In this document: in pieces, positions 1 through 64,000 of the stretch
Layout of the letters: each line of letters opens with the position of its first letter
Numbering within the stretch: the stretch's first letter is position 1
Assembly (NCBI GenBank): GCA_036924285.1
Contig: JAYKYS010000009.1
Location: forward strand, 25,338,001 to 25,402,000
DNA length: 64,000 nt
Reading direction: 5' to 3'
Origin: Asterella californica
Lineage: Eukaryota > Streptophyta > Marchantiopsida > Marchantiales > Aytoniaceae
Program-made: the position numbers and the translations under genes
The notes under the pieces: generated by a model
Told to the model about the DNA's origin: nothing
What the model saw: only the letters and a program-made list of their open reading frames with translations
Databases searched by the model: none

Positions 1-150
1 GCACGAAGAGCCCATCCATGTCCTGTGTCGATTGGCCACTTCCCCTTCTCGTAAATGTTTTTAGACATGATATTAATCTCCGAACCGTGATCCACCAACG
101 CCACTATAGTCTCTGACAAGTTACCTAGTCGGACCCTTGTCTCTGTAGTT
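1..150 (-). pseudogene. Gypsy aspartic protease start (partial)
   Basis: Minus-strand translation gives VRLGNLSETIVALVDHGSEI followed by NIMSKNIYEKGKWPID. This is the active-site flap region of a retroviral-type aspartic protease, which cleaves the gag-pol polyprotein. The usual D-S/T-G triad reads D-H-G here. The rest of the domain lies outside the window. Confidence 0.7.
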
Positions 151-158
151 GCACGAGC

Positions 159-758
159 TCAATATGCTCGAGAATAGTGACTCTCATGATGCTTCTCGTC
201 GCCATGTTCTGCAGCACAGTTTGAAACTCTTACCTCTCTTTCATTCGACGCCTGTAGTACATGCTTTTGAGCAAATACGTGACCTAACTCTTCATCTTCT
301 TCCCTAGTGATGTCAGTATCCAATGCTTTCACCATCACTGTATCTGCAATCATCTGCCTCTTTCTCTTGATCACATCTATGATCAACTCATGAAAGCCAC
401 GTTTTGCTATTCCCAAGGCCTCTCGCAAGACCTCTCACAAGGAAAATTTTATCTTTGCATCCAAAATTCTCTCTTCAAGAATCTCCTTCAAGTTGGTGCT
501 GGTCTCGATATCAGACTGTAGTTTGTAGGTCAGTGCTTTACCTTTGCCCTTTGAAAAAGCTCATTTGCCTTTCTCTCTCATCTCCGTGTCATGAATAGGA
601 ACATCAACCATAGGTTCAGATGTAGATGCCCCTTGAGACGTCGAAGGGATATCGGAAGGTGATGCTTCTTGTTGCCCTCTCCTCTTTGTGGCTCTGGTTC
701 TCCTTGTAGCCTCCTCCGGATCAACAACATCATCATCACGTCTCCTTTTCTCTTCCAT
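159..758 (-). pseudogene. Gypsy gag-pol linker, frame-broken
   Basis: Minus-strand open stretches beginning MEEKRRRDDDVVDPEEATRR (758-561) and MREALGIAKRGFHELIIDVI (428-159) are charged, low-complexity linkers between the zinc knuckle and the protease of this element. The frame is interrupted around 561 and 450. No catalytic motif is seen. Confidence 0.6.
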
Positions 759-833
759 AATCGCATCTTGCTAGCTTACATGCTTCTCTTGTACCAAGTA
801 AGCTTTGACACACCCTAACTCTACAGGATCATC

Positions 834-1440
834 TCATCCAGTAATGCGGCGAATTGCCTCCACACCTCGTAACATTACTTCTCGTGGAACTTCAACTATA
901 TCGCTCTTAACAACTGCTACAACCGGTACATCTACTTCAATCGCAAATGTTTTTGGCTCTATTGTGCATATCGCCGTAGCTATACCGACCTGACCTCTCA
1001 CCAAGCTCTTCATTCCTCCCTTACCGAAGTTGGTACTCAATGACGTACCAGTTTGGACGAGATGAATCTTTCCATCTCTAAAATTCACGACTCCAGTTCT
1101 GAGAGCCTCAAAAAACTCTTCACAGTCCTGACGTTGGTGTTCAGTACTGTCACACCAGATACATCTTCTAACAAAATTTCTGCTAATTGAAGATGGATTG
1201 ATATGACCAGGACTTCGACTATGCTTTAGCTTTGTCATCTCTATCCTTAACTCTCTCAGACCCTTAACCAACTCATCGATTGCAGCATCTTCAATCTTGC
1301 TATTGGCAGGCTTGGGCAATGGAGCTAAAGAGACATCAGACCTCAAGGTTGCAGCTCTACCTCTTCCACGTTTCTGCTTCGTGAGAATAGTAACAGCTTC
1401 CTCTACTTTCTCCAGTCTATGCTCACTCCTCCTTTTCTCC
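834..1440 (-). pseudogene. Gypsy gag, C-terminal part with CCHC zinc knuckle
   Basis: Continues the gag after a one-base frame slip. It contains CIWCDSTEHQRQDC, a CX2CX4HX4C nucleocapsid zinc knuckle that binds RNA. The frame then reads VVAVVKSDIVEVPREVMLRG and stops after RRITG at 834. Downstream on the same strand follow a charged linker (about 758-561) and the protease region, so this is the normal gag-pol order in a mutated copy. Confidence 0.8.
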
Positions 1441-2043
1441 CTTGTCTGCCAGCATCAAGAAAAGCTTGTCCTTTAGATTTTCATCAGCAGCTTCTAGAAA
1501 AAGTTTTGTCTTCCTTAAGTCAAGCGTCGTCCTCTCGGATGAAGACAATTGACAGAACCGTTTCTCAAACTCACGCAGCAACTCATTTGATGTCATCTCA
1601 TTCCCCGGACGCTGCTCTATCCACTCTAAGAACGTTCTCTTGGTTACTCTATCCGCATCATCATCAAAAAATTCACTCTTCAACCTTTGCTCATACTCCT
1701 CCCAAGAACTCGTACGTGCATCCTTCAGCTTTGTCACTTGACTACGGATCTCATGTATCACAGCCAACTCGAAACTAGAAATCATCTTTGTCTCAGACAC
1801 ACGATTTACCTCCATCTCATAAATATACTCCCGAACATACTTCGTGATGTTCTTTCCATCAAACCTGCCCAACTTCTTCACCACCGCCTGTAGAGCTCTT
1901 GTAGACTTCTGCTCCCCAACATCGCCTCCTTGTTGTTGTCTCAACAACATCGTCAATGCTCGAAGTAGATCGTCCGTTCCTCCTCCACTCGTCCTCATTG
2001 CTTCGGGAAGATTCATACTTGACGCTCCTCGGCAACAACTCAC
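1423..2043 (-). pseudogene. Gypsy gag, N-terminal part
   Basis: A 206-residue open frame begins MSCCRGASSMNLPEAM and contains the capsid-like stretch LGRFDGKNITKYVREYIYEM, typical of Ty3/gypsy gag (a retrotransposon capsid protein that packages element RNA in the cytoplasm). It ends at a TGA where the sequence slips frame at a purine run (GGAGAAAAGGAGGAG, about 1425-1440). The next frame resumes as LEKVEEAVTILTKQKRGRG and joins the zinc-knuckle part. It starts 20 bases inside the primer-site-like leader, as expected for the first ORF. Confidence 0.8.
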
Positions 2044-2061
2044 TCAACCACCTCAAAGCGT

Positions 2062-2084
2062 ACTCTCAGTGGAAGCACCAAATA
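2062..2084 (-). other. Primer-binding-site-like leader of gypsy element
   Basis: On the minus strand this reads TATTTGGTGCTTCCACTGAG and onward, directly after the LTR end and just upstream of gag. A TTGGTGCTT-type leader is common in plant gypsy elements. The exact primer tRNA was not identified. Confidence 0.45.
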
Positions 2085-2187
2085 TGTCGTAGCGAGAGCC
2101 TTTCCTTTGAGTAAAGGCGTATCTTCTAACTGTGGCTAGCGATCGATGCACAGCAGAGCGACTAGTATCTCGTAAATTTCTCTTTGA

Positions 2188-3677
2188 CTTCCTCGATATC
2201 TGAGCACTTTCTTTCTCTCAATAAAGGGTCAAGATAACCACACGAAAACATTGGATGATCATGAACACGACAAATGGAATATGCGATGACATGATCTCTC
2301 AGTAGTATTCCTCTCCGAAGTTTCTCACTACTACGGCTTCGTACATGACTTTGGGTCGACAGATTTGTCTTATCTCGCACTCAGTGTTAAAGTTTACAGG
2401 AGGGAGTTGATTTAGATCCATCTTTCGTTAGATGAAGATAAAGACGGTAAGATCCCATTCTTGGCCGTAAGTGACAACAAGTAAGATCACAAGGACAAGC
2501 GAGAGCCTGACTTGCGCGGTAAAGTTATGCTCGAAAGATCCTCTCAGAAATTGTTGGAAATGAACTCGTTCCATGTACATCAGTTTAATCTGGAAAAGGT
2601 TTCGGAAAGGAAATCTGGGCGGTAAGTAGGGTCCTTCGTCCATCTCTCACAACATTTGCACTCTAACTACAAGGGTATCTCGATTCATAGAACGCCGATA
2701 CAATCTCATAAGAGCATTTCGATCTCTCCATGGATAATCTCTTGAATTTTCTCAAGGTCGAATGCCCATACACATGTCACTCTCCTTTGCTTAAAAGTTT
2801 CCAACACAAAACAAGGATAGGTGCAAGCTCCCTAACCGAGCAATCCAAGCCACACGGGCCGATGAGATGGCACACATGCACATCGCATGTTTGGTGCCGT
2901 CATACTCATCCACGTGTAGGTCGTCTAGGTGGAAGGGCATGCACCGTAACATATCCCAATACTAGAGACTAGGCTAGACAAGTAGTCGACTTTACAGGTC
3001 AAGGATCGCACTTTTGTCACGTTGAGTGCGAACTTGACAACCACATGACGTGGTTACAACGTAGATCGCTAAAGTCTTATCTACGTCTAGAATACTCCCC
3101 AAAGCAATACAAACGTCACACTGGATGCTTTTCTGTCAGTGCCGCTAACAAGACTCGAGACTTAGAGTAGATACCGTTGCCAATACAACTCGACAGAAAA
3201 AACAATGAGCTTTCACACATGATAGGTACAGATCTGCAGCTCAGTCTCCTCTCAAACTTGCCACGTAGATAGGATACTAAAATCTCTACTTATAGGTCAA
3301 ATTTCAGGAAGATCGGACGGCTTTATCTCCTCCTTTAAATTCTCAGAAACTAACACGCACTTCCAATCTCAGATTCAAGACAGAATCTTCTTCGCCTAAA
3401 TGAACCGTCCACTTCCACTTAAACTTCCTGTGTTATCAATTCAGAAGGTAAACTCACTACTCAGGAAATTTGAGCCGATTTGACCGTTCGGATCATCCTC
3501 CATAAATCTACAAACTTGCTGCTCCAGATTGAAAGCTTTCTGCACCTCGTCGCCTTCAAATCGCCATTGCGCTCAATCCGCAGAACATCCGGTGGTGAAA
3601 TTTGAGGTCAAAGCTTCAGCAACTGACAGACTACCAGCTCATGAAATCTGGTCTCAATCTGACGGCTTATATATCGA
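2188..3677. repeat. Tandem duplication inside LTR, copy 1 (about 1490 bp)
   Basis: Starts CTTCCTCGATATCTGAGC and matches copy 2 (3678-5169) almost throughout; the offset is 1490 bp at the start and 1504 bp at the end, so small indels separate the copies. Short ORFs here are repeated in copy 2 with substitutions and are not convincing genes. Confidence 0.9.
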
Positions 3678-5169
3678 CTTCCTCAATATCTGAGCACTTT
3701 CTTTCTCTCAATAAAGGGTCAAGATAACCACACGAAAACGTTGGATGATCATGAGCACGACAAACAGAATATGCAATGACATGATCTCTCGGTAGTATTC
3801 CTCTCCGAAGTTTCTCACTACTAGGACTTCGTACATGACTTTGGGTCGACATATGTGTCTTATCTCGCACTCAGTGTTAAAGTTTACAGGAGGGAGTTGA
3901 TTTAGATCCATTCTTCGTTAGATGAGGATAAAGATGGTAAGATCCCATTCTTGGCCGTAAGTGACAACAAGTAAGATCACAAGGACAGGCGAAAGCATGA
4001 CTTGCGCGGTAAAGTTATGCCTGAAGGATCCTATCAGAAATTGTTGGAAATGAACTCGTTCCATGTACATCAGTTTAATCTGGAAAGGGTTTCGAAAAGG
4101 AAATCTGGGCGGTAAGTAGAGTCCTTCGTCCATCTCTCACAACATTTGCACTCTAACTACAAGGGTATCTCGATTCATAGAACGCCGATACAATCTCATA
4201 AGATCACTCCGATCTCTCCAGGAACAATCTCTTGAATTTTCTCAAGGTCGAATGCCCACACACATGTCACTCTCTTTTGCTTAAAAGTTTCCAACACAAA
4301 ACAAGGATAGGTGCAAGCTCCCTAACCGAGCAATCCAAGCCACACGGGCTGATGAAGTGGCACACATGCACATCGCATGTTTGGTGCCGTCATACTCATC
4401 CACGTGTAGGTCGTCTGGGTGGAAAGTTCAATGCATGCACCGTAACATATCCCAATACTAGAGACTAGGCTAGACAGGTAGTCGACTTTACAGGTCAAGG
4501 ATCGCCTTTTGCCACGTTGAGTGCGAACTTGATAACCACATGACGTGGTTACAACGTAGGTCGCTAAAGTCTTATCTACGCCTAGAATACTTCCCAAAGC
4601 AATACAAACGTCACACTGGATGCTTTTCTGGCAGTGCCGCTAACAAGACTCGGGACCTGGAGTAGATACCGTTGTCAATACAACTCGATAGAAAAAACAG
4701 CGAGCTTTCACACATGATAGGTACAGATCTGCAGCTCAGTCTCCTCTCAAACTTGCCATGTAGGTAGGATACTAAAATCTCTACTTATAGGTCAAATTTC
4801 AGGAAGATCGGACGGCTAGGTCTCCTCCCACAATTAACACAAATTTTCAGAAACTAACACGCACTTCCAATCTCAGATTCAGGACAGAAGCTTCTTCGTC
4901 TAAATGAACCGTCCACTTCCATTCAAACTTCATGTGCTATCAATTCAGAAGGTAACCTCACTACTCAGGAAATTTGAGCCAATTTGACCGTTCGGATCAT
5001 CCTCCATAAATCTGCAAACTTGCTGCTCCAGATTGAAAGCTTTCTGTACCCCGTCGTCTTCAAATCGCCATTGCGCTCAATCCGCAGAACATCCGGTGGT
5101 GAAATTTGAAGTCAGAGCTTCAGCAACTGACAGACTACAAGCTCATGAAATCTGGTCTCAATCTGACGG
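3678..5169. repeat. Tandem duplication inside LTR, copy 2
   Basis: Head-to-tail with copy 1, with no spacer. Both copies end in CTCAATCTGACGG (3665 and 5169). Divergence is visible as scattered substitutions and a few indels, for example extra bases near 4429 and 4835. The remaining LTR (5170-5545) is single copy. Confidence 0.9.
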
Positions 5170-5545
5170 TTTAATCACTCAAACTCCTTAATCTTACAAT
5201 CAGAAGAGAAAGCTATATACTCTCATCACTCTATGAACTTCAAATAGCCATAACGTATGCCGTGGACCTCGAAATCGAGTGAAATTTTGACTCAGGTTGC
5301 TCATCCCGTCGAGAGCTCTCTGTCCATTCCCTCTGATCCCCAAAATCCCTCGTCAAAGTGCCCCGATCCTCCCAGAGCGCACACTTAAGTAGATGACAAG
5401 TTATCTTCACTTTTTGGTGGACCAATGGGAAGTTAAAGGACTCAACCTTGTCCTTTTCTGCCCCATGGAGACCCCCAGTAGATAATTGAGCATTCTAAGC
5501 TCATTAGAGCAAAGTTTTAGATCCCATTACACCACAACTTCTACA

Positions 5546-7170
5546 ATTGTGTGCAAAACGCACTTATACGCGTAATTTACATACTAACTGGTCCCACGAC
5601 AGGACACCGTTGTATGGATTGTTGCATAAGGGTCATAAGTTCAGATGGGAGGAAGAGCATACTGATGCGGTAAGGAAGCTGGAGTCTTTACTATCATCTC
5701 CTTCAATTTTAGGAAGGATTGTTTACAAGAGTGCTAGGCCGGTGGTTCTTACCGTGGATACAAGTCTTGTTGCAATTGGATGGGCAGTCGGACAGGATGA
5801 TGAGGATGGAGACAAGTTTGCGGTTAGGTTCGGAGCGAAGGTGTTAAGTGCTCGACAACGTGCTTATCCGCAAGTGAAGAGAAAATTGTGAGATATTGTT
5901 TCAGCCATGAAAACTGAGAAAGAGTATTCGATTGGAGCAGTAGTGGTGGTTGAAACTGATTGCTTGCCGTTGTTAAGGATGATCATGAATTGTCCAACTC
6001 CTGATATTGCGATGTTACGATGGATCGCATATATCAAGTCGTTGAACCCGGAGTTTAGACATATCGTAGGGAAGGATAATCCGATGACAGATATGTTATC
6101 TCGAGCTCGGTATGATGGGGAGGATGAGATGGTTGAAGATATTGACGACGTGGGTGCAAAGTTCTATTCAATTGCACAGACAGGAAAGGAAGATGAGTTG
6201 TTTGTTGAAGGATTGTATGATTGTGATTTGCTTGACATTGGAAGGTAGCTTAGTACGATGGTTAAGCAGACAGCTTGGACGGATGGGAGGTTTCGGAGAG
6301 TTCGAAGGAAGGCCTACAACTTCATGTTGCAGGATGGATTTCTTTGGAAGCGACTGAAGCAGAAAGATGAGGTACTACTACGAGTGATTTGCAACAAGGA
6401 AGATTAGCAGAAGTTGCTCAAGGCGTTCCATGAGAGTCTTTGGACTGGACATCGAGGGATTTGGGTCACTTTTACAAAGATGAAAGAGCGGTATTGGTGG
6501 AAAAACATGTACAGGGATGTTGTATCTTTTGTGGAGTCTTGTTTGACATGTCAAATGTATTTGAACATCCGACATCGTGACGGATTACACCCGACTTACT
6601 CGTTGGCAATCCACTTCAAGTGGGTGGTAGACTTGGTGATTATGCCGGTTGGATTGTGGCAGATGAGATACTTGGTAATTGCTAGAGAAGATCTTTCAAA
6701 TCAAGTCGAGGGTAGGGCGCTTCGGACAAAGACAACTGAAGGGGTATGTAGATTTCTCTCGGAAGAGGTTGTTTGTCGATATGGATGTGTGGGAAAGATC
6801 ACTGCAGATCGGGGAGAGTTAGATGCACACGAGATCCGTGAATTCTTTGCAAGGTGTGGAGTGAGGTTGTCACTGACAACTGCTTACAACCCCGAAAGGA
6901 ATGTCAAGAGTGAACGTGGTCATCCAGCCATTGTGAAAGCTTTGGTGAAGGCCTGCAACGGAAGGGTACGCGAGTGACCTCGACTCTTACCATTTGCGTT
7001 ATGGACAGATCGAACAACGCACAACTCGGTGACAGGTTACATGTCGGTGGAACTCATCAAAGGTCAGAAACCTATCATGTCGATTGAAGAACACGTTTTA
7101 ACATGGAGTGTGTTACCTTGGGAAGACAATTTGACTAGAGAAGAGCTTCTTGCGATTCGAATTAGGTAGT
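5546..7170 (+). pseudogene. Older Ty3/gypsy pol: end of RT, RNase H and integrase
   Basis: One plus-strand frame runs from the LTR edge at 5546 to about 7170, with stops at 5889, 6246, 6405 and 6975. The first part (NLHTNWSHDRTPLYGLLHKG) is the RT/RNase H connection. RNase H follows with TVDTS, ETDCLPLL and HIVGKDNPMTDMLSRARY; the glutamate expected in an AYPQVKREL-type motif reads VKRKL. The integrase has its HHCC finger (FHESLWTGH ... CLTC) and catalytic aspartates in WVVDLV and ITADRG, with the glutamate in KSERGH. The 5' part was displaced by the minus-strand gypsy insertion; the 3' end is cut by the copia element. Confidence 0.85.
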
Positions 7171-8269
7171 CCATACCGAAATCAGCAACGTGGATGGTGG
7201 TGTTGTCACCGAGTTGAATCGTATCATTCTCAGTGTTCTCAGTAGAGACGGGTGAGTATTCGACGAATTGTCGTCGATTATGTGTCATGTGGTGTGTGAC
7301 ACCCGTGTCCACATACCAATTAGGATCAGCTGTCTGCACGATTGCAGATGAACATTGTGCCACCAGAACTCGACGAGTGTTGTTGTTGTTGTTTTGAGAA
7401 CGACGATTCTTGTTCATGTTCTTGTTCTTGTTACCAGCATTCGAGTTTTCGTTGCTGCTGCTGGGTTTGTCCGGACACTCGGCGATGCGGTGCCCGGGCT
7501 TGTTGCACTGGAAGCATTTCTCGTTAGGATCTGACGGTCTCTTCGGTGGCTGGTTACCACCTTGTCGGTTGTCATCATTGTTGCGCCGATTGTTGCCACT
7601 GCATCCTCCTTGCCGGCGTCCTGCAAACAAGGCAGTAGATGGTTCCATTGATAACTTGCGTCCGATCGTTTCCTCCTGGATGAGGAAGGTGATGAGGTCT
7701 TGTTGCGAGAGATTTGGATTTGTTCTCATCGCCTGCAAGAATAAATGGTAGTTGTTGGGCATGCTGCCCATCAACGCGAGGACTTGCTCCTCGTCGGTAA
7801 TTATCAATCCAGCTGAAGTCATCTGCTGGATGAGAGACTTGAAGTTGTTCACGTGTTGGGTGATAGTCTCGTTGGGTTTCATCTTTAAAACTCGCAACTT
7901 CTCTCTTAAGTGCATCTTGGTCACCATGTCTTGACCTGCAAAGTGTCTGATCAAGGTGGACCATGCATCGTTCGACGTGGTGCAGGACATTAGATGTCCT
8001 GCCACGCTGTTCTCGCAACATTCGTTGATCGCTGCGAGCGCGTTAACATCACGCTGATCCCAATCCACGATGCTATCGGATCCGGTAGTAGTGGGAGGGA
8101 TGGGTACCGCAGTACCTCCGGATGTAGTGGCACGTGGTCTTTGCACGTTCCCTTCCACGATATCAAGAACACCATGGGCCCTAAACCGCAAGGTTGTCTT
8201 GTGTTTCCAAAGCGTGAAATATGTGCCGTTGAACTTGACCCAGCCTTTGGTGTCAAAGGAAACAGACAT
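7168..8269 (-). pseudogene. Copia A gag with zinc knuckle and protease start
   Basis: Open frame from MSVSFDTKGWVKFNGTYFTL. Residues 1-215 are a copia gag capsid region (LWKHKTTLRFRAHGVL, HVNNFKSLIQQMTSAG, LALMGSMPNNYHLFLQAMR). A Gly/Asn/Arg-rich linker follows, then the zinc knuckle CFQCNKPGHRIAEC (residues 252-265). Next is an Asn-rich stretch and the protease start WYVDTGVTHHMT, whose active-site triad is D321-T-G. Gag packages RNA and protease matures the particle, both in the cytoplasm. After about residue 365 the frame runs into unrelated gypsy sequence, so the protein is a fusion by truncation. The gag frame itself is intact, suggesting a young insertion. Confidence 0.85.
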
Positions 8270-8440
8270 TCTGTATCAAATTGATCGTTGGAACGATGAA
8301 GTTCTGTTAGCGAAAGTACAGAATCTTAGTGCGTGAAGCGTCCTTCTCGCAGCAGCTGAAGCGTCCTCCAACTGTTCTCACCTAAGGGCCGAAGGCCTAC
8401 CTAGTGCCTATGCTATTGTGCTAGTGCATCAACAAAACAA

Positions 8441-8453
8441 TGCTCTGATACCA
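8441..8453 (-). other. Primer-binding site of copia A
   Basis: Minus strand reads TGGTATCAGAGCA, the standard site complementary to the 3' end of plant initiator methionine tRNA, directly abutting the LTR. Confidence 0.9.
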
Positions 8454-8713
8454 TGTTGGAAATGGACTGCTAGTAGAATAGACTAAGACAAAACTCTAAG
8501 TCACGGCATAAAGACAGTATGAGAGTGTGGGAGAGCTCCTCAAGAGAGTGTGAGCAGAACCAAGTAAATGATTACTCAATAATGTACAATGGCCTTGGGC
8601 CTGGATAATATACCTTGGGTCTTGGCCTTGGTGACCTTACGAAAGGTCACCATCTAATAGCTTGAATTGGTAACTGTATAAAGGAGTATTCACACCTGTA
8701 CAGTATTCTAACA
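8454..8713 (-). repeat. Copia A 5' LTR (260 bp)
   Basis: Plus orientation begins TGTTGGAA and ends TTCTAACA, near-perfect inverted ends with TG...CA. It lies immediately beside the initiator-tRNA primer site at 8441-8453. The copia B LTRs (31944-32114 and 33575-33780) end with the same TATTCTAACA. Confidence 0.85.
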
Positions 8714-9451
8714 TGATGCCCTGTTATGTGAGGAGAAGATGGAAACTGTGTTCTCGGGCTTACATGCTTTCCTCATGATGCACGGGACTGGAGTTCTCAA
8801 CATTCTCCTGATTTGAGTGGAATCTATTGTGTTACCGTAACACTACACAACTTCGCGCCAAGAAATTTTGCAGTAAAAGCGAAAATAAAATCGTTTTCTG
8901 TTCACACTTGAGCGAATTCTTGAGACACTGTCGAATATCAGATTCTACTAGTACTAATAACATATTTTCGACATATGTCGAAATCAACTTGGCAATAGCT
9001 CTTGAGTATTTTCCTGTCGAGTAGACGCCAGAGTACACCGTCTCGTCTCTTGTCTTCTCGTCTCTTATCATTGTTAATGATAAGAATCATGTGCCAAACA
9101 GTGAAGAGTCACTGTTGGCCTGTATGGACCTTGTGTAATCAGTTATGTCCCCCTGTCAAAGATGTTAGAAAATACAACCTTCCCAAGGTTAATGTGCTTG
9201 GGTTAGTCACCGAGTATATGATACCTCATGTAAAGACACACTCCATCCGATGGATATAAATAACCTCTATGAATTTCTTGTAGCGACGAGCTTTTAATAT
9301 GAAAAACATTTACATGCCAATGTTGTCTAGTCTAATGATCAATGTTGTAACTAAAACTTTGAGTTTACGCTGAAATTTCTCTTCCCCTTTCCCCGCCATC
9401 ATATGGCATAGAGAAACTACAGCTTTCCATTCCAAGATGATGGACTTGATT
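8714..9451. other. Intergenic, 3' flank of O-fucosyltransferase gene
   Basis: Lies between copia A and the stop codon of the O-fucosyltransferase-like gene. It contains short ORFs on both strands without recognisable motifs. The right part (about 9290-9451) is likely 3' UTR of the minus-strand gene. Nothing else is supported. Confidence 0.4.
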
Positions 9452-12400
9452 TTACTCAAGAATGCCCTCGTCTTTATCTGTAGCTAGGCCTACGTGTTCG
9501 ACTGAAGGGCATTTATAGATTCCTTCTTTTGAAGAGATCTTGCAAAAGCACTCCGACCACGGGTTAGTGTAGAAAGCCTCCGGTGGAACTCGAGTATGTG
9601 GCCTACCCAAGGACTTCGATCCCATGATCCGCCTGATTTCCTTCTCAAAATCAGATCGTTTGAGGCCTCCCTTCTCCAAACTTTTGAACAGCGGAGCGAG
9701 GCTCTTCTTATCAGGCTGCAAAGTGGTACGCAACCCGTAGTAGAGCCTCTGTCCTATCAGATTATTTGCGAAATTACTAGGACCATCGTAGGTTGGTACA
9801 AATATATCCGATAGCAGACAGACTAGGTAATCTACTGCTGGTCCAAGTAGCCCGTGTCCATGTGCGTTAATGAGAGCTAGTTCACCAGGCAGTGCCACCG
9901 TGGAACGTGTCTCCAGATGCGGAAAAAGATCCTTCAGAGGCTTTAAAAATCTTTCACCACCGAAGATTTCTCCAGTAGCTAAGTAGATGTGCGTGGTGTT
10001 GTCAAACCCCATTGCTTGAAGGAAAAGACCCACCTGGACACAAGAAAGGAAAGAGCTGAGACCATGAGGAACCTTTAGTCTAAAGCATTATCATATACCC
10101 ATGACCACTCCGCTGAACACCAGAGAAGGGTAAGTTAGAAGCCCCAGGTTAAACATTTCTTCGCGGTTAGTAAGTACAACCCGGTCTGAGCGAGCTGAAG
10201 CTAGAACTGCGCAGATCTAAGACGAGAACCATCTCCGACTGCAACCCAACCTTAACGTGGTTCTTTTAGAATGCTACACGACTGGCACAGAGTTTAAACA
10301 GTTTCTGTATGTCTGAATTATAGAGATATTGACCAAGACCCTGAGTCTAGCCATGGAAGAGTTCCTGAGAGAAGTTACTACAATAGAGACGGAACTGACT
10401 TTTATGTCCTCGCCTGGGTCCTATCTAACATAATACCTAATGTACTGGACACTAAATAAAATATTAGAATGTGCTGAAGATTGCTTCCTAATTTCAGGCA
10501 GTCACAAGGTTGTGAACCGATGGGTCAAGGAAACTTGAGAGAACTTATGTTATGGTGGAATTCAGTACGGAAACTATTCAACCAATAGCAAGCTAAATCA
10601 TGTGTCAACAGATGGACATAAACGAGACAGCGGGACGTTCTTCCGTGTAAGCAGTGAAGGATGAAACGCAGCGCATACCTCTTGTGGAGTCAAATGACAT
10701 TTTCCAGTTAAGCGCCGGCGGGAATACTCAAGTTTCTTCTGGGCAAAATACTCTCTACGGTACTTCTTGAGTATTTCCTGCTCCTCTGGCGTGAAGATCT
10801 CCAGACACCTAGAGGTTACCGCACTCATAATATATCACTCTTAAGCCGTAAAGCTTCCTTCCATTTCATGGTTATCTCACAAGAAGTTACGTGTGACTAA
10901 GCTAGATCACAAAAAAAAGTTCCTTCCTCCACGGCTGCAAATGATTGTCGGTATACAACCAACTAAAAGGCAAATAATACTTATCCATCGTGATGATGGA
11001 TGAATAGTCACAAATCGAAGTCAAGATTATGTGAATAACTTACCCTGCAAAAGCCAACATGTCCAACTCAAAGCGAAGATGAATTGCCATGTAAGGACCA
11101 CCTGAGCGAAGTCGCTGCACGATCATGCTACTCAGGTTCCTAATATTATCGCTGAACCTCAATGCGTGATAGTTCACACGACAACGTAAACGCTGATATT
11201 CGTGGTTGTCAAGTTTCTCATCGAGACGATGCGAAAATGGGGTGAGATAGACAGCTCCATGCTTTTTCATTTTCTCCAAGGCAGTAGTTTCATACCAGCT
11301 GACAGAGGCGTCACGAGGGGGCTTCAACTGCAAAACATTGATTGACTTCAATCCTCAATCAAATTCATAGCCTTATTTGAAAACCATCCAACTATGTACA
11401 CAAGCCCATTGAATGGAACAACGACTATTCTAGATATATTGTTGGTATACTTACCTACTAGCTACCAGTGGCACACTCCGCGTTTGCTGTTATAGTGCTT
11501 AGCAGGATTTAAGGTTTAGCCAGCTAGACTCTATTCTGGCAGTGATGGCCGACTGAAATTCATAAGCTACAGACGGTGATGAGTGCACGCTAAGCATTTC
11601 CACCGTTTACCTCCGTTCTATCTTTAACGGCCTTCTAATACAGTCCTCTAAAGCACGATAACGACTAACTATTAATTGCGGCAAGGTCTCATGTGTTTAC
11701 TCCACAGCCCAAAGAATTTATTCCGTTCGGTAACCAATCACGGATGTTTGAACATACACTCTAAGCGTCGGATGAGCATGGACAGCGCTTCCTCTACTTA
11801 TAGAAACATTCTAATCTCTACTGGCCGCTCATTAAAGCGATTTCGAAGAAAAGGAGAAACACTACAGACTCCCTGGTGCGGGGGCAATAGCATACCGCGC
11901 TCAAGTAGTAGGGGTGATGTACTCGGCATATAGCCTAGTTGCTTACGCAGACACATTCAAAAACTTACCCATTCATTACTAAACTTAATCAAGTTCCATC
12001 AAAGTTCGAGGAGAAACAACATGATGCCACAGGCCGTTTGCACTATATGTCACATACCTGAAAAGGTCTTAATTTCAACTTTTTTGAGCCAATTGTCCAT
12101 GTGGCTGGTATAGTCTGGATGACCCTCACGTCTTTCTTCAGAGAATCAATGAAGTGCTCAACATCGTAAATACCTGGAAAGCCACTGGAGAAAGAAAGTT
12201 TGGTTACTGTACGATGCCAACGTTGTGCTGCCTTAGCCAACTAATAGAGAAAGGGGATACTCTCAGAACGTGTAACAGCATGCTTAGCCTGGATACTGGG
12301 GATTCCGCTCCATGCATGGACGGTTCTACAAGACGCTTAGAATGATAATAACAGGAAAATGAGGATTAATCCTATGAGAAGTATATAGTGGTACACGGGT

Positions 12401-15400
12401 AAAGCAGAAATAGTACTTCTCCAATAGGATCTAGATCATCCTACAGAGGATGATCCTACTATGAGAAGTATAATTTATGCACTATGATATTAACAAGCCA
12501 CTGCCCTACATAATACTGCAAGTACTAACACTACCATCGGAAGGGACTACCATAAAAATGGTTCTAGAGCTTAGCTTTCCATCGTTCTTACGACACATTA
12601 ACTTGCGAATGAAATTTCACTCGAGTTTCCCACAGCTATTGCAACAAGTTAACTTGCACATGGTATTCGCTTGAGTCTTGCTCAGGTGCGTAGAGCAGGA
12701 ACTGTAGGGTTGTGTAACAGATTTCAGTATTGGTTCCTGGTTCAAGACGGCACGTCGAATGTAGGACTGGAGTCTTCCATGTGACCGCATTTTCCTACTA
12801 CCTATCAACCTTGAGAAAACTACCACTACTATTAATCTTGACCTAAACAGTTTGAAAAAGTTAAAAACTCCTAAAGAGATAAAAACTAAACATCCAATAT
12901 ACTGTAACAAGCTAATCTTGATATTTTGCTTGTCGAATAAGAAACTACCAGCGAGCTATTACAGTGAAACATTATGGCGTTGAACACTTTGTTTTGACAG
13001 GTAACCGGCTAAGATGTTGACATGCTCAGCAACTTGTAGCTGTCAACTACAAATGCTCCTCATTCACACCCATACAATGGAAATGAACAAAGTTGACGAG
13101 GAAGAGCACCTGTCATTGTGCCAGAAAGAGTTGCTGACAAGCTGAGGCAATACCAACGTGGCATTCATAATTCGAGCAACCAAAACTGCATTGCATATCT
13201 GTCACAACCATGCAGTGTATCAACCATCGCTTGGTCACTGTAAACAACTGCTAGTTGATGCACAGCTTCATACGTTCATCAGACCACCGCACTTAGCCAT
13301 ACGGTCAGTTGATCAACCTGTCTTCATAGCAAACCTCCTTCCCAGCGAGAACCGTAAACAGAGGAAAAGAAGAAAGTCCCACTGCTGTACGCTGTTGATT
13401 CAGTCCACCATTGCACCGAACCACCAAATAACCGTTGCTCCCTCTGGGTGGATCTGCACCGTATAACATGAAGATCAATTACGCGTAGGACCAAGTGTAC
13501 TCGACCGTCTACCGGATCCGTAAGTCACTTGAGATATCAACCGCATGCACCTAAGGATTCCACTAAGTGAAAACCTAGTCAGGTATCTAAATCTAAACAT
13601 AGTTCACTGCTCTTCATTACACTGACTGAAGGAAACGGCTGACGGCTGCGACTGATGCAGTCTTCCGATACGGCTATCAAACACTCGACAGTAAGCTACA
13701 CTTTTGAACCACAAGTTGATCGTTACACCAATCTGAAGATCTTGTGGTACAAGATGCCCGCCAGTCAGTAACCTGTGCATTAGACCACAACTTGGGGACA
13801 GAAATCTGCATGAAACACAAGAAAAACCCATCATAAACCTTCAACATCTCAGACAGTCTGAAGCGACGTAAAACATTCGAACTAAAGTTGAATGGACCTC
13901 TGCGTGTTTTACATGACCTGGAAAGTACAGAAAGACTTAAGAGGAGTTGTTAGTACGACGCAGCAGACGGCAATTCCCAGTTTTGCAGGAACTTGAGGCG
14001 CATCCCCAAGACCGAGAAGGGCTTGACGAAGGTGCTAAAAGATTCACTTCCTTCAAGCAAAACAAGATTCATTCAACAATGGACCCGAACTACCCTTACG
14101 AGGGTTGCTTATACAAAGAAGTACATAGCAAGGAGAATAGAGGGGAGTGAATGTACGCTCACGTTGAGCATTTTATAGCGAATATCTCTAACAGGGGACA
14201 GACAAAGGGGAATGTGCAAAGAGCACATTTCGAGAGATTGGACCCCCTGGTGTGCAAGCGTACTACAGATGGCATGTACCACATGCAGTGTAGCTAATCT
14301 ATGCGTATCATCCTTCTAATGCATAAGACTTCTCTCAAAAGCTATAGTATATGGTATTGAAAATGGAGTTTCCAAGCAGTGACGATAAATCCCAGGAATA
14401 TCAGACAAGTACATGATTGCTGGACCTGAAGAAATGGAGAAACCTAGAGTTCATATCGTAATATCAGACAAGTTACATGATTGCTGGACCTAAACAAATG
14501 GAGAAACCTAGAGTTCATATCGTAACGTCCGTAGATGAACCCATTAGCATTTAGCGGCAGTTTGATATCATCTGCAAAATCTAAAACCTTCCTGTTTTAA
14601 CATTCAATTAGCTGAAAAACTCTGGTGCTAGCTTATACCTCCATTTATACGGCCGATGCATGAAGATGAGCCGTTTTTTAGTTAAGACAGGCGATGAAAT
14701 CACTTCCCACTCAGCCTGAAGATCCAGAGCAGAGTTCTCCAGTCAGAAGCCCCAAATGAACAGGCTCCTCGAAGCTTCCACCCGCCTTGTTACGATTATC
14801 TTATCTTAATCTTTCATGAATTTGTATACGCCTTCAAACGCGGCGGCCTCAGTTTGAGAACGTAAGCAGAATCGGTATAATCAGAGCAGTCACAGACGAT
14901 GAGGATTCCATGGTCAACTTGAGTGGTCAGCATGACTACAACTACCGGTAGGGCCACTCTGACGATAAAGGCTTTCCTTACAACTTGGCAGCCTGGTCCA
15001 GACGCAATAACATCAATGATCTCGAGACTGGCTTGGGTCACAACATGGACCACCGACAGTCTACTGCCCGGCTCGCTCACCTCCCATTGCATTACACTGG
15101 ACCACGTTCGCTGTCAGTTCACCCTCAGTAACAACCCCGCTCGGACGCAGTAGACGCCCTTGTCCCGTAAGGTGAGCACTGCCGGAGTGGATTCTTGGGT
15201 AAGGTATATGCTTATACCCAGAGCTCTCATCGTATTTCGACGACGCTGCGTTCACCCATTGAACAAGGTTAATAACAGGCGAAGAAGGCGGGTATAGCCA
15301 AACCTTTACGGGTTTCAATTAGTTTGCCTTATACGGAAGGTTCTTGATATCAGTACACGCTAAAGGAGAGATGCCAACGTAACATCTGTAACCACTGAAA

Positions 15401-16133
15401 GATTTCTACAGGTAAAGCCCAGCTCCATACTGAGATGAGTGTCCATCTTATTAGTTACGGCGGAAAGTAGCACAGACTTAAGTACTGAAAGACATGCCGA
15501 GAACGTGTTGCAGAATTAAAAGAACCTCTGATTCGAACTGTTATTTCCAAGTACCAGGAGATCGCTCAACCTCTTCACCGGAGGTGCGGCTTCTGCGAGT
15601 ATGAGAAACCAAATGCCACGAGACGGTTTTCGGATGACTTCCAGTCGCAACGAATGAACCTCTCAAAGATAAATTCAAAATCACAAGTCGGACCAATAAA
15701 GAAAGAATAAAGAAACAAAAACAGGGAAACAAATGTTGCTCGTTTACCTACTTCGGTCAAAGAAATTAAGATGTTTTCTAGACTCATAGGGAAACTCAGT
15801 CAAACCCAATCTCGAATTTCGGGGATGTTCAGGGATCTATTTCAACTTCCATTCGAGTAAGTACGCCAAGAGACTTTATTCGTGACTCAAAGATTCTGCA
15901 TAGAGTAAGAGGGAGGAAACCTGGGAGGCAGAGACTTGCGCTTGACCTCTCATCCGGTGAAGGAGGGAGATCATACATATTAACAAGATTAAAGCAGGAA
16001 CTGTTCGTCTTCCTGTAACCGACTTGAAACCTGCAGTCACTTGGTTCCATTCTTGATGACCTGGATGCGCTTTCCACTCCCCGGATAAGTTGTCGTGAAG
16101 CCCCGAAGAGCTTAACCTGTGCATGCAGTTCAT
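9452..16133 (-). CDS. O-fucosyltransferase-like type II membrane protein (8 exons)
   Basis: Exons, minus strand: 16133-15921, 13805-13727, 13453-13383, 13198-13110, 12184-12058, 11327-11044, 10823-10679, 10033-9452. They sum to 1590 bp (529 aa), phases agree at every junction, and all introns are GT-AG. A signal anchor (RRTVPALILLICMISLL, residues 43-58) implies a Golgi type II protein. Family motifs: NGGLNQQR (112-119), ICNAVLVARIMNATLVLP, LRCRVNYHALRF, HLRFELDM (about 276-283, with the arginine of the GDP-fucose site) and DYLVCLLSDIFVPTYDG near the C-terminus. Plant members transfer fucose in cell-wall or glycoprotein synthesis; the acceptor here is unknown. Exon 1 and its start are the least certain; the rest is firm. 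Exon 3 uses a weak donor (GCA/GTGGGA). Confidence 0.85.
12355..12478. repeat. Foldback segment with internal hairpin in intron 4
   Basis: CTATGAGAAGTATA occurs at both ends, and TACTTCTCC..ATAGGAT in between is its complement. Inside lies GATCATCCT-ACAG-AGGATGATC, a perfect 9 bp stem. It sits in the intron between exons 4 and 5 of the O-fucosyltransferase-like gene. Confidence 0.7.
13806..15920 (-). other. Intron 1 of O-fucosyltransferase-like gene (2.1 kb)
   Basis: The longest intron of the gene. It contains a tandem 63/64 bp duplication at 14398-14524 and open stretches at 14814-15318 on the minus strand that match no family motif. The donor reads CAG/GTTTCC and the acceptor CATGCAG/ATTTC. 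Confidence 0.5.
14398..14524. repeat. Tandem 63/64 bp duplication
   Basis: ATATCAGACAAGT...CATATCGTA occurs at 14398-14460 and 14461-14524 with only a few differences, including one extra T in the second copy. The near identity indicates a recent duplication inside the intron. Confidence 0.95.
15921..16133 (-). CDS. O-fucosyltransferase-like exon 1 (signal anchor)
   Basis: Starts MNCMHRLSSSGLHDNL and carries one hydrophobic helix after basic residues (GRRTVPALILLICMISLLHR), then ends VSASQ before a GTTTCC donor in phase 0. Exon 2 begins in phase 0 with ISVPKLWSNAQ. The match of phase, the total length divisible by three and a signal anchor typical of the family support it. An alternative hydrophobic ORF at 15575-15787 joins out of phase. 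Confidence 0.55.
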
Positions 16134-18797
16134 ATTAAAGTTGCATGGATTTCATCAAGCACTACGACGACTGAATCTAGCTGTCTGAGCGGTTGGATAT
16201 TGTACTTGGTAAGGACTTGAAACGATAGCTACTTACGTACAAGCGAGCTTGAAACACATGAGCACAGCAACACTGATTTCGTGCCCTGCACATTCTAAGC
16301 AATTGCAACTCAAAACCATGAAGCACTTCGCGCAGACCCAGCAATGTGGTAACGTGATGTCCATCATGAACAACCGACTAGTAAATAGAACAGTTTCGGT
16401 CACACTATGCAATTAACTAACTAACACATGCTACGCGGGCATGTAATACCAAGGCTTCTGATACCATGTACAACTGCACGTCGTTGAGCTGTTCGTTGAG
16501 CTAAAAGTGGTCAAGTAGGTCAGGTTCGTACCGTCGCATTCTATAAATAAACAAGAGATCAACAGTTCGATTCTGTACACCAGGATCTCATCCTGCTTAA
16601 TGAATCATGTGACAAAATCTGCCGCTTAATTCTGACGTATCTCTCCGCCCAGGAGAGAAGGTGGCACAGATCTAAGTGAGGGTTGATACCAATGAAGTTC
16701 GACCCGTGCTACTGGAGCAGATCATATGCTCTAGCCTGCTGCCAGAATATCATGGCTCGTTGTTTAGACGCATTCAGTGTAGGGAAATCACTGGACTGTC
16801 AAACCAAACAGCCTCTCGGTAATCTTCATTCTTGGAAGTCGATCCTATATATTAACGTCAGAGAGGAAACTGAAAAGCTGATTCTAGCCCCTCCTGCCAC
16901 TCCTCCGTGATCTTTCAAGCTCCTTCCACTCACAATCCAGACTCCATCGCTGTCCACACAAAGTAAGATTACTCACAAGAAAAGTTTCAAACTCAGTTAA
17001 CTGACATACAAAGCTAGATAAACTCAAAAGCACTGAGAAATCACCTTCTGTCAAACACGAAGTATTCGGAAGCTACAGGCATCGCCCGTTCTTTGACTTT
17101 TGGTTCTTCAAAATATCCACGGACAACTCAAAGCACGCTTCCGTGGACCAGGCCCAAGCACTACACACACAGACGAAAAGAAAAATCGTCTCTTGAAACC
17201 GGACCTAGAACGTCAAAAGGCAAAAGGTGAAAGAACAAGAAAAGCGCCCAGAATTGAGGAGAAATTGTACAGTGTACTGCGAGACGGTCAAGAGGTAGGT
17301 GACATCATGCAATTGTGAAGACGCGACAATTTCAGAACCTTCGTACATTCACAGATTGGGCCAGCGTGACCAGTACGCTTCACTCTTTGTTGGTCGCCAT
17401 CGTACACTCCTTACCACATCTATGCGTCGTCTCTGGGATGGCATGAGAATTTTTTCCTCTTCATGCATTAATCACCAGCCGTGTGGACCTGCTGCGTGTT
17501 AGGACTGGTGGTACTGCTACCTTTCGCTTGAATGGTATTTTCACTTTCTTCTGCGGAGAAGTCAGAAGCGGGATAACGCTCGGTAAGCTACGCATAGTGA
17601 TGTGCAATCATTCATTAATCAGTAAGGTGAGGTATGGAGGAAACCTATGCACGTTGATGAACGAATGGTGGTGATCAGGCCTCCAGAATACTGGAGGCCT
17701 GATCACCTGTTTGCTTTATTACGCATACGCGTAACTCCTTCGATTTCGAAAGAACAGGGAAAGGACAAAGTTCATCTCTTTGTCATGTAAATCCTCTCTA
17801 AATAGAGTTCTTGGAATTCTTGGAAAATGTCTTGGAAACCGTCCATCTTTCACCTTTCTGAAGGTCGCTATTAAAAGTCTAAACTTCCTTGCATATTGTA
17901 TAAGCCTGCATAATCACCCTAGCGGATGTTCAAGGCAGTTAGCATTAAGAATTAAAGTTTTATTTTTGGCAAGGACCTATGAACACCTGCATTGTTGTAT
18001 CATAACACACTTTCTATTTTCTTTTTTACTTTTTTAAAGAATCTATAAATTAAATATAAACAAAATAAAAAATAAAAGTAAGAACACATTTTGATAAAGT
18101 ACTCCACTTCCTTTATTCCGCAAGTGGAGCATTGCTTCTCGCAGTACTTACAGTTCTATTATTTTGTTTTGATGGTTATGCATCCAGGTATCATAAGCTT
18201 TATATTGTTAGAAGTATAAATTTAACTTTTTTATTTTATCTCGAACAAATATCACAGGTGGTTTACAATTGAGTTAGTATTTTTAGAAGTACACACGGTT
18301 GGTTCGAGTACCACCTTGATTTGTTAAAATTCATCGTCTTCTCTTTAATCAGTTACACTTCTATTTCTGAAAGTTCTCTAATTATTTTTATCATGTCAAC
18401 AACATTATCTTTTTCTCTGGAGTGCTTGTAACCAGTAAAGAAAATGAATTTTTATCCTAATTTCCAGCTTGTCCTCTTTTTTCTTTCTGACCAGAAGGTA
18501 ATGTTGCATGCATATTGGACAGAAATCGAGTCACTCAAGCATGGTTCACGGCGCTTTTGCTAGTGGATTATTTATGTCCTCCGTGTCTTTATTTCCACTC
18601 TTGTCCAATGGGAGCCACTGCTCTAGACCTCATACGGAATCTCAGACCTCTTTAGCACCTCTTTTTATTTTTGGGTGGGTCCACTCGCATTTATTACGTC
18701 CAATTACAACAACGAGTTCGGCCACGCTTATGCAGAACGGAAGTTCCAAATAGAAACAGGTAATGAAAAAGATGTGACTGTATTGCGAAGAGAAGAA
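16134..18797. other. 5' flank of O-fucosyltransferase-like gene; no gene recognised
   Basis: Probably includes the 5' UTR and promoter of the minus-strand gene. Plus-strand open stretches at 17100-17318 (basic, rich in Lys/Arg) and 17299-17674 overlap in different frames and match nothing I know. A perfect 17 bp hairpin lies at 17670-17707. From about 18000 the sequence becomes AT-rich. Confidence 0.4.
17670..17707. repeat. Perfect 17 bp inverted repeat with 4 nt loop
   Basis: GGTGATCAGGCCTCCAG, loop AATA, CTGGAGGCCTGATCACC. It is followed by a second small hairpin (TTACGC-ATAC-GCGTAA) 10-15 bp downstream. No mismatches. Confidence 0.95.
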
Positions 18798-19017
18798 AAG
18801 TTACAAACATATACTGCTCATTGTGTAGTGTGAGCACTACGTAATATAGCGTCTAAACTATCTACTGCTTTACACTGGTCAAGTGGACGGACGTAGTACT
18901 CGCTGTAATATTCCAGTCTATTGTCCTGAAAGGAAGTTACAAACAGATAGTGCTCAGTATGTATCGTCATACTATGTAATATATCATGTACAATCGTGCT
19001 ACTGCATTTCACTCTAA
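18798..19017. repeat. Tandem repeat, about 136 bp period
   Basis: AAGTTACAAACATATACTGC... (18798) and AAGTTACAAACAGATAGTGC... (18934) align over about 80 bp including ACGTAATATA / ATGTAATATA and CTACTGC. The pair lies just 3' of the minus-strand Rep-like copy 1. Confidence 0.75.
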
Positions 19018-19114
19018 TTCGATAAGGTGATCACCGTCGTAGCTCCCGGTCCTTAAGAGATGAACTGAGGTAAATTGTGCTCCTCCGCAGCGTTGTCCGG
19101 CAGGACAGTTTGTT

Positions 19115-19885
19115 CTTGCGGGCTTGGCTGCTCCTGCTCGTCTTCTTCCTCTGCCTAGTTTCTATCTGTTTCAAAGTACATGTGATTGCAATGTGGACAT
19201 CGTTTGTTATCGACGTGGAAGAAAATGTTATTGACGTCCTCTGGTGTCACCTGTTCCGGTCAGATAAAAGTGTTATATAACGAATCGGATCGTCTTTTCT
19301 GAATTCCTGCATGCATAATCTACATGAGGGAAGCAGAGTACTTCCCTGAAAGTAGCATTTGACGAAGACGAGATAAAGTGTTTGAGAGTGGGTGTGAACT
19401 TTTGTATTTGTTGAATTGGAGTAATCACGAATAGAATATTCATATAAGTCAATTCTACAAGATTTTTGGTGTTTGCAGCTCCTAATAGCATGAACAATTC
19501 TTTATCATCCACGATCATACTCTCAATGATATTCTTCATCATGGTGTGATGGTGTTGCAGTTTCTCGTCCTTCAAACAATAACCCACCATGCTCACAAAT
19601 GTGTGCAGCCCTCTGTTGGAAAGTTGCTTGACGTAGACCTCTGCTCTCTATCGAACGCTGCTGTTCCCACCCAAGTGCCAAAAGTATCTTCTTTTTCATC
19701 TCCACGCAAGACTTAATGGATATAACGCCCTGGAAATGTAAGTGCAAAAGGCTACCATCTCGCTCGACAGAGAACATCCCTGAGAGGCATTGCTTGTGCA
19801 AGAACGTAGAAAGCAGCGAGAATAGAGAAGGGTCAAGGTCACTTCTCGTCAGACAAACAGTCACTGACAGCTCCAGACTCGATCT
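19115..19885 (-). pseudogene. HUH/Rep-like protein family, copy 1 (frameshifted)
   Basis: Minus-strand reading gives LELSVTVCLTRSDLDPSLF, then FSVERDGSLLHLHFQGVISI, then after a frameshift LSNRGLHTFVSMVGYCLKDE, then KELFMLLGAANTKNLVELTY, and after more shifts VTPEDVNNIFF and CPHCNHMYF. The His-Leu-His triplet followed by QG, and the later YCLKD, have the order and spacing of motif II (HUH) and motif III (YxxK) of rolling-circle Rep endonucleases, which nick DNA through a tyrosine. The C-terminal CPxC pair suggests a zinc ribbon. Copies 2 and 3 at 44-45 and 58-60 kb share these blocks. No helicase was seen. The assignment as a Replitron- or CRESS-like Rep is inference from motifs; the existence of the family is seen directly. 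Confidence 0.7.
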
Positions 19886-20135
19886 CTTAGCCCTCGTCTA
19901 TCACACGTAACAAACGGTTTATTTCCTCTAACTTTTGTTTCTTCTGGTAAAATATTTACGTTAGTATAAGAACAGTGGGAAAAACACAATGTGTACGTTA
20001 ATATAACCCACGGTGAGAAAATAGATCATTTTCTACAGTCATTACATCAAGATCACCAATCCGGCACGGCCATCTGAACTCAATGCACCTCCAAGAACGG
20101 AAGCCAGCGGAAATGGATGGAGCATGGTTATTAGC

Positions 20136-20321
20136 TTGCTTATTCACCTCTTCTATCTGAAGATGGAAGAGTGCTGTAAGCTTAATTTATTACCTAACCC
20201 TTCCAACGGGAAGGGTTAGGTACTAAATTAATGTATTTATGAATGTATTGTTTTGGTTCGGTAGGCTTTCGCATTTGTATCCCTCTGAAGCTCATAGTCC
20301 TGCACTCCACTTATGGGTTTT
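20136..20321 (+). repeat. Double-hairpin unit A
   Basis: Hairpin 1 (GCTTATTCACCTCTTC...GGAAGAGTGCTGTAAGC, 20136-20181), hairpin 2 (TTAATTTATTACCTAACC... / ...GGTTAGGTACTAAATTAA, 20182-20231, 23 nt arms with one mismatch), spacer, then box CACTTATGGGTTTT (20308-20321). Lies about 250 bp upstream of Rep-like copy 1. Confidence 0.85.
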
Positions 20322-23108
20322 CTATTAACGTTGCCATTGTTCATGGAACAACTAATATTTAATATTTAAATTATTATTTAGATTTAAATTTAACTTAATT
20401 TAAAATATTCATATAACAGTTATAATATTCTAAAGAGTACCGAAGTTGATCGAGCATACTTATTTGCCACATACGGTTAATAGAAACTCCTTGGAAATTG
20501 AAAAGGGACACTAATACATAATCAACACAGAAAGGGAAAGAATGTTCTCGGTTTAAGATAGGATGGAAATAAAAGGTCTTGTATAAAACTGATATGGCTG
20601 TTACGCTGTCCCTTGCCTCCAATCCCCAAAAAGATATTGTATCCGGAGATCGACATAAAAATCTATGCCCAAGTTGCTGTGGTTGCACTTTGCATCCACA
20701 TGTGGACGACTAACTGTAGGATACTGACTGAGCATTACCCAAACAAAAAGTAACAAATACAAGATATCATCATTTTACTACTTTTAATATCTACAAAATT
20801 CTCTTTCTACATTGTGTAAAATGAGATACAAAACTAACCAAAAGCTTCGGACGACATCAAACTTTAATTGAATATAGTATGAGATATATAACTCCAAAAA
20901 ACCAATTATTTTTTAAAGTTATTATACATATAGTGATAAATCATAAATAATGTGATTGAGAAATTAAAAAATACAAACTGGGAAAAGCAGAAATGCAAAA
21001 TGCAAGAAAATTCAGCAGGTTCAAATTATATTGCCACAATCATTATTGCCACTAATATGATTAACATTCCAGAAATCAAACTTATATATATTCAACCTTG
21101 CAAGAAAATCCAACAGAACAGAGAATATATTTGTTCATACTCATATTTACTAGTTGATATTTAATATATCTAATATCTAATATCCGATATTGGGTTTCTT
21201 CTCTGATCAGTCATTTCTTGGTATAAGTGAAGACCACAATCATAGATCCTAATAAAAGAAGATGTCACTCAAGCGTATAACATAACATATGCTTACCTAA
21301 AACTGGTATTATTTCCATCAGTTGACAATGGATCATAAAATGTATACACAAGCTAAGTAAATTTCCATCCTCCAACTGTCAATACTGAAATATGTATATT
21401 GTAATCAAATTAGAGCTCATCAAAAGAATACAGTGGAAAAACTAAACTTTTCCGTAGATTTCTAAGTATCACCATCTCTTTTGCTTGGATATAGAACAAA
21501 AGCAATGCCTAACTCCCCCAAGAATACCTTCGGTTTTCTTTTTGATGAGTGAGGTGGAACATCTTCTCCCTTTGCAACTCCTTTGACATGATTTGATGTG
21601 CTAGGATTTTGATGTATTGAGATGTAGCAATTAAACATTCACCTCATGCAGGATTAGGGTTTTTAGGGTTTTGGGTAATACTCTTCCCACTTCCATCAAA
21701 CTTTCTCACCAAATAATTCCATTTCTCTTCTCATCAACTGTTAATGTTGTGACTATAAGACAAGAGATTACATATCCTGATAATCTCACAGTATACTGGA
21801 ACTGCAGTAATAATTGGATAAAAACGACATCCAAGTTGTTGTTGCACTTTGCATCATAGCTGAGTTCATAGGAGTAAAGAACAGGAAATATAGTTAAACG
21901 AAACAAGTTCAAGTTACAATTCGTACATGCTCACGTAACTGCACAGGTGGAAGGCAGTAGCTTCTGTAAATGCGATCTGCTCAAAAGACTACATTGTAAA
22001 ACCTTCTTACTGATTGTTTTTCGAGGTAAAACCATAGAAAAACCTACTACAGGCACAGATGAAGCGGTACGTTGTACACCCGACAGTGGACCGTTTTGAC
22101 GTACAAGGCTCAGTGATCCGATTGTAGTGTAAACGTAACAGAAGATGAACACCAGCGTATACCCTTTCCACTATAGAGACAGTAAAATGAGACTGAGAGA
22201 ACAACTAGTTAAGATGGAAAGTGTAACAACATGATCGAGTATAACTGTGACGACAAGGCGAGCTATTACGGTACAGTATACCCCAAGCAACCATCGCGGT
22301 CGCCAGAGGTGGGATTCACAACTTCGAATGAAGCTTCAAGCGCAGGGAAAACTTTTAGGGTTTATGGTACCTAGGCAACTTGTATTTCCAACGTTACACT
22401 CATTCCGCACAAAGAGCACCAAGTCCATTGAATTTGACAGACCGTTTGGCTTCAAGGTATGAGAAGAAACAGGTCTCTGGAGACCTAGGCAGAAGAAATC
22501 GCACTTCATAGAAACGATCGATGGATCCATCCGATCATTTAGAAAGTCTGGGTAGGCTGAAACTCAGCTCAGTGACCAGCTTGAATTGATTAACATCATA
22601 CGGAGCCAATTGCTGGGCCCACTCGCCTTACTCGGTGACTGTACACGTTAAGAACTAAGTCTCTCCCTTGCCATGCCTCTCGTACCTTCAATAGTCAATT
22701 GTCTACTGTTAATCGGGATGATGCTCCATGTCTAATTTGTGGGGCCCTTGAATGTATTCACATTCCGACAGCACCTTGGAAGGACTTTGCGTTGCGCCTC
22801 AGATCAAGGTTGCCCTTCGTTATTTCAATGGTAGCTTCCCTGTCCCAGTTCGATTCCTCAACAGTACTCCTGATCGACAGCGCATATACTTGTGATACCC
22901 GGCTCTCTCCATAGGAAAGCTTCAGAGATGGCTCACGCATTTATATGACTGAAGAAACAAATATGATCAAGTGATCAAGGAATGATCACATCATTCCTTC
23001 CTTGTGAATACCCGTAAATGAGACGACATTTAGCTGAAGTAGTTGAAACCGCATTGCCGTAATTGTGTCATAGCTCGACCTTCATGTGGCCGGGTGGTAA
23101 GTCACCTG
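20232..23108. other. AT-rich intergenic stretch; no gene recognised
   Basis: Short ORFs only. Features seen: a repeated phrase CCAAGTTG..TGCACTTTGCATC at 20669-20695 and 21831-21855; telomere-like ATTAGGGTTTTTAGGG at about 21653; and a perfect hairpin AAGGAATGAT-cac-ATCATTCCTT at 22977-22999. The right end borders the 3' end of the bHLH gene. Confidence 0.4.
22977..22999. repeat. Perfect 10 bp hairpin downstream of bHLH gene
   Basis: AAGGAATGAT, loop CAC, ATCATTCCTT. It lies about 110 bp beyond the predicted stop of the minus-strand bHLH gene, so it could fall in its 3' UTR. Confidence 0.85.
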
Positions 23109-23143
23109 TTAGGGCACATCAGAAGATCTAATCAGTCGATTAG
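23109..23143 (-). CDS. bHLH last exon (tentative)
   Basis: Acceptor TTTCCAG, then 35 bp ending in TAA that encodes [10 protein letters not shown] in the right phase after exon 5 (…GGFQ). An alternative acceptor 8 bp earlier gives a quick stop. Weak because so short. Confidence 0.4.
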
Positions 23144-25401
23144 CTGGAAACCTGAGACCGAAGAAAGACCCTACTACGACCGTGTATCCTCCCAACATCT
23201 CAAGCAAACAATAACCGCAAACTATGACGTACCAGAAACTGACTGAACTGAAATCGATTCGGCACTTACACTGAAATCCACCTAGGCCCATTGACGGCCT
23301 GCCTTGAGTGAATCCCATTTGAACAACACTGTGGAGATCTCCTTCCCAAAGACCTCGGATCTGTAAGAACCCACTAAGAGTCACCTTCAGAACTTTAAGC
23401 ATTAGGTATCGACTATAATGACGGGACTTCAAACAGAACCGTGAATGAAAGAATGCGAGCTTCCCTCCCCAGTCCACATATCCAGACTGGGAAGGGAAAC
23501 TGTCACGAAATGGACAACTAACCTGAGATAAACCATCTCCGAACATATCGGCTGGCGCCCGAGGTAAAGTCATTGGAGCGCTATTCATTCTTCTTAGCGT
23601 TGGCTCCACACAATGAGGGCCGTCCAAACCATTTGCCAGAGAGTGGTGAATGTTTAGTGATAGCTGGGAGTGAAGTTGGGGGAGTTGGGGATATGGGACA
23701 CAGGCTTCGGGGTGCTCCACCATGTTCGGTAGTCCGCAAGTTTGTCCCATCTGGAGCTGCACTAACAGAATACCGAATAAGCAACAGCAGTACACATATG
23801 TAGCAGACACTATATGATTTCTCATCCCTAGCGATAGGATGGAGGAAGAAGATTCATTATTGTCAAGAAGTTAGATTACCTGCTTGGTCAGAAAGCTGTC
23901 AATATTGAAGTCCGTACGCGGAGTCACCGCTGCCAGTTTCATTGAAAGGAACTGGGAGAAACCAACGAAGGTAAGGTCAGCTCGATGATTCCGTTCACAC
24001 TACTTAAGAGCTGCTGCATCCAAATGGCTTGAAGAGGAAGACTGCAGGGTGGAAGATCAGCCAACCTATATCAAAGAACAAATCTCACCTCAACTTGCCG
24101 TTGAATGGACTGCACATAATTGATAATTTCATCCAGCATTACGGCCTTCCCCGTAACCTTGCTGCAGCCAGGTACAAGATCCTGTAAAAACTTCATGCGT
24201 TCACTGATCTTTTCTCTGCGAACTCGCTCAGCCAGACTGTGACTATCCGTGGCTTGACCCCTCCTAGCTCTCACATGAATATAATCAGTCTTAGGATGAT
24301 CCACATGTTTCGAGTCCTTGGCCTGAGAACTTGAGCTTGAATTATCACTCCGCTCTGCTTTCGACTTTTGATCATCTTTTTCTTCGGCACCTTTGGAGCG
24401 CTTTGACTGTACACCTGTACTCTGAAACACAAATAAGAAACGAAAGATTAGTTCCAATCTGATATAAATTCTTTTTCTAGGACCCACTTCCGACATAACC
24501 CTGCAATGATGCAATGGGGCAAAACACCTCCCCTGTCCTTTAATCTCAATCATCAGTTGCTTGTAACTCGTAAGAGACAGCTCACCTTTTGATCTTTGGT
24601 GACGGGAGAAGGTGCTTCTTTAACAGCTTCATCAACGGTAGATTTTCTCTTCTTCCCACTTAGATGCGTAGCAACTGATCGACCTTGATCAGCATCAGCA
24701 TCAGCACCGGAAGTTTCTTGACCCCTGTTGCCATTAGTGACATCAGGTTCGGATGAGCTTGGAGTTACAGCTCTTTCCGTGTCAGGTAAATTACAGCCTT
24801 CATCCGCTTGCGGGGATGAGCAGCCCGCTGAACTGCTACGATAGAGCCTGCTTTTGGCTTCCTCCCCTTCGACAGTACGTTCCATGCCATTGGCTTGAGT
24901 TCTACCTGAATCGTCAGAGGAGCCCATGGCTCCGGAAGCGGTCTCTCCCCTTGCGGACATTTTGGCAAGCTTGGCCTCATGCTCATAACACTGAGAAGCA
25001 GACCTCATGCTCCCACTCTCACTGAGAGAGAAAGAATGTGAGAAGTGTCCGTTCCCGAAAGCTGAGAACCTGGCAGCTCGTTCTGCAAACCCAGGATTAG
25101 AAGAGAATCGTGCTATAGAAGGAGAAGACGGAAGGCCAACTCCTTGAAGTGCAAAACCACCTTTGGACGGATCGACTGTCAGGCCTAGATTTCCATTGTC
25201 AACCAAATTCCAGTTACCGAGGGGAATGGATTTCTCCATGCCCATGAGTTCTTGAGAACCAGACACACTGCGCGCCAATCTGAAATCTTGATTAATCGCC
25301 GCTGGATTCACTCCTGGATTGCATGCGTGAGGCAGGGAGCCGGTGACACTAGGAAGTAGGGAGGCGAGAGAAGATGAGTAACGCTCGCTGACATCCATCA
25401 A
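23109..25401 (-). CDS. bHLH transcription factor, BEE/CIB-like subfamily (6 exons)
   Basis: Exons, minus strand: 25401-24586, 24421-24089, 23951-23880, 23756-23523, 23360-23270, 23143-23109 (last tentative); 1581 bp, about 526 aa. The first four junctions are phase 0 and the fifth phase 1, all GT-AG. Residues 1-320 are Ser-rich and disordered. The basic helix-loop-helix domain is at about 323-384 ([20 protein letters not shown] then [16 protein letters not shown]). H333, E337 and R341 are the H-E-R set that contacts E-box/G-box DNA. Exon 3 ([20 protein letters not shown]) and exon 5 ([14 protein letters not shown]) are blocks conserved in the Arabidopsis bHLH49/62/74/CIB group. Nuclear dimeric regulator; in flowering plants relatives act in brassinosteroid and light-linked growth. 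The function here is inferred from family only. Confidence 0.9.
24089..24421 (-). CDS. bHLH exon 2 carrying the DNA-binding domain
   Basis: Opens [18 protein letters not shown], an acidic/basic Ser-rich run, then a basic region with H-E-R residues, helix 1 ([15 protein letters not shown]), loop (SKVTGKAVM) and helix 2 ([16 protein letters not shown]). The donor CAAGTTGAG/GTGAG cuts right after helix 2, as in angiosperm relatives. Confidence 0.92.
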
Positions 25402-26681
25402 GTGTTGTTGCCAATCAATCCTTACAACCGTGCTGCCAAAGGCGTGGGACGAAGGGTAGCACGGAAGGTGGTAGAAAGTAGCATTAACGTTGCTACTTGA
25501 CTCTGAACCATGTCCCGAAGATAACTGCTTGAATTATCAAGCCATCCCCTTGGGCCTTAGTTCGACCTGAAAACCGTCAAGGCTCACATGATTCAGATTT
25601 ATATGTGTAAGAAGGTGTAAACGTGTCTAAGTTAACGGTGTGATAGAAAGGTGGTAATGCAGCGAAGAGGACCCGTCTCAACCAGATGTAAGTCCTAATA
25701 AAGCTGCAGAAACCCTTAAAAAAAATGCGTTGTAATGAAACATGAAGAGAAATTATTGTTCAAATGACTCAGTTGGTAAGTTAAGAAGAAAAGGGGAATC
25801 GAGTCAGAGATTCCCCTTTTCTGTGTAGGTTATCGGGAAATCCTGCAGTACATAATGTACATGACACCCCCCCCATTTGCCACATAGCTATCATCGGCAG
25901 TGGCATTGGAGTCCCAAATTGAGAAGGATGCAGGCAGGGACTTACCAGGCAATCCCCGCGGATATGGCAGAGAAGTTCACCAACAACCACTTTATGTAAC
26001 AGCTTTTAATTTCCAACTGGCCAGGAACTAGCTTCTGTAATGCCACCTTTCCTGGGTTCAAGGGCTCCTAATCGTTCTCGATGCAGATAAGAACGTTGAA
26101 GAACGTTTCAATGACTATGAAACTGCCGAGTCTTGGCAAATCAATGAACCACCATCAAAACTCTCCTCTACCAGAAGCACGATAGTGCCAGTATATTTTA
26201 GCAACGCCTGCCGTCCTGACCAACCATTAGGAAGAAGAAAATACCACGCTGACCTCCCTCCCTCCGTCGCTTCAGCAACCACAAGTCAATAGTGTTTGCA
26301 ACTCACGAGCTCCTCACCGCTTTCACAAAAACTTAAAAAATAAATGTCAATCCTTCATCTTCCTCTCCTGTTGCGCATGTAGTGGTGGATTCTCCTCGTA
26401 ACTGTCTCTGTTTCTGCTTGCTGTGTGCTGTTGCTGCTTCGCTCTCTGCTGTCTCTCCCCGCTCTCGCTCAGCACACTCCTGCTGTGTTCTGTTTCCGCT
26501 GTTGTGTCTCTCTCCTCAAGTAAAAGAAGAAGAAGAAGTAGCGAACTCCACAGAGGACACTCTCACACTGGAGGGTCCCTCCATCTCCTCCTACGTACTA
26601 GAGGGCGTGGTGACAGAGTGCCTTAGCCCACGTGGGCTTTACCAGCCATCTCTACTCTCAGTAACAACTTCTAGCACGTAA
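25402..26681. promoter_or_regulatory. 5' flank of bHLH gene (UTR/promoter, pyrimidine-rich on plus strand)
   Basis: Holds a 14 bp perfect hairpin (25787-25822), a CT-rich tract at about 26380-26520 and an AGAAGAAGAAGAAG run. A palindromic G-box CCCACGTGGGC lies near 26625. It is upstream of the minus-strand bHLH gene and is most likely its promoter and 5' UTR. The plus-strand ORF at 26382-26681 is low complexity and not credited as a gene. Confidence 0.4.
25787..25822. repeat. Perfect 14 bp hairpin
   Basis: AGAAAAGGGGAATC, loop GAGTCAGA, GATTCCCCTTTTCT. Upstream of the bHLH coding start by about 390 bp. Confidence 0.95.
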
Positions 26682-28384
26682 AAGATGCCCCTCACTCCTC
26701 TTTCGACTGGTGGGCCCACTAATGACCAGCCCACCCCCTTCATCTACCGCAACAAAGAGAGAGGAAAGAGGAAGGTGAATTTGAGCGAGAGAAATTTTCC
26801 GACGCCAGGTCCGGTCCTACGGACCTGCGGTGGTAATCCGCAAGGTAAGAATTCCCAGTCTACGAATTCATGAATGCACACAGATAGATAGAGGAAATCT
26901 CCTACGACCTCAACTCACCTGCACACACACCGAAGAGAGATACACGTGTGTACTACGCCTTCAATATACACTTAAATATGTTCTCTAGTTTCTTTCCCCA
27001 AGTTACTTTTAATTACGACAGAAAGTAGAACTGGAGCGGTAACTGCTCAGATGGCATCATACAAGTTCGTATGTAAACCAAATCCTTACCTCCTGCTATT
27101 AGTCCGATCAAGCAATATCCCGACCGATTGCTGATGCCATATTCTTCTGTTCATTCCTCATTTTACTCTCGCACCTTGCAGCTAGCTATTTAGTTTCGTC
27201 ATTGCTTCTGGTGGTTATCCCAGTCCCGTATCTCCGGACTTGTTCCAAATAATTCTCTGTAGGTGCCAATTTCCGCTCCAACACTGCCTGGATAGATAGA
27301 CCAGCCATCACACGATTTCTGTACACTACAGTATTGAAACTGGAAGCAGTTCTTCTCACTTCCTAACAGCAGCTTCCTACCGAGTCGTGAAAACACATTT
27401 TTGTCCGTTTCTGTGAAGATCCCAAACTTGCAACTCGTATGGCAGCCAAAATGGCCATCCGCCTATCAACGACAGTTTCTTGTAGACAAGATTAGCTAAC
27501 TTCAGTGCTTAGACATCTGGCACTCCCCATTTGGTTCCATATTTGATTTCTCCGGCTGTTTCTGCAGCTTGACTTGTCGTGTTTCATTTAGTTGGATCTG
27601 GAGAAAGGTTCGAACATATAGACACTCGGAGATATTGTGTGGGAACAAGTATAGTATATAGCCGCACCTTAACGTTCCCTTGAAACAGGCAAGCACAACA
27701 CGATCATACGAAGTGCTGCTGATGTTGTTAGTTTCTACCTTCCTCTCCTCGAAGCGGAGCCAAACAAAGTCTTCAAAGTCGCCACTCTCTGTCTCCTACC
27801 GGTTTTCCACCTTTACTGCTCTGTTCACGTCGTTACTCATTACTGGCCCTTATGGATCTCGTCTAATCTCAGGAAACAGAATTTCCAGTAGACGTCAGTC
27901 TTTCCACTTGGCCCTCTCCATTTGTCCTGCGGTATGGAGAACAGGATGTCTTGGAGTTTCTCAGATCAGGAAGGTTTGTTTGCTCATAAAGGAGTGAAAG
28001 AAAAATCTAGAAATCTAGTGATAGAAGGTGAGGCATAAGTTCGCAATTTACAAATAAAACTAACTCGGCCGACGAAGATAGAGTCCTTCCCTACTTGGTG
28101 CGGGGTGGGCGGGGGAGGGGGAGTGTGGGGCGCCGGCCGGATAAGAGCATCTGCAATGATTCTCCATAAATTAAAGCTTAGTCTTATTGCTGCGGCTGCG
28201 AGATCGCTGTGAAGCCGTCTGTATGCGACGGTACGTGCAGTTATCGCTATATTAGTCTATAAGAGAAAACGCGACGCAATGAATAGCAAACGATGGAAAG
28301 ATCCCAAGCAGAACAAGGGAAAGAGTGACTTGAAGGGCCAAGCAACCAACGCCGAAGGGAGGAAGAACATCTTTAGCTCTAAAG
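26682..28384. other. Intergenic; no gene recognised, one G-quadruplex-prone tract
   Basis: No coding motif found on either strand. A G-rich tract at 28102-28131 (GGGGTGGGCGGGGGAGGGGG and a further GGGG) could form a quadruplex. The minus-strand RT relic begins on the right edge. Confidence 0.4.
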
Positions 28385-31200
28385 TAGTATATCGCTCCTA
28401 AAATATCACACATTGTTAAATCAAAACTCTTGTATGCAACAGGTGGACATGAAGTAACATCACCTATTGTGATTGCTCTCCTCTGGACCACTCTTGCTAA
28501 AGTTCTCTGTAAGGCAACGGAAACTTGCTGTATAAAGAACTTGTGCAAAAAGAAAGAAAAAATGATACCTCTGGCATCTCTCATGGTAGGCTATGACATA
28601 ATCTCAAATCTCTTCCAAGGCTAAGAGAATGAAGCGATGTCTCTCTTGCATACCTCTATACTTGATCATCTTCGCTGTTGCTGCTATGCCTGCAGTGCAT
28701 CGTGGAAGATGAATGATCACATGTGCTGCCACTGAGTCTCGTATCGGATCTACGACAACCACATGTGTCTCAGAGATCTGATCATTGCTCAGCATGTACA
28801 AGTCAGCTCTCACTGACCCTCTCGTCTAAAGGGCATGCCAACTCTCTCTCCACGTCTTGTAATTGCTCTAAGGTGCTATAGCAAACACAACGTCCCTGAT
28901 GACATCATGAATAGCTATCCACTCTCTACCGTGAAGACATCGAGTAAGATGTGGACTCGAGGTGTCGAGTGAGACACCACACTAGCATGTGGATAATATC
29001 GAAGCAACAGGCTGGACCAAGCCTAAGCGGAACCTAGAGAAGATAATCGGTGCCAGTCTGAAAAATCTAATGCAATGCGGAACTATGAGTCAAGAGCGTG
29101 CGTCCTTGTTCGAGCAAGAGCGGAGTCGAGCTCTAGTATCTCATGAGATGGAAGGATCAACTAAGAACACATGAAGAAACTGCTGGAAGTGGTGCTCCGT
29201 TAGAGAAGACTGCAGTCTGCGAGATCTATCAGAAGCTAAGGTGTCGAATCGAAGATGTGTCTCACGTGTCTCAAGAGTCAAACTATATCTTGTCTCACAA
29301 AGACACATATGTAGTGGGTAAAAATCATCCTCCACTTCTGTCACATAGCTCTCTAGAATAAGTCTATCTCGCACGAGAAAACTACAATAAAGCCTAGGTG
29401 TTGAAAGGACTCACAGTCTCCTCCATAGATAGCAAATCCATCTTGCCATATGATATCCGTAATGATGCGAGAGATCTTATCACACACTCGAAGATCTCCA
29501 GTCCTAAGATATCGTCAAAGACCCTCATGATTCTCCTATCAAACTCTTTAAGACGTGAGATGAAGATAGGAGATGGAGCGGAGTAAGAAACCTGGAGGAC
29601 ATGCTATGAGAAAAGAAAAGATGTCAAAAGCAACCTGAGGATCCTCTAACTTAGGGAGGTCCTCAATATGCAAAACGTCCTCTGTCATAGCAATCTAAGA
29701 ACCGAGAGATGAAGTCCTCTGAATCCATCAGTACTCCGAGGATATGTAAACCATCTCTAGATGTAACAAAACCCTCTAGGTGCTGGAGGTCCGACGAAGT
29801 ATCTATGAGAGACCAAGCCCTACACTTTGACATCTTCACTCTCAACCTTACCAAGATCAATTGAGAGACGAGGTGATCAAAGACATCACAGACTTGGTCC
29901 GCCTGATCTACGATATGTGTCTCATCAGCTAGAGATGGAAAAACACAACTTGGAGCAACCAAGGCGGTGGTCAAGAGAGACCGTGCTGATGATAAAAAGA
30001 GGAGAAAGAATCATAGAACGATCACACGAAGAGAACAAGACTCGCTAGAGATCCACCATCATCCATGAGCTCCTTGAAGATGGAAGCGCAAGAATGCTAT
30101 TAAAAATATTTTCCACATCCACTTGTATGACAACCCAACGAGAGAAATGTCGTTAAAGATTGAGAGAACTCTAATGTAGAAGGACATAGACTCATAACCT
30201 CTAGGCGTTGCAACTCCAAATTGATGTGGACAAAGGTGGTCCTGAAATGTATCTCGAAGTTGAAGAACAATGATACGACTAATAAATCGTAAGAAAATCT
30301 CGCTGATGACTATCGGTCAAATCTCCCACCATCTTTCATCATGGTCAAAATCTAGCTGTCCCCAATACTTGAGTTATAAATGAGGAATATGTCTCTGAGC
30401 TACTGTTGTCGATACCTGCAAAAGTTTCGTGAAATCGTCAAAGGGGTCGTCTGTCTGAAAAAAGTCTCATAGGTGCTCGTAGATCATCCTAGACAGACCT
30501 TCGAAAGATAGACGTGGAGCTGTACACAAAGCTTGGACAAACAAATTCTATTGATACATAATGGCTCCTCAAGCTTATAGTCTTGAACCTCAGGTGGTGG
30601 AGGATCACCCGATGGGGGTGAAGAAAATGCAACGAAGTGATCGTCTCCTCAGTAGGACATGCCACTAACAAAAGATGCAATGCTCTAGCAACTCTACTAT
30701 GCTATACAACTCGACCTAACACCCTAGAGCGTCGTATGCGAGCGAAAGATAAGACGTCACATGTAAAGACAAACTCACTCTTATCTCTTGTAACACGTAC
30801 TGATTCCTCTTATAAGATCATTCAATCATCAACACGGAATCTCAGAAGACGGATCGTCATCTCTCGATGTCTCACGATGCCACCTCGAGTATAACGAAGA
30901 CACCAACGAGATAATAAGAGAAATAATAATCACACCGCCTCGTTCCTGATGTTCAGTGTCACATGTCGAGAGATAGACGAAATGCTTGTCTCACATCACT
31001 CGTCATGGAGAGCACGAGATAGCCGATGAAACAAACGTAGACAAGGAAAATTCGTCTCAAACAATCTTAGAATAGTGTCGGTGTGGACTCTCAACCACTT
31101 CACAACTCGAGAGGAACTTCAAGAAGAAGGGCTAACGGTGTCATAATGACCGCACGTGTAGACCTCTGCTCCTGACTAACCTGGACATGTGGTCCATTCA
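28385..31200 (-). pseudogene. Decayed reverse transcriptase element (non-LTR-like)
   Basis: Minus-strand fragments in changing frames line up in the order of one RT protein. They are PIVISEIFLRFISRIIV (about 30315), HQFGVATPRGYESM, VIQVDVENIF (RT motif A, about 30100), IFKELMDDGGSLASLV, LADETHIVDQ (motif C, usual ADD changed to ADE, about 29930), VSKCRAWSLIDTSSDL-type text, GFVTSRDGLHILGVLMDSED, HGREWIAIHDVIRDVVFAIA (about 28930), VVVVDPIRD, and FIQQVSVALQRTLARVVQRR (about 28520). This matches a class of RT proteins with LADDTHI active sites and a long C-terminal region. Many stops and shifts make it a relic. No LTRs or target duplication were seen. The non-LTR class is my inference. Confidence 0.7.
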
Positions 31201-31943
31201 TAGCTCTTGTGCATCTTTCTCACATGAGACTTTACCCCTTGCGACATCAGACATGGTGTGTCTCGAGTTGATCTCGGTCTCTTGAGAGAGAGAGTAACTA
31301 TAGCTAGAAAAAAGACGATATTCATCCAAACGGGACTCGTAATAAAATATCTCAAAAGTATACTATCAAATATAGAACTCTAATCTTCTAAAGAAAAAGA
31401 ACACACTAAACATAGCAAGAAAGCTCTCAAAAATCTCTCAAAAATCCTAAGCAAAACTTTTTATAATTTTTAAAACTCAAAAGTATTTAATACTCACTCA
31501 TTTCTCTACAAAATTTAAAAAATTTAAAACAAAACAAAAAGAACTATGTAAAATGATTTTCACTAACCCACTCTCAAATACTTCACCCTCTCAATCTACA
31601 CTCTCTTCTCTCTCTCTCCTCTCCTCCGTACCATATAAGTATATAAGCAGCAGATCGAACAAGAGTTTGTGGAGCTTTCGCAACTCCACACACTCCCTCT
31701 CTCTCTTTCCTTACACAACTTCATATACAGATCCACTTTGAAACTAAAGCGAAATTTCATTCCTGCTGCTGTGAGCTTTGTCCGGCGGAGTTGCTTGACA
31801 CAGCAGAGTTCCACCCGACGCAGGGCTCGGTCTCGTCTTCTTACTGATTGCCCTTTGACCCTTGAGCACCTTTTTCTCCTCTCTTTCCAATCCAGTCAGC
31901 AACAAATGTCCACGGAGGAGAGCTGCAGATCAGATGTTTTCTT

Positions 31944-32114
31944 TATAGGAAACAGAGAGAGAGAGAATCGATGCAAGAGAGACCAAGTATGAGTAAGCTT
32001 GTTTACTGAAATGAATAATGAGGTAGGAGGCCCAAAGGTCAGGTACTTATATGAGCCCAAATATCCTAAACTAGTTGTTGTATGCATGTTCATATTGTAC
32101 ATCCTATTCTAACA
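31944..32114 (-). repeat. Copia B 3' LTR (left, 171 bp)
   Basis: Plus orientation TATAGGAAACAG...TATTCTAACA. It lacks a 35 bp segment present in the right LTR (CTTTGGTACAAGGGCAGGCA and onward, about 33680). Confidence 0.85.
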
Positions 32115-32682
32115 CTCCCACTCAGCGACTAGTTGTTGTGGATTTAAACTTTCAATCCTAGTCTTGGTAGAAGATAATCCAACTTAGGAGCCAGTAGGTC
32201 TTTAGTTAAGACATCCGCTACCATCTCTTGAGTAGGACAGTACTTCACTTCGATTATCTTGGATGTAACTTGATCCTTAATGAAGTGGTATCGGATATCT
32301 ATGTGTTCCGTCCTATCATGAAACTAGGACGTTTCTACGAGTGCTATCGCACTCTGATTATCACAATACAAAGTGGTAGTCTCATTCTCAGCTAATCCTA
32401 TATCAGCTAAGAGTTGTCGAAGTCATATTGCTTCTGATGAACATGTGCCGAGTGCCATATACTCAGCTTCAGTACTTGACAATGCGACAAATTTTTGTCT
32501 CTTCGACGACAACTGATTGCTCCTTGGAAATAAATGAACAATTTTCAGAAATTGAATGTCGTGACTCGATGTGACCTCCCTAGTCAGCATCAGTGTAGCC
32601 AAATAGAGAAATTGGTTGAGACGAGTACTTGTATTCTAAGTACTGGTCTAGAATACATTTGATACAATGAAATGTGCGCTTT
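32115..32682 (-). pseudogene. Copia B RNase H domain
   Basis: Minus-strand translation shows FGYTDADWGG, then VALSSTEAEYMAL, YCDNQSAIAL, RTEHIDIRYHFIKD and KYCPTQEMVADVLTK. These are the conserved copia RNase H motifs that degrade RNA in RNA-DNA hybrids, including the catalytic D, E and D. Stops appear near the SAIAL motif and before LRQLLAD, so it is inactive. Ends at the LTR as normal for the pol C-terminus. Confidence 0.85.
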
Positions 32683-32689
32683 ATGGCGG

Positions 32690-33000
32690 TGGTGTGCAAT
32701 CACATCGCATGTAAATACTTTCAAATCGATCGTTGAGCAGCTGGCGTATGCAGGTGTACAAGTAGGCGCACAAGAGCAGCTGCTCACACTCATGTGTAGC
32801 ATGTCTGACCGCTACCAAATGTTCCTACAAGTGATGAGATGCAACACCAACTTGACGTTGCAAGATCTCATCTCGTTTCTTCTCACCAAAGAAACTTTCT
32901 TTCGAAAAATACAACATGAACTTCCGACCGCATTGTTAGCAGGGCTCATATTCCCACACACTCCTCCTCTATCAACTGGACCGCCGTTTGCACTCGTCTT
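32690..33000 (+). pseudogene. Copia B gag middle segment, inverted
   Basis: Plus strand gives ITSHVNTFKSIVEQLAYAG, LLTLMCSMSDRYQMFLQVM and LISFLLTKETFFRKIQHELP. These align with residues about 136-217 of copia A gag, but on the opposite strand from the rest of element B. The frame is open across this part. Confidence 0.85.
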
Positions 33001-33034
33001 GATCTAACCTTTAGCATTAGTGTATTGTCTCAAT

Positions 33035-33395
33035 ACATGTTCGCTCTCATCTTGAAGGTTCGCAGCTTTTCATTCAAGTGCATCTGGATCACTTGTCTTA
33101 CACGGCAAAATTGGAAGTCAATTTGTTCTACGCTTTTGTTGCCGAGCGGCAAGAAATAATGTGATCGATAACAGTATTCTCGCAACATTGGTTTATTGTC
33201 ATCAGAGCATTCTTGCTCTGACGATCCCACTCAGCAGCGCTACCTGGTCCGGTGGCAGGTAGGGGGTTAGCGGCAGTGACGACTGATCGAGGTTCACTAT
33301 CATCGACAATTTTGAGAACGCTTTGAGCGTCTAACTGGAGTTTCATCCTGTGTTTCGAACTTTACCCAGCCTTTCGTGCTGATCGTGTTCGCCAT
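33035..33395 (-). pseudogene. Copia B gag N-terminal segment
   Basis: Starts MANTISTKGWVKFETQDE (33395) and, after a frame slip and loss of part of the leader, continues GPGSAAEWDRQSKNALMTIN, QCCENTVIDHIISC and HLNEKLRTFKMRA. It stops exactly where the inverted middle segment should continue. Confidence 0.8.
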
Positions 33396-33574
33396 CGCAG
33401 ATGTATTGCTGAACTACTGAGGTTCTATTGAGCGTTGCGATCGTCTAAGCGAGAAGCGTCCTTCGCGCTTTAGCAATCAAGGCGTCTCCTGATTGCTTCT
33501 TCATCTATGCCTAGGGTCTACCTGAAGCTTATGTTATTGTGCTGAGAAAACAACAACCCATAGCTTTGATATCA

Positions 33575-33780
33575 TATAAGAAAAAGAGAGAGAGAATCGA
33601 TGCAAGAGAGATCAAGTATGAGTAAACTTGTTTACTGAAATGAATAATGAGGTAAGAGGTCTAAAGGTCAGGTACTTACACTTTGGTACAAGGGCAGGCA
33701 AAGCCTGCGAAAGGACATGAGCTCAAATATTCTAAACTAGTTGTTGTACGCATGTTCATACTGTACAGTCTATTCTAACA
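33575..33780 (-). repeat. Copia B 5' LTR (right, 206 bp)
   Basis: Plus orientation TATAAGAAAAAG...TATTCTAACA, followed directly by the TTCTT target duplication. The extra 35 bp relative to the left LTR contains GGCAGGCAAAGCCTGC, a small inverted repeat. Confidence 0.85.
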
Positions 33781-33785
33781 TTCTT

Positions 33786-34254
33786 TAACCAGAGTTAGTA
33801 CGAATCGCTCAGAACCACGGGATCAATCAATAAGAATAAAAAAGAAAGAAACGGCATATCCATTCAGCTTCTTACAATCGGAAGTAGAAATAGGAAAAAT
33901 AAAAAAGAACCCAAAAGAAAAGGAGGAAACCGGAAAGAACAATTTAGTGAAGAGTAGGAGAATGTGTGATTTATCGTGCATAAAGTCAAAAGTGGAGACG
34001 TGAAGAGCTCAAGAATTGACAGGCCAATATCCTTCTTCACGTGAATTTCGTTTCTCTATCAGAAAATGTAAAAATATTATAATTAATATATTATAAAATA
34101 TTAAATTAATTCATAAATCATATATATTAATCAATCTCAGAGTAACCAACTGATCCAGATATAAACCACAAGTGGAGAACGGCTGATGCGTTGCTAGGAG
34201 TATAAGTCAGAGATAATAATATATAATAGTATAAAACTTCATTCTGTGAGGACA
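33786..34254. other. AT-rich intergenic; nothing recognised
   Basis: Low-complexity A-rich and AT-rich sequence between copia B and double-hairpin unit B. No ORF of interest. Confidence 0.4.
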
Positions 34255-34345
34255 TTAATTTATATCCTAACCCTTACCGCAGGAAAGGTTAGAACATAAA
34301 GGACAGACATGAGGTGAATATCCCCACTAGTCCGGAGATGGGAGC
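34197..34345 (-). repeat. Double-hairpin unit B (reverse)
   Basis: Hairpin 2 TTAATTTATATCCTAACC.../...GGTTAGAACATAAA (34257-34300) and, to the right, hairpin 1 in reverse (GAGGTGAATATCCCC, 34311-34345). A weak box (AGTATAAG) lies at the left. The order is that of unit A read on the minus strand. Confidence 0.65.
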
Positions 34346-37300
34346 GTACGAAGTAAAAGGTTACATAGACTTGTACACTTATACTAATACGTAACCAATA
34401 TTGCGCACTAAACGAATAGAAAGTCATAGAAAACAAATAAACGTCCCAAATATATAGATGTTCTACATATTATATACATAAAGCTGGGAAACTATGTGTT
34501 CCAACTGGCATATTTGTCTTGAAGAACAGGAGGTCTAAATGAGAATATTTTCACGCGCCTTCACGCCTTCAGCAACAAAATCTTTCACAGTTGAAAGCAA
34601 CTGAATTTGGAAGTGCTACTCGCACGAACATTTGCAAGAGACCATGACACTAAAAGAAGTTGCGGGATACTAAAATAAACACAAGTTGAGGTGGGTGGAG
34701 CTTGGCTTAAAAAAGTTCAAAGTTCAAAGTTCGTACGCGATACATTTCATACTTGTGTAAAACAGGAAGAAACCAAGATTCGCCGTTCCTCTTGACAGAT
34801 CAACCAAAACATCGAACATCGTCCACCTAAGCCGTACTACTAAACATCCATCAAATGTGTGCACATCCTCTCGTTTGTATAAGTCTAAATCCAAACACCC
34901 AAGTCAGGCTAGTCAGTAGTAGTAGTTATCCCCTATCGCGTGGTCACGACTCCTGAGTGTGCAAGTCAGCTGTGGAGTTGCAAACGGTGCATGTTTCTTA
35001 GCATGTATCTAGCTTTAGACAGAGGTGACAGACATCCCCTATGCAGTAAACTCGACATTGCACTGCCGTAGCTTCAGTCAAGAAACAGAATCAGTCCCGA
35101 GTTCCCAACACCTCACGTCTAAATATATCAACGGACAGTGAGGGTTTGTACTTTCATGTCCAATCTCGAGAGTTGAGCCTTCTCTCTTGGAAGTTCGAAG
35201 CCCAACAGCAGCTGGCTTCACTAGATTCGTACGTACAGTACTGGGATTTGTACTCCTTGCTTGCTGATTAAGACAGCACTACAGGGGTAGAGACGCATAG
35301 TGAGAGGAAGAAGGAGGAGAACAGCCCGCTGCCCGCAGGACATAGTGCGAAAACAGAAGGAATTGGAGACCATAAGCTAACAACTGGGAAGTTTGTCTCA
35401 TAAGCTCATGATTATAGACCTCATTCATACAGAAGCAATCATTAGGATGCTTCACAGCAGATGCTCGATTAGCATGTCTTCTTGGTCTCAAACCCGCATT
35501 TACATTCTCCTCGAGCCAGTGGAAAATCATAATCCTTGTCCTAGAAGTCTGGAGCTAGAGAGAGAAACATGGAAGCCTCGTGGGGAGACGTATGTACGTG
35601 GACATCGTTAGAGAGAGAAGAGCCGACGAGAAAAGAATGTTCTTCCTCGTGATCTAAATCAGCTGATAGTGGACTCCTTAACATTATTATTATGGATACG
35701 CATTTTGTCAGATTGCCAGAGAACAGGGGTTTTGAACCCTAGGAACAAGTAAGTATTAGCAACATTGTAGCTGGGAGAGATTTGAGGAAGTTTCATGTGT
35801 CTATCGAGAGCAATAAGGGTCTTGCCCCGAGCCTGGGCAGGATAACTTTAGTGGCAGATAAGGTCTATACGTCCATAGTGAGTGAGCGGAGGTCCTTCCT
35901 CAATTTATGGTGACAAGAATCCAGGCAAGAATAACAGGTCGGCTAATGAAACGGGAAGAATTTGTGCAACAGTTTACAACGTCGTTCTGTTTACCCGCCT
36001 CCAGTTTTATCACACAACTCTTGCGGGTGTCTCGGTTAAATGGACGGACGGATGGACGGACCTTTGGAAGCAAGTCAGCTTCTGAGAGAATACTTTCTAC
36101 CAAGTTAGCTGACAAGCAAGCTGTTCTCCTCCTACAGTATCCACATTTGTGGGTTGAAATATAGGGTGAAAATCGATCCAGTTGACCCTATTAGCCTGAG
36201 CTGGCGGACTGGAGCAGCTTAGAAACTTGGACAGAACGTAGAAAATCTTCAACTTCCGCTGTTGAAGATTGGCTACGTTCTTTACCCGAGACTTACATCT
36301 ATCTGGAGGCTTACTTTTGTAGATATCCATTCTGTAGAACGGCTACCGTCTCCCTTGTGACGACAGACCTGAACATTATCACAACGCATATCTTACTGTG
36401 CGGTTTTCGAGCATGTAACCTACTTGGGCATCGAACGGACGAAGCTTGCAGGAGCATGAGTCTATGACGAAGCAAGCACTCCTTCCTCAGTTAAGATAAC
36501 AGCTCAGCTGATCACACTACGACTGTTATATGACTTGTCTGAACCTTTTGACTTCAATTCACGTATACGTTAGGAATTTGCGTTCAGGCTTTACACAAAC
36601 ACACTGGTTGTATTGTTACGATATATACTGAACGCAAGGTACGACTTTGTAAGAATTCTTCCTTATAATACCGGATATTCGAATGGAAAATACTGCTGCA
36701 ACGAGCTACCGTAGTTCAAGTGTAGTGCTGACCAGTGTGGACTTCTTTTAAATTGAAATGGGCAGAAGTCCTGAGACAGCGAGACTAATAAAGTGCCAAG
36801 GGTAGAACCAGACAACCAGTAGAGGAAGTGAGAGCCTAAGAAACGTACGAAATGGGACCGGGAAACCAAGACAAAAGAAAGCGGGCGAGAGAAGTCGGCC
36901 AGCAGAACTAACGCTACTCGAGACTTACGTCATGGACCCGGAATATTTGTGCCATGTTTTTGGCTATTTGCTTGCCGTGCGTGTATACCCCTAGGTAGCC
37001 AACCCTCAGGCTTCAACCCAGAACCTCGCTACTCTCTAGGTGAGGGAAGGGTACGATTCCACCAACCTCAGGGGGCAGAAATCTTATTTGTGACAATCAG
37101 TAGGTCCGGTGTCTGCATTGAGCAGTCTGGCATGCTGAATCTCCACTTGATGCCTGCCTCGTGATCAGTCGCAATTTGGACGGCGGGTTTCTTGGCTTTT
37201 GTGCTTGTTATTTTGCTTATCCAGACGAAAACAAACAAAACGAACCAGTTGTAAGCAACAACGAACTTCGTTCAAGTGGTATAAAAGACCATGCAGTATA

Positions 37301-38304
37301 TGATACGATATGCTGATAACTTCCGCAAGTCATGGTTGAGATCTTCATAAGGTGAAGATTAGCCGACTATGCAGAGAGGAAAAAAAGAAGTACTAAAAAA
37401 CAATCAGAATTTCTGGGAGTACTTTCTGATGTTGCATCCGGTGAATATGATCATATTCTCCTCCTCCAGTATCCTCCTCGACTTCATGGGTGTTCAGCGG
37501 ATCTTGTCATTGAGCATGAGAAGGTGAATTCAGAAATCCTAAAAGTCATATAAAGATAAGTGAATCAGGTGATGTCAATCCGTAGCTACTTCTAAATAAC
37601 TTGGTGTTATTGCTATTATTCATACACAAAGATGGTTCATACATGTGTATGGTTCATACACAAGGATACACCGAACGCGTCCAGTTCATGCCAAAGGGAT
37701 GGTGTTGCGGGTTAAGAGATACAAACACAACATAAGATGACTCTGGAACTCTGACTTCCGTTCAGAAAGTTGCCAAATGTACTGCTAGTTCTCGTCTAGC
37801 GTTATTGCCCTCTACTTAAAAGTTGCCCAGAATAGAAGCATTCATCTCATGAATAGTTACTTCGACTGAGTTTGAGCTCATCATAAGTTTCGCTCAAATT
37901 CTTCGGCCGCTGTGCTACTAGAAGAGGCCCAAGCCAATTGAGAAGTGTGGTAACAAGTAGCAACCTCGGGACCATTGGAGTAAGAAAGAAAGGGTGAAAC
38001 AGTTCACGTGATCAAAGTCATGTCTTCCAGTAACAACCCCAGATACAGAAGCACTGGAGGAAGTACAGTAGTAGTGAGTCAACTTGTTCACAGGCCGAAC
38101 ACAAGAAGGATTCATTTGCTCGATCCGGAATTCTCAAAGTCACCCTACAGTAACCTTCACTTACATCTCAAAACGTGAACAGGGGAAGCAGGGTCTATCA
38201 TCACATATTTGTGGATAACAGTGTGTTCCCGAGTTCCAGTGTGATGATGATGTTTCGATGTCCAATACCAGGTCCAAGACGACAGCTGCCTGAGGGAGGA
38301 AGCG

Positions 38305-38308
<4 letters not shown>
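34346..38308. other. Gene-poor stretch; no gene recognised
   Basis: Scanned in both directions; ORFs are under 90 aa with no known motif. Seen here: AAAGTTC triplet repeat near 34717, a GGACGGATGGACGGAC run near 36040, and a 21 nt inverted repeat at 36233-36281. A palindromic GGTGAATATGATCATATTCTCC lies near 37440, resembling hairpin 1 of the double-hairpin units. Confidence 0.4.
36233..36281. repeat. 21 nt inverted repeat, 7 nt loop
   Basis: Left arm AGAACGTAGAAAATCTTCAAC, loop TTCCGCT, right arm complementary in 19 of 21 positions. The loop is too small for an ordinary plant microRNA precursor. Confidence 0.85.
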
Positions 38309-38372
<64 letters not shown>

Positions 38373-38411
38373 ACGAAATTGGAGGAGAGAGAGAGAGTGA
38401 GAGAGAGTGAG
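38309..38411. repeat. (GA)n microsatellite with duplicated spacer
   Basis: Uninterrupted GA tract at about 38309-38370, then TAACGAAATTGGAGG, then more GA/GTGA, then the same TAACGAAATTGGAGG again. The minus-strand Ser/Leu-rich ORF across it is a by-product. Confidence 0.95.
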
Positions 38412-41400
38412 TAACTAACGAAATTGGAGGACGCACTCCGAGGGAGGTCGTGAACCCCGGTTCTATCCAGAACAAGTCAGTGGAAACAAAAAGACAATTA
38501 TAGTTTTGACGCTTTTTTGGGTGCTTTCTTCAACTTGTAAAGGAGCGACAGCTAACATCACGTGAACAAGGGCACTGAAGGATGCTCTACCAATGAAAGG
38601 CCAGGATTTGGAGATTGTCAAAATTGGTGTTTCTCGTCAAAAAAGTTCGTCGGGTAATCTATACTCGGGGGACTCTCTATCAATTAGCCGTAGCTGATTG
38701 GTCGGTCAGAGATATTTCCACTTCCGTATATTTTCCCTGCTAGCGTCACGTGAACGAGTATCGCATCTATTCCTCTAAGGTGATTCGTCATAGAGCGCTC
38801 TGTTTTAAAAGAGCGGCCTGCACCAATATTCCGATGCTTATCTACGGTCTGAGCGACTCGGCTGGAGCAAAATACAGAGAGAGAGAGAAACGGAGATAGA
38901 AGAGCCCGTGATGTTTACAGAAGCTAAAAGTAAAAATGGAGAAGGCAAGCCGCAAGCAAAATCCCCACGAGGCAAAACACGCAGCATTGACTGTCATTCA
39001 TCGTCACAAAGCGGCCTCTTAAAAGGGTAACTCAACATGGAAAATAGGAGGCAGACATGGTACCTTCACGTGAACAAAGCTTATGCAGGCCCTAGCCTCT
39101 CTACCGAACTTCGTCATATACCTCCCGGTCTGCGATTGGAAGGCAGGTCCTCTTCTGTACGTCATGGATCGTAGACAATCGTAAAGGCCCTGACTGCGCT
39201 TTTGTTCAATATCGGAATCAAAGGAAGAGGGGAAAGACCCTTTTTCTCTTATTCGAAAAAATAGGTAGGGCCTGAATTCTGCCAATGGCAATGACCCTAA
39301 GAATTGGATTCTTTCTCTTGGACATAACTTTTGTGAAGATTCCCCGATCTCCACTCGCAGTTCATCTTTGTCCGTTGATAAGAAAGCAGATACTTCTTTT
39401 CGTCCATGCGATAGACACTAGTACAATTTCCAGTGCCCAGGGTCGGGTTTCCCTCATCTTACTGATAACTTAACGTTTTGATTTTAATGCTACTTGCGGT
39501 ACAGTTCAACGACAACTAAAGGTAAATATATTTCGGTTTTCAAAGGACCTCGACAAGTGAAGGTAAATGATCGAAAGTGCTTCAGTGTGTTCTGTTTACG
39601 TTTTCTGAACACTACCCGGTAGAGCTCTATTTCATGCAAAATGAAATCGAGGCTATGAAACATGGACTTCAAATATATCCAAACCATGATCCTTTAGAGA
39701 AAATTGACAGTTAGGTTGATTGAATGTAGTATGGGCTACTATGGCTGAATGTACCAACCCGCACATCTCACGGAGTCCCTTACGACCGAGGAACCTGTAT
39801 AATGACGTGGCCTGCACAACGAAAGGTTTTGATGAGTTACCATGCCACTAAAAGAGTAGTAGTAGAGTAGTAGTGTTCATAAGCCTGTGTCTATGAAAGA
39901 AAGGAATGGTAAATTCTTGATGAACAGACGTGTTGAATAAACCTCATCCAGTCGTTCCCACGTGGCCAAGAGGTAAGCAAGAGTCCATCTTCCACTCAAA
40001 TTCCGAAGTATCAGCGGTAGATAGAGACTGTCACCAGTGAAAGGCACGACTTTATATTTTTGCCTCGTGAAATTTCATGGAAACCGACCTGTGTGCGAAT
40101 GCCAGTTTCCGAGAACTGAACGCACAGGACCTTGGTTCACATTAGACTGGATGGAGACGCTGGATTCCACTGGCGATCAGAAAGCCGAGGCCGAGGCAGC
40201 GTAATGATGATAATGCTATTACTTCACTCTTCACGTCGTCCGGGTTTTAGCCACGAGGTTGGAAGTCTGAGTTACGGAGGCCTCCTTCGCCCTTCCTGTC
40301 TTATATATCCCATGAGGATATTATATTTCTTGGTTGTCATTCATTCATTTGAAAGGCAGACGGCATGAAGAAGTCGCGATGGGTGGCCTGGAGGAGGCTG
40401 GACTCCACTGCTCAATTCTGACTTAGTAACGCGGCGATATCGGCTCATTAGTATATTGATTTTCTGTTGTAACCATCGCGCACAACTTCACAAGTCGGTC
40501 CGGAGCTGGCTGGCTGGCTCCAGAACAGTGACAACACCCATAAGAGCGTTAGAGGAACCCGAGTGACGAGAGAAAACGAGAAAAGGAGTCCTCGCCGTCT
40601 CTTCAAAATAGTACGTTAGTATTGTAATCAAGCAGTCCAAGCTTTTCTTTCTAGAAACGTTTTGTGAACCGGAAACCGGAAACTCTGCTGTTCTTCTTTT
40701 GTCTCCTCTTCGCCGTTCCGGCTTCCTCGTGGAACTTGAAGGAACTCTCAGGTGATTGGGGAAGTTGGAACGTATTACAGTAGCCTGTTTAGCCACCGTA
40801 CTTGACTACGGATAAAGTTAGCGAGCCACCATGAGTGGTCAATCAACTAAGCCCAAGGACGAGCTTAGACTGTGCAGATCAATATCACCAATCCGGGACG
40901 TTAATCCTGTCAATAGATAGCATTATAAGCAGGCGAACTTCCAAATTAAACTTCTCCATGGAAGAAAAAGTCCTCTGCTCTGTTCCAGTTAGATCTCTCC
41001 TCCTCCGTCTGGGCGCTATCGCATACGTCGCGACGACGTTTCTTTGGCCTCGCCACCAGACAGAAAGGACGGAGAGCTAGCTGACAAAGGTTGTCCAATC
41101 GACTCCCATGTACAGTATGGTGTTTTGTTCAAATCGTCTAATAAATAAGCCACACGGCCGCGATAATAATCTATTACTGATATAATGGCTTCCAATGGGA
41201 CGGGAGGTTGCAAAGCGAATCCTTGTCCTGATTAGTGATCGTAAGTGGATAACTTAGAGAGGACTGACATCAATCCCAATTAGCCATCGTTGATGAAAGC
41301 CAACAAAATTCTACTGTATTTAGGACTGGCCTTGCAGATCAAGACTGGTTTAGGCCTAAAAGTCGGTTCCCGAGCGTAAGTTTCATGATTATGATTGGTA

Positions 41401-42279
41401 CCGGGTAGGTGAAGAATGTCGCTAGGATTGCTGAGTTCTGCTTCTCATTCGTCGTGCGGAGTTTCGACTTTATTGGCCCCCTCGCGATCCGTGATGAAAG
41501 ATGGAAAGACAAGTGGTAGCCAAGACGCGTTTACAATTGGAGACCAGGAGTACAATACTGGTATTGTTCTCCTTGTGTCCACGTGAAGATTCTATTTCTG
41601 CGGACTCGTGAACCATGGTCTTAAAGCTTTGCATTCAAGTTGGCCAACATGTTCATCTTCACGTGTGCAGAAGGAACTCTCCAACACATAGTTCCTGCTT
41701 GTGTTGTATGTGCGTTTTACACTCTTTTGATCTGCGAGAACCAACCGAACTGTAGGAGTGCGACTAGGCCCGCCACCTTAATGCTGCAACCAACATGGTG
41801 AATGCACCTCTCAAGCACAAAACCTCGTCCTTCCTCTTCTTCAGCTGCAGCTGCTCCTAAACAAGGCCCCAGGCCTTGTTTGGAGGTAGAAGATGATGAC
41901 CAACCTCCTGTTTAGGTTCTATCGGGGAGAGGTTTTCCGCCCGTTTAGGGTGGACTTCTAGTCCGAACAATAGGATTGAGAGTTACTCTAAGGAGTCATT
42001 TAAAGCGGCAAAATCAATCTTCCGTGGCTCGTTTGTAAAGCTTTCGCTGCCTTGCCAAAGTCGCCGCGCGAGGCACCCGCACCGACCCAACCAACATGGC
42101 ACCACACGGCTGCCCTTTGGGTCGCTTCCCAGACCGCAGCTCCTATTGGCCCCCGCTTTGATGCTGTTTCTTACGCGCAACTCGTGTGGTTCTCTTTACC
42201 AGGGGCCCACAAATTGCCAGAGAAGGCTGCTGTTGGGTAATTCCCGAATCTGTTCGAGGGTTTTTCTATTATCCGTATC
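38412..42279. other. Gene-poor stretch with repeated G-box contexts
   Basis: No coding motif recognised. CACGTG cores occur at 38560-38565, 38747-38752, 39067-39072 and about 39959, 41580 and 41658. The first three share CACGTGAAC. A hairpin AAACAAGGCC-cca-GGCCTTGTTT is at 41859-41881. A GC-rich patch at 42050-42230 contains an inverted CCAAT box and a 62 aa ORF without homology known to me. Confidence 0.4.
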
Positions 42280-42472
42280 GCATAGAAATACGTCGATTGT
42301 GAAAACCGGAAAGGAAGGGATTTTTTTGTCGTATAGAGAAACATACGGATAGAGTCGTGGTGAAATCCGGAAGGGAAAAGAAATAACGAAACAAACGGAT
42401 GGAATCATTGCGGAAAAGAAAAAAGAACGGAAACTTACGAATGGAGTCATCGTGAAAAAAAAAGAAAAGAAT
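42280..42472. repeat. Degenerate purine-rich minisatellite, about 45 bp units
   Basis: Three to four units of the type AACATACGGATAGAGTCGTG / AACAAACGGATGGAATCATT / AAACTTACGAATGGAGTCAT, each followed by GAAA/GGAAAAG runs. Confidence 0.7.
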
Positions 42473-43278
42473 TCGCTAACGTCTAACTCCATACTCCATT
42501 ACAAGCAGAGATATTTGTTTAGCTTATGTGAGCAAGCCACCAAAACGATCCACTGCTCGAGCCTGCAATATATTTCTGGGGATGTGTGAACATACGACTA
42601 TCTTCTCACTGCATCAGTTTAACGTATAGGTCTCCTGCATTTCTGATATCCTGATCCTTTCATCTTCCTTCTGAAGACGCAAACACCCTGTACGTATGTG
42701 TTGGCAGTCAAACGTTCCTGCTTGCTAAATATCCGGAAAAAGAGAGAGGGTGCCTTTACCCAAAACTATAGAAATTCTAGAAGATGCAAAAGTATATTCT
42801 AAATTATTATTCTTTTGCATAGACAGAAGTTGTAATTATTTCCTATTCTACTTGACATCGTCACATCAGCGTGAAATAATGCCCTAGTCGGAGGAAGCCC
42901 TTAGGCTTGTCTCTCTTCTTTCATATTTTGGAGTGGTTTTATTTATGATAGATAATCCTCGTGGATACCTGAGTAGTTGATAAATTATGATTTTTATTTA
43001 TTAATTTAATGAGTTATTATCTTAAATAATATTTCTAAAAATACTATTCAACCATGAGATCTCCTCGCAGAATAGTGGACATTTTATATTTCTTTTATGG
43101 GAAGCGAAAACCACTATCGTAGTTGTGACTTTTCGTTCTCAAACATTCCATTTCCACTCTGTTCTAATCCGGAAAGTGGTTTACGACTAAAAACAATTCC
43201 CTCCCGTGGTTTCTGCTGTAGCTTGTCTCATTGACTCGTTTCTGATGTTTAAGTGGTTGCAGGTGAAGATAGCAGCAG
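42473..43278. other. Intergenic; nothing recognised
   Basis: Mixed AT-rich sequence with no ORF of note and no repeat unit recognised. Confidence 0.35.
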
Positions 43279-43390
43279 ATTGGGCGAGGTTGCCTCTACT
43301 CTTGTCTGAAAGCTATGTCTTTAACGGATTACATCGATCTGTAAATCACAGAGAAGAATAATTTGCAGGTTTGATGTTTCTTCATGGGTG
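43279..43390 (+). repeat. Direct repeat A flanking Rep-like copy 2
   Basis: ATTGGGCGAGGTTGCCTCTA...TTCATGGGTG, about 112 bp; matched by 45375-45487 with scattered differences. Both copies are preceded by CAGGTGAAG a short distance upstream. Confidence 0.9.
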
Positions 43391-43451
43391 AATATCCTGC
43401 CCCACGGCCTTGTACAGGTAACGTGGGGGTCAGAAAATCGTAAAGAAATCT

Positions 43452-44260
43452 TGAGCAGGCATTGGGTACCGCACATATAGCGATAAGACCACGGTTCTGT
43501 TCTACAAAATTCGTGCGTTGCTGCTGAGCAACATGCCGTCGATGTCCTGCGACTTTATTTTTCGTCTCCTGCTGCTTTACACAATTTCGTCATTGACCGC
43601 CGCTGTCATGTGACTTTATTCTAAGCATTGGGGACCGCATTTTTAGACTAACGCTACACTTCTGTTTTTCACAATTGGGCCGTTGCCGCTGTCCTGCGAT
43701 TTTAGTGACAAGCGGCGTGTTACCGCGCTTCTTTTTTGCACGTTAACGGTTGCTCCACGTCTTCTTTTTCGTCTATGTCCTCGCCGTCTATGTCCGTCGT
43801 CCGTTCTTCTATTTTCGTCGCCACTTCCGCCTCTCCGCTCGCTTCCGCAGTGACGAGCGGACACTTCCGTCACTTCGATCACTTTTGCCACTTTCACTGA
43901 TATTCTATCGCTTCTTTCTTTTCTCGTTTCTTGCTTGCTGCCTCGTTCTTGCTTCCTTTCACTTTCCTTGCTGCAGGGTTTCCTTCATTCTTTTCGGTCG
44001 TCAAACATCGCTTCCTTCCTTTCCTTTCTTGCTTCGTCTCTGTCTTTTTCGCGGTTCATGTATGTCCTCGGCGCTCGCTTCTGCAGTGACGACCGGACAC
44101 TTGTCATTACTTGCTCCTTTTCACTCCTGTTTGATCGTTTTCTTCCTTTCTCGTTTCTTGCTTCCCTGCACGGTTTTCTTCTTTTCTTGCGTGTTAGATC
44201 GCTTGCTTTCTTATTCGTTCTTTCTTCTGCGACTGTGCAACCAGCTGTCCGACATGTTTC
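43452..44260 (+). repeat. Pyrimidine-rich degenerate tandem repeats
   Basis: GCATTGGGTACCGCA..., GTCCTGCGACTTTA... and GCATTGGGGACCGCA... phrases recur at 43450-43720. Then a second pattern, CGCTTCYGCAGTGACGASCG followed by GACACTT and long CT-rich stretches with TCGTTTCTTGCTT, recurs at about 43840 and 44070 (about 230 bp apart). ORFs on both strands here are low complexity. Confidence 0.65.
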
Positions 44261-44439
44261 ATTCGGACTTGCGGACCGACAGGATGGGATGAACGATACT
44301 GCCATGCCGCGACGAGGCGTTAGGCTACTTGGACTCATGCATGGAGGTCTGCGAACTGACGCATCGAAGAAATCGCATCTGATTCATCCCATGGAAGTTT
44401 CTTTTCTTTTTCTTTGCCTTGCATTCTGTTTGTAAAACT

Positions 44440-45374
44440 CGTTTCAGTTATGTCGCAGTAAGCTTCTGCGAAATCTGATGAAGATGACTGTGTTTCTTCT
44501 GGGGATGATGATATTGTCGCCGATGATGACCTTCTTGTCTGTGTTCTCGCTACGCCCCTACCTGAGATCATTGCCGACATTCTCTTTCGACTCCTTTCAG
44601 ACTGTTTGCTGTCACCATTCTGATCTTGTCTCAGCGTGTACTGTAGATCGCTTTTGAAAGCCGGCTACTTACCTCCTTATCCTCTGTATTCTGGTAGGCT
44701 CTTGTTATTCTGCGATCTTGATCTTTATAGAACCAGATCCTACATATATCTAGATTTTCATTTCGATCGTGTTCCAGCTGAGTTCTTGCTGGATGGCCTG
44801 GATTATGTGCTGATTGGCAAATCCTTTTCCATACCCGCCACTTGCCTCCAGGTCATCGTTGGACCATTCCACTATATCAACTCTTGGATAACCTTACGTG
44901 ATCGCAGATCGACATTCTTCTCTTATCCAAAGTTCTTTCAGTTCGGCATTGATCCGCATCTTCTGAAGCCTACTCTAGCTGTGATCTACCGCCTGAACTG
45001 TGTTCATTGTATTTGTGAAGACATCGATCCTCAATTGTTCAACTTTGCTTGCAAGCACCATCCGTTTCTCACGCACGCTGCTGAGAAGGGCAGCGAAGAC
45101 AAAACGCGTGCCTGTCCCACCTCCAGCGACAGGAACGCGTCGAGTATCAGTACCGCATCAACTTGAACTCTCAGTTACGATTAACTGCACAGGTGCTGAT
45201 CTTGACATGGAGAAATGTTGGCCTGTTTTGTGTTCTTTTCTTCATGATGAGTGCACCGGTGGGCTCCTGTCCATCGAGAGAGGAGGCAGTCTTTTACACT
45301 TTCACGTGTAGGGGGTGCTTTCTGTTCAGGCTACTAGCACTCTCCAGGTGAAGCAACGTATTCTCACTGCTCAA
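44440..45374 (+). pseudogene. HUH/Rep-like protein family, copy 2 (truncated)
   Basis: Acidic start (DDCVSSGDDDIVADDDLL), then the family N-terminal domain (RSYIYLDFHFDRVPAEFLLD, FNFACKHHPFL), then LELSVTINCTGADLDMEKCW, then SIERGGSLLHFHV with a CAG-to-TAG stop where copies 1 and 3 have HFQG, then VLSVQATSTLQVKQRILTAQ. Homology ends at 45374, exactly where direct repeat B begins, so motif III and the C-terminal zinc ribbon are lost. Several frame changes occur. The same N-terminal domain is found in copy 3, which shows that it belongs to the family. Confidence 0.65.
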
Positions 45375-45487
45375 ATTGGGCGAGGTTGCCTCTAATCTCG
45401 TCTGAAAGCTATGCCTTTAACGGATTGCTCAACCTGTGATCATCACAGAGAAGAAGAATTTGCAGGTTAGATGTTTCTTCATGGGTG
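45375..45487 (+). repeat. Direct repeat B flanking Rep-like copy 2
   Basis: Partner of 43279-43390; starts ATTGGGCGAGGTTGCCTCTA and ends TTCATGGGTG. Begins at the point where Rep-like homology stops. Confidence 0.9.
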
Positions 45488-47389
45488 GATACTGTGATGA
45501 TAGTAATCATGAACATTACACTGGTTGTACAAAACAAAAGCTTTTCGACATATGAAATATATACAGTGTTGAGTTAAATCACATTCAAGATAGAAATAAC
45601 CGAGAGAACATGGTCTGTAATCAAAAGGAGGTGAGGGATGGTGTTTTCTCTTCATCTTTATTTCATAGGAATAAACATGTCAAAAAAAGCAAAGCAACTC
45701 ACCACAAGTATGATTGAACAATGTGTTTGAGTTCAATAAGAAAAATAATAATAAAGTCGTTCGAGAGGAATTAACACCTTGATTGGAGCTGACTAGTGGT
45801 AGCCAAGAACTAGCTACTAGCTGGACAGGAGTACAATCTGGTTGGGTTCTTAAGGCATAGAGCAACAACAAAATTGAAGGTAGAGGTAAGCAACTCGTAT
45901 GTAAGCTTACAGACACAAGGGAACAAATCAATTTTAAATTTATATTTATATTATATTAAACTAAGTGATTTATTATTAAACTTTGATTTATTTTTAATAA
46001 ACATTTATATTTATTATATTATGTATTAGAGAGTATTAAATCTGTAAACAGTTCTATGAGTATATGTTGTATATAGTATAAACATAAAGAACTAAACGGA
46101 TAGTATGAAGTAATATATATCTTTTATTTAAAAATATATTTAAGATTAAGTGATTGCACATGTGTTCATTTTGAATCTGTTGATAACTTTGTATACTTCT
46201 ATATTCTAGTAATGTATGGTTTAATGCATGATAACTAAAAGAATTCAGTTAATCTGAACTACTTTTGTCACAAAACATGAAAAATTAACTAATAAACAAA
46301 TAATAATTTCAGAATAATATACAAAATAAAAAAACCATTTAATATTTTAATTTATTTTTGTATCAAAACTTTTAAACAAATATGGATATTTAATAGGGCA
46401 ACGTCCACGCGCGTTACTTAACTTTTAAAAAGACTGATCTCGCCGAGGACCACAGCTGTGTGTTGTTGTGTACTAAACTCAGATATCATTGAAGTATTAT
46501 ATTGTAACCATCATTTACTTCGTCAAATGAAAGGAATAATAAGCATAATCAGTAAAACTGATAACACATTGAGATCTATACCATGAGAACAATATTAGCA
46601 GACCGAGTCTCAAGTTCTAATATAATGGCACTAGTTGAATACAGTTGTACCCCTAGAATTAATGTTTTCAAATCTAATATCCTCCAAAATCTGACACAAT
46701 ATCATATCCACCGTTCATATATCATAAAGTTTAATATCAGTGACATACTTTTTGTATAAAAATTCGCAGATATTTAACAGATTATTGTGATCTCACGGTA
46801 AACAGTTTCCTAGAATAATTTGAGTGGTATTTTGAGATCTGACCTAAAATTGGATATTATGATGAAGCTATTTGACATGGGAACTAATAGATAGTCGTCG
46901 TGCATTGATGAGATCTGAGGACTTTTTATTTCTTCTTCATCACTTTAATTGTGATATTGTAGAGAATGACTCACCAATCGAGAAATTTCAGATACTGCCA
47001 GTTGGTTTTAGAGTCTTGGGAAACTAGTACATGGTTATAATATGATGGATCGGTTGGTTCCTCCTGTTGTCCCGGTCTTTTAGATATGTCACCGTCAGAT
47101 CACAAGATCTGAGGGAGGAAATTATTGGCCATCGATCAGACCTGGTGGTAAGGTTACCACTTCTCATAAGCCGGACACATGCCACCTCCTTCAACTGGTG
47201 CTCCCTCTAGTTTGACGCTATTTCCAGCGGTTCAATGCTGTTCTCCTCCTTTGACCCACGTGGTAAGATTTTTACCACGTGTCTAAGTTGACTGCGGGTG
47301 GTACTACTGTAGTGCCCTCCTGCCGACGTCACATCATACTATTCATATTCTCCTCCCGACAAGCAGAGCTTACCCGTTACATAAGTAAC
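45488..47389. other. AT-rich intergenic; hairpin with G-box at right end
   Basis: No gene recognised. At 47257-47281 there is a perfect hairpin CACGTGGTAA-gattt-TTACCACGTG that includes a G-box core in each arm. Confidence 0.4.
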
Positions 47390-47583
47390 TGTTCTCTAGT
47401 GGTATCCTGTCTCATATCCTATGAGACAGGATATGAGCCTTATGTACACTTAGGTTAATCCCTCTCTTAAGAAGGGTTAATTCTTAAATTATTTCTTGAT
47501 AGATTGTCTTGAATCGTAAAAAAGATTTTAGTTATAGTCGGGTAGTTACAGTTAACCTGACAGCACTTATGGGTTTTTTTGTT
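47390..47583 (+). repeat. Double-hairpin unit J
   Basis: Hairpin 1 TATCCTGTCTCATA-tcc-TATGAGACAGGATA (47403-47433, perfect 14 bp), enclosed by CATAAG/CTTATG. Hairpin 2 TTAATCCCT...AGGGTTAA (about 47455-47481). The box CACTTATGGGTTTTTTTG starts at 47564. Same order and spacing as unit A although hairpin 1 has a different sequence. Confidence 0.75.
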
Positions 47584-49640
47584 TTCAGAGCTTATGTGTT
47601 TCACTCAGGTGAGAATAATTTAATTTAGTTTTTTAAATATAGAAATTTAAATTCAATGACACTAACTTTGACATTTAAATTTAGACTTAAACTTGACTAA
47701 ATCAGCAGCGGCGACTGTACAGTCCCCCGCTTCCTTCAATTTATACACAGAGAGAGACAGTATATTTTTCTTGTACATTTAAATTCGTCTTTGACTTCAC
47801 GGAACCAGCCGTGAGATTGTATTTTTCCTCGTTCGCTTCGTGTTCTCCGTCCTCTTCTCTCGTCCGACATTCTTGTCGTCTTCCTCGTACTTATACAAGT
47901 CCGTGGGGAAGGATATTGTCTCCTAGTATCCAGAATGCAGCATGTCTTCATAGTTTTGGGATCGAACAAAATTCCCCTATAGCCTATCTTGGCTTGGATA
48001 AAAGAAAATAATCAAAGATTTTTCTCAGAATACCACTATGTCATGAGGTTGGCTACATTTGAAACAGACCAAAATGAAAACTGAAAATCCTATACATGTG
48101 GTTACCACATGTATCTGATTTTCTATATGTGGTAACCGTTTACTAAATTAGAGCCTTGATTTTGTAAACTCATGTGCAAGTGAAAGTAAGATTTTTAAGT
48201 AAAATTCTTAAATAAATAATAAAACTAAAATAAGCTATTTTGAATTCTTAAATAAGTTTGAAGTTAAAATATAGTATATTATATATAAAAAGTGGTTTAT
48301 TTTGATAATATTCTCTAGATGAAAATATAATTTAAATCTTTAATTTTAAAAATATAAATATTAATGTATCTCTTGATGCCCACGTTGTCAAGGCGAGAGT
48401 TTTTTCGACTCTCAAGAGGTGCAAGAATCTCTTTGTGAATTTGTGAAATAGCTAGTGAGACTATATTCGGTAGAGGATGACTGGTCGGTGCCGTTGGAAC
48501 TATTCTCCTTTTTTAACTAAGATTCTAACAAGCTTATTTCGCCCCTTTCGGATCTTAGTAGGCTCGTATAGGTCTCACCGTTGGATACCCAGAAGATAGT
48601 TAGAAAAGTAACATATTTTACAGTTGGATCAAATGCGTTGTGGTTTGAGTATCTACTGAGTCATGATGTGAAAAAATGATTTGTAAATTTTTCTTAAGAC
48701 CTTAGGCTATTAATGGATATCTTGCTTCGCATAGAAATCATGTCTTATGGAGAATCACTATGAGAAAAAAAATCATATAATGGAAATTACATCTATTTAT
48801 ACAATTGTAAATTTATTGCTTTGCGTGCAAAATAGAACTGAGTTCAATATGTTCTAATGCAACACACTTCAAAGCTACGTTCAAAGTCAAATAGAGCACA
48901 TGTGAAAGCTACAGTATGTACGCACCGTTACTAACAAAGAGAAGTATAATACTTTCGAAGAAGATATATCATGACTCATTCAACACATGTGCAATAGGTC
49001 CATTTTCTGTTTCCAGACTAGTTTGCAATTGTTTATCCTTGTGGTCTCGTTTATGCAAGATGAACTATCATGGAAGTGAGTGTGAAAAAAATTGATGTTA
49101 AGAATGATCCGACGTGAAGCAAACATAATGTTTATTTTCTAGACGATATAGACAGCGTATACTTGGACGACGATGACATTTATAGCAAGTGAAAAAACTT
49201 TAGATATGAGAACGTTGTTGAAAAGTGATCTTGGAGCTAAAGCCAAAAACCGTTGTCGGAGTGTGATAAGGCTAACTAAGAAAATGTTGGGCTTCTGGTT
49301 GTGGTTATTTACGCAAGAGGTAAGCTTCAGGTTATAACTTGGCACTATAAGCACTTATATAGGTTGTGTCTTCTAATATGTTCAGAGAGCAAAAATCAGA
49401 TATAACAAGTAGTAATAAAGTCAAACGGTGAACTTTAACATCAAGAACATGAAACATATGATGGTTTAAACTTCAAAACTTCTCCTACATGTAAAAGAAG
49501 CCTTACTGAACACATACAAAATTTCAGCATGAGATCAACTCTGAGCACTGAGATATGAACAAAAACGGTTTTACTAAGAAAATTACAATAATTTCTGGTA
49601 CCCAGATGACTACTTCGACCTAGACCAAAAAACTGGATTG
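47584..49640. other. AT-rich intergenic; nothing recognised
   Basis: Contains a small palindrome ATACATGTGG-tta-CCACATGTAT at 48092-48114. No coding motif found; the minus-strand ORF at 49139-49354 is not recognised. Confidence 0.35.
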
Positions 49641-50250
49641 TTAACTTTTGTTCAGTCCCACAGGATTTGTAGTCTACAATATGTTGAACAACCTTGCGAA
49701 GTTTGACCTGCTGGTAGTACATGGATCTTCAGATCCAGAGCTCGGAAGTTGCTGCTCTAGATTGAGAGCTTTTTATACCCACTCTACTTCAGCGATCGCT
49801 CTGATTTATTCACCCACTAAAATTACATGAAGTTTTTTCCACAGTCGTAGCCCTACTGATAGTGAACGCAACCATGAAGGTTTGAAGCAATTATCTCTAT
49901 TCTGCTATAATTTGACACCCATCAGTAATTGTGGTGCAATTCTAACCCAATCTGAACTTCAAATTGATAGAACTCTTTCTTCATTGCTCCAAATTGATCA
50001 AAACTTGAACTAACAGTGAGTGGCACGACGAGCTCTCTCACCTTGTGCTCTGTAATCTTTGAATTCCTTACCAAAAGCTCAAACTATCTTTAAGACCTCT
50101 ACTTCCAAGTTTAGGGTTTCACAAAAGATAGAAATGGATCAATGGGAGTTCATAGCTTCACTTCCATGTCTTTTTGTGACCCCATTCCACTTGGCAACTT
50201 AACTTCACACATAGGTTACATGTCAAGCCTCTAAAGTGTCAACATAAATC
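49641..50250. repeat. Possible degenerate gypsy LTR/leader fragment
   Basis: TTGCTGCTCTAGATTGAGAG and following bases (about 49751) resemble TTGCTGCTCCAGATTGAAAG inside both LTR duplication copies (3519 and 5020). Similarity continues loosely for about 60 bp. Tentative. Confidence 0.35.
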
Positions 50251-53165
50251 ATAAACTTTCTGCGAAGACATGTAAAGTGACATGTAACTCTAAAAGATAA
50301 CTTAAACAAGCTAGAAAGTATGCATGGACGACATGTAAGCAGAACCCATGAGCTTAAACTCTATCCACATGATAAACTTAAAGTTATGTACTTTGAACAA
50401 CATAGATAAGTATGGAATCATTTGCACAAGCGTACTAGTGCTTGAACAAGATAAATAACATACTATCAACCTATTAGAACTCAAAATATCTAACATAGTA
50501 ATGTTAACACTATATGCAAAAGTGTCGTATGCATAAAAGTCTAGAAGTAATATTTAGCTAACTTCTAGAACTAGTAAACTCAAGTGTTGGAGTAAAAATG
50601 TAGCAGGTAGTCGCCAAGTAGTGCGACATCGTCATCACTAGTTCCAACGTATTTGTAAACATCCAAGAGGAAGTGAATCCAAGAATTTCAAATTTGGCAT
50701 ACTCAGTGGTTGACACAAGGAACTCATGAGGATTGTTTGATAAATGCAGATCGAGATACACATATCGTCATAGAAAAGAAAATCTCTTATCACTAAAAGG
50801 CTTTATACTTCAAATTGCAGCGATCAACCGTTCAAAACAAGGATAGCCACGGGTACTATTAGATGTGATGAGAATAACTTCACATGTATTGTAATCGTGA
50901 ACACCCTATCAGAGGTCAAAGATAAATCCTCACAATGAACACTATTGGTAGAGCAGTGCTATGCTGAAGTGAATTCATGATCAGAATTCTCAGTATCATC
51001 CGTTTTGATGGGTATCTTTGAGATAATGATCATCATGCAGCTGAGTTGCTTGTCCATCTAAGGAAATATGAATTTCAGTCATGACGATGAGGAATAAAAT
51101 TACTATCTTGCTGGGCCGCATATTATTCAAAGCTAGCTAGTTTGCGAAGAATGGTCCTCAAGTCAGTGCCAAGTCGTAGTCGAAGTCGTGCATTGAACAT
51201 GGATAAGTTTAAACTTTGCATTGTGATTCTAATCTTGTTATCCTTATCACTTTAAACATTTCCATCACTTCAAGGTTTAGGGTTTAAACCCTTAACCCTT
51301 AACTTGCCATCACTTGTTATCTTATGTAGTTTTTAAAATATAATTAGATTTTTGAAATTCTTTCATCCATCGTGTAACTTACTATACAATATTTTATTAA
51401 GGGTTATTCATCTTATCCATTCGTCTCATCCTATCCGTGTCAAAGACTATGTTTCAGATCATGAACTTCTGTTGTAATTCACTGATGCAGATCTTACCGA
51501 AATAAATTATGAAGCTCAACTGAGATGAAAATAATTTGTCAAACAATCATAGAATTCAAAAATTCTTAGCTGCACGTGTCTTTTATCATGTTTACCAAAG
51601 TGTAAAGTAAATTTTGGTAAAGTGTATAGCAGATTCTCTTATCAATTATATAAAAAGTGAGAGATTTTTAAGTAGAAGACAGCAAAACGAGATCATGAGA
51701 AAGGTGAAGAAAGCAAACCATGTTCATGAGGATAGAAAGATTTGTTCATTCTTATCAATTTAGAAAACCAATTAAAATCTTGGAAAAATTTGATAATATT
51801 ATAATTGATGCTATCGTATTCCGTATTATCATTGCTTGGACAATCGAGCAAAGGAAATATGCATGTTAGGACTAATGCCCCGAAGGCTAGAGTTAAAGTT
51901 TTGAATTTTGAATTTTGAATTCACATCACTAGCTTACTCAAAGTTAAAAGAAGATAAAATAAGATGAAAGTTTATGTTTAACAACATCATATTGAGCAAA
52001 AAGAGTATGAGTATGAAAATGGATGTTTGGATAGAGAATGTTATGTACATGTTTCCAAACAATAATGAGGTTTAGTTTGACCAAAGATACATACAACCTA
52101 ACCTCCATTGCTACCATGGAGAAAATGATAATGTAACAGTGCGAAAATTTGAATAGATGATATGTAGAATAGGGGTGTCAAAGTTGGAACCTTTCTGAAA
52201 AGATGTAGACTCTCTCAAGAGAGTTACGAATTCGGCAAGACCTTTCGGTGTTTTTTGTCTTTGGGAGATACCAGGAGGAAAATGCCACAGACGTTTCCTT
52301 AACGATATTTTGTCTGTCCTTTTTTGCCATGGAGAATTTATTGCTCTGAGTAATGAGTCTGAGTGTCATAACCGAAAAAATTCAATAAAATGACCATAGT
52401 TTCCAGTCACTAGCGCGGCCCATAATGAATCGTGCTTGTATATAAAGTTATCTGCGGTGATTTTACGGCTCTTTCTCTCTCCGTAGTTGAAGAATATTTC
52501 CTCTTTAACTTTGACAACCCTAATAGACCAGTCAACGTTAGTGTTCTCGAGTTGATAATAACATTTCTTATCACATAACGGATACCAAGTTATTTTCTGA
52601 ATTTTTGTTCACTAAGCTTCTTCATGCACCATATTTTTTTCTTATGTTTTCTGCTTACAACGGGATTTCTGCTGATTGTTGTAGTAGCAAGGATGTCTGA
52701 TGGATCATTCTTCTTTCCATTTACCAGTCTCCTTTGATTTCATGACTGTTGTTGATCCAGCCCACTATTGATTTCATCTTACATGTCATGTACTTGCTAT
52801 AGACGACTCCTAGTACTGTTATCATGTTTTGGTTTGTTGTTACCTGGCGCCTCTTGATTTTACTTTTAACTAGAATTTCATGACGAGTATTCTCGATTTC
52901 ACGAGTAGGTCCTAAATTCTTTGGTTTAGTATCACAATACCGAAACGAGCATACCTGTTTCTCATGTCTGCTTCAGAATCTGAGAATTCTTCTCTCCTCG
53001 TGATTCTCATTTTGGCGTCACACTTCTTTCTTTGGTTGAATTTTGTTCGTTACTTTTGCGGTGGAGATGGTAATAGTGCATTGATGTTTCCCGAGCGAAG
53101 AGAAGAGAGAGAATTGTAACCAAGTTGAGCTTGCATGTAAATTGCATGCCACATTTGAACACCCA
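50251..53165. other. AT-rich intergenic; nothing recognised
   Basis: Short ORFs only. A telomere-like GGTTTAGGGTTTAAACCCTT followed by AACCCTTAA is at about 51273-51301. No repeat unit or coding motif could be supported. Confidence 0.35.
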
Positions 53166-53346
53166 TGCATATTCACCTCTTTCATTTTCAGAGGGAAAAA
53201 GGAAATATACAAAAGTTTAAGTTATAATGCTAGGTAGAATTAGACAGTAAATTGAATATCCATAAAAATCTTTTTTGATTCGTCAGGCTACCACTCATAT
53301 AGTTTCTCAAGCGCATTTACGAGCACTTGACTTATGGGTTCTTTTT
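53166..53346 (+). repeat. Double-hairpin unit C (hairpin 2 degenerate)
   Basis: TGCATATTCACC (53166-53177) with CCTCTTT...GAGGG, then 160 bp later CTTATGGGTTCTTTTT (53331-53346), the same spacing as in unit A. The middle hairpin is decayed (GTTTAAGTTATAATG...CAGTAAATTGAAT). Confidence 0.6.
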
Positions 53347-53685
53347 GCTACTCTGTTTGAGATGTAACATTTAACAGTTCAATTATATTTCGATTTGCCA
53401 CACCTAGCTAATCTATAATTCAATTTAATATTTGTATATTTATCATTAAAAAAATTCGTAAAAACATTCTCCGCCACTAAACTGATATGCATGTTGTAAA
53501 CCGGTCAAGACTCAATAAGCGTGCATACTATTGATGTACCATATTATCAAGAATTTACCTCAAAATCAAGGATGCATATTGAGATCCCCATGTTAACCAA
53601 CAACTCCAGCAAATTCTTGTTTTGTTTGTTTTTTCCCTTTCGCGAGAAGTCCATGTTGCATACACATTATGATATTCCAAGTTCC

Positions 53686-53837
53686 TTGCATTATCACCTG
53701 TTCCAAGCTTGAAGAAGAGATAATGCAAAGAGGTTTAATTTATCACCTAACCCTTCTGATAAGAATAGTTACATGATAAACTAAAATTTGATAAAAAAAT
53801 ATATTTTTGTAAGACAGGAAGTCGCTCTTATGGCTCC
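53686..53837 (+). repeat. Double-hairpin unit D
   Basis: Hairpin 1 TTGCATTATC...GATAATGCAA (53686-53728, perfect 10 bp arms with further CTT/AAG pairing), hairpin 2 TTTAATTTATCACCTAACCC.../...TGATAAACTAAA (53734-53785), box variant CTCTTATGGCTCC (53825-53837). Confidence 0.85.
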
Positions 53838-55326
53838 TGGAGCGTGTTTTTACTAAGACTTAAAGGTTTTGTCCAGATTTGTTTGTATGTCTGGCAACTT
53901 CCACTTTACATATAAAGAATAATATTTATATTAAAAATATATTCCAATTCAAAAAATATTTTGTATTTTTATTTTATATCTATAATATATTGTTAACATC
54001 TCAAAAATAATCTATCTGTGAGACTGATAATAAATTTTGATTCTCGACCTACACTGTACGGTCCTCACTAGACTGTCTGGTTCAATGGACGTTGTGGAAT
54101 TTGCTCCTGTTCCTTCGCTTGTCTTTATTTCGGTCGGACCGGAAGTGCATGTTGCACCTTTGTAGACTATACTAACCCAGAATGGGTACTAATCAGCACG
54201 CGTGCAAGTAGGAAGTAATATATCACTAAGCTGACCAAATTGTCCAGTATCTCATCTAGAGAAGCATTGGAATCAGTGAACGGTTAGAGAGGGGTAGAAC
54301 GTTCAAAGTGACGTGGATATTAAAGACAATACTATATGTCTATTGCCAAGGCCAGACATGTGATAATGAAATAATTAATATGCATGTTGACACAAGCAAC
54401 TTTCGAGGAAACAATGATTTATCCAAGGAAGACAAAATAAGTAAACCGATGATAACTCAAATGAAAGAAAGAACATCCATGGTTTGCCCTTCTGGGGAGA
54501 AACGAATCACAAATTTATCACATCGCACGACAACTTCCATCAACTTTACTCTTACTGGATCACGTGAGACTCAAAAGTGAAAAAACAAAATATGTATGTT
54601 ATCATTGTTCTTACCATGTTACTATTTGCTGTTTAGGTACGAAATAAAGCTAAATTATTTGTTGGCTAGATTATATCGAGCCATTGGCATCGAGCTGAAA
54701 CTCTATATTTTGATGTGGAAGTAACAAAGTACCTCGGGACATATGAAATAGACAAATTTAGAGTTTTCTGACGTTTAAATAGAATTATATAATTTAGTTG
54801 TGTAATAAAGGCAATTATTTAATTAGAATATAGCCTATTTGGTTTCATTCCCAGCATTGCAACCATACGTCATTTCGTGACTTTCCTTGCTTTATAATGT
54901 AATAGCATATCATGATGTCATGCACATATTAAGAAGTGTCTAATCTACAAGTATTTTCAACTGCAGTGAATTCTGATGTATCCACCTTTCTCTCACATGA
55001 AAGGTTAATTTTCATTCATAAATTTCCAATGTGTTTAGCATTTACTTAGCATGTATCATAAATTTAGTTTTTCTTGCTGAAAAGACATAGAGGAATATCT
55101 TCGGATAATGTACTGCTATTTGGACTCAAACTTTATTAATGTGGAAAGAATATAGAGTTAGGAGCTAGTAGCCGAATGTGAATTATTTAATCAGTTTTTC
55201 TGGAACATATTCTATCATCTTAAACTTTGAATTTTCACTTCTAGCCCTCCATCTTGTTGATGAATATACATCCAAACTTCTCTTTTGCCAAACACGAAAA
55301 GAAGGAAGAAGACAAACGTGATGAAA
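53838..55326. other. AT-rich intergenic; no gene recognised
   Basis: One plus-strand 90 aa ORF (54308-54580) has no motif I know and composition like its surroundings. Confidence 0.35.
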
Positions 55327-55596
55327 ATTGCTGTATTAAATTGTGGTCTGGTTAGTATAGTCTGATATAGTCGTGGTGATGAAAATAGAGTTACAAAAAA
55401 CAGGGCGTTCTAGATAAAGCGGAAGAAGAAAATATTTTCTAAATATAATTTGAGAACATTAAATCGTATCCATTGCTGTATTAAATCGTAGTCTGGTTAG
55501 TATACTCCGATATAGTCGTGGTGATGAAAATAGAGTTACAGAAAAACAGGGCATCTAGACAAGACGGAAAAAGATTATGTTTTCTAAATATAATAT
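55327..55596. repeat. Tandem duplication, 145 bp period
   Basis: ATTGCTGTATTAAATYGTRG and onward through TATAGTCGTGGTGATGAAAA and TTTTCTAAATATAAT occurs at 55327-55450 and 55472-55596. Confidence 0.95.
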
Positions 55597-55692
55597 AGTT
55601 TTCTGTCTTGTCTACAACGCAGAATTGACACATGGCAAAATAGGTTGATAACGATGGCCGCAGACTAGACACATGGCAGCAGACTCATTTAC

Positions 55693-55876
55693 AACCCATA
55701 AACGGAGTACGGAGAGTGATCCTTGTATTTGTTTAAACATATGTGACACACACGTACCAGACTATTTAACAACTTTAATGTATGACCTAAACCCTTCCAA
55801 AGGAAAGGTTAAGGACATAAATTAAAGTGTATGCATATTCATCCTCTTCCGAACTCGAAAGAGGGTGAATATGCAT
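55693..55876 (-). repeat. Double-hairpin unit E (reverse)
   Basis: Read on minus: hairpin 1 ATGCATATTCACCCTCTTTC.../...GAATATGCAT (55831-55876, about 20 bp arms), hairpin 2 (55774-55826, TTTAAT..TATG.CCT.AACC type), box TTATGGGTT (55693-55701). The clearest complete copy. Confidence 0.85.
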
Positions 55877-56625
55877 GCTTCTTTAATTTGTTGGTGGATC
55901 ATCTTGTTGATGATTTTGCACATGATCAGCCCTGAACTTGTAAGTCTTTTACATGTGTAACACGTTCTGAGCATACTCCTCTCGTAAAGTTTTGACATTG
56001 ATTTTTGTTAAGTCTTCATTTTTCAACCAAGTCGTGGGACTAAGTGACAACACCGTTTTTATACCTAGCAAGAGATATTGAGCTTAATCTAAACTTTTGA
56101 ACAATTCAATAAAGTAAAATTTATCATTATTGATACTATGTCCATGTGTTAGAAATGCATGTAGAGTAAACAAGGACTCATAAACCTTAAATATTCCTTG
56201 TAATGGGGATTTCTTCGTCAATAGGTTCATTTTTCCACAGCAAAACTCGCAATCCTTCATAAAAAGCATTAGAGTGTTTCCAGTTGTGTTTGTGGAAACA
56301 TGGTTTATCATATTAATGTTACTATCATTCTCATGGTTCAGTTATGATATCATCCATAGATATCAAAATTAACATTATAGATATCTTCTTTTCAACTTCT
56401 TTCATTTACATTGAACGTTGTCTTTTCAAATAAATGCAACATAATCTACAATATATGGTTAGAAAAAATAATTTATATCATTTCATTGTATTTAAGTAGA
56501 GAAACAATAAAATAAAGTTAAAGTTTATTTATTAAATCTATATAAATTAGCTTACATCCATAAAATAACACCATTAATGTTGCTTAAGAAAAGATCATAA
56601 TGGATCACTTCAACCACATCTTCCC
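55877..56625. other. AT-rich intergenic; nothing recognised
   Basis: No coding motif or repeat unit recognised between unit E and the gypsy protease relic. Confidence 0.35.
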
Positions 56626-56629
56626 AAGC

Positions 56630-56958
56630 GGGATATGATGTGGTTGAAGATGTGGGTGCTCAAAAAGCCAACATCACTGTTGGACAACTGATCGCTCGCA
56701 CTTAATCCCAGCTTACGAAGAGAACTCAGAGGAGGACTGAGTTCTAAGAGAAGCAAGAAGAAGAAACCCAAGAGCAAGACATCAAAGTCTGTGGGAGTTG
56801 GTGTGGTGGATGTGCATGCTTCAGAGGTATGCACTAGGGCTTCAAAGATTGAAGTCCGGTTGAATGGTCACTACGTCTCTTACGTATTGATGAATGGAGG
56901 GTCGGCTGTAAACGCCATATCGGAGAGGTTTGAAATGATAAGCCTCAAGCAAACTTAA
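56630..56958 (+). pseudogene. Gypsy gag-protease junction relic
   Basis: Plus strand: YDVVEDVGAQKANITVGQLI, a frameshift at a TAA, then ALNPSLRRELRGGLSSKR, a Lys-rich linker, and IEVRLNGHYVSYVLMNGGSA followed by VNAISERF. This fits the end of gag and the active-site region of a gypsy aspartic protease of the LVDGGSGVNVMS type, with the catalytic Asp replaced by Asn (MNGGS). About 110 codons; no LTR found nearby. Confidence 0.65.
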
Positions 56959-57808
56959 CGTTTCTTTACTAAGGGTACCGTCTAAACGTGTTTTCAACTG
57001 TAGTGATTTCTAGATGCCTATTACTACTTCTATTTCTATGGAAGACTTTACATGAAAGATGACTACTTATGAAAATTAAAATATACTAAGCATCTAGTCA
57101 AAGAGTACCTTATTCTGTTTCACACTGCAAAAATACTTTTAAATCTTAACAAAACAAGGATAGGAAGAATATTGTACGATCCAATAGAAGTACAGAAAAG
57201 ACAAGAGGCAGATGAGTCTTGCCATACGTTGCCAGGTTTTTATAGCTTTGCTCTCATGGAAGACCGCACTTATAGTTTATTGCATTAACATAGTTCTTCT
57301 CTTTTCTGAAAGGTGCAGTGGGGTGATGATTGGCCCCTTTTCATACTTGTCCTTCCTTCTCGACAGCGGAATGTGTGCACTCCTTTAAGGATTCCGACTC
57401 TTCTCAAGGATATGTGAGATTTACCGGTTGAGAAACAGAAGCGCATGCATTTGACCCTGCGGGGATTTCCCTGTCAAGGAAAAGAAAAAGAGAACAACAG
57501 AATTGCAGTCAGATCAAAAATATGTGTGAAATACTGCAAAGAAAACAGTTTACAAGCCCACCAACTGACAGGCATCAATCATGTAGTTGAAACAGTCTCG
57601 AGTGCACAACGATCTGCAAGAAATTGGAAGTTTAAATATACATCCCAAGCGTACCAACCGGGAATGGGAGGAAGAGGACGAGCGGGTGTAACGGCCGGGA
57701 AAATTTAAGACGGAGATTGGTTGGGAGGGGAAGCGCGGCTTCCACTTGGCGTTGGTTGTCAAATATCCGCGCAGCAAATTTAATAATCAAACCTAGCTGG
57801 CCGCCTTC
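56959..57808. other. Intergenic; nothing recognised
   Basis: Overlapping low-value ORFs around 57445-57777. No motif recognised. Confidence 0.35.
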
Positions 57809-57996
57809 AACGAAAGCCGCCAACTAGGTTAACTAGGCGGCTTTCGTTTGCTACGCGGGCCTTTGTTTTGTTCGGTGCTTCATGACTAAGGTGACGCGCT
57901 GCGGATAATCGATTGTCAGTATCATCGTTTTCTTTTCTCGCTGTTTCATCGCTACGGTGAGTCGCTGCCGCTGATCGATTGTCACTATCATTTTTC
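57809..57996. repeat. Hairpin and 66 bp tandem repeat upstream of Rep-like copy 3
   Basis: Perfect 13 bp arms AACGAAAGCCGCC / GGCGGCTTTCGTT (57809-57848). Then TTCATGACTAAGGTGACGCG... (57879) and TTCATCGCTACGGTGAGTCG... (57945) share ATCGATTGTCA.TATCAT. GC-rich relative to the AT-rich surroundings; possibly a leader or promoter of copy 3. Confidence 0.75.
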
Positions 57997-58585
57997 GGAC
58001 AGGGAGGCGGACGGCGCTGTGATCTGGTGCCTTGCTAGGGATCGGGCATGGGTGGAACAGCAAATGAAAAGAGGTCAATTTTTGTGCCTGCGAGCGAGGC
58101 AGAGGCGGAGCACAGACAATTTGCTGTTCTTCAATGTTGTCTTTGTCTACTGATGTGGTGATTTGTTCTGGAATTAGCTTATCTTGGCTGCGAAGTGAGT
58201 AGAGATCGCGATGTCCACTTTCAAGTGCTTCACGTCGTTCTATCTATGCTCCTATTTTGCTGATGTCTTTATTCGTTCTGAAATTAAGTTCTCTTCGTTA
58301 GCATAATTACCTTTGGTGCTGATTGGAGAAAGCCATGTCGTTGGTCAGATTTCGAATCTTTCATTCTGTCTATTCTGTTGGAACTGAGGCACAGACAGAG
58401 ACAGATCAGTTCAGAGTGGGCATCTATGCATCTTGACTAACAGCTTTTGTCATGACACGAGCAGTTCTGGTGAAGACTCTGTCACGATGGCACGGGATGG
58501 GCTTCATCTTCCCTTCGTCGCTGTGAAGATAAGTTCTCTGTTTTCTGTGAGTGAGGTGAAATGCTCTCTTTAGTGTGTCGATGAT

Positions 58586-60110
58586 ATGGAAGACTCAGCT
58601 ATCAGTGATACGCAAGAGATAGAAAGTGATACACAAAGTGACCAGTGTCCTCCCGAGAGTTCTAATATTGTGCAGGCATCGCAAATATTTCAGTGTTTGC
58701 GCTTCTCTTTTGTAGTTCCCCGTTTCTCTTATTTATCGATCCACGAGCTTATGATTTCATTTTTGGAGGAGAGGCTTCAGTTAACTCGCAGTTATTGTTA
58801 TTTGGACATCGTTTCCTCCCGAGAAATCGTTCCATTTCTGTTCAAGTTTGATTACGTGAAAATTACAAAAAGTTGTTGGCCATACCATATACACTCTATT
58901 CCTCTACAGTGGCTTGCAGACCCGTATAGATTTTTCTCATACTCCTCTGATAACCTGTCGCTTTACCAGCAAGATCGGAGGTTCTGCATTTTTTCTTACC
59001 CTGTTGTTCTTCAGTCGTTCAGAGCACACATTAGAGTCTAATGTGTCTTGCTTATATAGGACGCACTCCTTGCCTTGTTTGTGCACTGTGCTGGACCCCG
59101 TTTGAGTTCAACTTTGTTTGTCATCACTTCTCTTCCTTATCGCGAGATAATGTCTTTGAGGAGGGAGGCGAGAGCGAGAAGACCGCCTTGAAGCGTCAGT
59201 GACAGTTTGTAAGACCGGGATTGATCTTGATGTAGCATTGTTTTCTCTACTTTCTCACTTCCTTCATACACAATGTGTCTCAAGAGTGTTTTCGGTCGAA
59301 TGTGGAGGTAGCCTCCTCCATTTACACTTCCAGGGATGATCTGCATCTACGTCAAGTCGTGTATTGATATCAAGAGGCGTGTACTCCAGGCTCTTGAGTG
59401 AGAGCAGAAGAAACCCGTTGGTGGAGAGGTATGCGTCAAGTTGCTGTCGAAGAAAAGGCTGCACACGTTCGTAGGTATGGTAGAGTACTGCTTTAAAGAT
59501 GAGCAAGAGCCGCACCATGTAGCTGCGATGAAGAATATCAGCGAATCGATTGTCGCTGACGGCAAAGAGCTTTTTATGCTACTTGGTGCTGCTGACACAA
59601 AGAATCGAGTGGAGTTGACGTATTTCAACATACTACAGAGGGCTCTTCAGTATAAAAGATACAAAAGCAGACATTTGCTATCAACAACATTTCCCCGCTG
59701 TTTGCATGCAATGCTTATGTCTGAGAAATATATGCCATCTCCTAGGTGGCTACTTCAACATGGTATACACAAGTGACGTGCCAACGCACTGTGGAGTTCG
59801 CTTGTGAGTCCTCGGGATGTCACTCCCGAGGACGTTAATGAAATCTTCTTTTTCAGGGAAAACCAGCGGTGTCCACGCTGTAGCCGCAGATACTATCAGT
59901 ACGCAAAATGCAAGCCGATGAGGACCTCGCACTGGAACTACCACCTCAAGCAGAAGACGATGAGGACCACACAGCGGAAGTATGAGCTCAAGTTCGTGAT
60001 GATGGCCCTCTGCCAGAATATATACCGCTTGCCACAGCGCTTATGCGCTCCACTGGCTCTGATAGATACTTCCTCATTCCAGTTTGAGGCCGATACTATT
60101 TCTCTGTGTT
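58586..60110 (+). pseudogene. HUH/Rep-like protein family, copy 3 (most complete)
   Basis: Acidic start MEDSAISDTQEIESDTQSDQ, the family N-terminal domain (RSYCYLDIVSSREIVPFLF), then after a shift FNFVCHHFSSLSRDNVFEEG, then SVTVCKTGIDLDVALFSLL, GGSLLHLHFQG (motif II, His-Leu-His), a frameshift, a TGA, LHTFVGMVEYCFKDEQ (motif III, YxxK), KELFMLLGAADTKNRVELTY, then VTPEDVNEIFFF, CPRCSRRYY and an acidic tail. Block order equals copy 1. At least one stop and three shifts make this copy inactive. Rep endonucleases nick DNA for rolling-circle replication or transposition; no helicase domain follows. Which Rep-bearing class this is cannot be settled by eye. Confidence 0.7.
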
Positions 60111-60247
60111 TATGCTTCACAGAGAACTATAGATGATTTTTTGTTGACTAGTAGTTATATATATGCTTCGTGGAATATCTTCGTTGTTATCTGTGCTTAT
60201 GCTTGGCAAAAAAATATAGACGAATTGGACCGGTCGTATCAATTCGA

Positions 60248-60410
60248 TGTAGCAGTGGTTTTGAATGAAGTAAAGTTTGTGTTCTCGGACACCTATCTTG
60301 CACTTCTCCCCAGTTAGACTGGGAACTTGTGTAGCAGTGGTTTTCAATGAAGTAAAGTTTGTGTTCTCCTCAGTTGCAGTGGAAACTTGTGTGCGTTCCG
60401 AGTAGCGCAG
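60248..60410 (+). repeat. Tandem repeat, 82 bp period
   Basis: TGTAGCAGTGGTTTTGAATG... and TGTAGCAGTGGTTTTCAATG..., each continuing AAGTAAAGTTTGTGTTCTC and ending near GGAAACTTGTG. Lies 3' of Rep-like copy 3, as copy 1 also has a tandem repeat at its 3' side. Confidence 0.9.
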
Positions 60411-60968
60411 TGCTCCAGAGACTGATATACTACTGTTTAGTGGAATTTTTTTCAGGTGGTTTCAGGCCCGCCGGTTTTACACATCGTTGTACACCGTAAG
60501 TGCATGGTATTGGACGCTGTAATATAAACTTGGCGGTTGAAAACCGCACATTAAAGCCTTATCGACCGGTTTCGAGAAAATGACCAGCACGAAGCGGATC
60601 CAACAAGCACGGAAGCGGAGCAGGACTCGCCAGCCCATTGACTGTGAATAAATAAAAAAACAAAAACCACCATCACACAAGAACTTGAGACAAGTGAATA
60701 TACATCTGAATAATATGCATCCAAACTGTAGTTTTGCCTAGAAAAGGGAAAAAGACAAACACCGAGTGAAGAGGAAAATAGAAGGACGCTACTAGACAGG
60801 ACACAACAGTGGGGTGCGGTGGAAATGTTACCATGAATTTTATAATATTAAAGTTAATATTTTTATAGTAATATATATAAATATATAAATATTATGTATT
60901 AACTGTAGACGGCATGCCAGACTTTCCGCCAAGAACTTATAAAGAATGTGTTTTGCAGCGTGTCTCTA
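60411..60968. other. AT-rich intergenic; nothing recognised
   Basis: No coding motif seen. Contains GTGAATATACATC at about 60694, a possible hairpin-1 remnant. Confidence 0.35.
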
Positions 60969-61119
60969 GAGCCATAAGACCGGTTCGCTGTTTGCACATA
61001 AATTAGGTATTTTATAATATTTAATTTATCACCTAAATTTTTTGACGAGAAAGGTTAAGTGATAAATTAAACACCTTGCATATTTTTTGTCTTTTGCACT
61101 TGGAAGAAGTGAATATACA
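60969..61119 (-). repeat. Double-hairpin unit F (reverse)
   Basis: Read on minus: hairpin 1 (61077-61119, TGTATATTCACTTCTTCC...), hairpin 2 (61020-61071, TTTAATTTATCACTTAACC.../...TTAGGTGATAAATTAAA, long near-perfect arms), box CTTATGGCTC (60969-60978), the same box variant as unit D. Confidence 0.85.
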
Positions 61120-61445
61120 TCCTAACTCACAAGAATGATGAGGTTGATACACTCAGTGAGAAAACATAATTTATGCTTAATACTGCTATACTGTTCACTG
61201 CCAGATTCGTACAGCAAGAGATAACATATGCATGTAAAATTTATAAAATTCTAAAATGAATGTGCATAAACCACCATTAAATTTAATGCAACTCTAAGAT
61301 AAATCCACCGTTAAATGACTAAATTTAAATGGCCATGCCTGGAAATATGGAGTGATTAGGAAATAAACCATCAGGTATGAGTACACATCCGTGCTGCAAG
61401 AGGTACAAGTCCGGAAACCTGCTGTTTATACATTAATACATTATT

Positions 61446-61501
61446 AGTTTAATTTAATACTTACCCCTTTCTGCCAAAAAGACTAACTACTAAATTAAAC
61501 T
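61446..61501. repeat. Isolated hairpin 2 (unit G1)
   Basis: AGTTTAATTTAATACTTACC... / ...TAACTACTAAATTAAACT, 56 bp palindrome; no hairpin 1 or box recognised beside it. Confidence 0.8.
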
Positions 61502-61547
61502 CGCACTCCCTCGGCAAAGCCTCAGGAATGTTGCTTATTATTATTTG

Positions 61548-61697
61548 CTTATTCACTTGGCAAATACATAAGGGTTTAATTCATTATCTAACTATTCTGT
61601 TGAAAACTGTTAGGTTATTAATTGAGTTTTGTTGGTGCTAGTAGTTTCTCGCCATTATACTCTCAGAAGCACGTTCTCCTTCATTCCCTTATGGGTT
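61548..61697 (+). repeat. Double-hairpin unit G2
   Basis: TTTGCTTATTCACTTGGCAAA (61552-61564 region), hairpin 2 TTTAATTCATTATCTAAC... / ...GTTAGGTTATTAATTGAG (61575-61629), box CTTATGGGTT (61688-61697). Confidence 0.8.
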
Positions 61698-61877
61698 ATG
61701 TCTGTATCTTCTTGTATCTCCAGGTCTGCTCACATTAACAATTGGAAATGTTCTGATTTTTCTTATCAGTTTAGTATAGAATTCCTACTTAACACTTATG
61801 TATTTTTCAGTAACAGCGTGCGAGCAACAGTTCATGTTGCATGCATATTTACGCAACCCACTCCCATTTTGGAGACA

Positions 61878-61998
61878 TGCATATTCATCTCTCCAAGATC
61901 TTATTAACTTATTACCTAACCTTCTTTGATCCACTTTGGTAATAAATTAACTTAGAATTAAATTAAAATTTAACTAGTAAGAGGTTGTTACTTTATGG
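61878..61998 (+). repeat. Double-hairpin unit H
   Basis: TGCATATTCATC (61878-61889), hairpin 2 TTAACTTATTACCTAACC... / ...TTTGGTAATAAATTAA (61904-61950), weak box CTTTATGG (61991-61998). Confidence 0.7.
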
Positions 61999-62140
61999 TG
62001 TGGTTCCCTCGTTTCTTTGCTCTCTTGGTTTTATCTTTAGATCTTGACTCCAAGAGTAACATGCTGAAGATGTTACCAACGAACTTTAGCTTGTTGGTAG
62101 CTTCGTGGGTGGCGTGGGGTCAAGTCTTTCTTCCAGGAAG

Positions 62141-62565
62141 GTTCAGTCTGTGCAAGGGCAACAACATTCGGTTGTAGAAAACCCACGGCAAAAAAAAGTT
62201 TAATTAACAGAGTAGTGTGCTTAACCAACGTTTCATCACAAAAGAGAGAAACATTTTCGGTCAGTCCATGCAAATGCAGCAAAACATGTTTGGTCAGTCC
62301 GTGAAGGGCAGCAACATTCGGTTGCAGAAAGCCCCCGAGCAGCAGCATTCGGCTGCAAAAAGGCTTGGTCAGTGCAAAGGCAGCAGCACTTTTTTGCAGA
62401 TAGCACCATGGCAAAAAGAGGACTAAATAATGGAGTTGTGAGCCTAACCAACGTTTCATTACCGGCAAATATTTTTTCAGTCAGCCCGTGCAAGGGTAGT
62501 CACATTCTCTGCAAAAAGCCTCACAGTAAAAAGAGAAATAATGGAATTTTCAGCCTAACAATGTT
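62141..62565. repeat. Interrupted tandem array, higher-order period about 235 bp
   Basis: GGTCAGTCCGTGCAAGGGCA and AACATTCGGTTGCAGAAAGC phrases recur at about 62141, 62258, 62293, 62364 and 62480. CTTAACCAACGTTTCAT / CCTAACCAACGTTTCAT recur at 62220 and 62443. The ORFs here are repeats of these phrases, not a recognisable protein. Confidence 0.85.
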
Positions 62566-62650
62566 TGATAAAAAGAAGAAGAAAAGAACATGCAAAAGAC
62601 GAGGAGTTTATCAAATATAGATGTACTATTAACATACATATTGAAAGACA

Positions 62651-62712
62651 TGCATATTCACCCTCTCCATTTGAACCTGACCTTTTTCATAAAATGTTTG
62701 TAATAAATTAAT
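62651..62712 (+). repeat. Double-hairpin unit I (partial)
   Basis: TGCATATTCACCC (62651-62663) followed by a decayed hairpin 2 (AACCTGACCTTTTTC...GTAATAAATTAAT). No clear box. Confidence 0.55.
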
Positions 62713-64000
62713 CCATCATTTTAAACCTATTTTCTAGTTCTTCTTGAATGAAGATGTTATGTCGAACTTGGATCACTATCTTCGCACTGTTTACAGTTTT
62801 AACAAACGTCTCGTTGATCCTCAATTCAATCGTTGACTCGAAGATCAACCTTCCCTTTAGTCATGGCTTGAAACTATTTCTTCATTTATAAGAAGTTTCC
62901 AATAAAATATGTTTCGCATATGCAAGGAGCATGACAAAGTATACTTCTTAATTTAATAGGTAAATTAAGTAAAGAATAAAATTAACTAGATAGAGGCAAC
63001 CCTAAGTAATTTTGATTCTTTCTTGGTGATCAAAATGATATATGATATCAAATATAAATCCAAAACTTCTGTCGGTTTCCATAAGTATCGTGTTTTTCTT
63101 TACTTCATGCGGAGGCGAGTTGGAATTTATTTAGGTTTATACTTGGCTGGGTATCCTTGGCGTCATATCTCAGTGTCTCATCAGTGCTCCGGATAACCGG
63201 TATTCTTAATCGGCAGGAATTCTGAAAGTCAAGTAAAATTTATAGAAAGCCGGATTGTTTACATGCAAAAGTAGCACATAATGAAAAAACAAATGTTATG
63301 AAAACCGATAGACAATCAAAATAAACTGACTCGCATTCATTATTATCCTTGAAGTATGACGATTGGAATCAGGATTACTTTTCCTTGGGGATTAATCATA
63401 CTGTGTCATTTAGGATGAACCATCAATAAATGAATGAGAGAACGATGTCAAACATTTATGTTTCATTTAGCAAGAGAAGTGGATCTCCAACTATTTTATA
63501 AGATCTTTCACAAAAGTTGAGGAGCCTCTCAGGTTTTACGGAAACATCCATAAGATTTTAAACAGACCTGAATGCAACATTTAATAGGATGACGTCGACA
63601 CGCTCTACCATACATAGTTGTTTTGACACTCACTGTTAATACGAAATATGCATACAACATGCACTTTCGGATCTAGTGAAGAAAAAGACAAGCGATAGAA
63701 GAGGCGTAAAATCTAAAACGTCAATTGTACCAGACAATACAGTGAGGACAGAAAAGTGTAGGTAGAGACATCTGAATTTATTATCAATATCACATACAGG
63801 TTATTTTATGAGGTGTTAATTATACCTCTATAAAGATTAATAAATATAAATATATTTGAATTAAATATAAATTTTATTTTTTATTTTTTATTTTTTTAAA
63901 TATAAACATTATTTTTTAAAACATAAATATGATTTTTTATCATAAAATGCATGTCGGAAGTTCCGGACAAAACCTGTAAGTCGTGTAAGTGAAAATGCGC
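62713..64000. other. AT-rich end of window; nothing recognised
   Basis: No ORF above about 60 aa and no motif. T/A homopolymer-rich tract at about 63868-63900. Confidence 0.4.

What the first reader, a model, noticed from the sequence alone, without database searches (positions are those of the whole stretch)
19115..19885. A three-copy protein family with HUH and YxxK motifs (Rep-like)
Copies at 19.1-19.9 (minus), 44.4-45.4 and 58.6-60.1 kb (plus) share blocks in fixed order: TVxxTGxDLD, GGSLLHLHFQG, GMVxYCxKDE, LGAADTKNRVELTY, VTPEDVN.IFF and a CPxC pair. His-Leu-His followed by Tyr-x-x-Lys fits rolling-circle Rep endonucleases. There is no helicase, an acidic N-terminus and a C-terminal zinc ribbon. 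This is unlike Helitron RepHel proteins and may be Replitron-like or an endogenised CRESS-type Rep.
Basis: partly seen in the sequence, partly recalled or inferred. Interest (0 to 1): 0.85.

Follow-up and report, generated by a model that had tools for sequence, protein, structure and literature searches.

The report
Replitron transposons, mostly broken copies
The three related stretches are decayed copies of a Replitron, a kind of jumping DNA element described in 2023 that codes for a virus-like DNA-nicking enzyme; the family is known, and several copies elsewhere in this genome still look intact.

Summary
The window carries three remnants of one protein family: 19095-19894 (-), 44675-45371 (+) and 58586-60084 (+). 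All are broken, and the 44 kb copy has no hit beyond motif 2. They are Replitrons. An unmended genomic relative (L023) matches Pfam Replitron_HUH at 49.0 bits (cut-off 28.5), and the nearest protein is a Riccia sorocarpa Replitron protein, 47% identical. In a second-look structural alignment of a Riccia relative, the eight best rows are CRESS Rep domains.

The 58 kb copy is a 3,071-bp element (57635-60705) with 9-bp terminal direct repeats. Paralogous empty sites show that two sister copies are real insertions. At least four genomic copies keep both coding frames open.

Two details of the reading fail. The first His of 'HLH' is not conserved in relatives; His-x-Gln is. Only one CxxC is present, so a zinc ribbon is not supported. 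No viral Rep or helicase family matched at E<=1, so an endogenised CRESS virus is unlikely.

This is a new member of a known kind, with interesting junction details.

The parts
18531..19896 (-). 5'-truncated, frame-broken Replitron copy (subfamily 1); lacks about the first 1.9 kb (including the N-terminal exon) of a longer genomic relative
   Evidence: blastn of L001 against L002-L008 and of the window copy against L009; coding remnants 19095-19894 by tblastn; 40 places scored of 375 candidates in the genome, itself included, best other 85% identical
19727..19744 (-). motif 2, HLHFQG
   Evidence: frame read
44675..45371 (+). remnant of a third, more diverged copy: N-terminal region and the HUH domain up to motif 2 (HFHV*); no YxxK block found
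   Evidence: tblastn E 9e-16 (exon 1) and 8e-18 (exon 2); its genomic copies were asked for and not answered
57635..60705 (+). Replitron copy with both termini (subfamily 2), 3071 bp, coding part broken
   Evidence: 5' edge shared to within one base by 11 of 12 sequences compared; 3' motif; genomic copies 93-69% identical
57635..57645 (+). 5' terminal motif AATATACATCC
60694..60705 (+). 3' terminal motif GTGAATATACAT; shares the direct repeat AATATACAT with the 5' end
58586..59099 (+). exon-1 remnant: acidic start and N-terminal region (MEDS...PYRFFSYS...)
   Evidence: tblastn with L023 exon-1 frame, 72-87% identity
59099..60084 (+). exon-2 remnant: Rep (Replitron_HUH) domain and C-terminal region, with stops and frame changes
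   Evidence: a 124-aa open piece gives PF21859 23.4 bits, below the 28.5 cut-off
59319..59336 (+). motif 2, HLHFQG
59486..59497 (+). motif 3, YCFK (Y-x-x-K)
60712..61120 (+). 409-bp non-autonomous relative bounded by AATATGCATCC and GTGAATATACAT, 6 bp downstream of the large element
   Evidence: genomic copies: 40 of 556 candidates scored, main matches 69-78% identical
53165..53580 (-). candidate 416-bp non-autonomous element bounded by AATATGCATCC and GTGAATATGCAT
   Evidence: terminal motifs only; copies not searched

Best explanation
These are remnants of Replitrons, transposons of about 3 kb here, whose longer relatives encode one probably spliced protein: an acidic N-terminal region, a single-tyrosine Rep endonuclease of the HUH superfamily, and a C-terminal region. 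Inferred mechanism: the Rep recognises the AATATRCAT-type ends, cuts one strand with the tyrosine of YCxK, stays bound to the 5' phosphate with a metal held by His-x-Gln, and joins the strand to a new site, often beside GAAT; host enzymes make the second strand. Shown here: family membership by profile, Rep-like predicted fold of a relative, terminal direct repeats, insertion at two sites seen against empty sites, open frames in sister copies. Not shown: cleavage, strand choice, splicing, or present activity.
Against: No window piece reaches the Pfam cut-off (23.4 bits), nor do the shorter genomic pieces of L003 (27.6) and L004 (19.1). Replitron_C (PF21860) matches only below its cut-off (18.2 of 27). 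The first His of the HUH motif is not conserved in relatives. Target-site duplications vary from 0-1 bp (L017) to 15 bp (L019), wider than the 2-8 bp I read for Replitrons. The whole model is weak (mean pLDDT 68.1, pTM 0.47); Foldseek gave no match at E<=0.001 and its top two rows are unrelated enzymes; the Rep rows lead only in the VIA second look.
Confidence: 0.94

Rival explanations
1. An endogenised CRESS-DNA virus Rep gene (circo-, gemini- or nanovirus-like) that was later duplicated.
For: The predicted fold of a relative is closest to CRESS Rep domains, and His-x-Gln plus YxxK is also a CRESS arrangement (recalled, not from a call).
Against: No viral Rep or helicase family appears at E<=1 in Pfam, while Replitron_HUH exceeds its cut-off. 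The only Walker A match in 12 sequences lies outside the coding part (L021). The gene lies between defined ends in many copies, two with empty sites.
Confidence: 0.02
2. A Helitron (RepHel) or a Helitron derivative that lost its helicase.
For: Both are HUH transposons of eukaryotes (passages).
Against: No helicase family at E<=1; direct terminal repeats and site duplications in some copies; Replitron_HUH is the Pfam match above cut-off.
Confidence: 0.01
3. A host gene domesticated from a Replitron rather than a transposon family.
For: Frames of some copies are open.
Against: Open copies lie between transposon ends at different places, and the L022-L027 group is 87-97% identical to L022; the window copies are plainly decayed.
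Confidence: 0.03

Closest known systems
Replitrons (Craig 2023, PNAS; paper not held; one-paragraph summary read in PMC10741241)
   Same: Replitron_HUH profile above cut-off, no helicase found, short direct terminal repeats, size within 0.9-4 kb
   Different: Duplication length varies more widely (0-1 to 15 bp) and several 3' junctions carry copy-specific tails; Replitron_C scores below its cut-off
Riccia sorocarpa Replitron proteins (P0001-P0034)
   Same: 46-47% identity over about 190 aa of the Rep region; a GPY/GPF...HP-type N-terminal stretch looks alike by eye in some
   Different: N, Q, K or S instead of the first His of HLH; no CxxC directly after the FF block in the aligned rows, though some end in CICC or CLCC; the N-terminal likeness is not significant by BLASTP against P0021 (E 0.074)
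CRESS-virus Rep endonuclease domains (PCV2 6wdz, duck circovirus 7kij, FBNYV 6h8o)
   Different: 14-20% sequence identity over the aligned part for these three; no viral Rep or helicase family match
Helitron RepHel
   Same: HUH transposase of eukaryotes (passages)
   Different: No helicase family matched; direct terminal repeats

Membership tests
Replitron | Replitron_HUH domain (PF21859) above its curated cut-off | tested here: met
   46.7 and 49.0 bits against 28.5 in unmended genomic copies L002 and L023; shorter pieces of L003 and L004 27.6 and 19.1, below; the 124-aa open window piece 23.4, below
Replitron | Replitron_C domain (PF21860) | tested here: inconclusive
   L023 18.2 bits, cut-off 27; four of seven Riccia proteins match it, also below cut-off (15.5-24.8), three not at all
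Replitron | short direct terminal repeats, 5-11 bp | tested here: met
   AATATACAT at both ends, 9 bp; part of it may be shared with the target, as in L022
Replitron | target-site duplication 2-8 bp | tested here: inconclusive
   14 copies with both ends: candidates of 5-7 bp in L009, L012, L020, L022 and L023, 15 bp in L019, none clear in the rest; permutation p 0.0016 for the set; empty sites give 1-6 bp for L022 and 0-1 bp for L017
Replitron | size 0.9-4 kb | tested here: met
   3071 bp between the end motifs in the window, 3045 bp for the L023 element used as query
Replitron | host a green alga, liverwort, moss, lycophyte or fern | not testable with these tools
HUH endonuclease, single tyrosine | His-U-His or His-U-Gln metal motif | tested here: met
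   second His 20 of 22 and Gln 20 of 22 relatives with a letter there; first His of HLH in 0 of 22 (25 relatives aligned, 3 gapped)
HUH endonuclease, single tyrosine | Tyr in YxxK | tested here: met
   Y 15 of 16 and K 15 of 16 relatives with a letter (25 aligned, 9 gapped); the pattern found in 12 of 12 sequences of the 58 kb family
CRESS-virus Rep | viral Rep profile and SF3 helicase | tested here: not met
   no such Pfam family at E<=1 for L002, L003, L004 and L023 pieces and seven Riccia proteins
Helitron | helicase fused to Rep | tested here: not met
   no helicase family at E<=1 for L023 and seven Riccia proteins

The most novel reading that the evidence does not exclude
Replitrons of this lineage use a His-x-Gln Rep and finish their 3' end loosely: the strand is cut a few to about 13 bases beyond the conserved GTGAATATRCAT, leaving copy-specific 3' tails and duplications of varying length, and they prefer GAAT sites that resemble their own 3' end, so that copies insert beside one another.
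Probability: 0.35. Interest if true: 0.55.

Novelty: new member of a known kind. Interest (0 to 1): 0.36.

Why it matters
As I recall, no Replitron has been shown to move in the laboratory and the transposition route is open. This genome holds copies with open frames, two of them 97% identical, and readable empty sites, so end recognition, target choice and strand transfer can be tested. It is otherwise one more record of a family described in 2023.

Tried and rejected
CRESS virus origin, Helitron and domesticated gene: see rivals. Zinc ribbon: only one CxxC. A 3' subterminal hairpin like those of other HUH transposons: small hairpins just before the 3' motif in part of 18 ends, but mean z -0.48 against shuffles, so not established. 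Solved-structure search by sequence gave only two rows, E 0.084 and 1.9; PHROGs only one, E 0.2. A weak SGT1 match of the window piece (15.4 bits, cut-off 30) was set aside. A genome-wide count with PF21859 was asked for in eight calls and never answered. Host name: not established. Viral contigs, genome contigs, phage and plasmid collections were not searched.

Full report
What is in the window. An unmended genomic copy (L023, each exon frame apart) and two Riccia proteins, used as tblastn queries, find three places in the window: 19095-19894 (-), 44675-45371 (+) and 58586-60084 (+); the reversed window gives nothing at E<=0.01. Every window copy is broken. The 19 kb copy runs through three frames, the 58 kb copy has stops and a frame change, and the 44 kb copy has stops and no hit after motif 2.

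It is a repeat family. For the 19 kb stretch the genome (517 Mb) gave 375 candidates, of which 40 were scored and matched, the window's own included; the best other is 85% identical. For the 58 kb stretch 40 of 329 candidates were scored, the others 93 to 69% identical. Counts are lower bounds. The 44 kb copy's relatives were asked for without answer.

What the protein is. The open 225-aa frame of copy L002 matches Pfam PF21859 Replitron_HUH at 46.7 bits and the 341-aa frame of L023 at 49.0 bits; the cut-off is 28.5. Shorter pieces of L003 and L004 score 27.6 and 19.1, below it. The 124-aa open piece of the 58 kb window copy reaches 23.4, below it. The only protein found with L002 in a database of 5.8 billion is R1sor_006525 of the liverwort Riccia sorocarpa (47% over 193 aa, PF21859). 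Searches with that protein and with a 12-row alignment gave 27 and 30 rows, 34 distinct proteins, all from Riccia.

Active site. In an alignment of L002 with 25 of the 27 Riccia proteins (P0014 and P0018, without the Pfam domain, were left out), the first His of HLHFQG is N in 16, Q in 4, K in 1, S in 1 and His in none of the 22 rows with a letter. The second His is kept in 20 of 22 and Gln in 20 of 22. Tyr is kept in 15 of 16 and Lys in 15 of 16 rows with a letter. In the 12 sequences of the 58 kb family, HLHFQG or HLHFQE was found in 11 and YCxK in 12. The likely metal pair is therefore His-x-Gln, not His-Leu-His.

Gene and element. In L022, L023, L024 and L026 both coding stretches are open: an upstream one holding MEDSDIAV and a 341-aa downstream one with the Rep domain, in another frame, so an intron is likely; L017 is alike with MDDSG and 351 aa (splice sites not tested). 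The 5' edge is the same to within one base in 11 of the 12 sequences compared (L021 has no such edge in its stretch). The 5' end reads AATATACATCC, or AATATACGTCC in some, the 3' end GTGAATATACAT or close to it, giving a 9-bp direct repeat. In the window the patterns GTGAATATRCAT and AATATRCATCC occur 5 times each, against 0.02 and 0.05 expected. They bound the 57635-60705 element and shorter ones at 60712-61120 and 53165-53580. The 409-bp element is itself repeated (40 of 556 candidates scored, main matches 69-78%).

Insertion sites. Joined flanks of five copies were searched. For L022, eight listed places run across the junction; two were aligned fully and five at the junction. All five read ATGAATATCTTA where L022 carries the element; the duplication is 1 to 6 bp, since AATAT belongs both to the target and to the element's 5' end. 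Nine bases after GTGAATATACGT in L022 are in none of the five. For L017 four such sites (75-82% identical) show a duplication of 0-1 bp and a 3' tail of about four bases. L023, L024 and L025 gave no site across the junction, nor did seven further copies. Among 14 copies with both ends (L010, L013, L014, L021 and L026 dropped for lack of an end), the longest match between the two flanks averages 5.8 against 4.6 for 182 mismatched pairs, permutation p 0.0016. The largest are L019 (15 bp), L020 and L023 (7 bp), and I did not test the p value without L019; in W58, L011, L015, L018 and L027 the longest match does not sit where a duplication should. So duplications exist but vary, and in L009, L019, L020, L022 and L023 they lie 7-13 bases beyond the 3' motif.

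Target preference. In the 409-bp family, GAAT lies within 6 bases upstream of the 5' end in 8 of 28 copies (30 loci, 2 without the 5' end), against 1.6% background, binomial p 1e-8; the window copy is one of the eight. Of the 11 larger copies listed it is seen in L019 and L027. Copies may not be independent, so the p value is optimistic.

Verdict. The element is a Replitron. Literature: the searches for 'replitron' with 'HUH' and for 'replitrons' each found three papers. I read passages of PMC10741241 and PMC13231165, and saw PMC13253262 only in listings. The defining paper (Craig 2023) is not held, so I cannot say whether His-x-Gln, variable duplications, 3' tails or a GAAT preference are already in print. 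The host is probably a land plant (bHLH, O-fucosyltransferase and copia gag in the window), perhaps a liverwort by the nearest proteins; this is inference.

Noticed in passing
L014 364-5002 on the gene strand; 4415-8338 on the locus strand: One Replitron copy carries three tandem units of its 5' part with a period of about 1580 bases (69-91% alike), a partial head-to-tail array.
   Followed up: partly
L018 3713-3770 and 3827-4178 (gene strand); window 55841-55876: Short sequences with a CTCTTCC...GGAAGAG-like hairpin just before GTGAATATRCAT, perhaps the 3' ends of other small non-autonomous relatives.
   Followed up: no
window 61020-61073: An internal palindrome in the 409-bp element; it matches on the opposite strand in many copies.
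   Followed up: no
window 6408-6977 (+): Retroelement integrase fragment: Integrase_H2C2 above its cut-off, rve just below.
   Followed up: partly
window 7064-8275 (-): Copia-type gag open frame of 403 aa with zinc knuckle.
   Followed up: partly
window 9452-10087 (-): Exon-like open frame of an O-fucosyltransferase.
   Followed up: partly
window 24071-25533 (-): Two overlapping open frames of what looks like a bHLH transcription factor; the HLH domain is in 24071-24619, the other frame matched no family.
   Followed up: partly
window 57635-61120: A non-autonomous element sits 6 bp from the 3' end of the large one, in the same orientation; with the GAAT preference this may be insertion beside an end-like site.
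   Followed up: partly
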